This document shows positions 1-64,000 of a stretch of DNA of 64,000 nucleotides, in pieces (position 1 is the stretch's first letter; every line of letters starts with the position of its first letter). The stretch covers positions 62,001 to 126,000 of the forward strand of contig JAIYBC010000025.1 of assembly GCA_027488845.1 (NCBI GenBank). Direction: 5' to 3'. This stretch comes from Verrucomicrobiales bacterium (GTDB lineage Bacteria > Verrucomicrobiota > Verrucomicrobiia > Limisphaerales > UBA9464). Below the pieces are notes generated by a model, which did no database searches, was not told where the DNA came from, and saw nothing but the letters and a program-made list of their open reading frames with translations. The position numbers and the translations under genes are program-made.

Positions 1-2112
1 ATTGCCGACCAAGGTTCCGACTTTGGCGATATGACCGGCTTTGTGCCGACGCTTTTGGGCGGCCTTGTTGAGGGCTTCCGCCCGCTTCCGCGTCTGGGTC
101 AGAATCAGGTTGTCCTCGGGATACTTCATCGCCTTTCCCGTCCAGTCGTTGAGGAGGCCGCGAAAAGCTGACAGGTCCGTGTCGGCGATCACGATCTGCG
201 AGCGACGGAGCCGCTTCTCGCCCAGTCCCCACTCGCTCGGGTTCCATCTAGTGGAATTGACCCGGTCGTCGCGGAAGAGAATCCGCTTCACTCCCGTGGC
301 AAGCACGGCGGCGAGCGTCTCCCGAATCTGACGCTCCATCCGGATGCGCATCCGGTCCAACGGCAGGACGAAACGGCGCTTGAGCCCGAGCGGATCCGGA
401 TTCGGGGTCACCACAAGTCCAGGAAGCTTGAGCTTGGAGACCGGATTCCAGTTGGGGGCACTCCGAAAGACCTGCACATCCCGCCCCTCCAGACGGAAGA
501 AGCGGAGGTCAATGGCCCAACGCGGGGGTCCCTGCTGCGGCTCCTCCTTCCGAATCCTGAAACTCGCGAATGGCCCCTTCGTCTGGCTGGCCTTCTCTTT
601 CGCGGCCGATTGTTCCTGGTCCTTGGACGCTTTGCTGCGTTCACGAGCGCGACGGGACTCCTCCTTGGATTCTTCCTTCTGCCCGGGATGCTCACCCCAT
701 TCCTTCCGCTTGTCCGCCCGAGACTTTTCCTTGGAGTTCTCGTGGGTGCCCGAGGTCTTCTTCTCGACAATCGGATCGGCCCTCGCCGGTTCGGGAGACG
801 GTTCTTGGTCCTGGGCCTTCAGGTGTTCGCGGCTCTGCGCCTTGGCCGCTGCCTTCTTCTGAGTCGCCTCGAACGCCTTTTTCAGCCGGGCTTCGAGGTG
901 GATCATTCTCCGCTGCGCCTCGATGATAGTTCGCAGTTGCTCGCGGGCTTCCTTCCTTCCCACCCTGATCGCCTCGGCGAACTCGGCCAACTGCCGCTCA
1001 TTCTTTACGCCATCGGACCTCCGGAACTTGGGCGCCGCGGAGTAAACGGCGGCGGCGATCTGACGGGCCGAAAGTCCGGAGTCCTGCGTGACACTGGCGA
1101 CCGCCTCCAGCACCTCCGCCCGGGTCAGTGTCCCTTGGTGCTTTCCCATCGCCGTGCGGACTGCTTCAGCGAGTAAGCCCAGTTCGTTGTTCGGTCCCAC
1201 GCGGCGCGTGGTGGCCCCCCTCAGCCGAGTCACATCCTTTTCTGTCCAACCGAACTCGTTGCCGACCTCCCGCCATTGGGGAAAGAGCTGCTCCCTCGGA
1301 ACGTGCTCCTTCGCCTGCCGGGTCAACCGGACCGCCTCTTCGGCTGCCACCGCGCTGTAGTCTCCCATCGCCTTGCAGCGGGCGAGGACCTCCTTCCGGC
1401 GTGTCGAAAACCGGTCAATCAGATCCGGGTTCACCCCCTCAACCTCGAACCAACTCTCCACCTGCTTGACGGGCAACTGGAGATCCCGACGAAGCAGCGA
1501 CGCCAGCTCACACCGCTGGAGATGACCGACGGTCTTTTTGAACTCGTACAGGGCTTTGGTCCAAAGCGCCCCGGTGGTCATGTCCTCCCGAACCCCGACG
1601 TTGAAACAGACCACATGGCAGTGGAGCTGCGGGTCCTGAGCCCGGCTGGTACCGTGCTGGAACATCGCGTAGCAGAAGCCGACCTTTTCCCGAATCCGCC
1701 CGCCCACGCCGCGCCGGGAGTAACCGGCAAACCCCTCCATCATCGACAACGCGGTTCGGACGGATTCCTCGAACGCTCGCTCGATGGCGCGTCGTTCATC
1801 CGCCGAAGCCAGCGCCCAACACACGCTGACGGATTTGGGCACGGAGAAGGTCAGATCCCAGCCGGGAACCCGCTTGTGGTAGCCGGACCGTTGGCCCGCG
1901 TTCTGGACGAAGGCGACCTTGCCGCTGGGGGAGAAACCCGCGAACAGGTTTCGGAAGTGCTCGGCCTGCACCTGGCCGGTCAGACCCATCAGTTCGGCTC
2001 CCTTGCCGTGCCACTGTCCGGGAGGCTCGCCGCCGTTCACGTAGTAGTCCTCCCGCGCCAGATTGAGGTAGTAGTCAGCCGAGCCAATGGAGGTTTTGAG
2101 GATCGAAAGCAT
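1..2112 (-). CDS. MobF-family (TrwC/TraI-like) conjugative relaxase, C-terminus beyond window
   Basis: Nicks oriT and carries the transferred strand. The minus-strand frame is open for 704 codons from ATG at 2112 to the window edge. The N-terminus MLSILKTSIGSADYYLNL has tyrosine pairs at residues 14-15 and 23-24, like F TraI. A GWDLTFSVPKSVSV motif sits at 84-97, and the metal-binding histidine triad is H153, H164, H166 in a DPQLHCHVV context. The relaxase domain spans roughly 1-310. Residues about 395-520 are a Lys/Glu-rich coiled-coil-like stretch where MobF helicases normally carry Walker A; no GxxGxGKT is visible. The last ~100 residues (DW...NLILTQTRKRAEALN) resemble the part of MobF helicases after the Walker motifs. 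No good Shine-Dalgarno is seen; the start is chosen from the conserved N-terminus. Confidence 0.9.
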   Translation of the reverse strand, partial: MLSILKTSIGSADYYLNLAREDYYVNGGEPPGQWHGKGAELMGLTGQVQAEHFRNLFAGFSPSGKVAFVQNAGQRSGYHKRVPGWDLTFSVPKSVSVCWALASADERRAIERAFEESVRTALSMMEGFAGYSRRGVGGRIREKVGFCYAMFQHGTSRAQDPQLHCHVVCFNVGVREDMTTGALWTKALYEFKKTVGHLQRCELASLLRRDLQLPVKQVESWFEVEGVNPDLIDRFSTRRKEVLARCKAMGDYSAVAAEEAVRLTRQAKEHVPREQLFPQWREVGNEFGWTEKDVTRLRGATTRRVGPNNELGLLAEAVRTAMGKHQGTLTRAEVLEAVASVTQDSGLSARQIAAAVYSAAPKFRRSDGVKNERQLAEFAEAIRVGRKEAREQLRTIIEAQRRMIHLEARLKKAFEATQKKAAAKAQSREHLKAQDQEPSPEPARADPIVEKKTSGTHENSKEKSRADKRKEWGEHPGQKEESKEESRRARERSKASKDQEQSAAKEKASQTKGPFASFRIRKEEPQQGPPRWAIDLRFFRLEGRDVQVFRSAPNWNPVSKLKLPGLVVTPNPDPLGLKRRFVLPLDRMRIRMERQIRETLAAVLATGVKRILFRDDRVNSTRWNPSEWGLGEKRLRRSQIVIADTDLSAFRGLLNDWTGKAMKYPEDNLILTQTRKRAEALNKAAQKRRHKAGHIAKVGTLVGN

Positions 2113-2665
2113 CGCGATTCGGAGGGCCTTCGGTCCTCCGCGAGTGCTGTCTTTCCGGGACGGGAAAAGCGGACAAAAACCCGACTCTTCTGGAAAAGGT
2201 CCTTGGTTAACAGTGCAAGCCGCTATCCGGGAGCAACTTGAGCAGAAAAATCGGTCGAATGTTTACAAGGCTGTTAACACGGCAACCCGCAGCGAGATAA
2301 AGCCTTGAAGCCTGCGGCGGTCGTTTGCGTTAACTGCACCGAAGGTGCCTCAGGTGTGTATTCTTCTTTTGGAATCTTGGAACTGGGGATCGGGGAATCA
2401 CGGTAGTCGGGGTCTTGGTTCTCTGGATATCAATTCTGTTGTCCATTCCGGTATCGGGCTTCCGGTCGTACTCGGGACATTCAGGAGGTGGCGATGGGGG
2501 TCGCCACTCGGGTCGGGACTTGGGCGGATGTTGGAAGTCGGTGGGAGTCTGCGGAGGGCGATTCTGGGGTGTGATGTCGAAGCTGGGGCGAGGTCAGTCT
2601 TGAACCGTTCGGTGAACACCCGGCGTTGCGCCGGGTGGTTCGTCGGTGACTGGATCGCGCGATTG
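2113..2665. other. Intergenic region, candidate oriT
   Basis: No convincing gene is present in these 553 bases upstream of the relaxase start, a common place for oriT. An inverted repeat CGGAGG-N9-CCTCCG lies at 2120-2140. Three copies of the palindrome GTTAAC lie at 2206-2211, 2273-2278 and 2329-2334 (spacings 67 and 56). No nic consensus was recognised, so the oriT assignment is positional inference. Confidence 0.35.
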
Positions 2666-3274
2666 TCAGTATCGGACGTGTCTCGAAATCACGATCAACA
2701 CCCGTCGTCCCGATTCCGTTTCGACCTCCTTGATGAACCAGTCTTGGGGATTGAGGAACCGCTCGGGGTCGAACAGGAAACCCTCGTGGTGGTGCGCCAT
2801 CAAAAACTGGTAGGCGTCGGGGTAGCGGAGCCTCATCACCTCCACCGCTGCTTGTCTCCGAAGCGTCGCCGAAGTGGTCTGCAAGGGGCGGTCGAAAACG
2901 TAGGCTTCCCGATCACGGACCTCGTCAGCCTCCAGGTCTACGAGGTCGAGCTTTTCGTCGTCGCGAACCGTGTAGTAAACCCTCATCCAGTTCTCGACAG
3001 TGTCCCCTCCGAGCCTTTGCACAATCTCGATCACGTTTCGGAGATCTCTGGGCGAAATTGAAGGTGCCGTTCCGACGACCGTTGCTATCCCGAAATGATC
3101 TCCTCTCGGCCAGAACCAGGCCGATCCGTCCTTGGCCTCATCCCAGTTGAGTACTTCATCCGCTGTCAGCCTGCGCCGAAACGGGCCGTGATCCCGGAAT
3201 GAGTACCCTCCAAAGGTTCCAAGGTTGAATGGGCAGATTCTTCGTTCGGTCTTCGTCTTCTCGGTCGTTTCCAT
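2666..3274 (-). CDS. Hypothetical accessory protein A (paralogue of protein B at 4032)
   Basis: A 202-residue protein of unknown function. The start METTEKTKTERR is chosen because GGAGATGAA precedes it and its paralogue begins METIETT. It shares with the 196-aa protein encoded at 4032-4622 the patterns LGTFxG(Y/F)xFR, LTxDEVLNWD, FWPxG, a YPxAY segment and an FDxxRFLxxxxW C-terminal block, so the two arose by duplication. It has no signal peptide or membrane segment and is acidic and probably cytosolic. It sits just downstream of structured repeat copy 1, with the long hairpin about 50 nt upstream of its start codon. Confidence 0.7.
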   Translation of the reverse strand: METTEKTKTERRICPFNLGTFGGYSFRDHGPFRRRLTADEVLNWDEAKDGSAWFWPRGDHFGIATVVGTAPSISPRDLRNVIEIVQRLGGDTVENWMRVYYTVRDDEKLDLVDLEADEVRDREAYVFDRPLQTTSATLRRQAAVEVMRLRYPDAYQFLMAHHHEGFLFDPERFLNPQDWFIKEVETESGRRVLIVISRHVRY

Positions 3275-3305
3275 TTCATCTCCGTCGTTGGATTCGCCAC
3301 CCAGA

Positions 3306-3773
3306 CCCAAGAAAGGCCTTCCCCGGGGAGAGGGGGGCGTGTTTACACCCGCGTGTTGAAACACCCCCCTCTCCCCTGGGAAGGACGACAACACAGCCAG
3401 CCCGAAGGGCTGACCGCTTGGACGAATGGCGAAGTCAACGCGGGAAGAAGCGACGGCGAATGAAATGGCAAGCTGAGTGACAGCTCCGCTGGCACGGGCT
3501 TGCTCATTCGGCGGCGCGCCGCGTTGCGGAGCGGCAACAGGGCTCCCGCCCTGGGCGGGAATCCTTTCAGGCCACGGCGAAGTCCACGGGGTCGGAACGG
3601 CTTTCCGGAGCGGAGGCGCTCAAGGTGGAGCGCAGGTGCGAACCCGTGGGTGAGCAGCCGAGCAATACCTTGAACGCCGGGAGTGGAGGGAAGTCGTTCC
3701 GACAGCGGAGGGGGAAACCCCGGAGCGACCGGGCGAAGCCGGTAACACGGGGCCCGCCATCGGCGGGCTGCCT
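3306..3773. repeat. Structured intergenic repeat, copy 1
   Basis: First of four related ~450 bp repeats, each upstream of a small minus-strand gene. It contains a long inverted repeat at about 3325-3376 (GGGGAGAGGGGGGCGTGTTT opposite AAACACCCCCCTCTCCCC). Further blocks shared with the other copies follow (CAGCCCG/CGGGCTG region, GGCGGCGCGCCGCG, GGGAGCGGAGG-like). The final hairpin is GCCCGCC-ATC-GGCGGGC at about 3752-3768. This copy has diverged most, especially in its right half. There is no protein-coding potential beyond shadow frames. Confidence 0.85.
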
Positions 3774-3800
3774 TTGGCAACGAAACGTCTCTCGGCCGGG

Positions 3801-3822
3801 AAAAATGCCCGCCGAAGCGGGC
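3801..3822 (-). terminator. Rho-independent terminator after the 3829 gene
   Basis: On the minus strand: perfect stem GCCCGC, loop TTCG, stem GCGGGC, then an A and five T residues (3801-3805 as A on the plus strand). It begins 7 nt after the stop codon of the 63-residue gene. Confidence 0.8.
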
Positions 3823-3828
3823 CAACCC

Positions 3829-4020
3829 TCAGTCGGGTTTCGTTCGTTGGAGATGCTTCTGATCGGACAGCCACCGGTCCAGCGCCAGGACCGAGCCAAA
3901 GACGTGATCCACCAGTTCGAACAGGTCGGCTTCGATGAAGCTCTTCCGGTTTTCAGCCGTGTACAGGTGATCGATGACTCGTTCGAGGTGCTTCAAGACC
4001 TCAGGGTCCACTCGTTGCAC
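3829..4020 (-). CDS. Small hypothetical protein, 63 aa, coupled to protein B
   Basis: It starts at GTG 4020, with an excellent AGGAGG six to seven bases upstream and only about 11 nt after the stop of the 4032 gene, so the two form one transcription unit. The product (QRVDPEVLKHLERVIDHLY... WLSDQKHLQRTKPD) is predicted all-helical, soluble and without Cys or signal. Function is unknown. A strong intrinsic terminator follows immediately, which supports it as the last gene of the unit. Confidence 0.65.
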   Translation of the reverse strand: MQRVDPEVLKHLERVIDHLYTAENRKSFIEADLFELVDHVFGSVLALDRWLSDQKHLQRTKPD

Positions 4021-4031
4021 AGGTCTCCCTC

Positions 4032-4622
4032 CTATTGTGGTGCGATGATCAGAGCTTTGCGGTCGCCGATCTCGACTTCGTCCACGGACCACACGGGCGA
4101 ATCGAGGAACCGATCCTCGTCGAAAATCAGCCCATCACATTGGGACTTCTCCCACGCGGCGTACGCCTCGGGGTAATACAGCTCAAACAACTCGAAGGCG
4201 GCATCCTTTCTCAACCCGATGAAATGGTCGCCCTCGAACACGTGGAGGTTCTGGTCCTCCACCTGTTCCCCGGTGAGCTGGTTCAGGTAAGTCCCGAGCC
4301 CGTTCACGGCGTGGTGAATCCTCAGGTAGTTGAGCGTCGAATCGTCCCCCAACTCCTGAAGCACTCGGTCGAGATCCAAAAGGTCCTGACCAGTCACCGC
4401 CGAACGGTCCTTGAACAGCAACGAGACCCCCGCGTTTTCTCCTGAGGGCCAAAACTCGGCCTCTCCGTCTGCGTCGTGATCCCAGTTCAACACCTCGTCC
4501 CCGGTGAGGATCCGGTCGATGGCGGAACTCTCCCGAAAGTTGAAGCCCTCGAATGTCCCTAGGTCGAATTGAAGCGCGTATCCTCCTTTCTCCGGGGTGC
4601 CGGTTGTCTCGATTGTTTCCAT
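4032..4622 (-). CDS. Hypothetical accessory protein B (paralogue of protein A at 2666)
   Basis: A 196-residue protein of unknown function beginning METIETTGTPEKGG, with GGAGG four bases upstream of the ATG. It shares LGTFEGFNFRE, LTGDEVLNWD, FWPSG, VFEG..., YPEAYAAW and FDEDRFLDSPVW-type blocks with the 202-aa protein at 2666-3274. No catalytic motif, signal peptide or membrane segment is visible. Structured repeat copy 2 lies upstream, with its hairpin at 4674-4724. It is followed in the same unit by the 63-aa gene. The first residues (METIETT) are nearly the same as those of the JAB protein at 5995, as if leader and first codons were copied together. Confidence 0.75.
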   Translation of the reverse strand: METIETTGTPEKGGYALQFDLGTFEGFNFRESSAIDRILTGDEVLNWDHDADGEAEFWPSGENAGVSLLFKDRSAVTGQDLLDLDRVLQELGDDSTLNYLRIHHAVNGLGTYLNQLTGEQVEDQNLHVFEGDHFIGLRKDAAFELFELYYPEAYAAWEKSQCDGLIFDEDRFLDSPVWSVDEVEIGDRKALIIAPQ

Positions 4623-4649
4623 GTTTCCTCCATTAGTCAGTTGCCCCAC

Positions 4650-5100
4650 CCGAACCCGAAAAAGGCTTTCCCGGGGAGAGGGGGGCGTGTTTTCGCCTAC
4701 GTGCTGAAACACCCCCCCTCTCCCTTGGGAAAGACGACAACACAGCCAGCCCGCAGGGCTGACCGCCGGGAGGGACGGCGGAGTCAACGCGGGAGAAAGC
4801 GACGACGAATGAAACGTCAAGCGGAGTGACAGCTCTGCTGGCACGGGCTTGCTCATTCGGCGGCGCGCCGCGTTGCGGAGCGGCAACAGGGCTCCCGCCT
4901 CGGGCGGGAATCATTTCAGTCCGCGATGGAGTCCTCGGGACGGAACGACGTTCCGCAGCGGAGGCGGTCAAGATGGCAGCGCAGCGTAGCGAGCACCTCT
5001 TGACGGCCGGGAGCGGAGGAATGGCGGTCTGTCAGCGGAGGGGAACCCGGAGCGACGGGGCGCAGTCGGAAATACGGCACCCGGCTCGTCCGGGTGACCT
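4650..5100. repeat. Structured intergenic repeat, copy 2
   Basis: Closely related to copies 3 and 4. The long hairpin is 4674-4724 (GGGAGAGGGGGGCGTGTTT against AAACACCCCCCCTCTCCC). Its end hairpin reads CACCCGG-CTCGT-CCGGGTG at about 5077-5097. This is a different sequence from the GCCCGCC/GGCGGGC of the other copies but has the same fold and place, consistent with selection on structure. Confidence 0.85.
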
Positions 5101-5145
5101 TGAGGGCGAACATCGCCGGGAAACGGATTCACCGATCCTGACAAG

Positions 5146-5171
5146 GCCGCCGTGCCGGATGGCACGACGGC
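5146..5171 (-). terminator. Terminator-like hairpin after the 5179 gene
   Basis: An 11-bp stem (GCCGTCGTGCC / GGCACGGCGGC on the minus strand, one G-T pair) with a 4-nt loop lies about 8 nt after the stop codon, followed by a weak T-containing tail (CTTGTC). Confidence 0.6.
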
Positions 5172-5178
5172 TCCATGA

Positions 5179-5457
5179 TCAGTAGTCCTCAGGCAACAAT
5201 ATCGTGGTCACCGACCTATCACCCTCCGTGATGATCCAGAACTTTCGGCCCTGGCGGTCGGAATAGGCAGAGAGAATCCGGCAGCCCTCCACGAGGGACC
5301 GATCGTTCTCCTGCGCGTCCTCGGGACAAACCTCCCCCCAATTTCCACGTGAATGGTTCAGGATCGCCTGTGCGATGTCCTCCGATTGAATCGCCCCGAG
5401 CGCGTTTGGTGTAATCACCACCCTCCCCAGTCGGACCGTGAATGAACTCGTTACCAT
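5179..5457 (-). CDS. Small plasmid/ICE-type protein ending in ITEGDRSVTTILLPEDY
   Basis: A 92-residue protein starting MVTSSFTVRLGRVVIT, with GGAGG five bases upstream of ATG 5457. It belongs to a small family carried on plasmids and integrative elements with a conserved LGxVVxTPxA start and an (F/I)WIITExxRSxTT(I/V)LLPE(D/E) end. A second member is at 40325 in this window. Such proteins are often database-labelled as restriction-related, but I see no catalytic motif. It is soluble and its function is unknown. Structured repeat copy 3 lies upstream. Confidence 0.8.
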   Translation of the reverse strand: MVTSSFTVRLGRVVITPNALGAIQSEDIAQAILNHSRGNWGEVCPEDAQENDRSLVEGCRILSAYSDRQGRKFWIITEGDRSVTTILLPEDY

Positions 5458-5480
5458 AAATGCCTCCAATGTTTGCCCCG

Positions 5481-5930
5481 CCCGACCCCAAAAAGGCTTT
5501 CCCGGGGAGAGCGGGGCGTGTTTTCGCCTACGTGCTGAAACACCCCCGCTCTCCCTTGGGAAAGACGACAACAGAGCCAGCCCGGAGGGCTGACCACTGG
5601 GAGGAATGGCGGAGTCAACGCGGGAGAAAGCGGCGACGAATGAAACGGCAAGCGGAGTGACAGCTTTGCTGGCACGGGCTTGCTCATTCGGCGGCGCGCC
5701 GCGTTGCGGAGCGGAGACAGGGCTCCCGCCCGGGCGGGAGTCATTTCAGGCCACGACGGAGTCCCCGGGACGGAACGGCTTTCCGCAGCGGAGGCGGTCA
5801 AGATGGCAGCGCAGCGCAGCGAGCACCTCTTGACGGCCGGGAGCGGAGGAATGGCGGGCCGTCAGCGGAGGGGAACCCGGAGCGAACGGGGTGGAGTCGG
5901 AAATGCAGCGCTCGCCAGCGGCGGGCAGCC
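5481..5930. repeat. Structured intergenic repeat, copy 3
   Basis: Same architecture as copy 2. The long hairpin at 5505-5555 carries a compensatory change: C5512 pairs with G5548, where copies 1, 2 and 4 have a G-C pair at that position. The fixed distance of about 48 nt to the downstream start codon matches the other copies. The end hairpin (GCTCGCC-AGC-GGCGGGC) is at about 5910-5926. Confidence 0.88.
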
Positions 5931-5946
5931 GTGTCGAAAGCACAGG

Positions 5947-5976
5947 GCCAACGCCGAAGGTTACCTCGGCGTTGGC
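5947..5976 (-). terminator. Terminator-like hairpin after the 5995 gene
   Basis: The inverted repeat GCCAACGCCGA / TCGGCGTTGGC (11 bp, 8-nt loop) begins about 18 nt beyond the stop codon of the JAB-domain gene on the minus strand. The tail is only weakly T-rich (CCTGTGCTTTC). Confidence 0.55.
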
Positions 5977-5994
5977 TCCAAAGGAAATTGCTCC

Positions 5995-6507
5995 TTAGAA
6001 CAGGCGCTCCGCGAACGAGTAGTGTTTCCTTTCGTTCACGATGACGTGGTCTTTGATTTTGATTCCGAGGAGCCTTCCGGCCTTCCTGATTCGCGCCGTC
6101 GCTTTCACATCCTTGTCGCTTGGGAAGACATCGGGACCCGGATGATTGTGACCAATGACGATGGAAATCGCGCCCTGCAAGACTGCTAGTTGAAAGATCT
6201 CCCGAGGGTGACTTTGGCAGGAATCAGCAGTTCCTGTTGCGACGACTGCATACGCAATTATTTGATCTCCGCCACCGAGATAAATACAGATGAGATGCTC
6301 CCTTGAATTGTCCGGCAGAACCCGGCGGATGAATTCGGCGGCCTCGCGCGAATTCTGAATTCGTGATCCTGCCTCCAGCTCGTTGCGATATACGGCGGTT
6401 ACTTCCCGAACGGTCGTTATTTCAAACCGCGCAGCTTGGGAAGAATCCACCTCGCCCGTTGTTGTTTCGCACTCTTGATTGTTTTCTGTTGTCTCAATCG
6501 TTTCCAA
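5995..6507 (-). CDS. RadC-type JAB/MPN domain protein (short form)
   Basis: A 170-residue protein with a C-terminal RadC-like JAB domain. The motif HNHPGPDVFPSDKDV (HxH-x7-S-xx-D) gives the zinc ligands. The upstream helix-hairpin-helix of full RadC is absent, as in many plasmid or phage RadC-like proteins. The start is assigned to TTG 6507, preceded by GGAG. It makes the protein begin (M)ETIETTENN, matching the METIETT start of protein B; the next in-frame ATG would delete conserved sequence. Structured repeat copy 4 lies upstream. The biochemical role of RadC-like JAB proteins is not settled. A full-length RadC is at 28893. Confidence 0.8.
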   Translation of the reverse strand: METIETTENNQECETTTGEVDSSQAARFEITTVREVTAVYRNELEAGSRIQNSREAAEFIRRVLPDNSREHLICIYLGGGDQIIAYAVVATGTADSCQSHPREIFQLAVLQGAISIVIGHNHPGPDVFPSDKDVKATARIRKAGRLLGIKIKDHVIVNERKHYSFAERLF

Positions 6508-6535
6508 TTTTACTCCGTTAGTCAGAGCCCCCACC

Positions 6536-6916
6536 CGAACCCCAGAAAGGCTTTCCCGGGGAGAGGGGGGCGTGTTTTCACCTACGTGCTGAAACACCCC
6601 CCCTCTCCCTTGGGAAAGACGACAACACAGCCAGCCCGGAGGGCTGACCGCTGGGAGGGATGGCGGAGTCAACGCGCGCCGCGTTGCAAAGCGGGGACGC
6701 GGCTCCCGCCCCAGGCGGGAAACGATTCAGGCCACGGCGGAGTCTCCGAGACGGAACGGCTTTCCGCAGCGGAGGCGGTCAAGATGGCAGCGCAGCGTAG
6801 CGAGCACCTCTTGACGGCCGGGAGCGGAGGAATGGCGGTCTGTCAGCGGAGGGGAACCCGGAGCGACGGGGCGGAGTCGGTGAAACCGCGCCCGCCAGCG
6901 GCGGGCTTCCTTTTCT
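6536..6916. repeat. Structured intergenic repeat, copy 4 (internal deletion)
   Basis: Like copies 2 and 3, but it lacks about 95 bp between GTCAACGCG and GCGCGCCGCG, apparently a deletion at a short GCG repeat. The long hairpin is conserved at about 6560-6610, roughly 50 nt upstream of the TTG start of the 5995 gene. Confidence 0.85.
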
Positions 6917-6917
6917 T
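6890..6917 (+). terminator. Terminator-like hairpin at the end of repeat copy 4
   Basis: GCCCGCC-AGC-GGCGGGC (6890-6906) followed by a T-rich tract TTCCTTTTCTT on the plus strand. On the minus strand the same stem lies about 30 nt after the 447-residue gene's stop but without a T tail, so the plus orientation fits better. It would end any plus-strand transcript of the repeat. Confidence 0.5.
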
Positions 6918-6938
6918 AATTGAACCCCTGGGAGCCGA

Positions 6939-8282
6939 TCAGGGTTCCATCAACTTCATCTCGACCAGGACGGGGGCAACCTCGATGAGAAGCTTCTGGC
7001 GTTCCGCCGCGAGGGCGACGCGGGCCGGATCCTTCAGAAAGGCGCTGAGGTTCTGATTCTTGTAGGCAATGTCCGACCACTTGGGCCGGTCATTGTAGTA
7101 ATTGCACGCGATGTAGACCAACGCCTTCAATCCGGCGGCGGTTTCGTTGAGAGCGCCCGACGCCTTGAGCGCGGACAACGAAAGCGGCTTCTTTTGAATC
7201 TCTTTGAAGGCGCCGGATCCGGCCGCCGGTGTCCACAGGCCGGGTGTCAGGAGTGGAGCCAAGGCGGCTTGCACGGCTGGGTCTGAAGCCCGTTGGCGGA
7301 GCCGGGTCCGGGTTGCCTCGTCCAGGGTGTCCTTTGCCGCAACGTCGGCCTTGGCGTCTTCGAGTTTCGTCTGCGCCTTTCGCTGCAAGGATTCCCGCTC
7401 GGCCTGGGCCTTGATCTCTGCGGCTTCATCAATCACGCGTTGGGCTTCCGCTTTCGCTTGGTCGATGAGCCGCTGGGCTTCCGCCTGTGCAAGGGCGGCC
7501 GTCCCCTCGATTTTCGCCTCCGTGGTCTTCTTGACGATGGCCTCCTGCCGCGCCGCTATCTCCGACTGATTCAGGCGACGGATGGCTTCGTCGAGAGTGG
7601 GTGAGTTCGCGGTCAAGGCCTCCCCCGTCACCTTGACTTTGGACTCGGTGACGAGGCCTGCGAGCAACGTCCGGGCTTGGGTCGCCTTGCGCTTCTCAGG
7701 GTCCGCCCAGAGAGCGCCATTCTGTGCGGTCACCAACAGGTCGGCTCCAGGTTCGAAGGTGGTTCCGGCGGCTCCGATGATCTGCTGTTCGACGCGACGC
7801 ACCCCCTCCAGTCGGGTGACGACCTCATTCACTGTAACAACACCAGGAATCTCGCTTTCGTAGAGTCGCCGGGCCTGGGCAACCAGATCGGGGTGAAGGG
7901 CTACTTTCCTCCCGGCCTCGTTGGACTTGAGGTCAGCGGCCTCGGTTGCGAGGGCCTTGGTTTCCGCCAGCAGTTGAAAGAGGACGTTGGTCGCACTTCG
8001 TACCTGGGCGAGGACTTCGTCCTGTCGGTTTCGGGCGAGCGCCAACTTCTCGTTCTCGGCGGCCTTTTTCCTGTCGAGTTCGGCCTGGGCCTGTTGCGCC
8101 GCCAATTCCGCAACCTGTCGCTCCACTTTGGCCTTGTCGCTCCGAAGGTAGTAGATCACTCCGACAAGGCTGCCCACGCCGATGAGCGCGAGCACCAAGA
8201 GTGCGGCAAGCACGGTGCCGAGGGAGATTCCTTTTCGTATTTCGCGCACTTCGATGACGGTTTCTTTGCGTTTGTCAGCCAT
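6939..8282 (-). CDS. Membrane-anchored coiled-coil protein next to the coupling gene
   Basis: 447 residues. A short cytosolic N-terminus is followed by one transmembrane helix at about residues 19-46 (ISLGTVLAALLVLALIGVGS...). Long Ala/Gln/Glu-rich coiled coils follow at about 48-130 and 240-320, including an AQAEAQRLIDQAKAEAQRV repeat, and then a globular C-terminus. No enzyme motif is visible. It lies 40 bp downstream of the coupling-protein gene on the same strand, so a structural role in the transfer apparatus is plausible but only inferred. I do not recognise the family. Confidence 0.7.
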   Translation of the reverse strand: MADKRKETVIEVREIRKGISLGTVLAALLVLALIGVGSLVGVIYYLRSDKAKVERQVAELAAQQAQAELDRKKAAENEKLALARNRQDEVLAQVRSATNVLFQLLAETKALATEAADLKSNEAGRKVALHPDLVAQARRLYESEIPGVVTVNEVVTRLEGVRRVEQQIIGAAGTTFEPGADLLVTAQNGALWADPEKRKATQARTLLAGLVTESKVKVTGEALTANSPTLDEAIRRLNQSEIAARQEAIVKKTTEAKIEGTAALAQAEAQRLIDQAKAEAQRVIDEAAEIKAQAERESLQRKAQTKLEDAKADVAAKDTLDEATRTRLRQRASDPAVQAALAPLLTPGLWTPAAGSGAFKEIQKKPLSLSALKASGALNETAAGLKALVYIACNYYNDRPKWSDIAYKNQNLSAFLKDPARVALAAERQKLLIEVAPVLVEMKLMEP

Positions 8283-8322
8283 ATCTCTTCAGAATTGGGT
8301 TTGAACGGGGCGGTTATGAAAA

Positions 8323-10368
8323 TCACTTATCGCGGCGGCGTCCTCGACGCACCGGGAGCGGTGGGTCGTCCGAGGACGTCGAAGGCGAGTTGGCAGGTCC
8401 AGTGGACTTGGACTTCCCAGCGCTTCGTCTCGATTTCGGAGGCGGTTCGGGCTCTGGCTTGGTCTCAGGCGGTGGACAGAATTTGCGTTCTTCCATTGGG
8501 TGCCACGGCCAAAGAGTCTGCTTTTTGACATCCGAGACCACATCCACCGCAATCACCTTGAGATTCCATTTGCTGGAAATCTCTCTGGGATAGGCATCCT
8601 GCAGTAGCATCCGATTCAACCGAGACCTCTCCTCGCCGACGGGATTCGAGTGAATCAGTTGCACGGTTTCGGGCGCAAGGTGGACGCCAGAAAACCGGGC
8701 GCCGCCCCAGATGGAGTCACCCGCAAGGACAGTGTTCAAGTCCTCTACCAGCGCCTGCTTCAAGCCCGGTGAGATCACCGCGTTCTCATTCCAATCGGTC
8801 AAACCTGCTCGGGTGGTCTCCCGCAACCGTCCCCAAAGGTAGGCCGACAAATTGGACCCTTGGTCCTTCAGCCGGGTCGCGATGGCCACGTCATGGAGCA
8901 AGCTCTGGGCGGAGAGAAAGGGCGTCAACTCAGGCCTGGGCAGCCATCCCAAGACGTCATCAAACGATCTCTGAAGGATGACCGTTTCCCGGATGGTTGG
9001 AAGGTCGCAGATTGCCTCGTAGGTCCCACCGCCAACTGGGAACGGCAGATCCAGGAAAACCGATGCCAGGAACATGGAACGTTCCTGCACGCTGTACTGA
9101 ACCGTGGTCGAATTGCCGCTGCCCGTCGAATAGCTGACGGTGGTCTCCTGATGCCTGACCTTGTGGAAATGGTGCTCGGCCCACTCGGCGGTTTTGTGTC
9201 CACCCGCCCGCAGGAACATCTTGTGGGCGCAGTCTCCGAGTATCTCGTTTGCCTTTTCCTGTCCGTAGACATCTATGAGTCCTTCGACGCTTTGGATTCC
9301 CAACAGCACCGAAGCCCCCTTTGAACGACCTTGGTTCACGAACTCGTGCATGCACTCGACCTTTTGCATCGCCCGAAACTCGTCCAGAACGAACCAATGA
9401 CGGGGCGGAAGTGAGTCGGGGCGGTTCAGGATTTCTTGGGTTAGTGCCTTCAGGAGGATCGCATTTAGCGGCCAAAAGCTTTCTTTCAGTGCCGGACTGT
9501 TTCCCAGCACAAGGACCCCTGGCTTTTCGAGAAAGGTGGCGATATCGAATTTTCGCCCCGTCGTGTTGGCGCTCCAGAGGGCCGCCACGGCGGAATACTT
9601 GCCAATCTTCGACGCGATCGTGGACAGAACGCCGGGCGAGTTTCGCTTGTCGCCCAGCAATTCCTCAACGGCGTCTGCCGACGGACGATACCGTCCCGTG
9701 ATTGCTTCGATATGCTTCCGCTTTCCTAGCGCAACGAGGAGATCCCTCAATGTCCATTGGTCGCGGTGGATCGCATTCAGCGCATTGATAACGGCCTCCA
9801 CGATGATCCGCGCATTATCGTTGAAATAGGGCGCAGTCGAGTTGCGCTCCTCGGGAATCAGCAGATGCGCAAAGGCCGTCGCCATGGTGGGGGTCTGCAC
9901 CGCCTCAGCGATGTTCCAAACTGCCGACCGGCTGTCCAACGGGTTCAGGATATAGAAGTTCTCATCCTCGGGACGCAGTCCCAGGGACGCCAACATCGGG
10001 ACCGTGTTGGACTTGGCGTCAAAAACGATCAACTGCTCAGGCCTGGCCCGCCCGGTCTTGAAACGGGGGGCGATAGACTTCAGAAACAGCTCGATGGCCA
10101 CGCTCTTCCCGCTTCCGACCGTGCCGCAGACCAGAAAATTCTTGGTGGCTTCCGATGCGGGGAGATTTCGCATTGCCCAGAAGACGTAATCTTCATCGAA
10201 GTCCTTGGCGCAATTGGGCGGCGGTTCCTGATCGGATGAGTGATCTTCTACGTCCTTTGGGAAAAGTAGGTCGAAAACCGAGACTCCTTTCCCACCTGCG
10301 GGCTTTTCCAATGGCTCGCTGTTGGTGAACAGATTCCAAAACGAGTAGTTGGGTTTGTCGTCACTCAA
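8323..10368 (-). CDS. TraD/VirD4-like conjugative coupling ATPase (lacks own membrane anchor)
   Basis: 681 residues. It would link the relaxosome to the secretion channel and pump DNA. Walker A GTVGSGKS is at 82-89, Walker B HWFVLDEFRA at about 325, and a QxxxGLIDVYG coupling-protein segment follows. The C-terminus is Pro/Lys/Ser-rich and disordered. Unlike classic TraD/VirD4/TrwB it has no N-terminal transmembrane helices: MSDDKPNYSFWNLF leads straight to the ATPase. Its gene overlaps the stop of the upstream zinc-ribbon membrane-protein gene by 4 nt (ATGA type), suggesting coupled translation and a complex of the two. Confidence 0.88.
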   Translation of the reverse strand: MSDDKPNYSFWNLFTNSEPLEKPAGGKGVSVFDLLFPKDVEDHSSDQEPPPNCAKDFDEDYVFWAMRNLPASEATKNFLVCGTVGSGKSVAIELFLKSIAPRFKTGRARPEQLIVFDAKSNTVPMLASLGLRPEDENFYILNPLDSRSAVWNIAEAVQTPTMATAFAHLLIPEERNSTAPYFNDNARIIVEAVINALNAIHRDQWTLRDLLVALGKRKHIEAITGRYRPSADAVEELLGDKRNSPGVLSTIASKIGKYSAVAALWSANTTGRKFDIATFLEKPGVLVLGNSPALKESFWPLNAILLKALTQEILNRPDSLPPRHWFVLDEFRAMQKVECMHEFVNQGRSKGASVLLGIQSVEGLIDVYGQEKANEILGDCAHKMFLRAGGHKTAEWAEHHFHKVRHQETTVSYSTGSGNSTTVQYSVQERSMFLASVFLDLPFPVGGGTYEAICDLPTIRETVILQRSFDDVLGWLPRPELTPFLSAQSLLHDVAIATRLKDQGSNLSAYLWGRLRETTRAGLTDWNENAVISPGLKQALVEDLNTVLAGDSIWGGARFSGVHLAPETVQLIHSNPVGEERSRLNRMLLQDAYPREISSKWNLKVIAVDVVSDVKKQTLWPWHPMEERKFCPPPETKPEPEPPPKSRRSAGKSKSTGPANSPSTSSDDPPLPVRRGRRRDK

Positions 10369-11120
10369 TCGCGCCTCCCGGTTCGTCCCTGGCGGGCGGT
10401 GGGATCATGTCTATCGTCGGGCGTATCACGGTAGAATTCCGTGAATTCCTCCTTCATGGGCCACACCACGCGGGAAAGCAGCCATCCGGCGATCCATGTC
10501 GTGAAAAACATTCCGATGAGGATGAAGGCGCGTTCGTTCCAGGTGGTCGTGAAGATGCGGATGGCCAGGATTGCGGTGAGGTAGTTCGCCATCAGCGCCA
10601 GCTTCATTTTCCAGCTGGGTTGCCGGATCATGGCTTGGACGACACGCCGAGGGACGACCACCATGAAGGCGAATCCAAGCCCGGTGAGGAGCACGCAGGC
10701 CATGGCGGCGTGGCCAAACCAATTGCCCGGGAAGCGTTCCTCCACCACAGACAACATCCACCAGAACACGGATAGGCTGAACAGCATGTATGCCCACTGG
10801 GTACGGGTCTCCCAGCGAAGCCTCTCCACGGGAGCCATCGATGCGAAGAATCGGCCCCATCGCTGTTTCGGCGGATTCACAACGGAATCGAACGCGGACC
10901 GGACGTTGACCGGCCGATTGCAAGCTGGGCACCAGGCGCTCCCTAGGGGGACGGCAGCCGGACAGTGGCCGCATTGGACGACAGCAGCGTCTTTGGCCTT
11001 CTCAGATAGGCGGTTCCAGTAAAAGCGGGTAATCGAGCCCAAGGTCAGGGCCAAGCCGCATGCACATTTTCGGTCACTGAGTCGGAAGACGCGCCTACAC
11101 TTGGGGCAGACGATATTCAC
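10365..11120 (-). CDS. Zinc-ribbon polytopic membrane protein, likely coupling-protein partner
   Basis: 251 residues from GTG 11120 (GGGGG eight to ten bases upstream); an in-frame TTG at 11174 is a weaker start. The N-terminus has two Cys4-type zinc ribbons (CPKCRRVF...CACG at about 5-22 and CGHC...CPAC at about 50-70). About four hydrophobic segments follow between residues 110 and 215. It ends in a charged tail. It overlaps the coupling-protein gene by 4 nt. Because that ATPase lacks transmembrane helices, this protein may supply the anchor; that is inference from the order and topology. Confidence 0.7.
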   Translation of the reverse strand: MNIVCPKCRRVFRLSDRKCACGLALTLGSITRFYWNRLSEKAKDAAVVQCGHCPAAVPLGSAWCPACNRPVNVRSAFDSVVNPPKQRWGRFFASMAPVERLRWETRTQWAYMLFSLSVFWWMLSVVEERFPGNWFGHAAMACVLLTGLGFAFMVVVPRRVVQAMIRQPSWKMKLALMANYLTAILAIRIFTTTWNERAFILIGMFFTTWIAGWLLSRVVWPMKEEFTEFYRDTPDDRHDPTARQGRTGRRD

Positions 11121-11212
11121 GCTGCCCCCTTTCGAGACAACTGACTGGCTGCCAGGGGATACAAACCCCGACAATTTGACGAAATCAGTCGCTCAGGGAA
11201 AGTCAGAACTCA

Positions 11213-11566
11213 TCACAAAGATTCGTCGAGTTCATCAATAGGGAGATTGAGGTTCTCCTTCACCCATTTGGCCGCCTTTTCAGGTTCGGTGGCACCCCGG
11301 CGCTGCAACAACGCTTCCGTAGCCAAGGCCAGATCTTCCCGGGTTGCAGCCAATTCGCGACGCAGTTCTTCCAACTGCTCGGCGTTCTCCTTGTTCGCGT
11401 CGTCCCCGCGCAGCGCGGAGGTCACGTAGCTTCTGGCCAGAAGGTGGGCGCTGATTCCCAGTGCGCTGGCGCGGACGCCCAACTCCCGGGTTTCCTCGGA
11501 ACTCAGACGAAACCCGATCACGCCCAGGCGGGATTTCCGCAGGTTCCTTTGGGTAGTGAGGCTCAT
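11213..11566 (-). CDS. Small mobilisation-accessory-type protein (RHH plus coiled coil)
   Basis: 117 residues. The N-terminal ~45 residues (RLGVIGFRLSSEETRELGVRA) look like a ribbon-helix-helix DNA-binding fold as in MobC/TraY-type relaxosome accessory proteins. A coiled coil (EELRRELAATREDLALATEALL) and an acidic tail follow. Its ATG overlaps the TGA of the gene upstream (11563-11566), so the two are cotranscribed. Position between the DNA-binding-type gene and the coupling genes supports a relaxosome role; direct proof is lacking. Confidence 0.6.
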   Translation of the reverse strand: MSLTTQRNLRKSRLGVIGFRLSSEETRELGVRASALGISAHLLARSYVTSALRGDDANKENAEQLEELRRELAATREDLALATEALLQRRGATEPEKAAKWVKENLNLPIDELDESL

Positions 11567-11979
11567 TGGATCGCCAGTTTGTCCTCGGACTGAGTCATGC
11601 GCTTGGCCCCACCCATCGAAACAGTCGGTCGAGCGGAGAAGATGGGCTTCGCCCGTCGCTCATTCTTTCCCAACCAGTATTGCTGGAGGGTCAGGGTCAC
11701 CCGATTCAGCCAGTTCCGGTCTTCCAGCAGCTCCAGGAGTTCCCGGGTAGCGAAGAACTTGGCACCGTTGGGAGACGGATCTCCCAGCGGCTTGAGGAGC
11801 CGCGCGCCGATCAGCGTGGCGATGTCGGTGGGCTGGCATTGGAGCACCCACGCGACCTGTTCGGCGGTCAACCGCGCGGGCGGTTGGCCCAGCAGCCCCA
11901 GAAAGTGTCGTTGATCGTCCTTCATGCGCTGTCGAGGGCCCGCGGTCCCATCGTGAAACCATGGAGCCTCAACAAACAC
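11563..11979 (-). CDS. Helix-turn-helix-type protein
   Basis: 138 residues from GTG 11979; an internal ATG at 11925 is an alternative and neither has a strong ribosome site. The segment RLTAEQVAWVLQCQPTDIATL followed by GDPSPNGAKFFATRELLELL looks like a winged or MerR/excisionase-like helix-turn-helix. It heads the minus-strand group running into the coupling genes and overlaps the next gene by 4 nt. It may regulate the transfer genes or assist the relaxosome. Family unknown. Confidence 0.55.
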   Translation of the reverse strand: MFVEAPWFHDGTAGPRQRMKDDQRHFLGLLGQPPARLTAEQVAWVLQCQPTDIATLIGARLLKPLGDPSPNGAKFFATRELLELLEDRNWLNRVTLTLQQYWLGKNERRAKPIFSARPTVSMGGAKRMTQSEDKLAIQ

Positions 11980-12134
11980 TTCTCAGCGAACCGGCAAAAC
12001 CGGAGGGAAAATTTCTGGGGCGCCCCGAACACCTTCGAGGACGGCCGCCGAATCAGGCGCGCCGGGAGCCTGAAGGTCCCATTACTGGATTCGATTTGCC
12101 AAAATGGCGGCTTTTGGCCATCTAATGGGCGGTC

Positions 12135-12698
12135 ATGGATTCGCTAGCCTCGATGGTACAGGCGTATCGATCCGCGCAGACTCTCGAAGCAAAACGCGCG
12201 GCTTCTGAAGCCATTATCCGGGAAATGCACCCACGGCTGTGGCACTTTTTGAGGGTTCGACTGAATTCAGACCACGAGACAGAAGACGTTCTCCAGGACA
12301 CGCTTGTCGGGATTTTCAAGAGTCTTCCACTCTTTCGAGGAGAGTCATCTTCGGATGTAAGCGGGTTCTGTTTTGGGATCGCAAAGCACAAGCTGAACAC
12401 GTTCTTGGCGCGCAAGGGCCGGAATCTGGAGGACAGCGGAATTGATAACAACTTGCTGGATTTGCTCGAATCCCTGGTTGCGGTGGAGCCTGACGACCCG
12501 TTCAAGCATGAGGAGCTTCGTCGGGCCTTGAACATTCTTAAGGCGTCCAGACCACAATGTATTCGCTTCTTTGAGCTGCGTTTTGTGCTGTCCTTGACCT
12601 ACAAGGAAATGGGCGAGGTCCTTGGCATCGATAAAGAAGACTCCGTGAGATACCTTGTGGAGAGCTGTTTGGATCGGGCCAGAAGGCTGTTCACGTAA
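12135..12698 (+). CDS. ECF-like RNA polymerase sigma factor
   Basis: 187 residues. Region 2 is MHPRLWHFLRVRLNSDHETEDVLQDTLVGIFKSL at about 36-70, with the typical DxEDVxQDT signature. The region 4 helix-turn-helix is LTYKEMGEVLGIDKEDSVRYLVESCLDRARRL at the C-terminus. It directs RNA polymerase to alternative promoters. It is divergent from the 11979 gene and followed 12 bp later by a small acidic gene that could encode its regulator; no classic anti-sigma domain is visible there. Confidence 0.85.
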   Translation: MDSLASMVQAYRSAQTLEAKRAASEAIIREMHPRLWHFLRVRLNSDHETEDVLQDTLVGIFKSLPLFRGESSSDVSGFCFGIAKHKLNTFLARKGRNLEDSGIDNNLLDLLESLVAVEPDDPFKHEELRRALNILKASRPQCIRFFELRFVLSLTYKEMGEVLGIDKEDSVRYLVESCLDRARRLFT

Positions 12699-12710
12699 AG
12701 GAATATCGAT

Positions 12711-13082
12711 ATGGCTGAAGACGCCTCTAGCGTGGAAGCAATGCTCAAGCTGCTCGGTGAACGAGTTCAGTCGGGCGTAGCCAAATTGCATCCGCCCAGC
12801 ACCAAGACCTTGGCTGCCGTAGATCAAATCGTCACCGAGCAATGGCAGCGAGAGCAACAGGTCAACCAGATGCTTTCCCAAGGTGATCCTTCCAAGGGTC
12901 AGAATCCGACGCAGGAGCAGTCATTGGGTCAGGCTCACGAGGCAAAACTCGAAAAGGATCTCTCGGAGGAGAAAGCCCCCGGAAAGAAGGAGCGGTCACC
13001 GTCTCAAAACAGGTCCAAACCTACCGGTCAAAGTAATGACCAAGGTCACGATCACGACCCAGGCCACGACCACGGGCACTGA
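12711..13082 (+). CDS. Small hydrophilic protein with His/Asp-rich tail, downstream of sigma gene
   Basis: 123 residues. The N-terminal half is helical; the C-terminal half is charged and disordered, ending GQSNDQGHDHDPGHDHGH, a plausible divalent-metal-binding tail. It is cotranscribed with the sigma factor (12-bp gap). Given the metal-resistance cargo it could sense metal and act on the sigma factor, but that is speculation. No membrane segment is present, so it is not a standard membrane anti-sigma. Confidence 0.65.
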   Translation: MAEDASSVEAMLKLLGERVQSGVAKLHPPSTKTLAAVDQIVTEQWQREQQVNQMLSQGDPSKGQNPTQEQSLGQAHEAKLEKDLSEEKAPGKKERSPSQNRSKPTGQSNDQGHDHDPGHDHGH

Positions 13083-13167
13083 AGGATGGGCGTCTCGCCG
13101 CACTCCCGGGCGGAAGCATTACGAAATGTCGGTAGTTGTGCGGACGTAACGACGCTTGCGTCTTCGG

Positions 13168-13677
13168 TCACTGTTTGCCAGGCGGGCGGAACACGATGAT
13201 GGCGCTCGGAAACGGCGCACTGCTGGTGGCGTCACCGAACTTGAGCCTCCCCTTGAGGAAACGGATCTCACCGTAGATGGCGAAGGTGTGCCACCACGCA
13301 GTGTCGGTCCGGGACGGAACCAAGCAGACCACCGTGGCGCCAGCCGACGCCGACCGGAAGGCCTTCTCCATCCAAAGCCCGATTTTGCGACCGTACGGAG
13401 GATTCATGAAGACGATGTCCCGCGACCAGTCGCGCGAGAGCCCATCCTCGGCCAGCGTGAAGTGCCGCGCGCACTTGGCATTCTCGTGCGTCGAGCACGG
13501 GTCCAAGGTGAAGCCGAATTCCCGGTCCAGATCGTCGAAAAGCAACTGCGGCGTCCCCCACTCGTTGGACCTGGACGAAAAGTGGATACTGGAAGGACGG
13601 CTCGGGGACGGCCGGGAAACGATGCCCGTCTTGTCGGGCACCGGCCGTTCTTGGATTTGGTTGTGCCGAGAATTCAT
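13168..13677 (-). CDS. Phage-type N6-adenine DNA methyltransferase
   Basis: 169 residues matching the phage Dam-like family. It has the opening SNEWGTPQLLFDDLDREFGF and LDPCSTHENAKCARHFT, then catalytic motif IV as MNPPYG (NPPY form), then LVPSRTDTAWWH, FLKGRLKFG and APFPSAIIVF blocks in the usual order. About 40 extra N-terminal residues look disordered. It probably methylates adenine in element DNA for restriction protection or regulation. It lies downstream of the rep gene on the same strand. Confidence 0.88.
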   Translation of the reverse strand: MNSRHNQIQERPVPDKTGIVSRPSPSRPSSIHFSSRSNEWGTPQLLFDDLDREFGFTLDPCSTHENAKCARHFTLAEDGLSRDWSRDIVFMNPPYGRKIGLWMEKAFRSASAGATVVCLVPSRTDTAWWHTFAIYGEIRFLKGRLKFGDATSSAPFPSAIIVFRPPGKQ

Positions 13678-13781
13678 GACAGCAGTTTCGCGTTCTGCGG
13701 GTGCAGTCCTCGGGTTCTTCCAATACCGGACAGAAAATTTTGCGAATCCGCGACGGCGGCTTCTCGGCGTCGTTCTCCGAA

Positions 13782-15224
13782 TCAGTACTCGTATTCGGGA
13801 TCGTTGATCAGGCGGGAAACATGGTTGTCGATGGCCAACCTTCTGGCGGCCTCCGACAAGCTCCCGCCCTGTTCAATCAGTGAACGCTGAAGGGGCGGCG
13901 CTGACATCACTGCCTGGTGCTCCAATTGAAATCGCTCGTCGCTGGGAAGCCGCTCCAGGAACCGGGCCACCGCCTGCTGTCTTTTCTGCTCGTGCATCCG
14001 CTCCCGCTCCTCGCGTCGGCTTTGCTGATTGGCGGTCAGCTCCATTCGTGACCGGTGTTCCAGTTCCCGCCGCGCTTTCTCAGCGGAGCCAACAAAGCCG
14101 GGCGGAGTCGCGTAGCGGCCGTGGATGGCGCTGAGAAGAAACCCCGGCGGATTCCGGGAGACCTTGGTGTCCTTGCGCGCGACCAGCCAATCGAGCACCT
14201 CGACCTGGGTCCGAACCTCTTCGGCCGGATACTTCCGCACAGTTTCCTCGGCGGCCTTCACGCCCACTCCGCGATCCATCAGCGCGGTCACCAGCGGAGA
14301 TGGCGTGGGTTCGGCCCTGTCGACTACCTCGGCAACGGCTCGGGATTCCGCCTTTGTGAAGCTAACCTCCCAAGTTCCGGAACACACCTTCCGGAAACGT
14401 TCAGGGTCTGGCATCGGCTCCAAATACCCCGCCCGCTCCAACTCCACGATGCCCACGCGCAACTTTCGTTTGAGGCTGGCCGCATCGTAACCGCGCGATA
14501 GGCCGACGTGATTCCAACTCAGCTCCTTCAGGTCGAACTCCCAGTGACGGCGGTGGAAGAACCGCTTGTCGAGGAACCGATACAGCCGCTTCGCGATGGC
14601 GCTCTGGAGCCCCTTAAAGAACTCGAAGTCGATGGCCTTGAGGTTGCCCCCTTGGAAGCTCCGAAAGAGGACCTCGTTCCAGACGAAGGCCGATTGCGGT
14701 GCCCCGAGTCCAACGTCGGGCCGGGTGTCATGCCGATGACAAAGCCACACGTTGTCGATGACGTGGAATTTCTCGTCCACCCAGCATCCTCGCCGCTTGT
14801 CCCACCACGCGTTCCGGTAGTAGAGCGTCACGCCGGTCCATCGATTCAGCGATTCCTCCAACCGGTCGTAGGTCTTGGTGTCGTCCCGCCAACCGAGGAG
14901 TCGGATCAACTGGTAGCGAGTGAACGAAACCTTCCGGTCGGCGAAGCCGTGCTGGCGGCTGAGCTGAATCAGGCCGAGCAGCACCTCGTCGTCCAGCGCG
15001 GTGGGCAGCCCAAAGGCATCCGAACCGGTGACGGTGAGCTGCCGGGTGACATGCACGCCCCGACTCTTGTCCCAAATCCGGTCCTCAAAGCGTAGCGTCT
15101 TCCGCTCTGCCGGGAGCCGGTGCGCCAGCGCGCACAACGGAAACTCCGCCAAGTTCAGTTCATCCCGTCCGTCCCCGTTTCCCGCTCTCATCGACTCCCG
15201 TTCGATGCACTTTCTCTTCCCCAC
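13782..15224 (-). CDS. Plasmid replication initiator protein (RPA/RepA family)
   Basis: 480 residues. The start GTG 15224 is preceded by a strong GGAGG seven bases upstream; an ATG at 15263 has none. The core resembles plasmid replication initiators: LTVTGSDAFGLPTALDDEVLLGLIQLSRQ, VSFTRYQLIRLLGW, then paired winged-helix segments (YDRLEESLNRWTGVTLYY..., AIAKRLYRFLDKRF). A charged coiled coil is at the C-terminus. It would bind the iteron-like repeats about 120-240 bp upstream. Presence in an integrated element suggests a plasmid origin or replication of the excised circle. Confidence 0.85.
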   Translation of the reverse strand: MGKRKCIERESMRAGNGDGRDELNLAEFPLCALAHRLPAERKTLRFEDRIWDKSRGVHVTRQLTVTGSDAFGLPTALDDEVLLGLIQLSRQHGFADRKVSFTRYQLIRLLGWRDDTKTYDRLEESLNRWTGVTLYYRNAWWDKRRGCWVDEKFHVIDNVWLCHRHDTRPDVGLGAPQSAFVWNEVLFRSFQGGNLKAIDFEFFKGLQSAIAKRLYRFLDKRFFHRRHWEFDLKELSWNHVGLSRGYDAASLKRKLRVGIVELERAGYLEPMPDPERFRKVCSGTWEVSFTKAESRAVAEVVDRAEPTPSPLVTALMDRGVGVKAAEETVRKYPAEEVRTQVEVLDWLVARKDTKVSRNPPGFLLSAIHGRYATPPGFVGSAEKARRELEHRSRMELTANQQSRREERERMHEQKRQQAVARFLERLPSDERFQLEHQAVMSAPPLQRSLIEQGGSLSEAARRLAIDNHVSRLINDPEYEY

Positions 15225-15339
15225 GATTTCACCTCCGCAACAACCCACCCGGTTGTTGTTCATTCAAAGATTGAGAACAGAGTTCGAGGTTGGGCGGCCG
15301 ATTCCTCAATGGTTTCAGGAACCTGCGCCAGAATTCTCG

Positions 15340-15465
15340 CCCCGGGTCACAGTGGTCCCGTCCTCAGTTCCCGGTGGGGCCTGTCCCGGTTCCCGGTAAA
15401 CCCCGTCCCAACTCCCGGCTCCGACGCTGTCTCGAATCCCGGTATAGCACGGGCCGGACTCGTCT
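15340..15465. other. Iteron-like direct repeats, candidate oriV
   Basis: TTCCCGGT-type units recur at 15368, 15390, 15412 (CTCCCGGC) and 15436 (ATCCCGGT), with starts 22, 22 and 24 bp apart. Partial units flank them. The repeats lie in the 400-bp gap between the divergent rep and parA genes, the expected place for an iteron origin. Just right of them, GCAAACAAGC occurs twice (about 15527 and 15555) around a GCATGC palindrome; this could be a partition or operator site. Confidence 0.6.
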
Positions 15466-15628
15466 CGGTAGCCCCTCAATTCATTTGCCGAGCAAGGGTG
15501 CGACATGGACGTGAGGGAGGCTGGGAAGCAAACAAGCACGCATGCTTGCATCCATGCAAACAAGCCCACTTGTGGGAATGATTGGTGACGTGTTACGACC
15601 GAACCATGGGGTGTTGGAGGCATCGGTC

Positions 15629-16294
15629 ATGATTGTGGCACTGACGAATTCGAAGGGCGGCGTGGGCAAATCCACCCTGGCGGTGCATCTCGCCGCGTGG
15701 TGGAAGGAAATGGGGGCGAACGTCGCGCTGGTGGATGCCGACGTGCAGGGTTCGTCATCACTATGGCTGAAGGAGACGGGGATCGAGATTCCGGTCTTCC
15801 GGCTTCAGTCCTCCGACGAGGTGCTCGACCGCATTCCGGAGATCAGCCGGTCTTTTGAACACGTCGTGGTGGACGGACCTGCCGGGCTCTCCGAAGTGAC
15901 GCGGGCCATTCTCCTCGTGGCGGACCTGGCGTTGCTCCCATGCGGCCCCTCAGTGCTCGACCTGCGGGCCGCCAACGAAGCGATCCGGGTGGTGAAGCAG
16001 GCGCAGTCGATTCGGAGCGGTCGGCCCGACACGGTGCTGATTCCGAACAAACTTCAGATCCACTACCGGCTCAGCCGTGAGCTGCTGGAAACGACGAAGG
16101 ACATGGCGGTGGCTTCAACGTCCGGACTTCGGTTGCGGCAGGCCTACGCCGAGGCCGCCGGTCAGGGGACGGTTGTGTGGCGTTTGGGAGCGCGCGGCGA
16201 GATGGCTAGCAATGAAATCAGGGAGTTGTGGCATGGACTATTTAGGACGGACACGGAGAACGATGGGCGAGGCGTTGATGACGGAAGGGCTTAG
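15629..16294 (+). CDS. parA: ParA-type partition ATPase
   Basis: 221 residues from ATG 15629 (GGAGG eight bases upstream). The deviant Walker A KGGVGKST is at residues 9-16, DADVQGSSSLW forms Walker A', and VVVDGPAGLS the Walker B region. It is the short ParA form without an N-terminal DNA-binding domain, as in small plasmids. It drives segregation of the element. The next gene starts inside its end, giving a two-gene operon. Confidence 0.92.
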   Translation: MIVALTNSKGGVGKSTLAVHLAAWWKEMGANVALVDADVQGSSSLWLKETGIEIPVFRLQSSDEVLDRIPEISRSFEHVVVDGPAGLSEVTRAILLVADLALLPCGPSVLDLRAANEAIRVVKQAQSIRSGRPDTVLIPNKLQIHYRLSRELLETTKDMAVASTSGLRLRQAYAEAAGQGTVVWRLGARGEMASNEIRELWHGLFRTDTENDGRGVDDGRA

Positions 16295-16610
16295 CCGGGA
16301 TGCCCTGGCCTTTGTCAGTGGGAAGGCCAGCACGGCGACGACGGCCCCGGCCGTTGCCGCACGCGCTGAGACCCCGCCGCGAAAACGAACGCCGCCAGCG
16401 ACCATCCGCCCCGCCAGGAACCGGCCAATTCCGGCCGCCGCGTCCGACACGACGGTGTCGATGACGTTCCGCCTGCCTGCGGATCTGCCCAGCCGATTGA
16501 TTCAAATCTCGGCCGAACGCAAGGTGCGCCGCGAAACGCCCTTCAGCCAGCAGGACATTGTCGCTGAGGCATTGCGTGAATGGCTGGCCACACACGCGTC
16601 ATGCGCCTGA
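16233..16610 (+). CDS. Small ParA partner (ribbon-helix-helix-like)
   Basis: 125 residues from ATG 16233, overlapping the 3' end of parA by 62 nt in another frame. It has a short N-terminal region and an Ala/Pro/Arg-rich linker. The C-terminus (TVSMTFRLPADLPSRLIQISAERKV..., FSQQDIVAEALREWL) reads as a ribbon-helix-helix DNA-binding domain. Position and fold suggest the centromere-binding partner of ParA. GGGAG upstream supports the start; ATG 16263 is an alternative. Confidence 0.75.
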   Translation: MDYLGRTRRTMGEALMTEGLSRDALAFVSGKASTATTAPAVAARAETPPRKRTPPATIRPARNRPIPAAASDTTVSMTFRLPADLPSRLIQISAERKVRRETPFSQQDIVAEALREWLATHASCA

Positions 16611-16824
16611 GCCTGCCATTACCCTTCGCTTACACGGCGCCAGCTCTCAGCATTTCGACCCTATTGCGGGCAATCCGCATTTGTCAGGCTGAGGATTTCG
16701 CCGCGCCTGGGAGCCGCGTCGAGATCCTTTGCTGAGATGACCCTCTTTGCTCCAGAACTGGAGGGCGACGGCGGCCTTTTCGGTCGGTTTGCGTATGCAT
16801 CAACTCACGATTCTGCCTCCGCGA

Positions 16825-17157
16825 TTACGCGCCGTTGACCCACACCACCTTTGTCACGAACGGCTTTCCGAAGAGCGGCCTGCGGTAGTGAACGACGACC
16901 CTCGTGCCGTTCTTGAGTTCCTCCGCCGGAGCGAAGTGCCAGTTGTGAACGAATTTCGTCCGACTAGTGAGGGCGAGTTCGGTCGGCGCTTCGCCATTCC
17001 CAGGTGCGAACCGCACGGTGCGGGCCGCCACGTCGAGACTTTCCACCACGCCACACGCGGGACGTGAGCGGACAGTGTCTGCCGACGCCGTGGTGGTTGA
17101 GAACAAAGCGAAGCCCAGCACCACCGGGCCATACATAATTGCATTCGAGGTCTTCAT
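16825..17157 (-). CDS. Small secreted protein, probable metal-related periplasmic protein
   Basis: 110 residues from ATG 17157. The signal peptide MKTSNAIMYGPVVLGFALF...ASA precedes a small beta-rich domain (GVVESLDVAARTVRFAPG..., GTRVVVHYRRPLFGKPF...) that resembles an OB-like copper/metal-binding periplasmic fold. Family assignment is uncertain. It is the last gene of the first metal-resistance run (gap 68 bp after the 17226 gene) and so may share its transcription. Confidence 0.65.
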   Translation of the reverse strand: MKTSNAIMYGPVVLGFALFSTTTASADTVRSRPACGVVESLDVAARTVRFAPGNGEAPTELALTSRTKFVHNWHFAPAEELKNGTRVVVHYRRPLFGKPFVTKVVWVNGA

Positions 17158-17225
17158 TTTTGGTCTTTTGTCCTGACCCGCCGCGCGGAGTAAGGCAGTC
17201 GCACGAGGGGCTCTCTGTTGGATGA

Positions 17226-17681
17226 TCAATGCTTGCAGATGCACGCATACTCCGCGCGCTTGCATTCTCCGCAGGTGCTCATGTCGAGCTTGAAACGGAG
17301 GTTGAGCGGTTTGGCGTCGGCGGTCTGCTTGAACTGCACGACGACGTTGTAGCCGTCTCCGTCCGGCAACTTCGCCTTGCTCACGAGCGAGTCACCCTTC
17401 TTCTCGAACTGAAGGGTGGCCTTGCCGCTCTTGGCATCGGCAATGGCGGTGATGGTTTGCGTCGTCACCGGCACGGCCTTCATCTCTTCGTTGTAGAAGT
17501 TGATGGTGACGGTTCGGTCCTTCTCGACCACGAACTCGGCGTGCGGCTCGGTTTTGTCGAGCAGGCGACCTCCCTTTGGCGTGGCCTTGTGAGCGTGGTC
17601 ATGTTTGTCGGCGGCGAAGGCGGTGAACAGGCCGACGCACAGGGCGGCGGCCAACGTGAGGATGCGGAGGTGTGTTTTCAT
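17226..17681 (-). CDS. Secreted His/Cys-containing protein of metal operon 1
   Basis: 151 residues. The signal peptide MKTHLRILTLAAALCVGLFTAFA is followed by a His-rich mature start (DKHDHAHK). A beta-rich body follows, ending in MSTCGECKRAEYACICKH, a four-Cys C-terminal motif likely to bind metal. It sits 10 bp after the CzcA-type RND gene. A periplasmic metal chaperone or buffer role is inferred from context. Confidence 0.75.
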   Translation of the reverse strand: MKTHLRILTLAAALCVGLFTAFAADKHDHAHKATPKGGRLLDKTEPHAEFVVEKDRTVTINFYNEEMKAVPVTTQTITAIADAKSGKATLQFEKKGDSLVSKAKLPDGDGYNVVVQFKQTADAKPLNLRFKLDMSTCGECKRAEYACICKH

Positions 17682-17691
17682 GGTTCTTTCG

Positions 17692-20600
17692 TTATGCGGA
17701 CGATGCGGGCGCAGTGTCGGGAGAAGGTCCGCCTTCACCAGAAGGTGTCTCCACCGGCGCGTCGTCCGCAGACTTCTTTTGTCTCTCCAGCCATTCGTAA
17801 AGCGTGGGAAGCAGCACGAGCGTCAGGAAAGTGGAACTCAGGATGCCGCCGATGACGACGGTGGCCAGCGGCCGTTGGACTTCCGCGCCTGCGCCGCTAG
17901 CAATCGCCATCGGGACGAAGCCGAGCGAGGCCACGAGCGCAGTCATGAGCTTTGGACGTAGCCGAAGCAGGGAGCCATCCCAGACGGCGGTGCGCACGTC
18001 CGCGCCACGTTCGCGCAACTGGTTGAAGAACGTGATGATCATGAGTCCGTTGAGCACGGCGATGCCGGAGAGTGCGATGAAGCCGACGCCCGCCGAAATG
18101 CTGAACGGCAGGTCGCGCGCCCACAGCGCGAACACACCGCCAGTCACCGCGAGCGGAACGGCCAGAAACACCAGCAGCGATTGCCGGAGGCTTTGCAGCG
18201 CCATGAAGATGAGGACGAAAATCAGTACCAGGGCGGCCGGAACAACAAACATAAGTCGACGGCGGGCTTCCTGGAGATTCTTGAACTGTCCGCCGAACTC
18301 GATGGTGTAGCCGTCGGGCAGCTTGATTTGATCGGCGATCTTCTTCTGCGCTTCGAGGACGAAACTCTCCACGTCGCGTCCGCGCAGGTTCACCATGATG
18401 GCCGCCCGTCGCTGGCTGTATTCCCGCGAGATGGCTGCGACCTGCTCGACGACCTTGAAGTCGGCGACCTGGCCGAGTGTGAGCAGCCCGCCGTCGTCTA
18501 CTCGGACGGGCAGGCGTTTGAGGTCGTCAATCTTCTCCCGCAAGTCCTCACTTAGGCGCACGACGATGTCGAAGCGGCGATTGCCTTCGATGAGCTTGCC
18601 GACTTCCTGCCCAGCCAGCGCAGTGTTGACCACGCGGTTCAACTCGGCGGCGTGTAGGTTGTATTTGCCCATCGCCTCGCGATTGGGAACGATTTCGAGC
18701 AAGGGTGATTTGCCGAGTGCGTCAAACTCGACGTCGGAAGCGCCGCGAACGCCTTCGAGGATCTCCCGCGCCTCGCTCGCGATCTTCTCAATCACGGCGA
18801 AGTCCTCGCCGAAGACTTTCACCGCGATGTCCGCACGGGTGCCTTCGAGGATTTCGTTGAAGCGCATCTCAATGGGCTGACTGAAGAGATGTCCCTCGCC
18901 GGGAAGATGCTTGCCCAGTTCCTCGGTCATCAAACTGGCTAGAGCCTCCTTGCCAATGGGTTTGCCATCCACTTGGCGCCACTTGTCCGGTGGACTGAAC
19001 ATGATGTAGGTATCCGCGACGTTCACGCCCATCGGGTCGCTCGCGATTTCTGCCGTGCCCAGGCGGCTGAACGTGTAGGCAACCTCCGGGAACTTCTCCA
19101 GCAGCAGCTTTTCGCCGCGCTTCTGCATGTCCACGCTGGCGTCAATGCCGATGCTCGTGGTGCGGATCATGTGCGTGGCAAAGGAGCCTTCGTCCAGTTG
19201 CGGGACAAACTCCGCCCCGAGCCGGTTGAATACAACGACCGCCAAAACGAACAGTGCCACCGCCGCGCCCGTGACAATCCAGCGAAAGCCCAGCGCGAAA
19301 CGGAGAATCGGAGTGTAGGCTACCTTGGCCCAGGTAACGAGGAAGCTGTCCTTCTCCTTGATGTTGCCACCGAGTAGATACGAGCAGAGCGCGGGCATGA
19401 GCGTCAGCGCCAGGGCCATCGATCCGACCAGTGCGAAGATGACCGTGATGGCCATCGGCCTGAACATCTTCCCTTCGATGCCGGTCAACGCGAGGATCGG
19501 GAAATAGACCACGGTGATGATGCACACGCCGAAGAACATCGGGCTGGCAACTTCTTTGGCCGCCACGAGCACTTCATGCGAGCGCTCTGTCGCGGTGAGG
19601 CGACGTTTGAGCTTGTGCTGTCGCTCCGCGAGATGACGGATGATGTTCTCCACCATCACCACAGCACCATCCACGATGAGGCCGAAGTCGATCGCGCCCA
19701 AGCTCATCAGGTTACCGGAGACGCCGCTCTGCACCATTCCGGTCATGGCGAACAGCAGCGATAACGGGATGGCCAGCGCGACGATGAGCGCTGCGCGCCA
19801 GTTGCCGAGCATGACAAGCAGCACGACGACGACGAGAATCGCGCCCTCGAACAGACTCGTCTCGACAGTGCGGATGGTGCGATCCACCAGCACGGTGCGG
19901 TCATAGACGGGAATAATCGTTACGCCCGCCGGAAGCTTGGGCTGAATCTCCTTGAGCTTTTCATCCACCCGCTTGGCAACGAGGCGGCTGTTCTCCCCTG
20001 CGAGCATCAGCGCTGCGCCCAGCAATGCTTCTTCGCCGTTATAGGTCGCCGTGCCGGTGCGGACGGCCTTGCCAATGCCCACATCCGCCACGTCGCGCAC
20101 GCGCAACGGTGTGGCCCGCGAGCCGAACTTCAGCGGCAATCGTTCAATCTCCTCCACGGTCTGCACGCGACCGGCGGCGCGCACCGTCAACGTTTCCCCT
20201 CCAAGTTGGATGACGCTGCCGCCCGCATTCTCGACATTCTCGCCGATGGCTTCCGCGATCTCGCTGAACGACATGCCGACGCTCTTGAGCTTGTCCGGAT
20301 TGGGTTGAACGACGATTTGCTTTTCGTAGCCCCCGCTCGCGTTGACCTCGGCGAGACCGGGCGTCGAACGGAGGCGAGGCTTTATGATGTAGTCGTGCAC
20401 CAGCTTCAGCTCCATCAACTGCGCCTCGCGCGTCGGCGGCAGGTTGGTCGCACCCTTTTCGTATTCGACCACGTAGTAATAGATCTCGCCCAACCCTGTG
20501 CTGATGGGCGCGAGCTTGGGCGTGAGGCCCACCGGCAGTTCATCAATCACCGTCTGCAACCGTTCGCTGACGAGTTGCCTTGAACGGTAGATGTCGGTGC

Positions 20601-20898
20601 CGTCCTCGAAAATGAGGTTGATCTGTGACAGGCCAAACTTGGACAGGGAGCGCAACTCAGTGAGGCCGGGAATGCCCGCCATTTCGTTCTCGATGGGGAA
20701 GGTGACGAGTTTCTCAATTTCCTCCGGTGCGAACGCGGGCACGGCGGTGTTGATCTGCACCTGGACATTGGTGATGTCCGGCACCGCGTCAATCGGCAGC
20801 CGCAACGCAGACCAGACACCGATGCCGACGAGCACGAGCGTCGCTAGTAGCACGAAAACGCGCTGGCGGACGGAAAACTCAAGGAGACGGTTCAGCAT
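17692..20898 (-). CDS. czcA: CzcA-type heavy-metal efflux RND transporter (operon 1)
   Basis: 1068 residues, normal length for HME-RND pumps. Twelve transmembrane segments and two large periplasmic loops are evident. TM4 carries DFGLIVDGAVVMVEN, the CzcA-type signature associated with Zn/Co/Cd export. The C-terminal tail is acidic and Pro-rich. The protein exports metal using the proton gradient with an adaptor and a TolC-like channel, both encoded upstream in the same operon. It starts 4 bp after the P-type ATPase gene. Confidence 0.93.
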   Translation of the reverse strand: MLNRLLEFSVRQRVFVLLATLVLVGIGVWSALRLPIDAVPDITNVQVQINTAVPAFAPEEIEKLVTFPIENEMAGIPGLTELRSLSKFGLSQINLIFEDGTDIYRSRQLVSERLQTVIDELPVGLTPKLAPISTGLGEIYYYVVEYEKGATNLPPTREAQLMELKLVHDYIIKPRLRSTPGLAEVNASGGYEKQIVVQPNPDKLKSVGMSFSEIAEAIGENVENAGGSVIQLGGETLTVRAAGRVQTVEEIERLPLKFGSRATPLRVRDVADVGIGKAVRTGTATYNGEEALLGAALMLAGENSRLVAKRVDEKLKEIQPKLPAGVTIIPVYDRTVLVDRTIRTVETSLFEGAILVVVVLLVMLGNWRAALIVALAIPLSLLFAMTGMVQSGVSGNLMSLGAIDFGLIVDGAVVMVENIIRHLAERQHKLKRRLTATERSHEVLVAAKEVASPMFFGVCIITVVYFPILALTGIEGKMFRPMAITVIFALVGSMALALTLMPALCSYLLGGNIKEKDSFLVTWAKVAYTPILRFALGFRWIVTGAAVALFVLAVVVFNRLGAEFVPQLDEGSFATHMIRTTSIGIDASVDMQKRGEKLLLEKFPEVAYTFSRLGTAEIASDPMGVNVADTYIMFSPPDKWRQVDGKPIGKEALASLMTEELGKHLPGEGHLFSQPIEMRFNEILEGTRADIAVKVFGEDFAVIEKIASEAREILEGVRGASDVEFDALGKSPLLEIVPNREAMGKYNLHAAELNRVVNTALAGQEVGKLIEGNRRFDIVVRLSEDLREKIDDLKRLPVRVDDGGLLTLGQVADFKVVEQVAAISREYSQRRAAIMVNLRGRDVESFVLEAQKKIADQIKLPDGYTIEFGGQFKNLQEARRRLMFVVPAALVLIFVLIFMALQSLRQSLLVFLAVPLAVTGGVFALWARDLPFSISAGVGFIALSGIAVLNGLMIITFFNQLRERGADVRTAVWDGSLLRLRPKLMTALVASLGFVPMAIASGAGAEVQRPLATVVIGGILSSTFLTLVLLPTLYEWLERQKKSADDAPVETPSGEGGPSPDTAPASSA

Positions 20899-20902
20899 AG
20901 GT

Positions 20903-23143
20903 TCAAATGGGAGTTCCTGGCACAGTCGCCTTGGGTGATTTCAACAGCCGCAACGCGTTGGCGATGACAACGAGCGTGGCACCGGTGTCCGCGAGAATCG
21001 CCAGCCAGAGACTCGTGTAACCGAGAAAGGCGAGGACTAGGAAAACCGCCTTCACTGCCAGCGCGAAAATGATGTTCACCTGAATCACGCGCATGGCGCG
21101 GCGACCAAGATGAATCGCCTCGGCAACTTTGCTGAGGTCGTCCTGCATGAGCGCCATGTCGGCAGTTTCAATGGCCGTGTCCGTGCCCGCCGCGCCCATC
21201 GCGATGCCCACGCTCGCAGCAGCCATCGCCGGGGCGTCGTTCACGCCGTCCCCAATCATCCCGACGTGCGTGTGCTCCGCGAGCAGGGCGCGCACCCGTT
21301 CAATCTTCTGGTCGGGCAGCAGGTCACCGTGGGCTTCGTCAATGCCGACCTGCTTCGCGATGGCGTCCACGGCCCGCTGATTGTCGCCACTGAGCATGAC
21401 GACCTTGCGGATGCCCGCCGCGTGCAGGGCGCGAATGGCTTCGGCAGCGTTGGCCCGCACGGTGTCGCCCACGGCCAGGACGCCAAGCACTTCACCCGCG
21501 CAGTCGGCGTTCGGACGATGCCCGACCACGACGACGGACAACGCCTGCGCTTCAATCTCCGCAAGCCGTCGCTCCAAGTCATCGGAGCAGACGCCTAGCT
21601 CGTGCGCGAACCGGTGATTGCCGACGAAATAGGAGTGGCCGTCCACATCGCCTTCAGCGCCTTTGCCAGTGCGGGCCTGATAGTTTGTGGCGCGGGTGAA
21701 CGAGACGTTGCGTTGCCGTGCCGCTTCCACTACGGCCTTGGCCAGCGGATGCTCAGAGTGCGCGTCAATCGCCGCCGCGACGCGCAGCAGTTCGGTTTCA
21801 TCCTTGGCGGAACGCAGAAGCATTTGCGTCACGCGCGGACGGCCCTCGGTAATGGTGCCGGTCTTGTCCACGGCCAGCACGCGCAGCTTGCCGATGGCTT
21901 CAAGGTGCGCCCCGCCCTTGATGAGCACGCCGCGCCGGGCCAGCGCCGTGAGTCCCGACACGATGGACACCGGCGTCGAGATGACCAAGGCACAAGGGCA
22001 GGCGATGACCAGCAGCACCAGCGCCCGATACGTCCATACGGCCCATTCGCCCGCGAACAACAGCGGCGGCACCAGCCAAACCAGCAGCGCGACCACGAAC
22101 ACCGCAGGGGTGTAGTATCGGGCGAAGGTGTCCACGAACCGTTGAGACGGCGCTTTCTGCGATTGCGCCTCGCTCACGAGATGAATGATGCGGGCGAGCG
22201 TGGAATCGCTCGCGGGCTTGGTCACGCGCACGTCGAGCGAACCTTCGCCGTTGATGCTACCCGCGAACACGCCGTCGCCCGGCTTCTTCTCCACCGGCAT
22301 GGACTCGCCGGTGATGGGCGCTTGGTTGACCGCCGAGCCGCCCGCCACGACTTCGCCATCGAGCGGAACCCGTGCGCCGGACTTCACGGCGATGACGCTG
22401 CCCACGGTGACTTCCGCAACGGCGACCTCGCGCATGGATTCGCCCTCCTTCACCAGCGCGGTTTCCGGCGTTAGTTCCATCAACGACTGGATGGCGCGTC
22501 GCGCCCGCGCCACGCTGAACGCTTCGAGCAGTTCGGAGAGCGCAAACAGGAACACCACCGCCGCGCCTTCGCCCCATTCACCAATGGCCATCGCGCCTGC
22601 GACCGCCACGGTCATCAGCACGTTCATGTCGAGCGACCGGCGGCGCAGCGCACCGAGCGCCTTGGGCGCGATGAACCAGCCGCCCGCGATGATGGCGACG
22701 CCGAACGCCGCGAGCTTCAGAACAGCCGGTTCGACGTGAAGCCATTGCAGCGCTAGTCCCAACCCGGTGAACGCGCCGGACAGCGCGACGGAAATGATGC
22801 GACCGTGCTGTGCCTCCGATGCCATCGCCGGGCGTTCGTGGACGTTTGCTACTGTGGCGCGGAGTCCGTTGCGTCCCAGCGCCTCGACCAACGACTCCGG
22901 TGAGACTTCGGCGGTGTGCGCCACGGTGACGGTGCCCGCCATCAGATTGACCTGCACGTCGCGCACGCCGGGCAGCGGCTTTAAGGCGCGGTTCACCACC
23001 TCCACTTCATCCGCGCAATCCATCCCGGCCACGCGCAGCAACGTCTGTGGACCTGTGAGCGGCGTAATCGGCGGGGCGACCGGAGCCGGAGCAGCGCAGC
23101 AGTCGGTCGCGCAGGCGGACGATGATTTGGCAGGTTGGCTCAT
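20903..23143 (-). CDS. Heavy-metal P1B-type ATPase (Zn/Cd/Pb exporter type)
   Basis: 746 residues. A Cys-rich N-terminus (CATDCCAAPAP) is followed by one HMA-like domain (VAGMDCADEVEVVNRAL, with GMDCADE instead of the usual CxxC pair). Later motifs are TM6 CPC (VIACPCALVIS, about residue 382), phosphorylation site DKTGT (about 427) and GDGVNDAPAM (about 633). It moves soft metal ions from cytosol to periplasm, where the RND pump can expel them. Tightly packed between the adaptor gene and czcA. Confidence 0.93.
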   Translation of the reverse strand: MSQPAKSSSACATDCCAAPAPVAPPITPLTGPQTLLRVAGMDCADEVEVVNRALKPLPGVRDVQVNLMAGTVTVAHTAEVSPESLVEALGRNGLRATVANVHERPAMASEAQHGRIISVALSGAFTGLGLALQWLHVEPAVLKLAAFGVAIIAGGWFIAPKALGALRRRSLDMNVLMTVAVAGAMAIGEWGEGAAVVFLFALSELLEAFSVARARRAIQSLMELTPETALVKEGESMREVAVAEVTVGSVIAVKSGARVPLDGEVVAGGSAVNQAPITGESMPVEKKPGDGVFAGSINGEGSLDVRVTKPASDSTLARIIHLVSEAQSQKAPSQRFVDTFARYYTPAVFVVALLVWLVPPLLFAGEWAVWTYRALVLLVIACPCALVISTPVSIVSGLTALARRGVLIKGGAHLEAIGKLRVLAVDKTGTITEGRPRVTQMLLRSAKDETELLRVAAAIDAHSEHPLAKAVVEAARQRNVSFTRATNYQARTGKGAEGDVDGHSYFVGNHRFAHELGVCSDDLERRLAEIEAQALSVVVVGHRPNADCAGEVLGVLAVGDTVRANAAEAIRALHAAGIRKVVMLSGDNQRAVDAIAKQVGIDEAHGDLLPDQKIERVRALLAEHTHVGMIGDGVNDAPAMAAASVGIAMGAAGTDTAIETADMALMQDDLSKVAEAIHLGRRAMRVIQVNIIFALAVKAVFLVLAFLGYTSLWLAILADTGATLVVIANALRLLKSPKATVPGTPI

Positions 23144-23151
23144 GGCACGTC

Positions 23152-23952
23152 TCAGTGCGAGTGACCGCCACCCTTGGTCGCGCGAAGTTCGATCAGCCAG
23201 AGGGTCTGCACCGGCTTGGTCACGACGGCATCGCCCGCCAGCAGCCCGTCCGTAATTTCTACCCAGCCGTCCGCCTCCGCGCCGACCTTGACCGCCGTGC
23301 GGAAGAAGGCGTCGCCGTTGACGGCATACACGAACGTGCCTTCGGTCGTGCGAAGCAGTGCGGGATGGGGGATCACCGTGACCGCCTCCTCGCGCGGGAG
23401 ACTGATGCGTGCCAAGACAAAGTCGCCAGCCTTGAGCGTAGCCGTGGCATTCGACACGCCGATGACGATTTCTGATTCGCCAAGTGCCAGGGCCCTTTGC
23501 ACCGAGAGCACGACGCCACCGAGCGGGGCGTTCGTGTTCTTGAACAGCTCCACCGCTTGGCCGGTCTTCACGATGACTGCGGTATTGGTGGAGACGAAGC
23601 CAGCCCCATGCACGTCGCAGCCGGTGTGATCCTCGGGATTCAGCAGGTGATGGTGCTTCTCGCCGAAGACCTGGACGGTGAAGCGGACCTGGTTCGGCAG
23701 TTTCCGCTCCGACACGTCGACGACTTCAATACCGAGCAGCTTCTTGGTCTCCTCAGTAACGATGACCCCTTTGCCCGCCTTGAACGAGGCGCCAGAAGGC
23801 GATTCCTCGCCGTGCCCATGCCCGTCGTCTTTGCCGTGGGCCTCCTCCTTGCCATGATCGTGGCCGTCCCCCTTCTTGTCGCCGCAACTGACAAGGAGCG
23901 AGGACGCCAGGAGGAGCGCCGGAACAATTGCGATGGCGCGGAGTGGACTCAT
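23152..23952 (-). CDS. Short efflux adaptor (membrane-fusion) lipoprotein
   Basis: 266 residues from ATG 23952, overlapping the TolC-like gene stop by 4 nt. The lipobox LLASSLLVSCGDKK is followed by a His/Asp-rich stretch (GDGHDHGKEEAHGKDDGHGHG). The rest resembles the beta-barrel/membrane-proximal part of CusB/CzcB (ITDGLLAGDAVVTKP). Usual adaptors are 350-500 residues; here the long coiled-coil hairpin and most of the lipoyl domain appear missing. It may be a natural short form, since the frame is intact. Confidence 0.75.
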   Translation of the reverse strand: MSPLRAIAIVPALLLASSLLVSCGDKKGDGHDHGKEEAHGKDDGHGHGEESPSGASFKAGKGVIVTEETKKLLGIEVVDVSERKLPNQVRFTVQVFGEKHHHLLNPEDHTGCDVHGAGFVSTNTAVIVKTGQAVELFKNTNAPLGGVVLSVQRALALGESEIVIGVSNATATLKAGDFVLARISLPREEAVTVIPHPALLRTTEGTFVYAVNGDAFFRTAVKVGAEADGWVEITDGLLAGDAVVTKPVQTLWLIELRATKGGGHSH

Positions 23953-25262
23953 TTCGGCTCCTCCGTGGTCGTGCGCGCGAGCGGCAGCGTCAAGCCGGTG
24001 AGCAACTCCAGTTGGGCAGCTGCTTCGAGTGCCTCCTTCTTGGTGTCGAGCAGGCCTTCGACGGCGTCGAGGTATTGCTTTTGTAACTCGACGTAGGTGG
24101 AAATCGGGACTGCGCCGAGCCGGTAATGGCGGTCGGCCACTTCGGCCGCTTCCCGGAAATGCTGCACCGAGTCGGGCCGCCACTTGGCCATCTCCCGCAG
24201 TTTCGTTTCGTAGATAAGCGCGGCTTCGAGGACCTTTCGCTGAATCTCCCGTTCCGTCGCGTTGAGTGAAACCTCCGCCTGCATCTGGCGCGCGGCGGCG
24301 GCCTCGATGTTGCCCTTGTTCCGATTCCACAACGGCAACGGCAGCGAGATGCCGACGCCGATGATGCGTTGCTCCTCCGAGCCTGCCTTTTGGTCCGAGT
24401 AGCTTGGCCCAACGCTGATGGTCGGATAGCGCTCGTTCTTCGCCAGATCCACGCGGAAACCCTGCTGCGCGAGTTCCAAAGCGCGGGCTTTCAACTCGAA
24501 GTTGTTCGTACGAGCCAGCCTGAGCAATGCGCCTTTGTCCTCTGGCGGGCTAAACACGAGCCGCATCTGACTCACGGACAGGCCCGTGTCCGGCGCGACG
24601 CCGCGTAGCTGGTTCAACTCCAACAAAGCCGCTTGCGTGGCCAACGCCGCCTCACTGGCCTTCCGCTGCGCGTTCAACTCGGTCGCTTCGATGACGCGCG
24701 TTTCCAGCAACGGCGTCAGGCCTGCGGGATCGCGTTGCACCAAAACTTCACGCAACGCCTTGAATCGCTCGGCCACTTCCGCGGCGGCGGAGGATTTCTC
24801 TTGCGCGGCGAACAAGCCGTAAGCCAGCGCCCGCACGCGGCTCGCAAGCGCAATCTTGAACCGCTCGTAGCCGAATTGCGCGAGTTCGATGTCATGGTTG
24901 GCGATGGCCTTGCGCAACCCGATGCGGCCGGGCCACTCAAAGGGTTGCAGGACCGAGACGGACCAGGCAACGCCCTCGCCGCTCAGGCCACCAAACTTCT
25001 GGGCGTTGTGCCCTACATCGCCACTGAGCTGTGGATTGCCAAGCAGCCCAGCGGTCTTGCGCCCCGCCTTCGCCGCAATGATCTCCGCCTCGTAGAACCT
25101 GAGTTCGGGATTCTTCGCGAGCGCTTCATCAACCAGCTCGGAGACGGTGAGCGTCGCAACGGGCTCAAGTTCGGCGGTCCACCCCACCAAGGAGGCGGTG
25201 AGATAAGACGCCAACATGACAAGGATTCGGGCAGAAATCGGACGTGATTTGGGAAAGTGCAT
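23949..25262 (-). CDS. czcC: TolC-family outer-membrane efflux channel (operon 1)
   Basis: 437 residues with a signal-like start (MLASYLTASLVGWTAE) and two outer-membrane efflux repeats (LVDEALAKNPELRFYEAEIIAAKAGRK ... and LARTNNFELKARALELAQQGF..., ISLPLPLWNRNKGNIEAA). Long alpha-hairpins are typical of CusC/CzcC. It forms the outer-membrane duct for the RND pump and is the second gene of the minus-strand operon. Confidence 0.9.
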   Translation of the reverse strand: MHFPKSRPISARILVMLASYLTASLVGWTAELEPVATLTVSELVDEALAKNPELRFYEAEIIAAKAGRKTAGLLGNPQLSGDVGHNAQKFGGLSGEGVAWSVSVLQPFEWPGRIGLRKAIANHDIELAQFGYERFKIALASRVRALAYGLFAAQEKSSAAAEVAERFKALREVLVQRDPAGLTPLLETRVIEATELNAQRKASEAALATQAALLELNQLRGVAPDTGLSVSQMRLVFSPPEDKGALLRLARTNNFELKARALELAQQGFRVDLAKNERYPTISVGPSYSDQKAGSEEQRIIGVGISLPLPLWNRNKGNIEAAAARQMQAEVSLNATEREIQRKVLEAALIYETKLREMAKWRPDSVQHFREAAEVADRHYRLGAVPISTYVELQKQYLDAVEGLLDTKKEALEAAAQLELLTGLTLPLARTTTEEPK

Positions 25263-25345
25263 GGTCAGGACAGAGAACGACGTGACGGGAGGAACCCGGG
25301 TGCGAGAAAGCGCCCGGCAAACGGAACTACCTGCTCGATGCAGGC

Positions 25346-25738
25346 TTACGCGAGGAAGGAGGGAGCGCGCGGCGGCAAGGCCGTGCGTTCAGCGAACTGC
25401 CACCGTTGCGGTGGACAGTCTTGGTCACTGCGTGTGACTGGGGTCGTGTTGAGGCACTGCTCAACGATCAATTCGGTGGCGACAGGTTGCCAAACGGGAA
25501 TGACGGCAACAAAACCAGGCACCGACAACTTAACTACAGAAGTGACTACCCCACCCGACTCTATCGTCTCGCAGAACGTGCAGTGGTCGCAGTCGTCCGC
25601 GGGGGCTTGCTGAGCATGGCCTTGCCCGCCCTGTTGCGGCAACTCGATGCCGAGGGCGTGCGCTATTTCGCAGGAATGCACCATTGGCATCCAAGCGAGC
25701 GCAAGCAGCAGCCCGAAGATTTGTCGCCACAACTTCAA
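25346..25738 (-). CDS. Small secreted Cys/His protein heading metal operon 1
   Basis: 130 residues from TTG 25738 (AAGGGG upstream). It has a signal-like start (LKLWRQIFGLLLALAWMPMVHS) and a central CDHCTFC motif. The C-terminal tail WQFAERTALPPRAPSFLA matches the 138-residue protein at 38970 (WRFCLRAALPVRAPSLAS), which also heads a metal RND operon. They look like members of one small exported family, perhaps periplasmic metal-binding or sensing proteins. Function not established. Confidence 0.7.
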   Translation of the reverse strand: MKLWRQIFGLLLALAWMPMVHSCEIAHALGIELPQQGGQGHAQQAPADDCDHCTFCETIESGGVVTSVVKLSVPGFVAVIPVWQPVATELIVEQCLNTTPVTRSDQDCPPQRWQFAERTALPPRAPSFLA

Positions 25739-26094
25739 CTTGCCCCTTGATAGGGGACGACACCGGATTGTTCAAACTTTATTCGGGCGGCTGTGGGTGT
25801 CTCGCGGTGTCTCGCGTGCTCAACGAGCTAATAGGCGGAATTTGGATTGGCCCAACGGAGTCATTCTGGGCCCAAAAGCGAACTGGGCCATGGCGCTGAT
25901 TGGAAATCGGTGTCCTTCCAGATTCAGCCTTTTGGACTCCTCCGCCTAGATTCGTTGGAGTGGAACGTTGTTTGACCCAGTCAAACATGGTAAAAGACAC
26001 ACTGGGAGGTTTTGGCTTCCCGCATTCGTCAGTTCAGATGCCAACGCATCGTGCTGACTCCATTTTGAGATGGGCATGAACGCCCGCCAAACCG

Positions 26095-27170
26095 GACTCA
26101 CCATCCGGCTAAGGGGACGGAGTTTACCAACCGTCACGTTCATGTTCCGTAGAGCGTGGTGCCACGAGAGTGGCCCGCCACGTTCGAGAGAGGCTTCTGG
26201 AAGTAATCCCCCGGCCACCAACCGGGAGCAATCTCCAGATTCTATCTCATGGCGTCGGGGCTCCGCCCCGCGAATACGGGCGAACGGGAAACGCTCTGCC
26301 GTGCAAATCGGCGGAGTTGTCGGATTCAAAGCGGGTGCGGAGGACAGCCTCCAAATCCCCCGGCGGGACGCGTGACCACAGCCCTTTGGGCCAATCGGGT
26401 GCAATGCTCGTAAGGTTCGCGTAACGCACGCTGGCGTCGGGAGCCCGGCGGTCGCAAGACCGACCGGCCGGAGGGGGACAACCTCCGGGGTTCTGCCGAA
26501 AACGCAGACCGTGAAAAGCTCAACGATGAGAGGGGCATCAAGCCCTTGCCAGTAAGCCGCAGCAGAGACGGAGCCGAATCGGGAAGGACCAACCAGGACG
26601 GGTAAGGGAGCAGCTTCTGTATTCTAGCCCCTGAAATCGGTCCCCCAGCGGGGATCGGATACGATGCCGAGGCGGAAGCCTCGGCCATACCTGGAAGGAA
26701 CGGACGAAATCGTCCTACCGACGTGACTGCTGTAGCGAAGAGTCAGACTAACCGTGCAAGGAGTGTGGCTGCCGGAGTGGTATCCGGTGTCGGCGTAGTC
26801 AGCCGATGATTCAAACGCCGCACTTCGATGAGAGTGTTCCAAGTAGGAGCGGACGACGGTCCGCACCCCATCCGCGCTTCCTCCGGGAGGCAACGGGCGG
26901 GGTGTCGCCTCAGCAAGGCAGTTGAAGCGACGGGCGCGTGCTTACGGGTGGTGCCGGGCACAAGGCGCACACGAAAGGAACGACGGGATGAACCCGTCTC
27001 AAAATGAGGTCAAGGGTCGGTGGGGTCCAATCCCCCACCGGCCAGTTCTCCATGGAGAGAACATTCGTTCGAACCCGCGCGACCTGGGGACAGGCGGCGG
27101 TGATCGAAGGCAACTGAACAACAAAACGAATTTCGGGTACGCAACGGGATTAGGGATTTGCGGGCGCAAC
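26095..27170 (+). ncRNA. Candidate large (~1 kb) structured noncoding RNA
   Basis: About 1.1 kb without a credible ORF on either strand but dense in perfect hairpins. Examples: CGGTC-GCAA-GACCG (26449-26462), CCGGAGG-N7-CCTCCGG (26468-26488), CCGAGGC-GGAA-GCCTCGG (26667-26684), GGACGA-AA-TCGTCC (26702-26715), GACGGG-N5-CCCGTC (26982-26998), an 11-bp stem at 27015-27043 and GTTCTC-N6-GAGAAC (27045-27062). The GCAA loop is a GNRA tetraloop only on the plus strand. The next gene is also plus. Boundaries are approximate. Size, setting in a mobile element and fold density recall giant bacterial RNAs such as GOLLD or ROOL, but I cannot match it to a known class. I see no group II intron domain V. 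Confidence 0.6.
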
Positions 27171-27389
27171 CACTATGGATGCGCAACTGCGATGCAGGAA
27201 TACAGCTTCGGACAACGGAGCCGGACGAGAAACCTGCGCGCAGCGCGAACACGAGGTTTTGAGGACGACGAGGTTGGACGTGGTTTTGAGCACTGAAAGG
27301 TGCTGTAGGGTTTGGGCTTTCGGGAAAGTTGCGCCCCCAATGCAACTTCCCACCTTCCCACCGCCATAACAGCCGGTGGAGGCGTGAAC

Positions 27390-28262
27390 ATGGGTTACCG
27401 ATGCGTCGCCACCTCGGTGGCGGGATTCGTGCAGCAATTGGCCGTATGCTACGTCGGACGTGGCTACTACTTCTACGTCCGGGGTGGCATTCCGTCACAC
27501 AAGGATCCGGCGGTCATCGACCGGAAACTGGTCGAACGCTACGGGATCGCTGTTTCGAAGTGGACCCGGTGCCGACGGCGCAAGCGGGGCCAAGCCAGCC
27601 TGCAATATCTGCGCCACGGGGGATTCTTCGTCCTGTTGGCAACCCACGGCGAACACCCGTTCTTTGCCTCGGAGGGGAGGCTGGTGCGGGACATCCGGCG
27701 ACAGCCCCTGCGGTTCATGGGCTATGCCATCAGCTGCCGTCCCGCCCGAGGTGGCGGCCCGCTGCACCCCTCGGTCCGCATCGAGCGGGGGGAGTTTGCG
27801 GCCTTGAAGGCTCACCTGGGCCGGATGGCGGTCCACCGGTCGGTCGATGACCTCTGCCGGATTCTGGGTTCATTGCCCTACGAACCCTACGCCCCGGTGC
27901 GGGACCAGTTGCGCATCTTGGTCAGGGCCATCAACCGCCGTCGTAAGGCGGCCGGTCTGGAGCCCGTGCCACAGGAAGCCCTGCGGCGACGGCGAAAACC
28001 GGTTCGCCCGTTCGGCCCGCAGGCCTCCGAGCCGATGGACGGCCTCCACGATTTATTTTGTCCGGAAAGGGCTGGTCCCAGCGACTGCAACCCTGAACGA
28101 ACATTCTTTAGGAGTGACTCAAATGAGCGACATACAGAAAAAGAACCCGAGCCCGCGCAAGCAGGCGACCCCGAAGGGAGGGAACCTGATTCCCTTCCCG
28201 AAACCGGTTCAGTCCAGAAAGGACTTGGACCGGCTCCCGGCGGACCTGGTGGTCACGATTGA
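27390..28262 (+). CDS. Unrecognised conserved-looking protein downstream of the RNA candidate
   Basis: 290 residues from ATG 27390 (GGAGG seven bases upstream). The body (MGYRCVATSVAGFVQQLAV, YYFYVRGGIPSHKDP, RYGIAVSKWTRCRRRKRGQ, YLRHGGFFVLLATHGEHPFF, AVHRSVDDLCRILGSLPYEPYAP) is well ordered, basic and without membrane segments or known catalytic motifs. From memory, similar proteins occur in Planctomycetes, Verrucomicrobia and Acidobacteria as hypotheticals. The last ~45 residues overlap the next gene in another frame and look like read-through, so the original stop may have been lost. An RNA-binding role is only a guess from the basic patches and the upstream RNA candidate. Confidence 0.7.
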   Translation: MGYRCVATSVAGFVQQLAVCYVGRGYYFYVRGGIPSHKDPAVIDRKLVERYGIAVSKWTRCRRRKRGQASLQYLRHGGFFVLLATHGEHPFFASEGRLVRDIRRQPLRFMGYAISCRPARGGGPLHPSVRIERGEFAALKAHLGRMAVHRSVDDLCRILGSLPYEPYAPVRDQLRILVRAINRRRKAAGLEPVPQEALRRRRKPVRPFGPQASEPMDGLHDLFCPERAGPSDCNPERTFFRSDSNERHTEKEPEPAQAGDPEGREPDSLPETGSVQKGLGPAPGGPGGHD

Positions 28263-28878
28263 TGGCCAGGCCCGCACCGGCAAAAACACGGCGGGCGAAC
28301 TGCTGGCCAGGGAACTGGGTGGATTGCTGGTGGATTCGGGCCGCTTCTACCGGTCGGTGACGCAAGCGGCTCTGGTCGCGGAAGTCGATCTGGATGACCG
28401 GAACGCCGTGGAATCCTTCTGCGCCGGAGCCCGCCTGGACGCCGTCATCCGGCCGAACGACCGGGGCATCCTGGAAGCCCTTGCCACGGTGAACAGCGGC
28501 CTGTTCACCGACGCCACCTTGGTCTCCGTGGGAGCTTTGGTGCCGAAGGTGGCGCAGGTCCCCCTGGTTCGCGCCATGGTGAACGCCACGCTGCGCCGCC
28601 TCTACCAGGGCGGACGCATGGTCGTTCTGGGCCGGGACATGGGAATGAAAGTCTTCCCGAACACGCCCTACCAGTTCTACTTCCGCGCCCCGGCCGCCAT
28701 TCGCGAACTGCGCGATTCCGGGCGGATGGACAGCGGTGCGGTGGCGAGGCGCGACCGGGATGACGCCAAGCAGACCTTCTTCCCGCCCAAAGGGGCCGAA
28801 GTGGATACCGGCGACAAGACCCCGGAACAGGTGCTGAAGGTGTTGTTGGATGAAATGATGGAACGGACGCCGGAGTAG
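28123..28878 (+). CDS. Cytidylate-kinase-like nucleotide kinase
   Basis: 251 residues from ATG 28123 (AGGAG seven to eight bases upstream). A basic, disordered ~40-residue N-terminus precedes a CMP-kinase-like fold: VVTIDGQARTGKNTAGELLAREL (P-loop with N after GK instead of S/T/G), DSGRFYRSVTQAAL, LGRDMGMKVFPNTPYQFYF and a C-terminal RRDRDDAKQ. It phosphorylates CMP/dCMP in canonical members; the altered P-loop makes activity uncertain. It overlaps the end of the 27390 ORF by 140 nt. Confidence 0.75.
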   Translation: MSDIQKKNPSPRKQATPKGGNLIPFPKPVQSRKDLDRLPADLVVTIDGQARTGKNTAGELLARELGGLLVDSGRFYRSVTQAALVAEVDLDDRNAVESFCAGARLDAVIRPNDRGILEALATVNSGLFTDATLVSVGALVPKVAQVPLVRAMVNATLRRLYQGGRMVVLGRDMGMKVFPNTPYQFYFRAPAAIRELRDSGRMDSGAVARRDRDDAKQTFFPPKGAEVDTGDKTPEQVLKVLLDEMMERTPE

Positions 28879-28892
28879 TTCCGGTTGCCCGT

Positions 28893-29516
28893 TCAGGCAT
28901 AAAAATAGCCGAGCTCCCGAAGGGATGTGTAGTCCTTCGGGCGCTCGGTCGTGCTCCGGCCCATGATGACATGGTCGAGCACCTCGATCTTGAGCAGTTG
29001 CCCGGCGCGGATGAGTTCGCGTGTCACGCGGATGTCCGCCTCGCTCGGGGTTGGGTCCCCGCCGGGATGATTGTGCGCGATCACGATGGCTGACGCCCGT
29101 TTGGCGATGGCCACCGCAAAGACCTCGCGGGCATGCACCAGCACTTGGTCGAGAATCCCTTGGCCGATGTTTTCAACGGCAATCAGGCGACGGCGCGTGT
29201 TCAGGCAGAGGACTTGAAAATGTTCGACGGCATAGAGCCGGTTGGGTTCCCGCAGCACGTCGGCAATGCGTCCCGGATTGTCGAGCACCGGGGATTCACG
29301 GTGGGTTTCCTGCGTCAACCGCTGGGCCAGCAGGAAGGCGGACTTGATGGCCGCGGCCTTGGATTGCCCGATGCCTTTGACCTGCTGCAATTCGTCGAAC
29401 GAGGCTTGGGCCAGATTGGTGAGCCCGCCGTAACGCTGCATCAGCGATTCCGCGACGGGTTTACCCGCCAACCTGGAAAGCAACTGGGTGTTGTCGGCCT
29501 GTTCGAAAGACTGCAT
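28893..29516 (-). CDS. radC: RadC family protein (full length)
   Basis: 207 residues from ATG 29516, with AGGAGG five bases upstream (GTG 29522 overlaps that site). An N-terminal helix-hairpin-helix (LTNLAQASFDELQQVKGIGQSKAAAI, about 35-60) precedes the JAB domain with zinc motif HNHPGGDPTPSEAD and the RadC signature near the C-terminus. Common on plasmids and integrative elements; its exact role is unresolved. Convergent with the kinase gene (14-bp gap). Confidence 0.9.
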   Translation of the reverse strand: MQSFEQADNTQLLSRLAGKPVAESLMQRYGGLTNLAQASFDELQQVKGIGQSKAAAIKSAFLLAQRLTQETHRESPVLDNPGRIADVLREPNRLYAVEHFQVLCLNTRRRLIAVENIGQGILDQVLVHAREVFAVAIAKRASAIVIAHNHPGGDPTPSEADIRVTRELIRAGQLLKIEVLDHVIMGRSTTERPKDYTSLRELGYFYA

Positions 29517-29737
29517 GGGCACCTCCTAACCGGACCGATTTTACCACCGTCCGATTTCTTAAGGAACCGACCGGCCATTCCCCTACGCAGAAATATCCGA
29601 ACGAATCCGGGTGGTTGCGTCGACAGGTCACAGCCCAGCAATTCACCGACCTGGACACCGCTTTGACTAACAAACGCCGTTTGCGGTAAAACCGAGGTGG
29701 GTAGAAGCAGGTTCACGGTTCTTCACCGGAATCCTCA

Positions 29738-29884
29738 GTGCGACTCGTCACCGAGCCCGCATCTCTTTCCGAAACGATTTTCCCCAGGCCGAACTCGCTT
29801 GAGTTCGCGCTGGGCGGGGAACTCTTCGACCGGAAACAGGTGCCGCCCGGCGCCTGGTCGAGGATCAGTTCATTCACAGCGTAA
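29738..29884 (+). CDS. Possible small protein, 48 aa
   Basis: GTG-start frame of 48 codons (VRLVTEPASLSETIFPRPNS ... DRKQVPPGAW...) ending 39 nt before the DUF932 gene. Composition looks more protein-like than the surrounding shadow frames, but the ribosome site is weak and no family is recognised. The rest of the 29517-29923 gap shows nothing else convincing. Confidence 0.3.
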   Translation: MRLVTEPASLSETIFPRPNSLEFALGGELFDRKQVPPGAWSRISSFTA

Positions 29885-29923
29885 ACCGACACTGTCGGTG
29901 GGCGGCGTTGAAAGAGCATTCCC

Positions 29924-30778
29924 ATGAGCGATTCCGTTTATTCACAGTTCAAGGCCACGCCCTTGAGCGAAGACACCCTCCGACGTCAGGCCCCGAGCAT
30001 CTTTGCCGAGGCTCCGATGGCCGGGGTCAGCCGTCGCTATACCTTCGTCCCCACCGCCCAGATTGTTGAAGGGCTGCGGAAACAGGACTGGGTGCCCGTG
30101 ACGGTCGAGGAGCAACGCATCCGCATCGAGGCCCGGCGAGGCTTTCAGAAACATCTGATCCGCTTCCGCCGTGCCGAGCAGATGCAGACGCTCGACGAGT
30201 GGAACGTTGAGCTGGTGCTGATCAACTCCCACGACACGGGCTGTGCGTATCAGCTCCACGCCGGAATCTTCCGGCGCATTTGCAGCAACGGGCTGGTCCT
30301 GAGCGAAGGCTCATTCCAAGCCATCCGGTTCCGCCATGCGGGACTGGAGAGCGAAGCGGTGGTTGCCTCCAGCTTCCAGATCCTCGACAGCATGCCGAGG
30401 GTCGGGGAGATGGTGCACCGCTTCTCGGAGCGTTTCCTGGAAACCCGGGAATCCCTATCCCTCGCCGCGCACGCCCTTCGGCTGCGTTACGAAGGACAAG
30501 GCGAACCCCCGGTGGAGCCGGAAACGCTGCTGAAGACCCGGCGCCCGGAGGACGAGCGGACGGACCTGTGGACGGTGCTTAACCGCTTGCAGGAAAATCT
30601 GATTCGCGGCGGTGCCTCCGACCACCACCGGGACCGGCGCGGGAATCTGCGTTCGGTGCGGGCACTCCGTGGAATTGATTCCCGGGTGAGCCTGAACAAA
30701 GCGCTCTGGGGCCTCGCCGAACGCGTGGCCAACGGAGAAACACTGCCCCCGGCTGACAGCCATTCGTTCACCGCCTGA
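29924..30778 (+). CDS. DUF932 phage/plasmid-like protein
   Basis: 284 residues of the DUF932 family, widespread on plasmids and phages and of unknown molecular function. Typical blocks are VPTAQIVEGLRKQDWVPV, LVLINSHDTGCAYQLHAGIFRRICSNGLV and the C-terminal helix-rich part. Cytosolic. It follows the divergent radC gene, an arrangement common in accessory regions. Confidence 0.88.
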   Translation: MSDSVYSQFKATPLSEDTLRRQAPSIFAEAPMAGVSRRYTFVPTAQIVEGLRKQDWVPVTVEEQRIRIEARRGFQKHLIRFRRAEQMQTLDEWNVELVLINSHDTGCAYQLHAGIFRRICSNGLVLSEGSFQAIRFRHAGLESEAVVASSFQILDSMPRVGEMVHRFSERFLETRESLSLAAHALRLRYEGQGEPPVEPETLLKTRRPEDERTDLWTVLNRLQENLIRGGASDHHRDRRGNLRSVRALRGIDSRVSLNKALWGLAERVANGETLPPADSHSFTA

Positions 30779-30799
30779 AGGCTCCCCAGCCCGAGGACG

Positions 30800-31813
30800 G
30801 TGAAACGGTCTGCCAGCGGAGAGGTTTTTTTAAAGGTTCGAGCTTTCGGGGATTGTGCCGTCAAACAATCCTCAACCCAATCCACCTTCCCAAAAACTTG
30901 TCCGGGGGAACTTTCCCCGGCAACGCTTCAGGAAATGACTGCCGAGGGCCAATCAGGCACGCCACGACGGCAAAGACTGGGACAATCCTGGTTCAACGCG
31001 CTTCCGCTGTTGAAGCGGTTCGCTCTGCTAGGGGCCACTTCCATCGCCGCTCTCGGGGCGGACGGGCTGGGAGCCGATCCCCTCAAGACTCCGACTCCCG
31101 AAAAACCTCCGACTGAATCCAAGCCTCGAAGGTTGTTCTCGAACTTCGAAGGAACCGAGTTGAGCGACTCGGATCAGCGGGAGTATCTGAAGCTTCAGTT
31201 GTCGCTGGCAGAGAAAAACGGAAAGAAGACCCAACAGGAAATTGAGGAACTCAAAAAGGCCATTGCCGAGCTCGACGAGCGCATCGCCAAGGGTCCTTCG
31301 GACTCGGAGATGTTTGCGCTGACGCTGGATAAATTCCTCGGCTTCCAGCGGGAGCAAGCCAAGCGTTATTCAGGGCCGAATCAACCCCAGTGGTCGTTTG
31401 AGTTACGTGCGCTGATCGACGTACTTCGCTCCACCACTCCGAGAGCTCAGTGGTTCTGCAATGCCGATTTTACCCTGACCCCAGCGCACGCAGCCTTGTC
31501 CTTTGGCGGGGTGAAGCTTGGGGATCTACTGCCTTACGCCAAAAAACAGGTATCGCACGCGATTGTCGCCGAACAAAACCACAATTGGTATCTTCAGGCA
31601 TTGATTCTCACCGCCACGAATCAGGAGAAGGATCTCACGGCGGACTGGCTGCGCTTTTTCGAGCTGAAGAACATGAAATGGGAGAAGGGCAACTTCCCCG
31701 GCGACTTGGCGAACCTGAAACGAGCCCTCAAACAGCCAGAGGTTGTTTCTGGGAACGCGGGCAGTTCCCAAACTAACACGGCAAATCCCAAACCGGTTCC
31801 GGCCTCAAACTAG
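30800..31813 (+). CDS. Hypothetical exported or membrane-tethered protein
   Basis: Up to 337 residues from the first ATG; an internal ATG at 30935 may be the true start. A hydrophobic stretch (ALLGATSIAALGADGLGADP) looks like a signal or TAT-less export segment. A coiled coil (YLKLQLSLAEKNGKKTQQEIEELKKAIAELDERI) and a globular C-terminal domain follow. No family recognised. It sits 21 bp after the DUF932 gene and could be cotranscribed with it. Confidence 0.6.
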   Translation: MKRSASGEVFLKVRAFGDCAVKQSSTQSTFPKTCPGELSPATLQEMTAEGQSGTPRRQRLGQSWFNALPLLKRFALLGATSIAALGADGLGADPLKTPTPEKPPTESKPRRLFSNFEGTELSDSDQREYLKLQLSLAEKNGKKTQQEIEELKKAIAELDERIAKGPSDSEMFALTLDKFLGFQREQAKRYSGPNQPQWSFELRALIDVLRSTTPRAQWFCNADFTLTPAHAALSFGGVKLGDLLPYAKKQVSHAIVAEQNHNWYLQALILTATNQEKDLTADWLRFFELKNMKWEKGNFPGDLANLKRALKQPEVVSGNAGSSQTNTANPKPVPASN

Positions 31814-32004
31814 AGGTGGCACCTCAAACTTGGCTTGCATCATCGAGTGGCGTCACCCTGACATCGACCGTTCCGCCTGCGGACCTGTGCCACCAGCCTT
31901 GGTTTACCATCCGGATCATTGACCAAGAGAATCGTGGTCACCTGCCGTTGAGGAATCCCGGAAGATCGCGTTGTGGCGATTTGCTTTATGGCCCCCTGGT
32001 GGGG

Positions 32005-33264
32005 CTAGCGCTTCGTGCTCTGAGCCAGGAAACTGGACACCTCCGCCCACGACTGCATGACGTCACGCAAGGTCTCCAGATAACTCAAGTGAACGGCAGC
32101 CCAGTCGCGTCGAACGGGAAGAACGTCCGTCAAGGCGCTATCACCAGCCGCATAGCGCAGCTCCGCGGATCTCAAGACCGTCTCGGCGCGGGGCAGGATC
32201 TGGGTCCGGAAGGTTTTGAGGTTGTCCAAGGCGGTGGTCAGTGCGACGTAGGACTCACGTAGGCTAAGGTTCAATTCGTTGGCCGTTTTGCGAACCCGGG
32301 CTTCCGCCGCGAGGGCGTCGGAGCGCGCCTCGCGGAGGCGCCCTTGATTCCGGTTGAACAAGGGCAGTGGGATGCTGAGACCCAGGTCGAAGGTATTCTG
32401 TCCACTGACTTCAAGGCGGTGGTAAAGGGCTTCCACCTTCACGTCTGGAATCCGCTCAGCCTTGACGAGGTCAATTCGGGCATTGCTGGCGCGAACCCCA
32501 GCCTCCGCCTCTTGCAGCTCGGGTTGCGAGGCAAGGTTTGCAGCCAACGAGTCTAGAGTTGGGACTTCGAAGGCGAGATCCAGGCTACCTTCGACCGATT
32601 TCACCTCCAGATTCGGGTCACCCATCGCGCCGGAGAGTGAAATGAGGCCCTGCTTCCGCAGCGATTCGCTGCGCCTCATCTCCACCTCGGCACGGGCCAA
32701 TTCCATTTCCGACCGGGCAAGGTCCTGTGGGATCACATCTCCGGCGTCCAGGCGGGCCTTGGTTATGGCCACCACCGAGGCCAATCCCGCCGTGATTCGG
32801 CTTTGGGCCTGGAACGCACTTTCCTGATACAGTGCGGTGGCGAAGCTGCTCTGCACCCGTTTGCGCAGTTGGCGGTAGACACCGTCCAGTCCTCGCAGGC
32901 GGACCTCACGCTCCAGCAGCTCTGCTTCGCGAGCCTTCGAGAGCCGGTTGCCCAGCGGGATGGTTTGACCGAAGCCCGCCACGTATTGGCGGTCGGGAAC
33001 GGGGTAGCTCTGGATCGGGATCTGCTGAGCACCGAGGATGGCTTCGGGATTGGGAAACGTTCCCGCCTGCTGGGCCCGGCCGGATGCGGCTTCGACCAGT
33101 GCCCGAGTCTCCGCCAGTTGGGGATGCCGTCGCTCGGCCAGTTCGATGGCTTGGTCGAGGGTAAGCAACTCGATCTGATTGGTGGCACCGAAAGCAACCA
33201 GCGCGCCGCCGAGGACGCCGAGCAAAGTCAGGAGAATCTCGATTTTCATGGACGGATAACTCAC
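32005..33264 (-). CDS. TolC-family outer-membrane efflux channel (operon 2)
   Basis: 419 residues from GTG 33264, which overlaps the TGA of the preceding gene (GTGA, translational coupling); ATG 33249 is an alternative. A signal peptide (LLTLLGVLGGALVAFGA) precedes two outer-membrane efflux repeats: LDQAIELAERRHPQLAETRAL and LASQPELQEAEAGVRASNARI, with LSIPLPLFNRNQGRLREA. It is the last gene of the second RND operon. Confidence 0.9.
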   Translation of the reverse strand: MSYPSMKIEILLTLLGVLGGALVAFGATNQIELLTLDQAIELAERRHPQLAETRALVEAASGRAQQAGTFPNPEAILGAQQIPIQSYPVPDRQYVAGFGQTIPLGNRLSKAREAELLEREVRLRGLDGVYRQLRKRVQSSFATALYQESAFQAQSRITAGLASVVAITKARLDAGDVIPQDLARSEMELARAEVEMRRSESLRKQGLISLSGAMGDPNLEVKSVEGSLDLAFEVPTLDSLAANLASQPELQEAEAGVRASNARIDLVKAERIPDVKVEALYHRLEVSGQNTFDLGLSIPLPLFNRNQGRLREARSDALAAEARVRKTANELNLSLRESYVALTTALDNLKTFRTQILPRAETVLRSAELRYAAGDSALTDVLPVRRDWAAVHLSYLETLRDVMQSWAEVSSFLAQSTKR

Positions 33265-33614
33265 AGGTTCACATCAAACCTCTTCAAAACGACCAACATC
33301 ACTCCGTAGCAACCCAGCATGAGGGCGGTTGCCAGGGTAAAGCTGAGATAAAAATTCAGCTTCAGCTTCAGCAGCAGGGGCGGCAGCACGAGAAAGAACA
33401 CGAGCGATGGCAGCACGAGCCAGAAAATGCTGACGGAAAGGGCGGCCACCCTGCCGGAGTCCTTGGTTTCGAGGTAGACCCAGATCATCGCGATGAAGGA
33501 AACCAGGGGCAGTGACGCCAGCAATCCTCCCACGAGGGAGCTTCGCTTCGACACCTCGGAAATGGCCACGACCAACGCGGTGGTGAGTAGAATCTTGACG
33601 ACGTAGTGAGTCAT
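33261..33614 (-). CDS. DUF3147-type small membrane protein
   Basis: 117 residues from ATG 33614, one base after the RND stop region. Four hydrophobic helices (VVKILLTTALVVAISEV, LLASLPLVSFIAMIWV, SIFWLVLPSLVFFLVLPPLL, LSFTLATALMLGCYGVMLVV) match the DUF3147 family, often found in metal-efflux operons. Role unknown; possibly an accessory of the pump. Confidence 0.8.
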   Translation of the reverse strand: MTHYVVKILLTTALVVAISEVSKRSSLVGGLLASLPLVSFIAMIWVYLETKDSGRVAALSVSIFWLVLPSLVFFLVLPPLLLKLKLNFYLSFTLATALMLGCYGVMLVVLKRFDVNL

Positions 33615-33615
33615 T

Positions 33616-36600
33616 TCATGAGTTGGGTTGAAGGTGAGAGGGCCGTCCCAGTTCAAGGTAAAGTGCGGGAACGATGACCATGTTCAGCACCATTGAAGTC
33701 AGTAGACCGAAGAGGATCACGATGGCCATCGGGGTTTGGATTTCGTTTCCGGGCTTCTCGCCGCCCAGTGCGAGCGGAACCAGCGCCAATCCGGCGGCAA
33801 GCGCGGTCATCATGATCGGCACGAGCCGTTCCATCGCGCCGCGTCGCACGGCTTCGTGGAAGTCGGTCACGCCCTCGTGTTCCTGCAAGTGCCGGATGTG
33901 CGACACGAGCATGATGCCGTTCCGCGTCGCGATGCCGAACACGGTGATGAAACCGATAATGGAGGCGACACTGAGCACACCACCACCGACGAACACGCCT
34001 GCCACGCCCCCAATAAGCGCCAGCGGCAGGTTGAGCATGATGAGCGCGGCATCGCGGGCTGAGCGGAAAGCCAGGTGCAGCAGGAAGCCGATACCGATGA
34101 CGACGCCGATGCTGACGAGCGTGAGCGTGCATCCTGCTTCAGCGGCGCTCTCGAATTGCCCGGCGAACTCCACACGGTAGCCTGGCGTCGCCGCGAGAAG
34201 CGGGTTCACCAGCTTCTGGATGTCATTCACCACGCCAGTCACGTCGCGTCCAGCCACGTTGCATTGAACGACAATCTTCCGCTCGACCTGTTCGCGAAGA
34301 ATCTGGTTCGGACCGGTGTCGCGTTGGATGCGAGCCAGCGAACGCAAGGGCACACGCGCCCCAGCGGAGGTGTCCACGAGCAGGTTTCCGAGGGTGTCGA
34401 GTTGCCAAGCCTCGTCATTCTCCAGGCGCACCACCAAGTCATAGGATGTCTGGCCTTCGAGCACACGCGAGGCCTTCACACCCTGGAGCGCTGCCTCGAT
34501 TGTGTTCGCCACGTCGCGGATCGTCAGGGCGTGACGGGCAATCGCCTCGCGCTCGAACTTGATCTTGAGCACCGGCACTTCGGTTTGCTGCTCGACGGAC
34601 AAATCCACCACACCCGTGATACCTTGCATGGACTGGCGCGCCTTCTCCGCCAGCGAACGAAGTTGATAGAGGTCAGCGCCGAAGATTTTCACCGCGATGT
34701 TCGCCCGTGTGCCGGAGAGCATGTGGTCGATCCGGTGCGAAATCGGCTGGCCGATGGTGATGTTCATGCCGGGCACTTGCGAGAAGGCTGAACGCAACGC
34801 TTCGAGGAACTCTCTCTTGTTCCGGTCCTTCATCACGATGGAGACATCGAGTTCGGCGGCCTCGACGCCTTGGGCGTGTTCGTCCAGTTCCGCTCGCCCG
34901 GTGCGGCGTGCCACCGACACGACTTCAGGGAAACTCAACAAGGTCTGTTCCACCACCCGACCCAACCCATCTGATTCTGCGAGCGAGGTGCCGGGGAGCG
35001 TCACCGCGCTGATGGTGAGCGACCCTTCGTTGAACTCGGGCAGGAAGGCGCGTCCCATGCGTGTCGTCGCCAGCAGGGCGATGGCGAGGACCACCACGGC
35101 GGGCAAGGTAAAACGCCACGGATGCGCGAGCGCCGATTGCAGGATTGGCGCGTATCGAGCCTTGAGCCATTGCACGAACTTCGGTTCGTGATCCGCCTGC
35201 ACGCCTTTGCTCTTGGGCAGCAGAAAATAGCAGAGCACCGGCGTCACCGTGACGGCTACGACCAGCGAAGCCCCAAGCGCCACGAGGTAGGCCACACCGA
35301 GCGGTTGCAACAGGCGGCCCTCGACGCCCGCAAGGAAGAAGATCGGAATGAACACCAGCGCGATGATGAGCGTGGCGAAGACGATGGAACTCCGAATTTC
35401 CACGCTCGCGTCGAACACGACCTGCAGGGCGGGGCGGCGTTGATCCTCGGGCCTGTGATGATTGTCGCGCAGTCGGCGAAAGACGTTTTCCACGTCAATC
35501 ACCGCGTCGTCCACCAACGCGCCGATGGCGATGGCCATGCCGCCCAACGTCATCGTGTTGATTGAGGCTCCGAACCATTTCAGGGCGAGCACAGCTGTCA
35601 CGAGCGACAGCGGTATCGCCGTGAGCGTGATGAGCGTGGCGCGGAAGTTCGCCAGGAACAGGAGCACGATGATCGTGACGAGCACGATGCCTTCGAGCAG
35701 CGCCGTCTGGACGTTTCGCACGGACACCTGGATGAAATCCGCCTGTCGAAAGATGTCGGTCTTGAGTTTCATCCCGGCGGGGAGCTTGGCCGTGACATCG
35801 GCGAGCACGGCATCGAGGCGCTTGGTGAGTTCGAGCGTGTTCGCGCCGGGCTGTTTCTGGATACCGAGGATGACGGCGGGCTTGCCCATCGCCGATCCTT
35901 CACCGCGCTTCTGCGCTTCGCCGACCTTCACTTCGCCTAGGTCGCGCACCAATGTTGGCACTCCGCCTCTCGCAGCCACAACCGTTGCGCCGATGTCGTC
36001 AAGGGAGTGGATGCGCCCAACGCCGGTGACCAGCCATTCCGCGCCCCGCTCGTTGATGATGCCAGCGGAGACGTTTTCGTTGCCCTGCTCCAGCGCGCGG
36101 ATGACCTGATTCAAGGTGACGTTGTGCGACTGCAACGCGGCGGGATTGACGACGACTTGAAACTGCTTCTCGCCGCCGCCAATGGGCGTCACTTGCGACA
36201 CGCCTGGCACCGCCAGCAGGCGGCGACGCAGTGAAACCTCCGCATAGCTGCGGAGTTCAGCGGGCGAATGCTGTTCGGATGAAAGCGAGAGAAAGAGAAT
36301 TTCTCCCATGATGGACGATTGCGGCGCCAGCATTGGCCGTTCGCCTTCCGGTGGAAGGTCGCCCGTGACGCCGCTGATCTTCTCACTGACGATCTGCCGG
36401 GCGTTACGGATGTCCGTGCCCCACTCGAACTCCACCCACACCACGGAGATGCCGACTGCGGTTGCCGACCGAACTCGGCGCACGCCCGACGCGCCGTTCA
36501 CGGCCGTCTCGATGGGAAAGGTGATCTGCGTCTCCACTTCGGTCGGGGACATGCCATGCGCCTCGGTGATCACGGTCACGGTGGGCGCGGTAAGGTCGGG

Positions 36601-36714
36601 AAACACGTCCACCGGCATCCGTGTGACGGTGTGGATGCCGAAGACGGTCAGGAGCAACGCGGCGACGATGACCACCACGCGGTTGCTCAAGGCCCATTGA
36701 ATGAGTTTGTCCAT
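33616..36714 (-). CDS. HME-RND heavy-metal efflux transporter (operon 2)
   Basis: 1032 residues with the typical RND layout. The TM4 signature is GGMAIAIGALVDDAVIDVEN, differing from the DFG...DGA type at 17692 and resembling that of the RND at 50354. It is therefore a separate HME clade whose metal is less certain (Cu/Ag or Ni have been linked to related forms). It follows the adaptor gene by 9 bp. Confidence 0.92.
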   Translation of the reverse strand: MDKLIQWALSNRVVVIVAALLLTVFGIHTVTRMPVDVFPDLTAPTVTVITEAHGMSPTEVETQITFPIETAVNGASGVRRVRSATAVGISVVWVEFEWGTDIRNARQIVSEKISGVTGDLPPEGERPMLAPQSSIMGEILFLSLSSEQHSPAELRSYAEVSLRRRLLAVPGVSQVTPIGGGEKQFQVVVNPAALQSHNVTLNQVIRALEQGNENVSAGIINERGAEWLVTGVGRIHSLDDIGATVVAARGGVPTLVRDLGEVKVGEAQKRGEGSAMGKPAVILGIQKQPGANTLELTKRLDAVLADVTAKLPAGMKLKTDIFRQADFIQVSVRNVQTALLEGIVLVTIIVLLFLANFRATLITLTAIPLSLVTAVLALKWFGASINTMTLGGMAIAIGALVDDAVIDVENVFRRLRDNHHRPEDQRRPALQVVFDASVEIRSSIVFATLIIALVFIPIFFLAGVEGRLLQPLGVAYLVALGASLVVAVTVTPVLCYFLLPKSKGVQADHEPKFVQWLKARYAPILQSALAHPWRFTLPAVVVLAIALLATTRMGRAFLPEFNEGSLTISAVTLPGTSLAESDGLGRVVEQTLLSFPEVVSVARRTGRAELDEHAQGVEAAELDVSIVMKDRNKREFLEALRSAFSQVPGMNITIGQPISHRIDHMLSGTRANIAVKIFGADLYQLRSLAEKARQSMQGITGVVDLSVEQQTEVPVLKIKFEREAIARHALTIRDVANTIEAALQGVKASRVLEGQTSYDLVVRLENDEAWQLDTLGNLLVDTSAGARVPLRSLARIQRDTGPNQILREQVERKIVVQCNVAGRDVTGVVNDIQKLVNPLLAATPGYRVEFAGQFESAAEAGCTLTLVSIGVVIGIGFLLHLAFRSARDAALIMLNLPLALIGGVAGVFVGGGVLSVASIIGFITVFGIATRNGIMLVSHIRHLQEHEGVTDFHEAVRRGAMERLVPIMMTALAAGLALVPLALGGEKPGNEIQTPMAIVILFGLLTSMVLNMVIVPALYLELGRPSHLQPNS

Positions 36715-36723
36715 GAGCGTGCC

Positions 36724-38292
36724 TCAGTGAGCGTGACCATGCGCGGGGATGACGCCCGAGATGGATGAGAGCCGGATGGCATAAGCGCCCTTCGTCACAA
36801 CGCGCTCGCCCTCCTTGATGCCATCGAGAACTTGCACGAACCCGGTGTCGCGAATGCCTGCCTTGATCTCGCGTTTCTCAAAGGTCTCGCCGCTGACCTG
36901 CACGAACGCGACGAGTTGATCTCCTTCTTCGACGAGCGCGCTTTCCGGAATGGCAACCGTCTCGTCCACCCGGGCGGTCTCCACATGGAGGGTGACGTTC
37001 TGGCCGACCCGGAACTGACTCTCGCGGTTAGCCGTCTCGTAGATGAGCGGCACGGTGCGCGTGGCAAGGTCCACTTCCAAACCGAGCGAGAGGAGTCGGC
37101 CGCGATCGTTGCCAGTGATAGGCGTGAAGCGTCCGGCTTCACCGGGCGACTCGACGGCGGCATCCTTGGCCTGGCTCAGGCGAGCCACTCCCGCTTCCGG
37201 AATGCTCGCCTCGATCCAGACCGTTTCCGGGTTCAGCACCGTGAACACTGGTTGGTTGGCCGCAACGACTTCGCCGGGCCCGGCAAACACGGAATTGAGC
37301 ACGCCCGCGATGGGAGCGCGAAGCTCCATCAGCAGCGGCACGTCCGGCGCTAACGCTCCGCCCGCTTGTTTGAACGTCGCGAGGAATCCGGCGGCGGCAG
37401 AATGGCGCGCCTTGGCGGATTGATAGGCGAGTTCCATTTCTTGGAGTTCGCGCGGTGACTTCGCTTGCTCGGCAGCAAGTTTCTTTGTGCGGTTGTAGGC
37501 GGCCTCAGCCTGGTCCAGTCCGGCTTTGGCGGTGGCAAAATCGGCCTGGGCCTCGGCCACTTTCGCTCCCGCTTCGGAGAAGTTGGGTTTTAGCAACGCG
37601 AGCAACTGACCCGCGTCCACTCGCTGGCCCGGTTGAGGTAGATTCTGTGCGGACGCTGCGACCAGTTGGCCCGATACCGGAGCGGTAATGGTCGCGCTTA
37701 GGCCTGGCTTAGCACGGACGCGCGCCGGGACCCGCAACCGTTCGACCAGACGGCGCTTTGGCACCGGCTCGGTCTTGGACAGAATCTTCCACTGTTGCTC
37801 CTTGAGGAAGCTCACGCCTTCCGGCCCGTCAGCGATTTCCGCATGTTGGGCGGAATGTTCATCCGCATAGACCTTGATCATGCCCAATTCAATCGGTGCG
37901 TTTGTACCGCCCGTGGGAATGAGTAGCGTCAACTGCCAGTCGCCTGGCTTCGGAAAGGTGATTCCCGGAAGGTAAATCCCAGCGCGCGCCGGAGCGGCCT
38001 GCGGATGCTCGGCGACCGTTTCGCCCTGGCGCAGGACAAATTTCACCATCCCCTCGCGTCGCGGCTCCAGTGTGTGCAGGTCGGTGACGTGCGTGACGAA
38101 TGTGGTCGGCTTGTTCGCCACGGGAGCGCGATGCTCGGCGAAGACCTCGTAGAGGTCGGTCCAGACGGAAATCTGCGCCGTCTTGGGTTCGTCACCGTGG
38201 TCATGGCCGTGATTGTCGGCAGACTTTTGACAGCCTATGCCGCCCAGCAGCGTTGCCGTGAGCAGCAGGAGTGAGAGGAAGTGAGTTCGCAT
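36724..38292 (-). CDS. CusB/CzcB-type efflux adaptor lipoprotein (operon 2)
   Basis: 522 residues. The lipobox LLGGIGCQK at about 15-23 precedes a His-rich stretch (NHGHDHGDE) and an extra N-terminal beta domain (about 40-160). Full adaptor architecture follows: lipoyl halves (ARVRAKPGLSATITAPVSGQL / LRAPIAGVLNSVFAGPGEVV), a coiled-coil hairpin (EAQADFATAKAGLDQAEAAYNRTKKL), a beta-barrel and a membrane-proximal domain. It bridges the RND pump and the outer-membrane channel. Confidence 0.9.
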   Translation of the reverse strand: MRTHFLSLLLLTATLLGGIGCQKSADNHGHDHGDEPKTAQISVWTDLYEVFAEHRAPVANKPTTFVTHVTDLHTLEPRREGMVKFVLRQGETVAEHPQAAPARAGIYLPGITFPKPGDWQLTLLIPTGGTNAPIELGMIKVYADEHSAQHAEIADGPEGVSFLKEQQWKILSKTEPVPKRRLVERLRVPARVRAKPGLSATITAPVSGQLVAASAQNLPQPGQRVDAGQLLALLKPNFSEAGAKVAEAQADFATAKAGLDQAEAAYNRTKKLAAEQAKSPRELQEMELAYQSAKARHSAAAGFLATFKQAGGALAPDVPLLMELRAPIAGVLNSVFAGPGEVVAANQPVFTVLNPETVWIEASIPEAGVARLSQAKDAAVESPGEAGRFTPITGNDRGRLLSLGLEVDLATRTVPLIYETANRESQFRVGQNVTLHVETARVDETVAIPESALVEEGDQLVAFVQVSGETFEKREIKAGIRDTGFVQVLDGIKEGERVVTKGAYAIRLSSISGVIPAHGHAH

Positions 38293-38304
38293 GATACCTC
38301 CGGA

Positions 38305-38811
38305 TCAGTGGACGTGTTTCGTGCCCTTGGGGAACGAGAACGAGATGTTGGTGAACGTCGTGCCGTTTAGGGTGATCGTCGGGATGCTGCCCTCAAACTC
38401 CCTGGTAGCCTTCAACCACTCGCCCTGAGACTCGAACAGGGAAGACTTGTCTGGCACTTTGCCCGAGGCGGGGTCGGCGGCGCGATGGAAGGAGAGGCGT
38501 TCTTCCCGGCCACTGGTTTTGGCGAGGAGCAGGAAATTCGTCTCCGTCAGGGCGACGTAGTTCTCCAAATGTCCATCTAGCACGAATGCCTGCATCCTTC
38601 CGGCGGATGCATCGAGGACCAGTTCCAGATGAAACTGGTCATCCGCCACGAGCACTGGCGTGCCGCCATGCGGCGGGGTGTGATCATCGTGGCTGTGGCC
38701 GGAAGCCTGATCACGTGGAGATTGGGAGTCGCTACAGCCGTTTAGTAACGCGAGAGCCGCGAGAGCCCCTATGGAAGGAGCCGCAAATCCGAACAACGAG
38801 GAGCTTTTCAT
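38305..38811 (-). CDS. His-containing lipoprotein of metal operon 2
   Basis: 168 residues. The lipobox ALALLNGCSDS precedes GHSHDDHTPPHGG and a beta-rich domain (FHLELVLDASAGRMQAFVLDGHLENYVALTETNFLL), ending FPKGTKHVH. It likely binds metal in the periplasm. It lies 12 bp upstream of the adaptor gene in the same operon. The fold echoes the N-terminal extra domain of some adaptors; family not certain. Confidence 0.75.
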   Translation of the reverse strand: MKSSSLFGFAAPSIGALAALALLNGCSDSQSPRDQASGHSHDDHTPPHGGTPVLVADDQFHLELVLDASAGRMQAFVLDGHLENYVALTETNFLLLAKTSGREERLSFHRAADPASGKVPDKSSLFESQGEWLKATREFEGSIPTITLNGTTFTNISFSFPKGTKHVH

Positions 38812-38969
38812 CTCAGTCAGAGCAAATTATTGAATTCTTGCCGTTAAAATCGCCGCTTGATAGGCAGGCCGCTGCCCGGAACGGAAACGGGCAGCCTTGG
38901 AATGGGACGGAAACAAGGTGACGTGGGGTCACCTTGCCAAGGCAGGAAGGAACCGTCCGGGGTGGACGG

Positions 38970-39386
38970 TTAGGAAGCCAACGAGGGCGCGCGGACGGGA
39001 AGCGCCGCACGTAGGCAGAATCGCCAGACTTGGAATATCTCTGGGGGTGAAGTGCCTGGCGGTGAGGGACCGGTCCGGTCCAGGCCAGTCGTCATCGTAT
39101 CGGTGAGATACCAAATTGCTACGGCACACAACTCAGCCTGGAGGACCTGAAATGTAGCGACTGGCACGTCAACGCCACTGGATTCGGTCCGACAAATGCC
39201 ATCGGCAAGATCGTGGTTGCTGTCGTCGTGCTCGTGTGAGGACTCAGAGTCGTGATGATCTGCCTCGGCGTGAGCAGCGTGTCGCTCATGAATTACACCC
39301 AGGCTCTGAAGCAACGCATGCGAAGACGCTGGCACCCAAAAGGTGGCCAGAATCAACGAAAGCATGACCCAGAATTGACGCAACAT
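38970..39386 (-). CDS. Small secreted His-rich protein heading metal operon 2
   Basis: 138 residues. The signal peptide MLRQFWVMLSLILATFWVPASSHA is followed by HERHAAHAEADHHDSESSHEHDDSNHD-type His/Asp clusters. The C-terminal WRFCLRAALPVRAPSLAS is shared with the 130-residue protein at 25346. AGGA lies eight bases upstream of the ATG, and a possible promoter (TTGTCA, 16 bp, GATATT) lies just upstream. Possibly a periplasmic metal sensor or buffer. Confidence 0.72.
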   Translation of the reverse strand: MLRQFWVMLSLILATFWVPASSHALLQSLGVIHERHAAHAEADHHDSESSHEHDDSNHDLADGICRTESSGVDVPVATFQVLQAELCAVAIWYLTDTMTTGLDRTGPSPPGTSPPEIFQVWRFCLRAALPVRAPSLAS

Positions 39387-39587
39387 GCCTAATATCCTGA
39401 TTATCTACGTATTGACAAGGCTTGATTCCGCTTCGTGACCGTTCAACAGCGAATCGGGGCTGGGAGTGGCAACATCGAGGATTTCATGAAATCTAGGGAG
39501 AGCCACATCTGTTGCGGAAAGGGACCTGCCTGGGTCATTCTTCAAGGTCGAGGACTTGGAGAAGGCGTTTCATGCAGGAAAATTGGT

Positions 39588-39617
39588 GAGGACCGTTTGC
39601 TTTAAGGCACGGTCCTC
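39588..39617 (-). terminator. Hairpin downstream of the 39645 gene
   Basis: GAGGACCGT (39588-39596) and ACGGTCCTC (39609-39617) form a 9-bp stem with a 12-nt loop, about 28 nt beyond the stop codon. On the minus strand it is followed by ACCAATTTTCC, a weak T tail. Confidence 0.45.
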
Positions 39618-39644
39618 TGAGCCTTCGGAACCTTTACAGAAACC

Positions 39645-39974
39645 TCAGCGCCCGTCGCCGTTCCGGGTCGCAGCGGCTTTGGTGGGGTTCTCCTCGGGGA
39701 TTCCGTTCTGGGAACAGATCCATGAGTGAGCCTGGTCCGCCACCTTGCCGAGCAACAGGAGGTCGTCACGGCCGAAAGATTCGGTCGACTTCCAACTGTC
39801 GCCCTCGCGGTAGAGGCGGCTGAAGGTGACGTTGTAACGAACGCCCGCTTCGGTGTCGTTCTTCCAGACGGCGGCCTTGATGGCCCCGAGCCGGATTTCC
39901 CTGGTCGGTTGCTGCTTGTTGTTTTTCATAGGTAGTAACGCTTCAACTGCGGATGAACCTTGCGGTGAATCCAT
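39645..39974 (-). CDS. Small plasmid/ICE-type protein (EIRLGxIKAAVW family)
   Basis: 109 residues from ATG 39974, chosen because AAGGAGGGTTC directly precedes it. The core EIRLGAIKAAVWKNDTEAGVRYNVTFSRLYREGD...SFGRDDLLLLGKVADQAHSWI belongs to a small conserved family seen on many plasmids and integrative elements. Function unknown; it is soluble with no catalytic motif. Confidence 0.8.
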   Translation of the reverse strand: MDSPQGSSAVEALLPMKNNKQQPTREIRLGAIKAAVWKNDTEAGVRYNVTFSRLYREGDSWKSTESFGRDDLLLLGKVADQAHSWICSQNGIPEENPTKAAATRNGDGR

Positions 39975-40324
39975 GAACCCTCCTTTTGGAGCCAAAAACG
40001 GGCTTCGAACCTCGAAACCTTCGCTCCGGTGATACCATGTTTTACGGGCCTAACCAATGGGTCCGGCAGATTCGCCACGGCGGCCGGTGCAACCCCTGGA
40101 AACGACTGACCGAACGGCCATTCGGCCTTCCCGGCAAAGGCTGGGAATTCACTTCGGAGGGTGGGCTACGGACCAACCTGTTGAATCACGTTCAAGGTTC
40201 ACCAACGGGAGGGAGGGACTTCCTCCCGTTACCCATGCAGTCGCGGTCCCGGGTGGTTTCCGAACAAGAAATGTGAGCGGTTGAAATGACGGTTCCGCAC
40301 TTGGACGGGAGCGGCCGTGGCGGA
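39975..40324. other. Intergenic region with hairpins
   Basis: 350 bases with no supported gene. It contains AACGGGAGG-N9-CCTCCCGTT (40204-40230) and a smaller CCGAA...TTCGG hairpin near 40110. These may terminate transcription from the 40325 gene or structure the leader of the 39645 gene. It shows no clear similarity to the 3-7 kb repeats. Confidence 0.4.
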
Positions 40325-40609
40325 CTAAAAATCCTCGGGCAGCAATACCGTCGTGCGACTGCGGTTGGCCTCGGTGATGATCCAGAAGCGGCCGCCATTG
40401 GCGGCGCGGAATACGGACAGCCTGCGGAAGCCCTCCAGCGCCCGGCATTCGGGTTGGCGGCGCGCGAAATCCTCCAAGTCCCCGTCGTCACCGCGCATAT
40501 GCCGGAGTAACGCCTCAGTGACCTCGTAGGACGCCAGACTGGCCTGCGCCCTGGGCGTCATCACGACGTTGCCGAGCCGACGAATCGGTCCCTGTTCCAT
40601 ACAGACCAT
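40325..40609 (-). CDS. Small plasmid/ICE-type protein, second ITExxRSxTTxLLPED member
   Basis: 94 residues from ATG 40609 (GGAGGACAG immediately upstream); the frame is open further upstream but without a better start. RRLGNVVMTPRA at the N-terminus and GGRFWIITEANRSRTTVLLPEDF at the C-terminus match the protein at 5179. It lies 94 bp after the large methylase-helicase gene on the same strand, a common neighbourhood for this family. Confidence 0.8.
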   Translation of the reverse strand: MVCMEQGPIRRLGNVVMTPRAQASLASYEVTEALLRHMRGDDGDLEDFARRQPECRALEGFRRLSVFRAANGGRFWIITEANRSRTTVLLPEDF

Positions 40610-40703
40610 CTGTCCTCCTGTGGGAAACCACTGCCGGACCATTCTGCGGATCGCCTCCGCGACGTGAACTACCATACCTGCCTCCATCAAAAATCGGTCT
40701 GCC

Positions 40704-43700
40704 TCACCCAATCGCACCCTCGTCCTGCTCCTCCGTCGCCATCTGGCTGGAAGCCTGGCTCTTGGTCAGGTCCAACGCGTCGGCGATTTCCTGCTGCCGC
40801 AGGGACAGCGCCGCCAAGCGGTCTTCGTATTCATAGGGTTGGCCGGACTGGGCGTTGAGTTCCGTCAGTCGTTTGCGGGTGTCCGCAATCCGCCCGGTGA
40901 TCCCGGCGGCAACCTCGTCCAACGACTGCACGGCGTGTTCCACGGACCGCATGGTCCCGTGGGCGGAGCTGCCGAACTTCGCCCGGTGAACCGAGCTTCC
41001 CTTCAGCACGATTTCCGGCCCGCCCATGAAGTTGTCCGCCACGAAGAGCTGGAACCCGGCAAAGGTGCCGACCCGTCGTTCGACCTGGCGTCCCTTTACC
41101 CGGTCGCCCTGGCGGGCCAGCAGTTCCCCGGCAATCCCCCGGTCCCGGATTTCCTGACCGTCCAGTTCGATGACGAACCGGTCACCATGGGTATCCTGAC
41201 GCACGGTGAGGTCCGACTGCACCTCGGCGAGGCGTTTCTCCAGGCGGGGAATCTCGTCCGTGTAGTGCCGGATCTCGGAACGGAGCCGATACTGCGTGTC
41301 CCGGTGTTGGGTGCGAAGACGGCTCAATCGGGCGACTTCCGCATCCACCCCAGCCTTCTCGATGACCAGCGGATTGCCGGAAGCGATGGCCTTCACCTCC
41401 GCGTAGGTCAGCGCCGCACCGTCGATGTCCTCAATACGGCGCAGGTCGCTGTCGCCATTCATTACCTGGGCGATGAAGCGGGCCTTCGTCTCCAAGGTCT
41501 GCCACATGTAGGCGTCGAACGAACCTTCGGTCACGTAGCGGTAAATCTGCACCTCGGGATGGGTGTTGCCCTGCCGGAGGATGCGGCCGTCCCGTTGCTC
41601 CACGTCCGCCGGTCGCCACGGCGCATCCAGGTGGTGCAAGGCGATGAGGCGTTCCTGCACGTTGACCCCGGTGCCCATCTTCTGGGTGCTGCCGAGCAAT
41701 ATGCGGATGCGTCCCGCCCGAACTTCGCGGAAGAGGGCGAGTTTGGCCGCGTCGCTATCGTGATCCTGGATAAAGGCGATCTCCGACTCGGGAACCCCAC
41801 GAGCAATCAGCTTCGAGCGCAGGTCTTCGTAAACGGAGAACCCTTTCCCTTCGGTCGGGGTGGACAGGTCGCAGAAGGCGATTTGAGCGGCCTTTTCGGC
41901 GGCGGTCTCCCGCCAGATGCGTTCGAGGTTGGCTGCCGCCTGGTTGACCTTGCTGTCCGGGGGATCGCGCAAATCGGCGCGGAAGAGACGAAGGTCCAAA
42001 GCCGCTTTCCTCCCATCCGTCGTGACCAGAAGCATGTTGTCCGTGCGCGGGTCCACGCGGCCGGAACGGAGCGCTTCGGCCCGCTGCACCAGCGACTGAA
42101 CGATCTCCTTCAGTTCCGGCGAACAAGGGGCGTTCGTCACGATGGGCTTTCCGGTCTTCAACCGGGGCACGGGCAGGTTGAGCGTCTTCTGAGTCTGGAT
42201 GTCAGTGACCTGCCGAAACTGCTGCATGAGTTCCGGAACGTTGATGAACCGGGCAAAACGAGTGTTCAGTCGGTAACCTGCGCCATCGGGGGACAACTCC
42301 ATTGCTGTGACCGGTTCGCCGAAGGTCGCGGCCCACGAATCGAAGTGATCGACCTGCAACGTCTTCAACGCGGGCAGTTGGAGATACCGCTGCATGGTAA
42401 ACATTTCGGCCACGCTGTTGGCGATGGGCGTCCCGGTGGCGAACACCACGCCGCCCCCACCGTTCACGCGCTGCACATGCTGCACCTTGAGGAACATGTC
42501 GAAGGCGCGCTGGGAGGCGGTCTGAGGAAGCCCGGCAATGCGGGTCATCTTGGAGACGTAGAACAGATTCTTGAACGCGTGCGCTTCATCCACAATCAGG
42601 CGGTCCACGCCGAGTTCCTCGAAGGTGAGGGTGTCGTCCTTGCGTTCATCGGCCATGAGGTCCTTGAGCTTGCCCTCCAGCTTCTTCTTCGCCCGTTCCA
42701 GTAGCTTGACGATGCGGGAACCGCTTTCGCCGCGTTGCTGTTCGATGGCCAGCGCGAGTTCGCGTAGCTGCGCCTGGATGAACTCCTCCTGCGAAGCGCG
42801 GGACAGCGGAATCTTCTCGAAGCCGGAATGAGTGACGATGACGGCATCCCAGTTTCCAGTGGCGATGCGACTCATGAGCGTCTTGCGCCGCTCCTTCTCA
42901 AAGTCGTCCTTGGTGGCGACGAGGATGTTCGCGCCCGGATACAGGGTCAGCAGTTCCGAGGAGAACTGTCCGAGCATGTGGTTCGGCACCGCGATGAGCG
43001 GCTTTCGGGCGAGTCCGAGCCGCTTCAGTTCCATCGCAGCGGCCACCATCGTGTAGGTCTTCCCGGCTCCCACGACGTGGGCGAGCAGGCAGTTCGGCGT
43101 TTGCAGGATTCGCCAGACGGACGCCCGCTGGTGCGGGCGCAAGGTGATGACCGGACTGGCTCCGGGGAGCGTCAGGTGATCGCCGTTAAAGGTGCGTGGC
43201 CGGAGATTGTTGAACTCGCGGTTGTATTTCCGGACCAGACGTTCCCGGCGGTCGTCGTCCTGCCACAGCCACGCCTTGAAGCGTTCCTTGAGCTTCTCCT
43301 GCTTGTCTCGGGCCGCCTCGGTGGCCGGACCGTTGACCACGTCTCGGTTGTTCTGTTCGTCCCGGTCATAGACCGTTGGCGTGCGAAGATTCATGGCGTC
43401 CTCGATCAGCTCCAGCGCGCTGCGCCGGTCGGTGCCGAACTCGGTCGTGTTGGCGACGGAAGATTTCGCGTTCCAACCGGCTTGCACCACCCAAAGGCCA
43501 AGCTGGGGGACGTGGTTGATGGTGACGCCGCGTTCGCCAAGCAGTTCCTCGACGAAGAGGGCGAGGTCGTTCGCTGGAATCCAGGTGCTACCCAATCTCG
43601 CGTCGATCTCGGCGGCGGTCAGGTCTACCGGCTGGACCTGCTTTAGCGCCTCGATGTTCGTCTGGAACTGTTCGTCGCTAAGCACGGCAGCTTCGGCGAC

Positions 43701-45818
43701 GGTGAGTTTCACGCGCACGTTGCCGGAGAGGTATTCGTCCTCGGTTTCCCAGCGGTCAGTCTGGGGGTTAAGGAAGATGGCTCCCTTCAGTTCGGGGACC
43801 ACATCGGCAATCCGCCTCTTGAGCAGGGATGCGACGTGCTCCAAATCCACCCGGCCCCGTTCACCCAACGAGATGAGCAAGGCGTCCTGGGCCGTCTTGA
43901 TGTCCGTGACGGCACGCGGCCCTTGGATGGTCCGCTCGTGGAAGATGGTCGCCTTGCGAGCACGCTTGGTTTCGGGGTCGTAGTTCTCCAGCGACAACAG
44001 CAACGGAAGGTCCGGGTCACCCCGGAAAGCCGACGTGTTGGCACGGTCGGAGACCGCGCCGAACTTGGCCACGAACGTGTCGTAGGCGTCGTTCAAATGA
44101 CGGCGGGCTATCTCGACGTTGGCTTCGTCCGAGGCTGCCAATTGGGTCCGGAGACAGCGCCGCACCGCGTCCCGGACGCGGATGAGGCCGCGAATGCGCT
44201 GGGCACGGGCGGGCGAAAGGCCCTCCAGAATCGTGATGCTCTCGCCTTCGCGGATGCCGATCCGGTCGTTCACGACGGCGTAGGCGTTGGGCTTGATGCT
44301 CTCGGGCGCGGGCACGGTCTGGTCCAACGTCGGCGGCCGAATCGCCGTCCGATGCGGCGTGAACACGTTCCGGGGTAGCAGCGCGATGGCTTCGGCCAGT
44401 TGTTCAGCCAGATCCCGACCGTTTCCGACCAACGACGGTTCGCCTCGGCGATACAGCCCCCCTTCAAGGCGCATTTCGCCGAGCATCATCTCGGGGTGGG
44501 CCACGAAATATTCGTTGAGCGGAATTGTCTCCCCGAGGGAGTTGGTGATTTCTCCGAGCGCCTTCCACGCCGGTCCCTTCGGAGCTTCGCCCAGCAACCG
44601 TTTGCGGAGCATCACGATGTCGGTGGTGACTTCCGTGCTGGCGTTCTTCTTGAACGCGTCGTTGGGCAGGCGGATGGCTCCGAGCAGGTCGGCCTGCTGG
44701 GAGATGAGTTCCCGCAAACCGCCTTCCACCTTGTCCAGCGTGCCCTTGGAGGTGACGAACAGGATGAGTCCGCCGGGTCGAACCTTTTCCAAGGTCGCGG
44801 CGAAGAAGTAGTCGTGGATGACGAATTTCCATTTCTTGAACCGGGCGTCGAACGGGCGGTAGTCGCCGAAGGGGATGTTTGAAATGGCGACGTCGAAGAA
44901 GGAGTCAGCCAGCCGCGACTCCTCGAAGGGTTGCCGACGGATGTCCGCATCGGGATACAACTGCTTCGCTAGCCGGGCGGTGACCGAATCAATCTCGATG
45001 CCGGTGATCTGCGAATGGCGGAGCATGTCCTCCGGCATCAGGCCGATGAAGTGGCCCAAGCCGCAGGCGGGTTCGAGAATCCGGCCCCGCTCGAAGCCGA
45101 ACCGTTGCAGGGCGGCGAACATGGCCCGGATCACGACCGGGGCCGTGTAGTGTGCGTTGAGCGTGCTGGCGCGGGCGGATTCCAATTCGCTCTCGGAGAG
45201 CAGCGCTTCCAGCCGTTCGCGTTCCGTCTTCCACTCCTTGTTCCAAGAATCAAAGACCTGGGGCAGTCCACCCCAGCCGACAAAGCGGACCAGTTGTCGC
45301 AATTCCTCAGCGGTGGGGGATCTGGTTTCGCGCTCCAAGCGCTGGAGGACTTCGATGGCGGCGAGGTTGTCGCGGGCCTTCTGCTTGAGCGAACCGACGC
45401 CGACCTGGTCCTCGTCGGTGATGCGATAGCTCCGCGCGTTGCGAACTTGCGGCGGTTCGTCTGCCCGAATCTGGGTTTCTACTGCTCCGGTGGGAGGAAC
45501 AGGTAGCGCTCCCGCACCATCTCCCAAGCCCGGTCGTGGGCTTGCTGTGTCGTCAGACCCTGTTGAATCAGGTGGCGGCGCAACGAATCGAGGTCCTCGT
45601 CGGTCTGCTCCTCGGCCTTCAACAACTGCGAGTGCAACCGTCCGGTCGCCTCCAGTTCCGCCACCAGCTTCGGCAGGAATTCCCGCCAGTGTCTCTCGGC
45701 CATCCGTCCGTATTGGGTCAATGTTTCCATGCTCCTCCCGTTTGAACTCGAACAGACTCAGTTGAAGAAATGCGCCCTCTTCCCGCCGTCGTCCCCGGCC
45801 CCCTGCAACCAACTTCAT
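40704..45818 (-). CDS. Giant DNA methyltransferase-helicase (DarB-like)
   Basis: 1704 residues from ATG 45818 (AGGAGG six bases upstream). QLSLF at about 19-23 is a beta-clamp-binding-type motif, followed by a disordered linker to ~117. The N6-adenine methylase domain has motif I EPACGLGHF (about 249) and motif IV SNIPFG (about 313). An SF2 helicase follows: Walker A VGAGKTYT (about 915), VDEAHAF (about 1076), GSTQKMGTGVNVQER and EQRDGRILRQGN. A coiled-coil/beta C-terminus ends the protein. Similar fusions on phages and plasmids (P1 DarB) protect incoming DNA from restriction; that role is inferred. Confidence 0.88.
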   Translation of the reverse strand: MKLVAGGRGRRREEGAFLQLSLFEFKREEHGNIDPIRTDGRETLAGIPAEAGGGTGGDRTVALAVVEGRGADRRGPRFVAPPPDSTGSDDTASPRPGLGDGAGALPVPPTGAVETQIRADEPPQVRNARSYRITDEDQVGVGSLKQKARDNLAAIEVLQRLERETRSPTAEELRQLVRFVGWGGLPQVFDSWNKEWKTERERLEALLSESELESARASTLNAHYTAPVVIRAMFAALQRFGFERGRILEPACGLGHFIGLMPEDMLRHSQITGIEIDSVTARLAKQLYPDADIRRQPFEESRLADSFFDVAISNIPFGDYRPFDARFKKWKFVIHDYFFAATLEKVRPGGLILFVTSKGTLDKVEGGLRELISQQADLLGAIRLPNDAFKKNASTEVTTDIVMLRKRLLGEAPKGPAWKALGEITNSLGETIPLNEYFVAHPEMMLGEMRLEGGLYRRGEPSLVGNGRDLAEQLAEAIALLPRNVFTPHRTAIRPPTLDQTVPAPESIKPNAYAVVNDRIGIREGESITILEGLSPARAQRIRGLIRVRDAVRRCLRTQLAASDEANVEIARRHLNDAYDTFVAKFGAVSDRANTSAFRGDPDLPLLLSLENYDPETKRARKATIFHERTIQGPRAVTDIKTAQDALLISLGERGRVDLEHVASLLKRRIADVVPELKGAIFLNPQTDRWETEDEYLSGNVRVKLTVAEAAVLSDEQFQTNIEALKQVQPVDLTAAEIDARLGSTWIPANDLALFVEELLGERGVTINHVPQLGLWVVQAGWNAKSSVANTTEFGTDRRSALELIEDAMNLRTPTVYDRDEQNNRDVVNGPATEAARDKQEKLKERFKAWLWQDDDRRERLVRKYNREFNNLRPRTFNGDHLTLPGASPVITLRPHQRASVWRILQTPNCLLAHVVGAGKTYTMVAAAMELKRLGLARKPLIAVPNHMLGQFSSELLTLYPGANILVATKDDFEKERRKTLMSRIATGNWDAVIVTHSGFEKIPLSRASQEEFIQAQLRELALAIEQQRGESGSRIVKLLERAKKKLEGKLKDLMADERKDDTLTFEELGVDRLIVDEAHAFKNLFYVSKMTRIAGLPQTASQRAFDMFLKVQHVQRVNGGGGVVFATGTPIANSVAEMFTMQRYLQLPALKTLQVDHFDSWAATFGEPVTAMELSPDGAGYRLNTRFARFINVPELMQQFRQVTDIQTQKTLNLPVPRLKTGKPIVTNAPCSPELKEIVQSLVQRAEALRSGRVDPRTDNMLLVTTDGRKAALDLRLFRADLRDPPDSKVNQAAANLERIWRETAAEKAAQIAFCDLSTPTEGKGFSVYEDLRSKLIARGVPESEIAFIQDHDSDAAKLALFREVRAGRIRILLGSTQKMGTGVNVQERLIALHHLDAPWRPADVEQRDGRILRQGNTHPEVQIYRYVTEGSFDAYMWQTLETKARFIAQVMNGDSDLRRIEDIDGAALTYAEVKAIASGNPLVIEKAGVDAEVARLSRLRTQHRDTQYRLRSEIRHYTDEIPRLEKRLAEVQSDLTVRQDTHGDRFVIELDGQEIRDRGIAGELLARQGDRVKGRQVERRVGTFAGFQLFVADNFMGGPEIVLKGSSVHRAKFGSSAHGTMRSVEHAVQSLDEVAAGITGRIADTRKRLTELNAQSGQPYEYEDRLAALSLRQQEIADALDLTKSQASSQMATEEQDEGAIG
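45479..45730 (-). CDS. Small protein nested inside the methylase-helicase gene in another frame
   Basis: 83 residues (METLTQYGRMAERHWREFLP ... GLTTQQAHDRAWEMVRERYLFLPPE). ATG 45730 is preceded by GGGAGGAGC, a strong ribosome site. From memory this is a small family found just upstream of such helicase genes on other mobile elements. Here it lies wholly within codons ~30-113 of the larger gene, which has its own strong start upstream and no usable start for a long stretch after it. The larger protein's matching segment is low-complexity, as expected if the nested frame is the constrained one. Confidence 0.7.
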   Translation of the reverse strand: METLTQYGRMAERHWREFLPKLVAELEATGRLHSQLLKAEEQTDEDLDSLRRHLIQQGLTTQQAHDRAWEMVRERYLFLPPEQ

Positions 45819-46007
45819 TACACGCCTCCTGGGCCTTGCCCATCGACATTTCCTCTCAAGAACGATCCTTAGTCAAATGACCGGCCAAGTGGGCGGAACC
45901 ACTGGCCCTCCAAGGGGCATTCGCACCACATTGCGCCCCGCATGCTCCGACCAAAGGGTGAGAATCGACTGGATGCCGCAGGCGGAAGTGGAGACAAATG
46001 ATGGGGT

Positions 46008-46205
46008 ATGAAGCGGGTTTGGACCGAATCGGAGATTCAAGCGCTGGGCACGATGCCCGACTTTGAGCTTGGGCGGAGGATTGGCCGCCCCGGCAGGACA
46101 GTTTGGGCCAAGCGCCGGTCGCTGGGAATTCCCGACCCGACTCCGGGGATTCGCGAATGGACTGAGGAAGAGGACCAAGTGGCCTTGTCCGTGCCAGTCA
46201 CCTAA
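46008..46205 (+). CDS. Short SANT/Myb-like DNA-binding protein or fragment
   Basis: 65 residues with repeated Trp/Glu motifs (VWTESEIQALGTMPDFELGRRIGRP and REWTEEEDQVAL) typical of small Myb/SANT-type helix-turn-helix repeats. The second repeat is cut short, so this may be the start of a decayed longer gene that once continued into 46233. Confidence 0.45.
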   Translation: MKRVWTESEIQALGTMPDFELGRRIGRPGRTVWAKRRSLGIPDPTPGIREWTEEEDQVALSVPVT

Positions 46206-46232
46206 GCTGCGAAGCTTCTGAATCGAACCGTC

Positions 46233-46559
46233 ATGGCCGTGAAGATTCGGCGCGGAAAACTGCGCCGCAAACTCGCCCCTGAAGGTGCGACCAAGCTCCT
46301 AACTTTGGCGGAGGCGAAGGAGCACCTTGCGGTGTCGCCTTTTGATTCCAGAACGCAGGAGGATCGGTTGCGCTTTGTTGGTGGCCCGTATTCGCCACCT
46401 TTGGTCGAGCATGGCGGTTGGTTGCGGTGCGAAATCAGGGGCAGATTGCAGGTGGGCGGCTATAGCAATGCTCTGATCCCATGGCCCACGGCCATCGGTC
46501 ACGCACGACAGCTAACAGCCCGTTCAACGCTTTTGAACGGGCTGCTAGCACAGATGTGA
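46233..46559 (+). CDS. Hypothetical fragment (GGPYSPP...IPWP family)
   Basis: 108 residues; the part from FVGGPYSPPLVEHGGWLRCEIRGRLQVGGYSNALIPWP resembles a family of hypothetical proteins that normally continue with a C-terminal helix-turn-helix. Here the frame ends early, inside an inverted repeat. Probably a remnant rather than a working gene. Confidence 0.4.
   Translation: MAVKIRRGKLRRKLAPEGATKLLTLAEAKEHLAVSPFDSRTQEDRLRFVGGPYSPPLVEHGGWLRCEIRGRLQVGGYSNALIPWPTAIGHARQLTARSTLLNGLLAQM
46518..46544. repeat. Perfect inverted repeat
   Basis: AGCCCGTTCAA (46518-46528), 5-nt loop, TTGAACGGGCT (46534-46544): an 11-bp hairpin without a T tail. It lies at the end of the 46233 ORF and 140 bp before the PepSY gene; it may be a terminator or a scar of rearrangement. 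Confidence 0.6.
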
Positions 46560-46560
46560 A

Positions 46561-46576
46561 TGACGAAACTGTAATG
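46561..46576. promoter_or_regulatory. Degenerate CusR-type box upstream of the PepSY gene
   Basis: ATGACG-AAAC-TGTAAT matches 10 of 12 half-site bases of ATGACA-N4-TGTCAT, which occurs perfectly at 48419 and 57960. It lies about 107 bp upstream of the PepSY gene start. Confidence 0.4.
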
Positions 46577-46682
46577 CCACCTTCACCGACGCTTCACTTG
46601 ATTGAGGTTTACTGGGAGGAGTTGGAAATGACTCCAACGGACAGTCAACTAAGCAACAATCAGTAAGACCAAAGGTAACAAC

Positions 46683-47204
46683 ATGAAGTTGAAGCACATC
46701 ATCCAGCAAACTGCGGCCATCGCCCTCACTGTCGGATTTGCCGCGACCACGTTTGCAGGCGACGAGAAAGAAGTGAAGATAACGATGGATAAAGTCCCCG
46801 CTGCCGTGCAGCAGGCTGTCAAAGCCTATGCTACTGCCGCCGAGATCAAGGGAATCGAGGAAAGCGACGTAGACGGCACAAAGGTCATCGAGTTCGACAT
46901 CGAAAAGAACGGCAAGGCATCAGAGATTGCCTTCCGCCCGGACGGCAAGTTGTTCAGCACAGAGGAGGAAGTGGCGTTGACCGACTGTCCAGAAGCCGTG
47001 CAGAAGACCATTGCCAAGATCAGCAAGGGCGCGACAGCGGGCAAGCCGGAGAAAGTCGTTCAGGAAGGGAAGACCAGCTACGAAATCATTATTGAGAAGA
47101 AAGGCGAGAAAACTGAATACACAATCTCACCCGAAGGCAAAGTGACAGATAAGGAGGAGATCGAAGAAAAAGGTGAGAAGAAAGAGGGCGACAAGAAGGA
47201 TTGA
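46683..47204 (+). CDS. Secreted PepSY-like domain protein
   Basis: 173 residues. A signal peptide (IIQQTAAIALTVGFAATTFAG) precedes two PepSY-like repeats (VPAAVQQAVKAYA...KGIEESDVDGTKVIEFDIEKNGK; CPEAVQKTIAKIS...VVQEGKTSYEIIIEKKG) and a Lys/Glu-rich tail. Small PepSY proteins next to two-component genes are thought to modulate sensing or inhibit proteases in the periplasm. It stands 71 bp upstream of a broken response regulator. Confidence 0.8.
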   Translation: MKLKHIIQQTAAIALTVGFAATTFAGDEKEVKITMDKVPAAVQQAVKAYATAAEIKGIEESDVDGTKVIEFDIEKNGKASEIAFRPDGKLFSTEEEVALTDCPEAVQKTIAKISKGATAGKPEKVVQEGKTSYEIIIEKKGEKTEYTISPEGKVTDKEEIEEKGEKKEGDKKD

Positions 47205-47275
47205 TTTAACCAGACCAACGACCCTGTGGCGGGACATTCTCGTCGCCGGGTCGTTTTTTGAACACCATCTTCACT

Positions 47276-47768
47276 ATGCGCATCCTCGTCGTGGAAGACG
47301 AAAAGAAGACCGCCTCGTTCATTCGCAAGGCGCTCCAAGCCGAAAGCTTCGTTGTGGATGTCTGCCCCAATGGTGATGACGCTCTGGCGGCGGTGAGGGC
47401 AACCCCTTTTGACAGCATCGTGCTGGACATCATGTTGCCGGGGCGTGATGGCTTGAGCGTCCTGTGCCAACTGCGAGAGCGCGGCAACACCACTCCCGTG
47501 CTTCTGCTTTCAGCGCGTGGACGGCCTCAACGCGGGCGCGGATGATAATTTACCCAAGCCATTCGTCATTGCCGAACTGGTCGCCCGCATCCGGGCGCTG
47601 GGTCGGCGCAGCGGTGACACCAAATCCACGATCTTGCGACTGGCGGATCTGACGCTGGATACGGTCTCCCACGAAGCCCAGCGAAAAGATACGAAGACCG
47701 AACAAACCGGCCGGGAATACCTGTTGCTGGAGTTCCTGCTCCTTCGACGGAGGTCGAACTCCAGTTGA
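47276..47768 (+). pseudogene. Frameshifted and truncated OmpR-family response regulator
   Basis: It starts MRILVVEDEKKTASFIRKAL with phospho-acceptor D51 (VLDIMLPGRDG), closely matching the intact regulator at 48588. At about 47513-47520 roughly 20 nt corresponding to GEVGER are missing, shifting the frame. The receiver end and start of the DNA-binding domain continue in the next frame (DGLNAGADDNLPKPF...) to LLLEFLL. The remaining effector domain is replaced by unrelated sequence at about 47745-47768. Not functional. Confidence 0.85.
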
Positions 47769-48393
47769 GACCGTTGCCGGCCGGCAACGCGGCGTTCACC
47801 AGCTCCGCGGATTTTCCTAGGCCGTCGTGCTCCGCATACCACTCCCAATCGCGCCTCCAATATCGGTCGGCGACGCTGAGGAGCACGGCCCAGTCGCCTT
47901 GGGGTCCGTAGGAAAGCAGGCAATCCTCGCCTTCCGCACCATTCTCCAACCGGATCACATCACCGTCGTCGCCGAGCGTGCGTTCCCACCCTCCGACGAA
48001 GTTGGCCAAGTCGGGGTGCCGGTCGCGGAACGTGGCCGCATTCGCCGCAACCACGACAAACCCGCCGCCCGGAATCGTCGTCCCGTCGGGGATGGTGAAC
48101 TGGACCCCGTCGGTGAACCGCCACCCCGACATGTTCACCTGCGAAGTGCCGCGATTGAAGAGTTCGATCCATTCCTCCAGCACGTTGATGGACGCCGGGT
48201 GGTACATGATCTCGTTGACAACGACCTCGGCCCGGGAGGCGACTGACGCGATAAAGATCGGGACCGCGCCTCCGAGAATGGAGATCAGATTCGATTTCGT
48301 ACGGACTGCTTTCCCGGCGTAGTTGTCCTCCGTAGAATGTTCCCATGACCATGGCAAGGTTTCGACGTTGGCGATTAAGAATGTAGCAAGCAT
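47760..48393 (-). pseudogene. Truncated lamin-tail-domain secreted protein
   Basis: The minus-strand frame has a hydrophobic signal-like segment (LISILGGAVPIFIASVASRA), then VVVNEIMYHPASINVLEEWIELFNRG, NMSGWRFTDGVQFTIPDGTTIPGGGFVVVA and GLNWSSTSVEG, which is a lamin-tail domain. Past about residue 210 (below ~47760) the frame runs into the antisense of the broken response regulator, so the 3' part of the gene is gone. The start is unclear. Confidence 0.75.
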
Positions 48394-48418
48394 GGACGGA
48401 ATGCTGAATGACCGGCCG

Positions 48419-48434
48419 ATGACAGAGTTGTCAT
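48419..48434. promoter_or_regulatory. CusR-type operator upstream of the two-component genes
   Basis: The perfect palindrome ATGACA-GAGT-TGTCAT has the same 6-4-6 layout as the Escherichia coli CusR box. It lies about 154 bp before the response-regulator start, which suggests autoregulation. An identical half-site pair is at 57960. Confidence 0.75.
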
Positions 48435-48587
48435 CCTGGATTCATGCCCGGTTTCTTCGGCATCGCCACAATTATCAAACGGGATATAACGAGACGGATT
48501 TCGCCGGGCCCAATCGGAGGCAAGTTTGTCCAGTGCTTCCGGAGGGATCCTGCCACAGCCTCGGCTGCCCGGCAGTTTTTGGAACCT

Positions 48588-49262
48588 ATGCGTGTGTTAG
48601 TCGTAGAGGACGACCGTAAGACGGCGTTGTTTGTCCGCAAAGCCCTCCAGACTGAGGGCTTTGCGACCGACGTGCTGGGCGACGGCGACGCCCTTCTGGA
48701 GACCGTCGCTTCCAGTCATTTTGACGTGGTCGTACTCGACATCATGCTGCCGGGGCGGGACGGCCTGAGCCTCGTCCGGCAGATGAGGGAGCGCGGACTG
48801 GAGACCCCGGTGTTGCTTCTAACCGCACGGGGAGAAGTCGGGGAACGGGTCGAGGGATTGAACGCAGGCGCCGACGATTATCTCGGGAAGCCGTTTGCGC
48901 TCGCGGAACTGGTTGCCCGCGTGCGTGCGCTGGGACGCCGCGGCGGCGACACCAAGGCCGTGGTGCTCCGGCTTTCCGATTTGACGCTCGACACCGTGAG
49001 CCGCCTGGCGCGCCGGGGCGGCCAAGCCATCGATCTCGCACCGCGGGAGTACCGGCTTCTGGAGTTTCTGCTCCGTTCGTCCGGTCGCATTTGCGGGCGG
49101 ATGGAGATCGTCGAGGCCGTCTGGGACTATGACTTCGATCCCGGCACCAATCTGGTGGACGTTTACATCATGCGTCTTCGGGAAAAGCTGGATGCCGGAC
49201 GCAAACCCAAGCTGCTCCACACTGTCCGGGGAATCGGCTACGTGATGAAGGAGCCGGCATGA
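48588..49262 (+). CDS. cusR: OmpR-family response regulator (CusR-like)
   Basis: 224 residues from ATG 48588. Receiver with acidic pair E7-D9, phospho-acceptor D51 (VLDIMLPGRDG), T/A switch LLLTARG and K in GADDYLGKPF. The C-terminal winged helix has APREYRLLEFLL and DVYIMRLREKLD...HTVRGIGYVM. It probably binds the ATGACA-N4-TGTCAT sites and activates the copper/silver-type efflux operon. Its end overlaps the kinase start by 4 nt. Confidence 0.9.
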   Translation: MRVLVVEDDRKTALFVRKALQTEGFATDVLGDGDALLETVASSHFDVVVLDIMLPGRDGLSLVRQMRERGLETPVLLLTARGEVGERVEGLNAGADDYLGKPFALAELVARVRALGRRGGDTKAVVLRLSDLTLDTVSRLARRGGQAIDLAPREYRLLEFLLRSSGRICGRMEIVEAVWDYDFDPGTNLVDVYIMRLREKLDAGRKPKLLHTVRGIGYVMKEPA

Positions 49263-50368
49263 CCATCCGCGCGCGGCTGACGCTTTGGTACTCGGCGGTC
49301 CTGCTCGTGTCCCTGTTCGTCCTCGGAGGCGGCCTGTATTACGAATTTGTGGTAGAACGGGCCCATGCCGGATGGACCGGACATCCGGGCGAACCGGTTT
49401 CCCATGAAATCAACGAGGTGCTCGGGCTCTACGCATTGCCGGCGGCTCTGATCACTGTGTTCGGAGGCTGGTGGCTGACCCGCAAGGCCCTGGCCCCGAT
49501 CTCCGCCCTCACCGACGCCACGGAAAAAATGTCCGCAAAAAACCTGCGTGAGCGACTGCCCAGGACGGGAAACGGGGACGAGGTTGACCGGTTGAGCGGA
49601 GTGCTCAACGCCATGCTCGGGCGGCTGGAAGCATCGTTTGCCCAGGAACGCGAGTTCACCCTGCACGCTTCCCACGAACTCAAGACGCCGCTCACGGTGA
49701 TGCGGGGGCAGATCGAGACCGCACTGGGCGAGGAACAGCTAACGGCCTCGCAGCGCGACCTGCTCGCGGGCCACCTGGAGGAAATCCAACGGCTGGCCGG
49801 AATCGTGGACGGCCTGTCGCTCCTTGCGAAGGCGGACGCCGGCCTGCTGGTTCTGCAGCGGGAGGCGGTTCGTTTCGACGAACTCGTGCGGGACATCACC
49901 GAGGACACCCGGATATTGGCCCTGTCGGCGGGGATTTCCGTCGAGTTGGAGAATTGTGAGGAAATCACAGTTCTAGGAGACAGGCATCGCCTCCGCCAAA
50001 TGCTCCTGAATCTCGCGCAGAACGCTGTCAAACATAACCGGGCGGGCGGATGGATCCGGTATTCACTGCGCCGGATCAACCGCGAGGTGCGGCTGGAAAT
50101 TGCCAACGCCGGGCCGGGAATTCCTCCCGAGATGATTCCGCGCGTCTTCGACCGGTTCTTCAGGGCGGATGTCGCGCACGGGCCCAACATCGAGGGCAGC
50201 GGGCTTGGCCTGAGCATCGCCAAATGGATCGTCACGGCGCACGGAGGAAACATCCGCCTCTCGTCGCGGGCGAACGTGGAAACGACGGTGATCGTTCAAC
50301 TGCCTGTCAGGACGGGACGGGAACGCTACGGATCCGCCGCAACGAATCCGGCCTCACGAACGGCCTGA
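49259..50368 (+). CDS. cusS: Sensor histidine kinase (CusS-like)
   Basis: 369 residues. TM1 is at about 7-28 and TM2 at about 57-75, around a short periplasmic loop. A HAMP domain ([17 protein letters not shown]) follows. The H-box [16 protein letters not shown] is at about 138-153, the N-box [11 protein letters not shown] at about 250, and G-boxes GPGIPPEM and [12 protein letters not shown] follow. The periplasmic loop is much shorter than in CusS, so the sensed signal could differ. Convergent with the RND gene, the two ends overlapping by 15 nt. Confidence 0.9.
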
Positions 50369-53300
50369 CCGTCCGAACCGCGCATAGAGGGACGGCATCA
50401 GGAAAAGATTCAGAAGCGTCGAGGTGACCAGGCCGCCCAGAATGACGACGGCCATCGGGTATTCGATTTCGTGCCCCGGCACGTTTCCTTTCACGACGAG
50501 AGGCACGAGCGCCAGGCCGGCGCAACAGGCGGTCATCAGGATCGGAGCCAGGCGTTCCTCCGCCCCGCGGATCACCAGACCGACTCCGAACTTCTCCCCC
50601 TCGGAATGTTCAAGGTGCCGGTAATGGCTTACGAGCATGATGCCGTTGCGCGCGGCGATCCCTAGCACCGTCACAAAGCCGACGAGGGAGCCGAGTGATA
50701 GGATTCCGCCGCCCATGAATGCGCCCGCCACCCCGCCGACCAGCGCGAACGGAAGCGTCAACGCCACCAGGGCGACCAGACGGTACGAACCGAAGTCCGA
50801 CTGAAGGATTACAAGGATGCCGAGGAGCGATAGGGAAGAGAGCAGCAGCAACCGGTTCCGCGAGGACTGTCTCGCGGCGTACTCGCCAAGAAATTCCGGA
50901 TGATAACCCCGGTCGAAGGGCAGCGCCCGGACGCGGCGCTCGATCTCCCGGGCCACGCTGCCGAGATCGGAACCGTTGACATTGCACGTCACGTCCAGCC
51001 GCCTGGACGCGCCCTCCCGCTTGATCTCGTTGGGCGTGGACACGATTTCGACATCCGCAACGTCGCCCAGCGGCACGCGAGCCCCGCCGGGAGCTTCCAC
51101 GGTCAGTTCGCGCAGCGCCTGCATGTCGCCACGAAGGCGTTCCACGCCCCACACGGTCACGGCATAGGATTTCTGGTCCTTGTAGATTTCCCCGACCTTC
51201 AGGCCCCTGACAAATGTGGTGGCCGCCCGCCGTATCTGTCCAGGAGTCAGCCCGAACGCCGCGGCGACATCCGGCCGCGGACGCACGATCACCTGGGGCA
51301 CCGGCACCTGCTGTTCGACTTTCAGATTGGCCACGCCTTTGACATCCCCGATCGCCCCGGCGATTTCCCGCGCCTTGTCGCGCAAGGTCGGAAGGTCCGG
51401 CCCGAAGATACGGACCACCACGGTGGCGCTCGCTCCCGTCAGCACTTCCTTGATGCGTTCCTTCAGGTAGGTCAGCAAATCGCGGAACAGGCCAGGATAG
51501 CCGTCCACGACCTCCTGAATTTTGGTGACGGTCGGTCCATAGTTGGCCGCGGGATCGAGGCTGATCCAGAGTTCCGCGAAGTTCGGTCCCACCACCTCGT
51601 CGGCGACCTCGGCCCGGCCGATGTGCGAACCGAAATTCCGCACGCCGGGAACGCCCCGCAGTTCCTTGCTCACCCTCACCGTCACCCGTTGCATCGCTTC
51701 GAGCGAGGTTCCGGGTTTTCCGACCCAGTGCATCAGAAAGTCCGTCTCCCGGAAGTCGGGCAGAAACTCCTCGCCGAGTTTCGGCAGCGCCAGTCCCGTC
51801 AGGGCGAATACCGCGACCAGAAACACGGCGGCCTGGCGCGGACGGGATACGATCGCCGGCAGGAGGCGGCGATAACCGCGCTTGAGCACGCGTACCAGCG
51901 GAGCGTCCTCATGGCGTTCCGGCGCATTGGGGAGAAGAAGGAGGCACAGGACCGGCGTGACGGTGAGTGCCACCAGCAGGGAAGCGATGATCGCCAGCAC
52001 GTAGGACAACGCCAGCGGCCGGAAGAAAGTCCCGGCCAGCCCGTCCAGGAAGAAGACCGGCACGAACACCAGCACCACGATGAGGCTGGCGACCACGACC
52101 GCGCTGCGGACCTCCATCGAGGCGTTCAGAACCACCCGCCACGGAACCAGCGGCCTCGCGGCAACCCGGTTGAGCCGAAGCCGCCGGAGAATGTTCTCCA
52201 CGTCGATGATGGCGTCGTCCACCACCTCGCCCACCGCGATGACCAGGCCGGCCAGGACCATGGTATCGAGCGTGCCACCACGAAGACGAAGGATGACCGC
52301 GGCGGCCAGCAAGGAGAGCGGGATCGCCGACAGGCTGATGACCGCCGTGCGCCAGCTGTAGAGAAACCCGATCAGAACCGCCGCGACCAGCGCGCAGCCG
52401 AGCAACATCGTGTGCGTCAGGTTGGACAGGGACCGTTCGATGAAGGTGGCAGGCCGGAAAATGGTCGGATCGATGTCCACACCGGCGAGACCAGGTTTCA
52501 ACGCTTCAAGCGCGGCCTCGACCTGCCGGGTGACTTCCAGGGTGTTCCCCCACGGTTGCTTCTCCACTATGAGCAACAACCCCGGTCCGTCGTTGATGAC
52601 CGCATCGCCGATGGGCGGCGCGTGATCCGAAACGACGTCCGCGACGTCTCCGATCCGGAGTGACGCCCCGTTGGTGAAGCGGATCACCGTGCGCGCCAGA
52701 TCGTCCGGCGTTTCCACGGGCGAGAGGTGACGGACGGGCAGGCGCTGGTTCGGCGAATCCAGGAAGCCGCCGCCCGATATGGTCACGGCGTCGGTCGCCG
52801 CACGCGTGATCTCATCGAGCGACACGCCGTTGGCGGCCAGCCGGTCGGGATCCACGAGCACCTGGAACTGGCGGTCGCGCTGTCCCCAGACGGCCACGTT
52901 GGCCACACCGGGCACCGACATCAGTCGCGGACGTATCGTCCACATCGCCAGTTCCGAAAGGTCGGTCTGGGAGAGAGTCTTTGAGGACACTCCGATCTTC
53001 AGCGCCCTGCTGGTGGAGGAAAGCGGCGGAAGGATGACCGGCGGATGTGCGGCGGCGGGAAGGCGCGAGGCGTAAACGGCCACCCTCTCCTGCACAAGCT
53101 GCCGAGCCCGCATCAGGTCCGTGCCCTCCTTGAAGATGCAAACCACCGACGAAAGCCCCAGGACCGACTTGGAGCGAAGCGTCTTGAGCCATGAGGTCCC
53201 GTTCAGCGCGTTCTCCAGCGGAACGCTTATCAGGCTTTCGACTTCCTCGGTGGAAAGACCCGGAGCTTCGGTCTGAATCTCCACCAGCGGCGGCGCGAAT

Positions 53301-53422
53301 TCCGGAAAGACATCCATCGGCGTCGTGCGCAAAGAGCGCAGGCCGAGAACCACCAGGAGGCAGGCCAGGGCGAGCACCGGCACGCGCTGCTTCAACGAGG
53401 TGGCTATGATCCAATTCATCAT
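50354..53422 (-). CDS. HME-RND heavy-metal efflux transporter (operon 3, CusR-controlled)
   Basis: 1022 residues with the complete RND architecture. TM4 has [19 protein letters not shown], the VDDAxxDVEN type shared with the 33616 transporter. It is the last gene of the operon starting at 57873. The upstream CusR-type box and the adjacent CusRS-like pair point to Cu/Ag export; this is context-based. Confidence 0.92.
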
Positions 53423-53454
53423 GAGGTGAAGGTAAAACTCGGGGATCGCCAGTG

Positions 53455-54495
53455 TTATTTGCCGATTCCGAACTCGGTTCCGAAGAGTTCCGCGACCCCG
53501 GTGACCGCCACCTTCGCGCCCGGCATGGGACCCCTTGCCAAAACGGCTTCGCGGTTATGGACGTAGCGTACCTGCACCCGCCGCCGGGCGTAGGACTGCG
53601 GACCGACGTTCTCGTAAACCCACGCGCCGCCTTGCACGTCGTGGACAACCGCCGACCAGGGCACGACCGGGCTGTCCTCGTCCTCTTTGAGCGCCAGGGT
53701 CGCACCGACCTTCTCGCCAAGTCGGAACGCCGGAGTGCCGTTGGTAAGGGCGTAGAAAAAATCCACCGTGGCGGCTCCCGGGTTTGCCGAAGGCGGGGCC
53801 GGTACCGGCGCGGCCTGATGCCGGAGGTCTCCGCCCTCGCCTCCAAAACCTCCGATCAGCGCATTCGCGTTGGGATCAATCCTCCGGATGTCGCCGACAT
53901 AAACCGGAACTCGGACCCACAGCACCGCCGGTTCGTCCGCGCCCAGCACCGGGGCCCCAAGAAGTTCGCGTTGCGCCTGCGCGCGTCGCAACGCGGCTTC
54001 CGCCAGCTCGGATTGCGCACGCGCTTCATCCACCGAACGGACGCTGCCGGCCTTCTCACGCAACACCTGTTCGGCGCGGTTCAGCGCCACCCGGGCGGCC
54101 TGGACCTGCACCCGCGCCTGTTCGATCTGTCCGTCGGCGTCGATTTGCGATTGGGCGAGCCGGACCAGTTCCGCCGAAGAGAGCGAGGGAAGGATCGGAA
54201 ACACGGACTGTCCGGCATGCCGCCCCCTTTCGTCCGGTGTTATGACCGGCGAAGGCAGAACGAGATCCGCCCCGTAAAAGCGGGTCCGGGCGACCTTTTT
54301 CCTTTCCACGGTCGCCGTGGTGATGCCCAGCCGTTCCTCGGCCCGGACTGTGAGAATGAGATTGGCGAGGTCCGTCTCCTTGACCGACGTGAACACCTTG
54401 GCCGGGGATGCGTCGGCCGCTTTCGCCGACGTCATCAGGATCGCCGCGACCGCACAGGCCATGATGAACGGGGAGACGGGTTCAGTTTTTTTCAC
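53455..54495 (-). CDS. RND efflux adaptor protein (operon 3)
   Basis: 346 residues from GTG 54495, overlapping the TolC-like gene end by 14 nt; an ATG 36 nt further in is an alternative and neither has a good ribosome site. The signal-like segment is [17 protein letters not shown]. Adaptor features are [21 protein letters not shown], a coiled-coil hairpin ([19 protein letters not shown]...[21 protein letters not shown]) and a C-terminal domain with [18 protein letters not shown]. It links the RND pump to the channel. Confidence 0.85.
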
Positions 54496-55924
54496 GCGCG
54501 TTTTTTTGGGAGAGTGTTCCGGAGGGTTCAAGCCGCAGGGCGACGCAGCGCTCCAGTTCGGCGGCGGCGCGATGCACGTCGGCCTCGACCATCGCCCCCT
54601 GGATTTGGGCCTCGAACAGCCTGCGGGTGTGTTCGAGCACCTGGAGATATGAAATGTCACCCGCCGAAAAAGCCTGTTCCGCCTGGCGGACAGCAACCTC
54701 CAGCGGCGGAAGAATGCGTTCCGTCCATTGCGCGGCGCTTCCCCGGGCCTGGGCCAGCCGCAGATGGGCTTCGCGGACTTCGAGAGTGATGCGGTCGCGT
54801 AGGGCGGCCGTATTCCGCACCGCTTTCTCAAGCCGAGCCTTCGCCATCTCTTTTCCGCCTTCGTTCCAGTTGAACAGCGGCAGGTTGAAGTCCACCGCGG
54901 GTCCCGCCCGGAAAACGCGGTCCACGTCCTTCGCGTTCACGCCCGCGCCCAGGGTGAAGACCTCGGCTCGCGCCAGCCCGACGCCCTTGGCGGCAATGGT
55001 GATCGCCAGTTCCGCGGCCCGCAGGTCGGGGCGCGCGTTGAGAGCGTCCTCGACCCATTCGTTTGCGGACCGCAGGGGGACCGTCGCCGGCGGCGGCGCA
55101 ACCACCCTCTCCGGCCAGTTCCGGCCGAACATTCCGGCAAGATTGCGCAACCGCTCGCTGGCGACCTGTTTCTCGATCCCCAGCCGGGCCAGGAGCTCTT
55201 GCGTCCGAAGCACATCGACCTTCGCGGCGGCAACCTCAAGCTCACCGATGTCGCCGGCCCGCAGTCGCGCCCCGGCGATGTTTGCAATGGCTTCCTGCAA
55301 CCGGAGCGATTCCCCGGTCAGCCGGATTCGACGATCGGCCAGTACGAGATCCGCAAAGGCCAGTCGGACATCACGGACGAGGTCCAAGCCGCTTTGCGTC
55401 AGCCGTTGCACCGTGCGGTCGTACTCCAGCTCCGTCATCGCCACCCGTTTGGGACGCAGCCAGAGGAATTCCAACGGCAGGCGGGCGGTCAGTTCCAATG
55501 CCTTCGGACCAGTCGGAAGCAGCATGGAAAGGTTCGGATTGGGCAACATGCCGGCCTGGACCCGGTCGCTCCAGCCCAGCCCAAGGTCGGCGAGCAACGC
55601 CTGAAACGCAGCGTTGTTCTGCAGCGCAAGCGTAACGGCTTCCTCCTCCGAAATCCGGTCTTCAAGAGAGGGACCTCTTTCGGCCGGCCGGGTCGCCGGA
55701 GAAACGGCCCCGCGCAACTTCAGTGCATCGTCGACGGGTCGTCGCCGGCCGTCGGTCACGATGCACCCTGTCAGGGCAAAAAGCGTTCCCAAAAGCAGCA
55801 AACCCCTATGAGGCACCGCCTTCAACCAAGGCCGGCCCTGACTCAGTCCGAATAAGGATGGCTGAATCGCAGATGACAGTTTGGCCATCGGATCGATGGG
55901 AATGGCCTTCCCGCCGCTTCTCAT
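54482..55924 (-). CDS. TolC-family outer-membrane lipoprotein channel (operon 3)
   Basis: 480 residues. A lipobox-like LLLLGTLFALTGCIV suggests lipidation. Two efflux repeats follow (EEEAVTLALQNNAAFQALLADLG; LNARPDLRAAELAITIAAKGVGLAR) with VDFNLPLFNWNEGGKEMAKA. The gene starts 2 bp after the stop of the sulfatase gene, so they share a transcript. Confidence 0.88.
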   Translation of the reverse strand: MRSGGKAIPIDPMAKLSSAIQPSLFGLSQGRPWLKAVPHRGLLLLGTLFALTGCIVTDGRRRPVDDALKLRGAVSPATRPAERGPSLEDRISEEEAVTLALQNNAAFQALLADLGLGWSDRVQAGMLPNPNLSMLLPTGPKALELTARLPLEFLWLRPKRVAMTELEYDRTVQRLTQSGLDLVRDVRLAFADLVLADRRIRLTGESLRLQEAIANIAGARLRAGDIGELEVAAAKVDVLRTQELLARLGIEKQVASERLRNLAGMFGRNWPERVVAPPPATVPLRSANEWVEDALNARPDLRAAELAITIAAKGVGLARAEVFTLGAGVNAKDVDRVFRAGPAVDFNLPLFNWNEGGKEMAKARLEKAVRNTAALRDRITLEVREAHLRLAQARGSAAQWTERILPPLEVAVRQAEQAFSAGDISYLQVLEHTRRLFEAQIQGAMVEADVHRAAAELERCVALRLEPSGTLSQKNAREKN

Positions 55925-55926
55925 GA

Positions 55927-57873
55927 TTATTGCGAGGTCACACCAACCCTGTAACGGCGATGCATATAGAGATCGTCCGCCGTCTGAAACAGCGCCACGG
56001 CATCCTGCTCCAGTTCGATCATCTCGGAATCTGGCGCTTCCACGCGCCGCATTTGTTCACGCTTGGGATCGCCCTCAAAATATTCCTGACGCTTGTTCAG
56101 GTTGAACACGACCAGGCGCCGGTCGGCATAAATTCCGACGGAACGGTTATGGTGAAGCAGGACACGTCCAGTCCTTGTCGAAGCTCGCAGCAGGTCGCGA
56201 CCGTAAAACATCGAGTCGTAGGGTCGGCCGATGAGCCCGAGAATGGTAGGGGCCACATCCAGTTGGCAGCCCAACGTCGAACACCGCCGGGGAAGCGCAG
56301 CCACCGCGGGGCCGACTGCGAGAAAAGGGATTTCGTAGGAGCGTATGGGAATGGTCTGGCTGCCATAGACTCGGGCGCCGTGGTCGGCGACCACGCAAAA
56401 GATGGTGTTAGTCCAAAACGGTTCCTTCCGCGCCTGATCAAAAAAGCGCCCGAGCGCGTAGTCGGTGTATTTAACGACATGGTCGCGGCGGTGGGCCTGC
56501 GGATCCTCGGGAATGCGTCCCGCGGGAAAGGTGTAAGGCTTGTGATTGGAAACCGACATGGAGGTCATCAGAAATGGCCGGCCCTTCTGGAACCGGTCGC
56601 GGCACTCCACAAGAATCCGATCATAGAGATCCTCATTGCAGACGCCCCAGACCGTCGAGAAAACCGGCTGTTTGAAGTCGCGGAGTTCGACAAAGTTCGA
56701 CCAGCCGTTTGCGCGTGCGAATGCCCCGGTGCCGTCGAAGATCCCGCGCCCTGCGTACACGAAGGTCGTATCGTAGCCATCGCGAGCCAACACGCGGGCT
56801 ATCGTCTCCACGTTTTCCGAACGGTCGCGGGCCACGATGGAATCTCCGGGGAGCGGCGGGAAGGAACTGAAAACGCCCTCATAACCACGGATCGTGCGAT
56901 TTCCATCAGCATACAGGTTGTCAAACAGGATGGCGTCTTTCGTCGCAACGGCATCCATGCGCGGGGTAAGCGAGCCGTTGGTTCGCCCAAGGCAGCCCCA
57001 AAATTCCGATCCCAAACTTTCCTCCAAGAGCAGGACCACGTTCAACCTCGGCTTGGTCGGATCGCCAGTGATATGCCGTTGCAGCGAGTTGCTAGCGGCC
57101 GTCATCCGGGCCACTGGTTCGGCCAATAATTCGCGGGAACGACGGAACGCCTCGCCGAGCGGAACGGTCGGGTAAAAATGGCCGTACTCCAGGTTGCGAG
57201 TGGTCGCCGCCTTCCACAACCCGATAAAGGTGTTGCTGGCAAGTTCGTTGAGAGTGCGCTCCCGGTTCAGCTCCGCCTCATTGTGGCGAACCGACAGCAC
57301 CGCTACCACCGCCAGAGACAGCCAGCCCACGGCCAGTTTCGGGCTTCGAGGCGAACGTTCCTCCGACCGCCGGCCCGACCATACGAACGCCACCCAGCCG
57401 ATCAGACCGCCAAGCAGAACACAGGCTGAAACCACCACGGGAACGGGATAGACCTCCCGGATGTTCGTGAAGACCTCGTGTGGATAAATCAGGTAGTCGA
57501 TCGCCACCGGATTGAACCGCGAAAGAAACTCCTGAAAGAAGAACCCCTCGGCTACGAAAAGGAATGCGAGCAGCGTGCCTGTCACGCCCGTGGCGAAGGC
57601 TGAAAGCGACCGGTGCCATCGGGACAACCACCACCGTTCGGGAACAAACGCGCACCAGAACACGACCGGGGTCAGCAAGATCAATCCGGCCACTAGATCC
57701 AGGTGAAGTCCCACCAGCATAACCCAGATGTAGTCGGCGAACGAAACCTGCGATGCCGGCGGAAAATTCACGGCCAGCGTAAGGCGCAGCAGGCTGGAGA
57801 AGAGAACCAGTCCAGCTAGATCAACGAGCGGGATGAGCTTCCGTTGATCTAATCGATGTGCATTGGGCGGCAT
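55927..57873 (-). CDS. LTA-synthase/OpgB-type sulfatase-superfamily membrane enzyme
   Basis: 648 residues. About five transmembrane helices in the first ~190 residues are followed by an alkaline-phosphatase/sulfatase-fold extracytoplasmic domain. Metal-site elements are LLLEESLGSEF, nucleophile Thr in ADGNRTIRGYE, YAGRGIFDGTG and VVADHGAR. Family members transfer phosphoglycerol (or related groups) to lipids or glucans in the envelope. It is the first gene of an operon with a CusR-type box 87 bp upstream, followed by channel, adaptor and RND pump. It may alter the envelope under metal stress; that is inference. Confidence 0.85.
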   Translation of the reverse strand: MPPNAHRLDQRKLIPLVDLAGLVLFSSLLRLTLAVNFPPASQVSFADYIWVMLVGLHLDLVAGLILLTPVVFWCAFVPERWWLSRWHRSLSAFATGVTGTLLAFLFVAEGFFFQEFLSRFNPVAIDYLIYPHEVFTNIREVYPVPVVVSACVLLGGLIGWVAFVWSGRRSEERSPRSPKLAVGWLSLAVVAVLSVRHNEAELNRERTLNELASNTFIGLWKAATTRNLEYGHFYPTVPLGEAFRRSRELLAEPVARMTAASNSLQRHITGDPTKPRLNVVLLLEESLGSEFWGCLGRTNGSLTPRMDAVATKDAILFDNLYADGNRTIRGYEGVFSSFPPLPGDSIVARDRSENVETIARVLARDGYDTTFVYAGRGIFDGTGAFARANGWSNFVELRDFKQPVFSTVWGVCNEDLYDRILVECRDRFQKGRPFLMTSMSVSNHKPYTFPAGRIPEDPQAHRRDHVVKYTDYALGRFFDQARKEPFWTNTIFCVVADHGARVYGSQTIPIRSYEIPFLAVGPAVAALPRRCSTLGCQLDVAPTILGLIGRPYDSMFYGRDLLRASTRTGRVLLHHNRSVGIYADRRLVVFNLNKRQEYFEGDPKREQMRRVEAPDSEMIELEQDAVALFQTADDLYMHRRYRVGVTSQ

Positions 57874-57959
57874 TTTTCGTAGGGCGGCATGTGCCCATCA
57901 CGGGCTTTGCCTAATGTTCCGACTCTACCTGCCAGTCTGATCAACTGTCTGTCACTGGC

Positions 57960-57975
57960 ATGACAGTTTTGTCAT
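57960..57975. promoter_or_regulatory. CusR-type operator upstream of the sulfatase-RND operon
   Basis: The perfect palindrome ATGACA-GTTT-TGTCAT, identical in half-sites and spacing to the site at 48419, lies 87 bp upstream of the sulfatase start. It predicts control of the four-gene operon by the response regulator encoded at 48588. Confidence 0.75.
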
Positions 57976-58226
57976 CGCCCGAGAACTCGCTGGAAGCGCT
58001 TCCGGGATGCGGGATTGCTCCTTCAATTCTCCGACCCGGTCGAAACACGACCACGAAACGTGACAAACTCCTGAAGGCCGACAGGCAAATTCTACATTGC
58101 TTTGAAAATGGATTGCCAAGTTCATGACACCGAGGAAATGGCTTTCCCAGCGAAACGAACCAAAAACAGACGGAGAAACCCATCCCGACCGCCAGCGGGC
58201 GGCCTTCAAAAAAAGAGACAACCGAC

Positions 58227-58451
58227 GTGTCTGCATGTGCCCGTCGCTTCGAAAGCGTCGCCGCCGTGATTTCGTCGCTCTTCAAGGTTCAGGGCCACGA
58301 GCTGGGTTCCCACGCTAGATCCTATCTTTGCAGCCTGCTGAGCCACGTCTCGCGCAAAAACCTGGAGCGCTTCGCCGAGGAGTTCGGCGGGATCGACTAC
58401 GAGAATCTTCAGCAGTTCATCAGCGACAGCCCTGGCATTGCGGCCCGGTGA
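58227..58451 (+). pseudogene. Transposase N-terminal remnant (IS701-like)
   Basis: The segment YLCSLLSHVSRKNLERFAEEFGGIDYENLQQFISDSP resembles the N-terminal region of IS701-type DDE transposases (RKNxERxAE...LQxFxSxSPW). The frame stops straight after it, with no catalytic domain and no visible terminal repeats. Confidence 0.6.
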
Positions 58452-59006
58452 CGCTGCGGCAACTGAGCCAACCAGCCGATCCGCATCGGCCGACGAACTT
58501 TCTCATCAAGTTGCGCGCCCTCTTCGGCATGCAAGCCCGGTCCGAGGTCATGGCCTATCTGCTGGCCGAAGGGTCGGGGCATCCGGGCGAGATGGCGGTG
58601 CGGCTCGCGTATTTCCACCGGACCCTCCAAACGACGCTGAATGATCTGGCCAGGTCCGGCCATTTGCAGTCGCGACGTGAGGGCCAGGAAAAGCGGTTCT
58701 GGCTCCGCCCGCGACGACTGGCGCTTTCTGCTCACTTGGGCTGCCGCCTCGGAGGAAAGCCCGCCTGAGTTTCCTCGCTGGGTGGATTGGGCTTCAGTTT
58801 ACGTCGCCCTGGGGTCGGTCGCCCGGTTCCTGAACTGACCGGATCTGGATCGTGCCTCACCGGCCGTGCAGGCCATCGAGCTTCGGGCTTGTCTTGAGAC
58901 GCTGGACCCCACGTTCCTTCGCGAACGCATCCACGTCCCGCCCGGGGCTACCGGGGCGGCCTACATGGAGGCGGTCTTGGGTGACATTCACCGGCTCGTC
59001 AAATAG
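58448..59006 (+). pseudogene. Decayed winged-helix regulator (nucleotidyltransferase-associated type)
   Basis: The frame from GTG 58448 encodes FLIKLRALFGMQARSEVMAYLLAEGSGHPGEMAVRL...RTLQTTLNDLARSGHLQSRREGQEKRFWLRP, a winged helix. Near 58700-58730 the reading moves to another frame (DDWRFLLTW...FPRWVDWASVYVALGSVARFLN). It then meets a TGA and continues AVQAIELRACLETLDPTFL... to TAG 59006. At least one frameshift and one nonsense change. Confidence 0.6.
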
Positions 59007-59100
59007 CCGCGGTTCAAGGAAAGTGAGGTCCTTTCGCAGTCACCCGGAAGGGAACGCTTCCGCCAGCACAACCGATGGGCTGGCTGCGAAAGACCTCAGG

Positions 59101-59682
59101 TTAATCCGTTCTAAGAGGGGAGTCCCCAAGAGCAATGATCCGGAGCTCGGAACGCTGCGCGACCCGAACTTCGGCGGGGGACAAAATCCAGTCGCAGATG
59201 CCCACCTCCGCGTCCTGCGCCCAGCGGGCAAGCTCCAAGCGCTCGCCAAAATGTTCATCCTCCGGGGACACCGAGATGCCGAGGGGACTGTCGACGAGGC
59301 GTGCCACCGCCGAGGTGAGCCGAAGGAACTGCAACTCGGATAAGTCCGCCTTCAGGATTTTGTCGGTCGGAACGTCCGACGCCACACAGAGCAGGAGGAT
59401 GAGCGAGACATCGAAGGAATAGTTCCGGATAAGCCAAACCGTAGAATGCCTCCGGTTCGCGGCCGATTCCCAGACCAGCCTGGCCAGCGTTTCCAACGAG
59501 GGCCGCTCCGGGGAATTCCCGAGTGCGAGCAATTCCTCCTTAAGCCGCTCCGCACGGCCAAAGACCAGGGATTCACCGTCCCAGTCGGCGCTCCACCCCG
59601 AATCGCTCAGGCCGTAGAGCGACTCAATGGCGTCAATGGCGCGTCGCAGGAGCGGTCCGATGGCGTGCACTTCAATATTCAT
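59101..59682 (-). CDS. Hypothetical protein with possible DnaB-like helicase segment
   Basis: 193 residues from ATG 59682 (GGAGG seven bases upstream). The middle (RPSLETLARLVWESAANRR, SFDVSLILLLCVASDVPTDKILKADLSELQFLRLTSAVARLVDSPL) resembles the DnaB helicase region between Walker A and B, but Walker A is absent and the protein is short. Either an adapted domain or an unrelated protein; function unknown. Confidence 0.5.
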   Translation of the reverse strand: MNIEVHAIGPLLRRAIDAIESLYGLSDSGWSADWDGESLVFGRAERLKEELLALGNSPERPSLETLARLVWESAANRRHSTVWLIRNYSFDVSLILLLCVASDVPTDKILKADLSELQFLRLTSAVARLVDSPLGISVSPEDEHFGERLELARWAQDAEVGICDWILSPAEVRVAQRSELRIIALGDSPLRTD

Positions 59683-59708
59683 GGTCTACCTCCGGGGGAA
59701 ATCCCATT

Positions 59709-60080
59709 TTACCGCGTGCCGGTGAGACTCCGCAACCCAGCCACCGGCCGCCAACTGGCGTGCCCGGATTCCAGCACGAACGTCAGGACGAGGGTGTTCG
59801 GGAAATACCAACTGGCCCGGAACCCGCCGCAGTGAATTTCAACCCCGTCCCGCTTCTCTTCGGCCACCGTTTCCAGCAGGCCGCGCGCCTTGTCGCGGAG
59901 CGTTTCGAGGGACGGCGCTTCCGCTTCCCCCCAGTAGGTCCAGCCCAGCGCGTGCATCGCCGTCCGGACCCGCTCGAAGTCGAATCGCTTCATCACTTGG
60001 TCGAGCAAATCCGGCGTCGGATCAGGGAGGGGCAGCACCACGTCGCCCAGCGGCAGGTAAGGTTGGCAATTGTCAGTCAT
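59709..60080 (-). CDS. Hypothetical protein, 123 aa
   Basis: Acidic start (MTDNCQPYLPLGDVVLPLPDPTPDLLDQVMKRF) and a small alpha/beta body (VRTAMHALGWTYWGEAEAPSLETLRDKARGLLE, VEIHCGGFRASWYF). No family or catalytic motif recognised. It lies upstream of the 59682 gene on the same strand. Confidence 0.6.
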   Translation of the reverse strand: MTDNCQPYLPLGDVVLPLPDPTPDLLDQVMKRFDFERVRTAMHALGWTYWGEAEAPSLETLRDKARGLLETVAEEKRDGVEIHCGGFRASWYFPNTLVLTFVLESGHASWRPVAGLRSLTGTR

Positions 60081-60260
60081 GGTTTTGATCGGGGCGTGAT
60101 GGCCCTTTTCCCATGCAGTCCTTTGCCCCGCGCAGAACCGGAAAAAATATTTCAGCCAAGCTCACCCGCTTGAGCAGCGACCCGTCCCGCCGTTGGGGAG
60201 GGAAGCCAACGCCGCCAACCGGAGAGCCCTGCAAGCCGGGTGTCCCCGGCCGCGGGCGAT

Positions 60261-60719
60261 TCACTTCTGGTCGTCCGGCAACAGCAGTTCGATGTGGTTT
60301 TCCTGCAACCACGCCCGGACGTCCGTCCGCAGTTCCCGGGTGAACTCGATCAACTCGTCGGCATCCTTCTTGGTCGCGCCGCCCGCGTAGTCGTATTCGA
60401 CGGTGTTCCGCTTGATTCGGCAGACATCCAGGTAGTCGGCGTCCGCCCGCCGGTTGGAGCCCAGGATGAGCGGCAGCGCCTGCAAGGTCCGGTAATGCTG
60501 AAGTGACTTCTCGGGCCGATAGCCCGAGACGTAGATCAGGATGGTGCAGAGCTTCAGTGCGGCGTTGTAGGCGATGCCGAAGCGCCAGTCGGCCGAAAGG
60601 TCCCCCACCACGGCATCCGCCAGGTCCCGCTCAACGATCTTGAGCAGGTCCTGAATCTCCTTCGGACTGGTCTGATGGGCTTTCAGCCAGCCGTTATTGG
60701 CCCATTGCTGCAAGCTCAT
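60261..60719 (-). CDS. HEPN-domain protein (toxin half of HEPN/MNT pair)
   Basis: 152 residues, all-helical. The motif CRIKRNTVEYDYAGG matches the R-K-R-N-x-x-x-Y block of SAV_6107-type HEPN proteins, in place of the RX4-6H motif of classical RNase HEPN toxins. The gene overlaps the nucleotidyltransferase gene by 26 nt, the usual HEPN/MNT arrangement. HEPN members cleave RNA and are neutralised by AMPylation by the MNT partner; activity here is uncertain because the His is not seen. Confidence 0.75.
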   Translation of the reverse strand: MSLQQWANNGWLKAHQTSPKEIQDLLKIVERDLADAVVGDLSADWRFGIAYNAALKLCTILIYVSGYRPEKSLQHYRTLQALPLILGSNRRADADYLDVCRIKRNTVEYDYAGGATKKDADELIEFTRELRTDVRAWLQENHIELLLPDDQK

Positions 60720-61296
60720 GCTCGGTTCCCTTCACGAAGAGCATCGGGGCGGCGAGCACCGACGTGACAAAGTGATCCTTGTTCCGCTTCCGTTCGCGGA
60801 ATTCCTCCGGCGTCAGGATGTGGGGATTGATTTCCCGGCCGACCACCTCGGCCACCCCGGACAACGATTTGGTCAGCCCGCGAAGCCCGATGGAGCCGAT
60901 CACCATCAGGTCCACGTCGCTTTCGGCATGGGTCTCCCCCCGGGCGATGGAGCCGAAGACGAAGGCCAGTTGAACTTCCGGGTCGGTGAGGGCTTTGCCC
61001 AGCACTCCGGCGAGGCCGTTGGTCTTGAGCACCAAGGCCGCCAGTTCCCGGTGGGCGGGATGATCCGGGTTGGCGCTGAAATACACCCGGTTGCCGTCCC
61101 GGCGGGATTTGAGGAGTCCGACGGAAGTCAGACCCTTCAACTCCTGCTGCACGGTTCCCAGGGAAAGCCCGGATTGCCGGACGATTTCCCGGAGATGCAG
61201 TTCCGGCCGCCGAAGCCCGAAGAGCAGGCGGAAGATCTCCGCCTTCACCCGACTGGCGACGATTACGGCTAAGTCCGTCATGTTCGCCATTACCAT
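60694..61296 (-). CDS. HTH-fused minimal nucleotidyltransferase (MNT antitoxin)
   Basis: 200 residues. An N-terminal winged helix (VKAEIFRLLFGLRRPELHLREIVRQSGLSLGTVQQELKGLTSVGLL, about 15-70) precedes a minimal nucleotidyltransferase with exact GSX10DXD (GSIARGETHAESDVD). MNT antitoxins AMPylate HEPN toxins. The fused HTH suggests self-regulation, and an inverted repeat overlaps the start. The start could be ATG 61296, 61290 or 61281. Confidence 0.85.
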   Translation of the reverse strand: MVMANMTDLAVIVASRVKAEIFRLLFGLRRPELHLREIVRQSGLSLGTVQQELKGLTSVGLLKSRRDGNRVYFSANPDHPAHRELAALVLKTNGLAGVLGKALTDPEVQLAFVFGSIARGETHAESDVDLMVIGSIGLRGLTKSLSGVAEVVGREINPHILTPEEFRERKRNKDHFVTSVLAAPMLFVKGTEHELAAMGQ

Positions 61297-61309
61297 ACAG
61301 TCGTATGGT
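61292..61309. promoter_or_regulatory. Inverted repeat at the MNT/HEPN start, likely operator
   Basis: ACCATAC-AGTC-GTATGGT, a perfect 7-bp inverted repeat overlapping the first codons or promoter of the HTH-MNT gene. A natural target for autorepression by the encoded HTH. Confidence 0.55.
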
Positions 61310-61380
61310 TACACCTGTCAAACTGGCCGTAGACCTCCAGGAAGTGGTCCCGTCCGCGATTGAAAATCCGGGGAGGACGT

Positions 61381-62496
61381 TCACGCGTGTCCTTGGTAGG
61401 TGCCGTCGCCTTGAGCCTCCGTCGTCGCCGGAAGCGGCGCGGCGCTGTTGCCAGAGCTCGGAGCCGGAAACGGAATCACCCGCTGGGCTTCGGCCTGCTT
61501 CTCGTATTCCCCGAGGGAGGGAATGATGACGTGCGCGTGGCGGGCATAGGCGCGGTGGACCGCCTTGCTGTTGTGGCCGAGAGCCTGTTGGGCGAAGCGC
61601 TCGGGATACCCGGCGGACTTGGCGCGCTCCGCCCAGGCGTAGCGGTAGGAGTGCAAGGTCACCCCGGAGATCTTCAGTCCCCGGCAACGCTGCTTGAACT
61701 CGGTGGCGCGGTCGGCGGCGCGGACGCCGCGCAGGTAGGGGAAGAGCGGTCCACGGGCCGGAAGGGAACGGAGCACGGCGGCGACGGTTTCGTCGAACCG
61801 GACGGCCGCGTGCTCACCCGATTTCTTGCGGGTGTAGCTGATGATGCGGTTGGGCCAGTCGATGTTGTCCGCCTCCAGGAGCGCGATGTCGGTCTGGGAG
61901 GCGCCGAGATGCCACGCCAATTCGTAGAACGCCCGGCGCTCCTCATTGCCTTCGCGGTCGATGATGGCCCGGTGCTCGTCGTGGGTGATGGCGCGCTTGG
62001 ATTGGTAGCGGACGGCGGGCCACTGCTTCTTGGGGATGACCGGCCATGGGAGCCAGCCCATGTCCAACGCGAAGTTGTGGAGTCGGCGCAAGTAGACGTT
62101 GGTGGACACCGTGCCGACTGCGAGGACGCGCAGGAAATGCTCGGCCTTGGTTTCCACGACGGGCAACTGGCGCAGCGGCGCGAAGGCGCGGTCCTTGATG
62201 GCCGTGTCCCAACGGTGCCGGGTGTCGCCCTTCTTGGTCCGCACCAGTTCCGCCATGACGAACTGCCAATCGCGGGTGGCGGCGGCGGAATCCCCGGCCT
62301 TCCAGTAGACGCGTGCCAGCTGGAGGCTGAAGGCGGGGGCGGTGTCGGTCTCGTTGCGCGCGGCGACGAGGCGGTAGGCCTCAGCCTTGTCGCGGGTGTG
62401 GAGGGACTCCTGTTTCTTGGTTTCGAGATCCTCGACGTAGTAGGTGCCCCAGCCACGGCGAAAGACCCGGTATCGCTGTTTCATCTCGATTCGCAT
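61381..62496 (-). CDS. Tyrosine recombinase / integrase
   Basis: 371 residues. The catalytic part shows HSYRYAWAERA (H-x-x-R) and LGHNSKAVHRAYA with the nucleophile Tyr. A beta-hairpin Lys is in ISYTRKKSG. The first catalytic Arg position reads LGASQTDIALL, so the usual R is replaced. A core-binding domain is N-terminal, and the C-terminus has a Pro/Ala-rich tail. Located 164 bp from the tRNA-Cys 3' end and on the same strand, it very likely integrates and excises this element. Confidence 0.88.
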   Translation of the reverse strand: MRIEMKQRYRVFRRGWGTYYVEDLETKKQESLHTRDKAEAYRLVAARNETDTAPAFSLQLARVYWKAGDSAAATRDWQFVMAELVRTKKGDTRHRWDTAIKDRAFAPLRQLPVVETKAEHFLRVLAVGTVSTNVYLRRLHNFALDMGWLPWPVIPKKQWPAVRYQSKRAITHDEHRAIIDREGNEERRAFYELAWHLGASQTDIALLEADNIDWPNRIISYTRKKSGEHAAVRFDETVAAVLRSLPARGPLFPYLRGVRAADRATEFKQRCRGLKISGVTLHSYRYAWAERAKSAGYPERFAQQALGHNSKAVHRAYARHAHVIIPSLGEYEKQAEAQRVIPFPAPSSGNSAAPLPATTEAQGDGTYQGHA

Positions 62497-62639
62497 GGAT
62501 TCGAGTATGGCCTGCGGTCCGAAACCCTGTGAACCCGTAGTGGGAGCGCGGTGAACGGGTAGTCGGGGTGTAGTGCCCGGGTAGCCGATTCACTGAAGAA
62601 TCCACTGAAGGTTCGGCCTCCCGTTTGGCGTAACTCTCT

Positions 62640-62690
62640 TAATCACAGCAACTAAGAGTTGGAGGCGAGGGTCGGAATCGAACCGACGAA
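62640..62690. other. Probable attachment site (tRNA-Cys 3' end)
   Basis: The element side of the tRNA 3' end (around 62650-62690, including the T-arm) is the inferred att core, because the integrase gene abuts it. A direct repeat of this segment should occur at the unseen left end of the element. Confidence 0.45.
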
Positions 62691-62734
62691 TGCAGCTTTT
62701 GCAGAGCCGTGCCTTACCACTTGGCTACCCCGCC
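62660..62734 (-). tRNA. tRNA-Cys(GCA)
   Basis: 75 nt with encoded CCA. The acceptor stem GGCGGGG pairs with CCTCGCC (one G-U), and the discriminator base is U, as in tRNA-Cys. The anticodon stem CGGCT/AGCTG encloses the loop CTGCAAA with anticodon GCA. The T-arm contains GGTTCGATTCC. It is intact and serves as the integration target. Confidence 0.95.
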
Positions 62735-62969
62735 GCTCCAGAGCGATCCAATTAACGAGAGGATGGCCCGACCTGCAAGCAGGGTTTTTCTCGGCTGGCC
62801 GACGCGCGTGGCCGGTGGGCCGTCGAGGGACGCAGTCGGAACATCGGCCGGCGTCATGGCCGGCCTCGCTTCGATCGGTCACCCGAGACGACCGGCGACG
62901 GACCATGGACCCACGGACAAAAGGCACGCCGCCCTGTGTCCTCCGCGCCTCCGTGGCCAAAAGCAGGCC

Positions 62970-63653
62970 CTACTGGACGACACGGAACAGCTTCGAGGCG
63001 GAGTCGACGGGCAACGTTGCCGTGAATCCGTTGAAGATCCGGGTCACTGCAGTCCAAGTACCGGCACCCAAGGCGGGGCGTGACTGGATTGCCAGGCCGC
63101 TTGGGAACGAAACCGCATCGCAGTTCAGGAACAGCCGGAACTGCCCGGTACCCGGATCGACTTCCGCCCGAAGCCGGATCGTCGTGTCCCCGGCGGAAAT
63201 GGGTTGGCCGGGATCCGGATTGTAGAAGACGCGGCTGGGCCAGCCGCCGGAGGCGAAGGAGGGCCGGCCCTGGAAGAGCGGGTTGGTGAGCTCCGTCCAG
63301 CCGTAGTGGACGCCCCGGCGTCCTTGGAAACGCAGACCGATTAGGCCGGTCGCGCTGATGCTGTCGCCCCAACCCGTGTCGGGTCCAACGACGGCTCCCA
63401 CGGACAAGGCGCTGGTGATGGCGTTCGTGGGATACCGCGTGGTGATCGCCTGGAAGGACGCGAAGAGCCCGCCTCCGAACGGGGGCGGTGCTCCGAAGGT
63501 GACCCCCTGGAACTCCGCCGTGGCATCGGCGTCCAGGTCCAGGCTCGGACCGGAGGCGAGGGCATGGACTCCGGGGAACAGGCCCGCCATGAGCAGGACT
63601 CCCAGGATGACGACGCGAGGATGCCGGCTGGTACGCACCGCGGGGATCTTCAT
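62970..63653 (-). CDS. Secreted hypothetical protein (chromosomal side)
   Basis: 227 residues. The signal peptide (VVILGVLLMAGLFPGVHALA) precedes a beta-rich domain (LDLDADATAEFQG, ISATGLIGLRFQGRRGVHYGWTEL) and a C-terminal SRPALGAGTWTAVT...LFRVVQ ending. Such short secreted beta proteins with that ending are common in Verrucomicrobiota-like genomes (impression, not checked). It lies outside the element. Confidence 0.65.
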   Translation of the reverse strand: MKIPAVRTSRHPRVVILGVLLMAGLFPGVHALASGPSLDLDADATAEFQGVTFGAPPPFGGGLFASFQAITTRYPTNAITSALSVGAVVGPDTGWGDSISATGLIGLRFQGRRGVHYGWTELTNPLFQGRPSFASGGWPSRVFYNPDPGQPISAGDTTIRLRAEVDPGTGQFRLFLNCDAVSFPSGLAIQSRPALGAGTWTAVTRIFNGFTATLPVDSASKLFRVVQ

Positions 63654-63747
63654 GGGATTGGACGCTGTTGAACCGGCCTCGGGAAGTCAACGGGTCCCAC
63701 TGGCGACGGACCGACACGGCCCTGTGCCAAAGGTGCAGACGGGATCG

Positions 63748-63852
63748 GCACGCGGAGACGCGGAGAACGCGGAGGAATGGGAACACGATCCGAGGAAGAC
63801 TTTGGAGATCGTCGGTCTTCTCTCCGTGGCCTCCGCGCCTCCGCGTGCACTT
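63748..63852. repeat. Dispersed CGGAG-rich inverted repeat pair
   Basis: CACGCGGAGACGCGGAGAAC on one side and the reverse-complementary TCCGCGCCTCCGCGTGCA-like sequence on the other flank about 65 bp, forming a long imperfect palindrome. A related CTCCGCGCCTCCGTGGCC lies at about 62939-62956 beyond the other end of the 62970 gene. These resemble genome-wide dispersed repeats. The rest of 63654-64000 shows no supported gene. Confidence 0.6.
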
Positions 63853-64000
63853 CCCCTTGAACGGCGGCAGGACGACCAACTCAGGTCGGTTCTCTTCAGC
63901 AGAACACCCAGATGGGTCAGTGTCGGTTCTCCGCGTGTCGGTGTGAGATCCGTCTTCGCTCCATCTGGATCGTTCCGACTCAGGGACACCCCCTTTCCGC

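Follow-up and report, generated by a model that had tools for sequence, protein, structure and literature searches.

A folded leader repeated before four gene units of a Verrucomicrobia mobile element, and its possible role as a single-stranded-DNA promoter

In the 64,000-nucleotide stretch of Verrucomicrobiales DNA analysed here (the window; contig JAIYBC010000025.1), the same folded leader stands before each of four gene units of a mobile element. The array is confirmed; its most likely role is to let these genes be expressed from the one DNA strand that comes in first in mating. We propose that the leaders are single-stranded-DNA promoters working like Frpo, placed in the leading region of a mobile element with a MobF relaxase, and consider the chances of this proposal to be evenly balanced. 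It draws on a conserved structure that covaries, a copy for every unit, an oriT candidate with F geometry and a fold energy that is lower for the + strand. Work on single-stranded promoters has dealt with enterobacterial plasmids; if the proposal is true, the covarying Verrucomicrobia leaders would extend this strategy beyond such plasmids, and promoters of this kind could be searched for by structure, strand and position instead of by sigma-70 boxes.

The leader array

The leader family consists of four copies of 405-501 bp ahead of four minus-strand gene units, in agreement with the initial annotation, which had described a repeat of about 450 bp.

3275-3775, + strand (putative transferred strand): leader copy 1, preceding the 202-aa gene
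4624-5101, + strand: leader copy 2, preceding the 196-aa gene
5460-5932, + strand: leader copy 3, preceding the 92-aa gene
6509-6913, + strand: leader copy 4, with an internal deletion of about 74 bases, preceding the RadC-like gene
2666-3274, - strand: unit 1 gene, 202 aa, a paralogue of the unit 2 gene (36%)
4032-4622, - strand: unit 2 gene, 196 aa, of a family found in 15 loci of the genome contigs searched
about 3829-4017, - strand: second small gene of unit 2, start codon uncertain
5179-5457, - strand: unit 3 gene, 92 aa
5995-6507, - strand: unit 4 gene, RadC-like JAB domain (PF04002, 2.7e-32)

Each copy stops at a minus-strand start codon (ATG at 3274, 4622 and 5457, TTG at 6507), and in three of the four units the repeat extends a few codons into the gene, with a METIETT-like start. 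The bases missing from copy 4 are common to copies 1-3, and both genes of unit 2 lie behind copy 2. Neither Pfam nor NCBIfam gave a match at E <= 0.01 for the 202-aa, 196-aa and 92-aa proteins. The proteins of units 3 and 2 were modelled with AlphaFold (pLDDT 89), and the models had no match among PDB folds at E <= 0.001; scanning IMG/VR with the unit 2 family yielded nothing usable. The array genes may serve anti-defence, helping entry into new cells, a reading suggested by the RadC-like gene in the array and by ArdC in a relative: a homologue of the unit 3 gene is followed by an ArdC-like gene in L035 and L036, and Pfam confirms ArdC in L035. The leaders would then point to presumably anti-defence gene families without a known match, of 92 aa and of 196-202 aa.

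All four copies contain a long gene-proximal hairpin, scoring 11-16 standard deviations over 60 mononucleotide shuffles.

3317-3384, + strand: gene-proximal hairpin of copy 1
4666-4733, + strand: gene-proximal hairpin of copy 2
5497-5564, + strand: gene-proximal hairpin of copy 3, carrying the C5512-G5548 swap
6551-6618, + strand: gene-proximal hairpin of copy 4

The hairpin had been placed at a fixed 48-52 nt from the start codon; we measured 39-43 nt to the base of the stem, and the earlier figure fits the inner stem. The compensatory change reported for copy 3 is real, with C5512-G5548 replacing a G-C pair that is G-C in nine leaders and C-G in one. It was likewise found that the end hairpin of copy 2 differs and is nevertheless paired (ACCCGG/CCGGGT, against GCCCGCC/GGCGGGC elsewhere). 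Besides the gene-proximal hairpin, the leader holds some 350 nt of further conserved structure.

Covariation and related leaders

Covariation analysis of homologous repeats, as suggested with the initial annotation, supports the pairing. Changes on both sides with pairing kept were found at 14 of 125 pairs, against 6.0 +/- 1.5 in shuffles; none of 500 shuffles reached 14, and slid controls gave 1-5. Related leaders were sought elsewhere, and covarying homologues are present in elements of other genomes. This supports the idea that the accessory genes of the array are preceded by a conserved structure acting in cis. Of the expression "cassette array", only the array part is supported.

In a strictly scored survey of 19 leaders, which are not independent (L049/L050 and L078/L081 are near copies, and ten are of the window type), the distance between hairpin base and start codon is 34-49 nt in 17 and the loop measures 13-16 nt in 15. 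The stem is mostly 21-27 pairs, and several lineages retain this geometry although the hairpin sequence differs. The survey omits six relatives in which the long hairpin is absent by eye, namely L045, L047 and L048, where no such leader was seen, and L044, L051 and L054, with only short or terminator-like hairpins; it also omits L046 and L053, whose sequence ends before the leader, and L090. Nine of 23 protein matches were inspected as well. L055 (the window itself) and L072 (the same place as L081) carry the long hairpin; L057, L058, L074 and L076 show none by eye and L056 a terminator-like one, the remaining two being L069 (the same as L078) and the window gene of L077.

The similarity of the L078 and L081 leaders to the window comes from a shuffle test, and an nhmmer search with the window-type leader profile did not recover them at E <= 0.1. 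In the case of L049, the best of 200 shuffles was not surpassed by any of the three scores against window copies, a weak result, though nhmmer gave about 1e-4. In an Rfam covariance-model search the only gathering-level match in the window was one tRNA, with seven sub-threshold microRNA matches in 2000-8000, and by this search the leader matches no known RNA family. Leader blastn against plasmid and phage collections gave nothing usable; short matches, of 24 nt in G012 and about 35 nt in G095, were set aside.

Position of the array in the element

On one side of the array lies a TrwB-type coupling gene, on the other the gene of a TrwC/MobF relaxase.

1-2112, - strand: TrwC/MobF relaxase (PF08751, 1.7e-67), continuing beyond the window edge
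2336-2358, + strand: oriT candidate, with a hairpin at 2336-2348, nine bases and a predicted nick between 2357 and 2358
6939-8282, - strand: 447-aa protein, a conserved neighbour directly upstream of the array, without a Pfam match at E <= 0.01
8323-10368, - strand: TrwB-type coupling protein (PF10412, 4.8e-48)
12135-12698, + strand: the element's ECF-type sigma factor (TIGR02937, 7.4e-14), with homologues in L026 and L035

The oriT candidate, between array and relaxase, shares the geometry of the F nick region (hairpin, nine bases, GGTGT|G) and occurs at the same place in five elements (window, L026, L027, L035 and L053), the nick being predicted from the motif. A hairpin followed by GTGT after 8-10 bases is found at nine sites in the window, both strands together. 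Where array genes and relaxase gene were both found, the former lie upstream of the latter on the same strand in 8 of 10 loci (window, L026, L027, L035, L046, L053, L078 and L081; the exceptions are L036 and L047). A T4SS ATPase of the VirB4 or TraC type, the two families sought, was not found in the genome. A genuine oriT at this place would make the array the leading region, and the + strand, which serves the array genes as template, would be the first to enter: nicking of the + strand would give these genes the transferred strand as template.

The folded strand

The initial annotation had left open whether the structure is RNA or DNA. On strand tests that are mixed, the evidence favours folding of the + strand, which is the template strand rather than that of the mRNA. 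The consensus fold reached -156 kcal/mol on the + strand vs -118 kcal/mol on the other. With DNA parameters, the fold energy was lower on the + strand in ten of ten copies and the z score in nine of ten, the + strand fold being stable with z from -4.8 to -8.8 over the ten copies. With RNA parameters, z was lower on the + strand in only 4/10 copies and on the other strand in 6/10, and sense-strand folds likewise lie far below shuffles. Taken alone, the 170 nt adjoining the gene gave the better fold on the + strand in just 9 of 19 leaders; a common-pair count (4 vs 6 cells) did not favour that strand either.

Wobble-pair tests were mixed too. Strictly scored hairpins of the 19 leaders hold 19 G-T vs 1 A-C, a looser hairpin score 39 G-T vs 35 A-C. 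Under the looser scoring the hairpins of seven leaders grew to 110-150 nt, and 33 of the 35 A-C sit in five of these; w4, L35a, L37 and L078 did not exceed the shuffle maximum. Strict scoring, which gives compact hairpins, is preferred, a choice made after the looser result was known. Folded with RNA parameters, the + strand consensus shows G-T at 12-15 pairs and A-C at 2-4, and DNA-parameter consensus folds without G-U show a slight preference for A-C.

Proposed action as a single-stranded promoter

Like the window leaders, the Frpo/ssi promoters of F and ColIb-P9 are long, folded and repeated; they precede leading-region genes oriented towards oriT, as the window copies would if the oriT candidate is real. 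The two Frpo repeats of F are 89% identical, about 550 bp long, and end about 20 nt before their genes. The transferred-strand fold is lower by 11-14 kcal/mol in F Frpo and by 8-16 kcal/mol in the four window leaders, taking + as the transferred strand. The proposed likeness is one of working and no homology is claimed; the sequences are unrelated, with no blastn match between the leader and known Frpo in a plasmid collection that includes F. There are also differences. Frpo has -35/-10 boxes in the stem, whereas TTGACA/TATAAT was not found in the window leaders by a linear scan, and by the strict measure the last 150 nt of the F repeats contain no hairpin comparable to the long gene-proximal one of the window leaders.

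Under the proposal, the + strand would enter the recipient first and single-stranded, as the oriT candidate implies, and each leader would fold on it. The long hairpin would provide double-stranded DNA upstream of the start site and the single-stranded stretch beside the gene a template already open, so that RNA polymerase could initiate beside the hairpin and produce a short-leader mRNA for the RadC-like or another presumed anti-defence gene. Second-strand synthesis would then switch the leader promoter off, as PMC9849209 reports for Frpo on F.

No sigma-70-like -35/-10 site was found in 2100-8400 by a linear scan of the sequence that expects only 0.7 in shuffles, and the absence is therefore weak counter-evidence. 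A published search for new Frpo candidates used such boxes, according to PMC11541004. Also against the proposal speak the strand tests that do not favour the + strand, the missing strict hairpin in the F repeats, the nine hairpin-GTGT sites beside a nick predicted from a motif, the ATPase search and the relatives without such a leader. It is conceivable, if doubtful, that the leaders form a separate class of single-stranded-DNA promoters in Verrucomicrobia and relatives, defined by geometry without sigma-70 boxes (stem mostly 21-27 pairs, about 40 nt between hairpin base and start codon, loop about 14 nt, central GTCAAG stem) and perhaps read by an alternative sigma factor, for instance the element's own ECF factor. 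Against this sigma link, the ECF gene lies on the + strand and could not be transcribed from the incoming + strand, so the sigma would have to arrive as protein.

Alternative explanations

The main rival, unlikely in our view but the one to be taken most seriously, is a leader RNA on the sense strand, which would act as a read-through block of the EGeRS1 type: the folded mRNA leader would stop upstream transcripts until a signal after transfer. According to PMC8708921, pLS20 has five GC-rich repeats of 420-751 bp with inverted repeats before establishment operons, ardC included, and a tested repeat had no constitutive promoter and blocked read-through. By its published description, EGeRS1 of pLS20-family Bacillus plasmids (GC-rich, 400-750 bp, inverted repeats) resembles the window leaders, whose GC content is 0.66-0.68 vs 0.52-0.58 in their genes. 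T-rich stretches follow the window hairpins on the mRNA strand, as in intrinsic terminator or attenuator leaders, and the deep sense-strand folds, exceeding those of the + strand in 6/10 copies with RNA parameters, also suit this rival. However, the transferred strand is the non-template in pLS20, whereas here the oriT candidate would make it the template; the + strand consensus fold has the better support, and L036 and L043 are without T-rich tails. The leaders further differ from terminator leaders in that a hairpin base only 39-43 nt from the start leaves scant space for a downstream promoter. A terminator reading as such was not kept apart from this rival (12 terminator-like sites vs 7.2 +/- 2.9 in shuffles).

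We regard as improbable that a structured antisense RNA from the + strand of each leader controls the gene. The G-T excess of the + consensus under RNA parameters would fit, and so would copy 4, whose + strand has a terminator-like hairpin (6890-6906) at its 3' end, but the T tail of that hairpin is poor in the remaining copies. Antisense RNA has no need of the constant distance from hairpin to start seen in most leaders, and a promoter match is absent, though few are expected.

An equally slim chance falls to a single-strand initiation site, where the folded strand would load primase or a replication protein for second-strand synthesis and have no promoter role. The title of Masai and Arai 1997, as cited in PMC9849209, calls Frpo both promoter and primer site, and parts of L078 and L081, with L049 as a weaker case, are similar to the central GTCAAG/CTTGAC stem of the leader. 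Priming, however, would not need a copy for every unit at a similar distance from the start codon.

Least probable of all is that the repeats serve mainly gene gain via recombination, as cassette or homology sites: the same leader does stand ahead of unrelated genes, with different gene sets in L026, L027 and L035, but homology recombination needs sequence only, yet the pairing survives changes.

Leader repeats and their conserved fold

The repeated leader described in the initial annotation before minus-strand genes was borne out: four copies of 405-501 bp each mostly take up the gaps between the minus-strand genes at 2.6-7 kb. These genes encode two paralogues of 202 and 196 aa that share 36% identity, together with a 92-aa protein and a RadC-like one. 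Searching the genome with leader copy 4 DNA returned only the four copies and their hairpins.

Consensus folds were computed on 10 full leader copies, giving 125 pairs and -156.2 kcal/mol for the + strand, and 117 pairs and -118.3 kcal/mol for the minus strand. Compensatory change, previously proposed from a single pair, was confirmed: both sides are changed in 14 + strand pairs, compared with 6.0 +/- 1.5 for 500 shuffles and 1-5 for slid-structure controls, such counts being inflated by the relatedness of the sequences. The leader structure is real and conserved.

Strand preference was assessed by several measures. The + strand had the lower energy in 10/10 copies with either DNA or RNA parameters, and the lower z in 9/10 with DNA parameters and in just 4/10 with RNA parameters. 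When G-U was forbidden, the + strand placed G-T at 12-15 pairs versus A-C at 2-4 (RNA parameters), and G-T at 1-4 versus A-C at 3-6 (DNA parameters). The intersection of both strands' folds gave 12 versus 3 pairs (RNA parameters) and 4 versus 4 (DNA parameters) for one alignment, and 4 versus 6 cells for another, while strictly scored hairpins gave G-T 19 versus A-C 1. Whole-leader energy and the strictly scored hairpins therefore show a clear preference, though not every test does.

Hairpin geometry and relatives

The hairpin base lies 34-49 nt from the start codon in 17 of the 19 leaders surveyed, and the loop is 13-16 nt in 15 of them. This geometry extends to hairpins unlike the window's in sequence, namely those before the 196-aa gene homologue at related loci L049/L050 and those at L078/L081; the second L049/L050 leader is an exception (base 17-20 nt from the start codon, loop 3). 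By eye, the sense strand of leaders akin to the window's, and of L036, L037 and L043, carries AAAACAC or a near match at the stem top and GGAA close to the stem base. At L049 (7880-8000 and 9010-9100), hairpins form between the ribosome-binding site and an arm further upstream (CTCCTAAAAAGCC pairing to GGCTTTTTTAGGAG) and could silence long but not short transcripts.

Leader DNA was found in 4/50 family genomes (the query genome, G032, G036 and G012, with 24 nt in the last) and in 8/320 order genomes; the order-wide search contributed G240, as well as matches in G095, G096 and G185 that were weak or partial. With nhmmer, L026 has three full copies and one partial copy, L027 one and L035 two, while the matches in L036 and L037 are partial and remote. 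A scan of genome contigs for 196-aa gene homologues yielded 15 loci, 12 from Verrucomicrobia by title and one each from a Rhodopirellula, a Nitrospinaceae and a Planctomycetota record. Since the protein-level relatives come chiefly from Verrucomicrobia MAGs, the host probably belongs to this group as well. In shuffle tests, leaders with parts resembling the window's were seen in L043 (z 7.2 and 9.2) and in L078 and L081 (z 5.2-8.2); the latter two are additional relaxase loci, sited on a different contig of the same genome. The likeness of the L049 leader is weak (z 2.0-4.8, best shuffle not exceeded). Downstream of the 196-aa gene homologue, L043 also holds three 268-nt direct repeats, 71-95% alike (8797-9721).

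A candidate transfer origin

One feature lies between the array and the relaxase gene:

2336-2358, + strand, oriT candidate: GCACCGAAGGTGC, nine bases ending GGTGT, then G

L026, L027 and L053 share this arrangement; in L035 the hairpin is changed yet paired, with AGTGT followed by C, and L046 has a possible candidate. None was recognised in L078 or L081. The sequence record of F shows a nick region of hairpin, nine bases, GGTGT, then GG. In the 64-kb window, exactly nine-base spacing with GTGT occurs once per strand, the minus-strand instance falling within leader copy 1, in its end hairpin; relaxing the spacing to 8-10 bases gives two on the + strand and seven on the minus strand.

If the + strand is nicked at the candidate, the array would form the leading region, the relaxase gene would enter last, and the incoming strand would be the template for all array genes. 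Last entry of the relaxase gene is typical, according to PMC11541004.

Comparison with Frpo and EGeRS1

The best alternative analogue of the leaders is EGeRS1, the pLS20 repeats before establishment operons. There, according to PMC8708921, the strand that is transferred is the non-template one, whereas in the window it would be the template, if the + strand is nicked. The leaders are most likely a putative switch resembling Frpo, the single-stranded DNA promoter repeats of F. The two Frpo repeats of F share 89% identity over about 550 bp and stop about 20 nt short of their genes; their transferred-strand folds are better by 11 and 14 kcal/mol, and those of the window leaders, on the + strand, by 8-16. 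DNA-parameter folds speak for this strand reading; RNA-parameter z, the 170 nt nearest the gene (better on + in only 9 of 19 leaders) and a looser hairpin score (39 G-T versus 35 A-C) speak against it. A literature search, with most subscription journals and all preprints outside its scope, returned no title dealing with leaders of this kind in Verrucomicrobia.

The surrounding element

On the same strand, the array is preceded by a gene for a TrwB-type coupling protein and by a 447-aa gene; downstream of it comes a TrwC relaxase gene. The element also has replication initiator, ParA, ECF sigma and integrase genes, the last beside a tRNA-Cys gene, which suggests that the array-bearing DNA is an integrated plasmid-like element. 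Secretion ATPases of two families were sought in the genome and neither was found. The integrase gene (PF00589) next to the tRNA-Cys gene (61381-62734) marks a likely insertion site of the element. At 12135-13082 an ECF sigma factor gene has a conserved gene of 118-123 aa behind it, as also in L026 and L035; the two are possibly a regulator pair of the element.

The stretch 40325-45818 encodes a 1704-aa protein, whose matches are methyltransferase-like and SNF2/helicase, followed by a distant homologue of the 92-aa gene; a long upstream hairpin was sought at this locus and none was found. L027 has a 393-aa ORF, 90% identical to part of the 1704-aa protein, immediately upstream of the array and a fragment of the 447-aa gene. 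Several large efflux-type genes lie within 17692-57873, the one tested matching PF00873, and L017, left of the window, holds by eye an apparent metal P-type ATPase gene and type I restriction genes.
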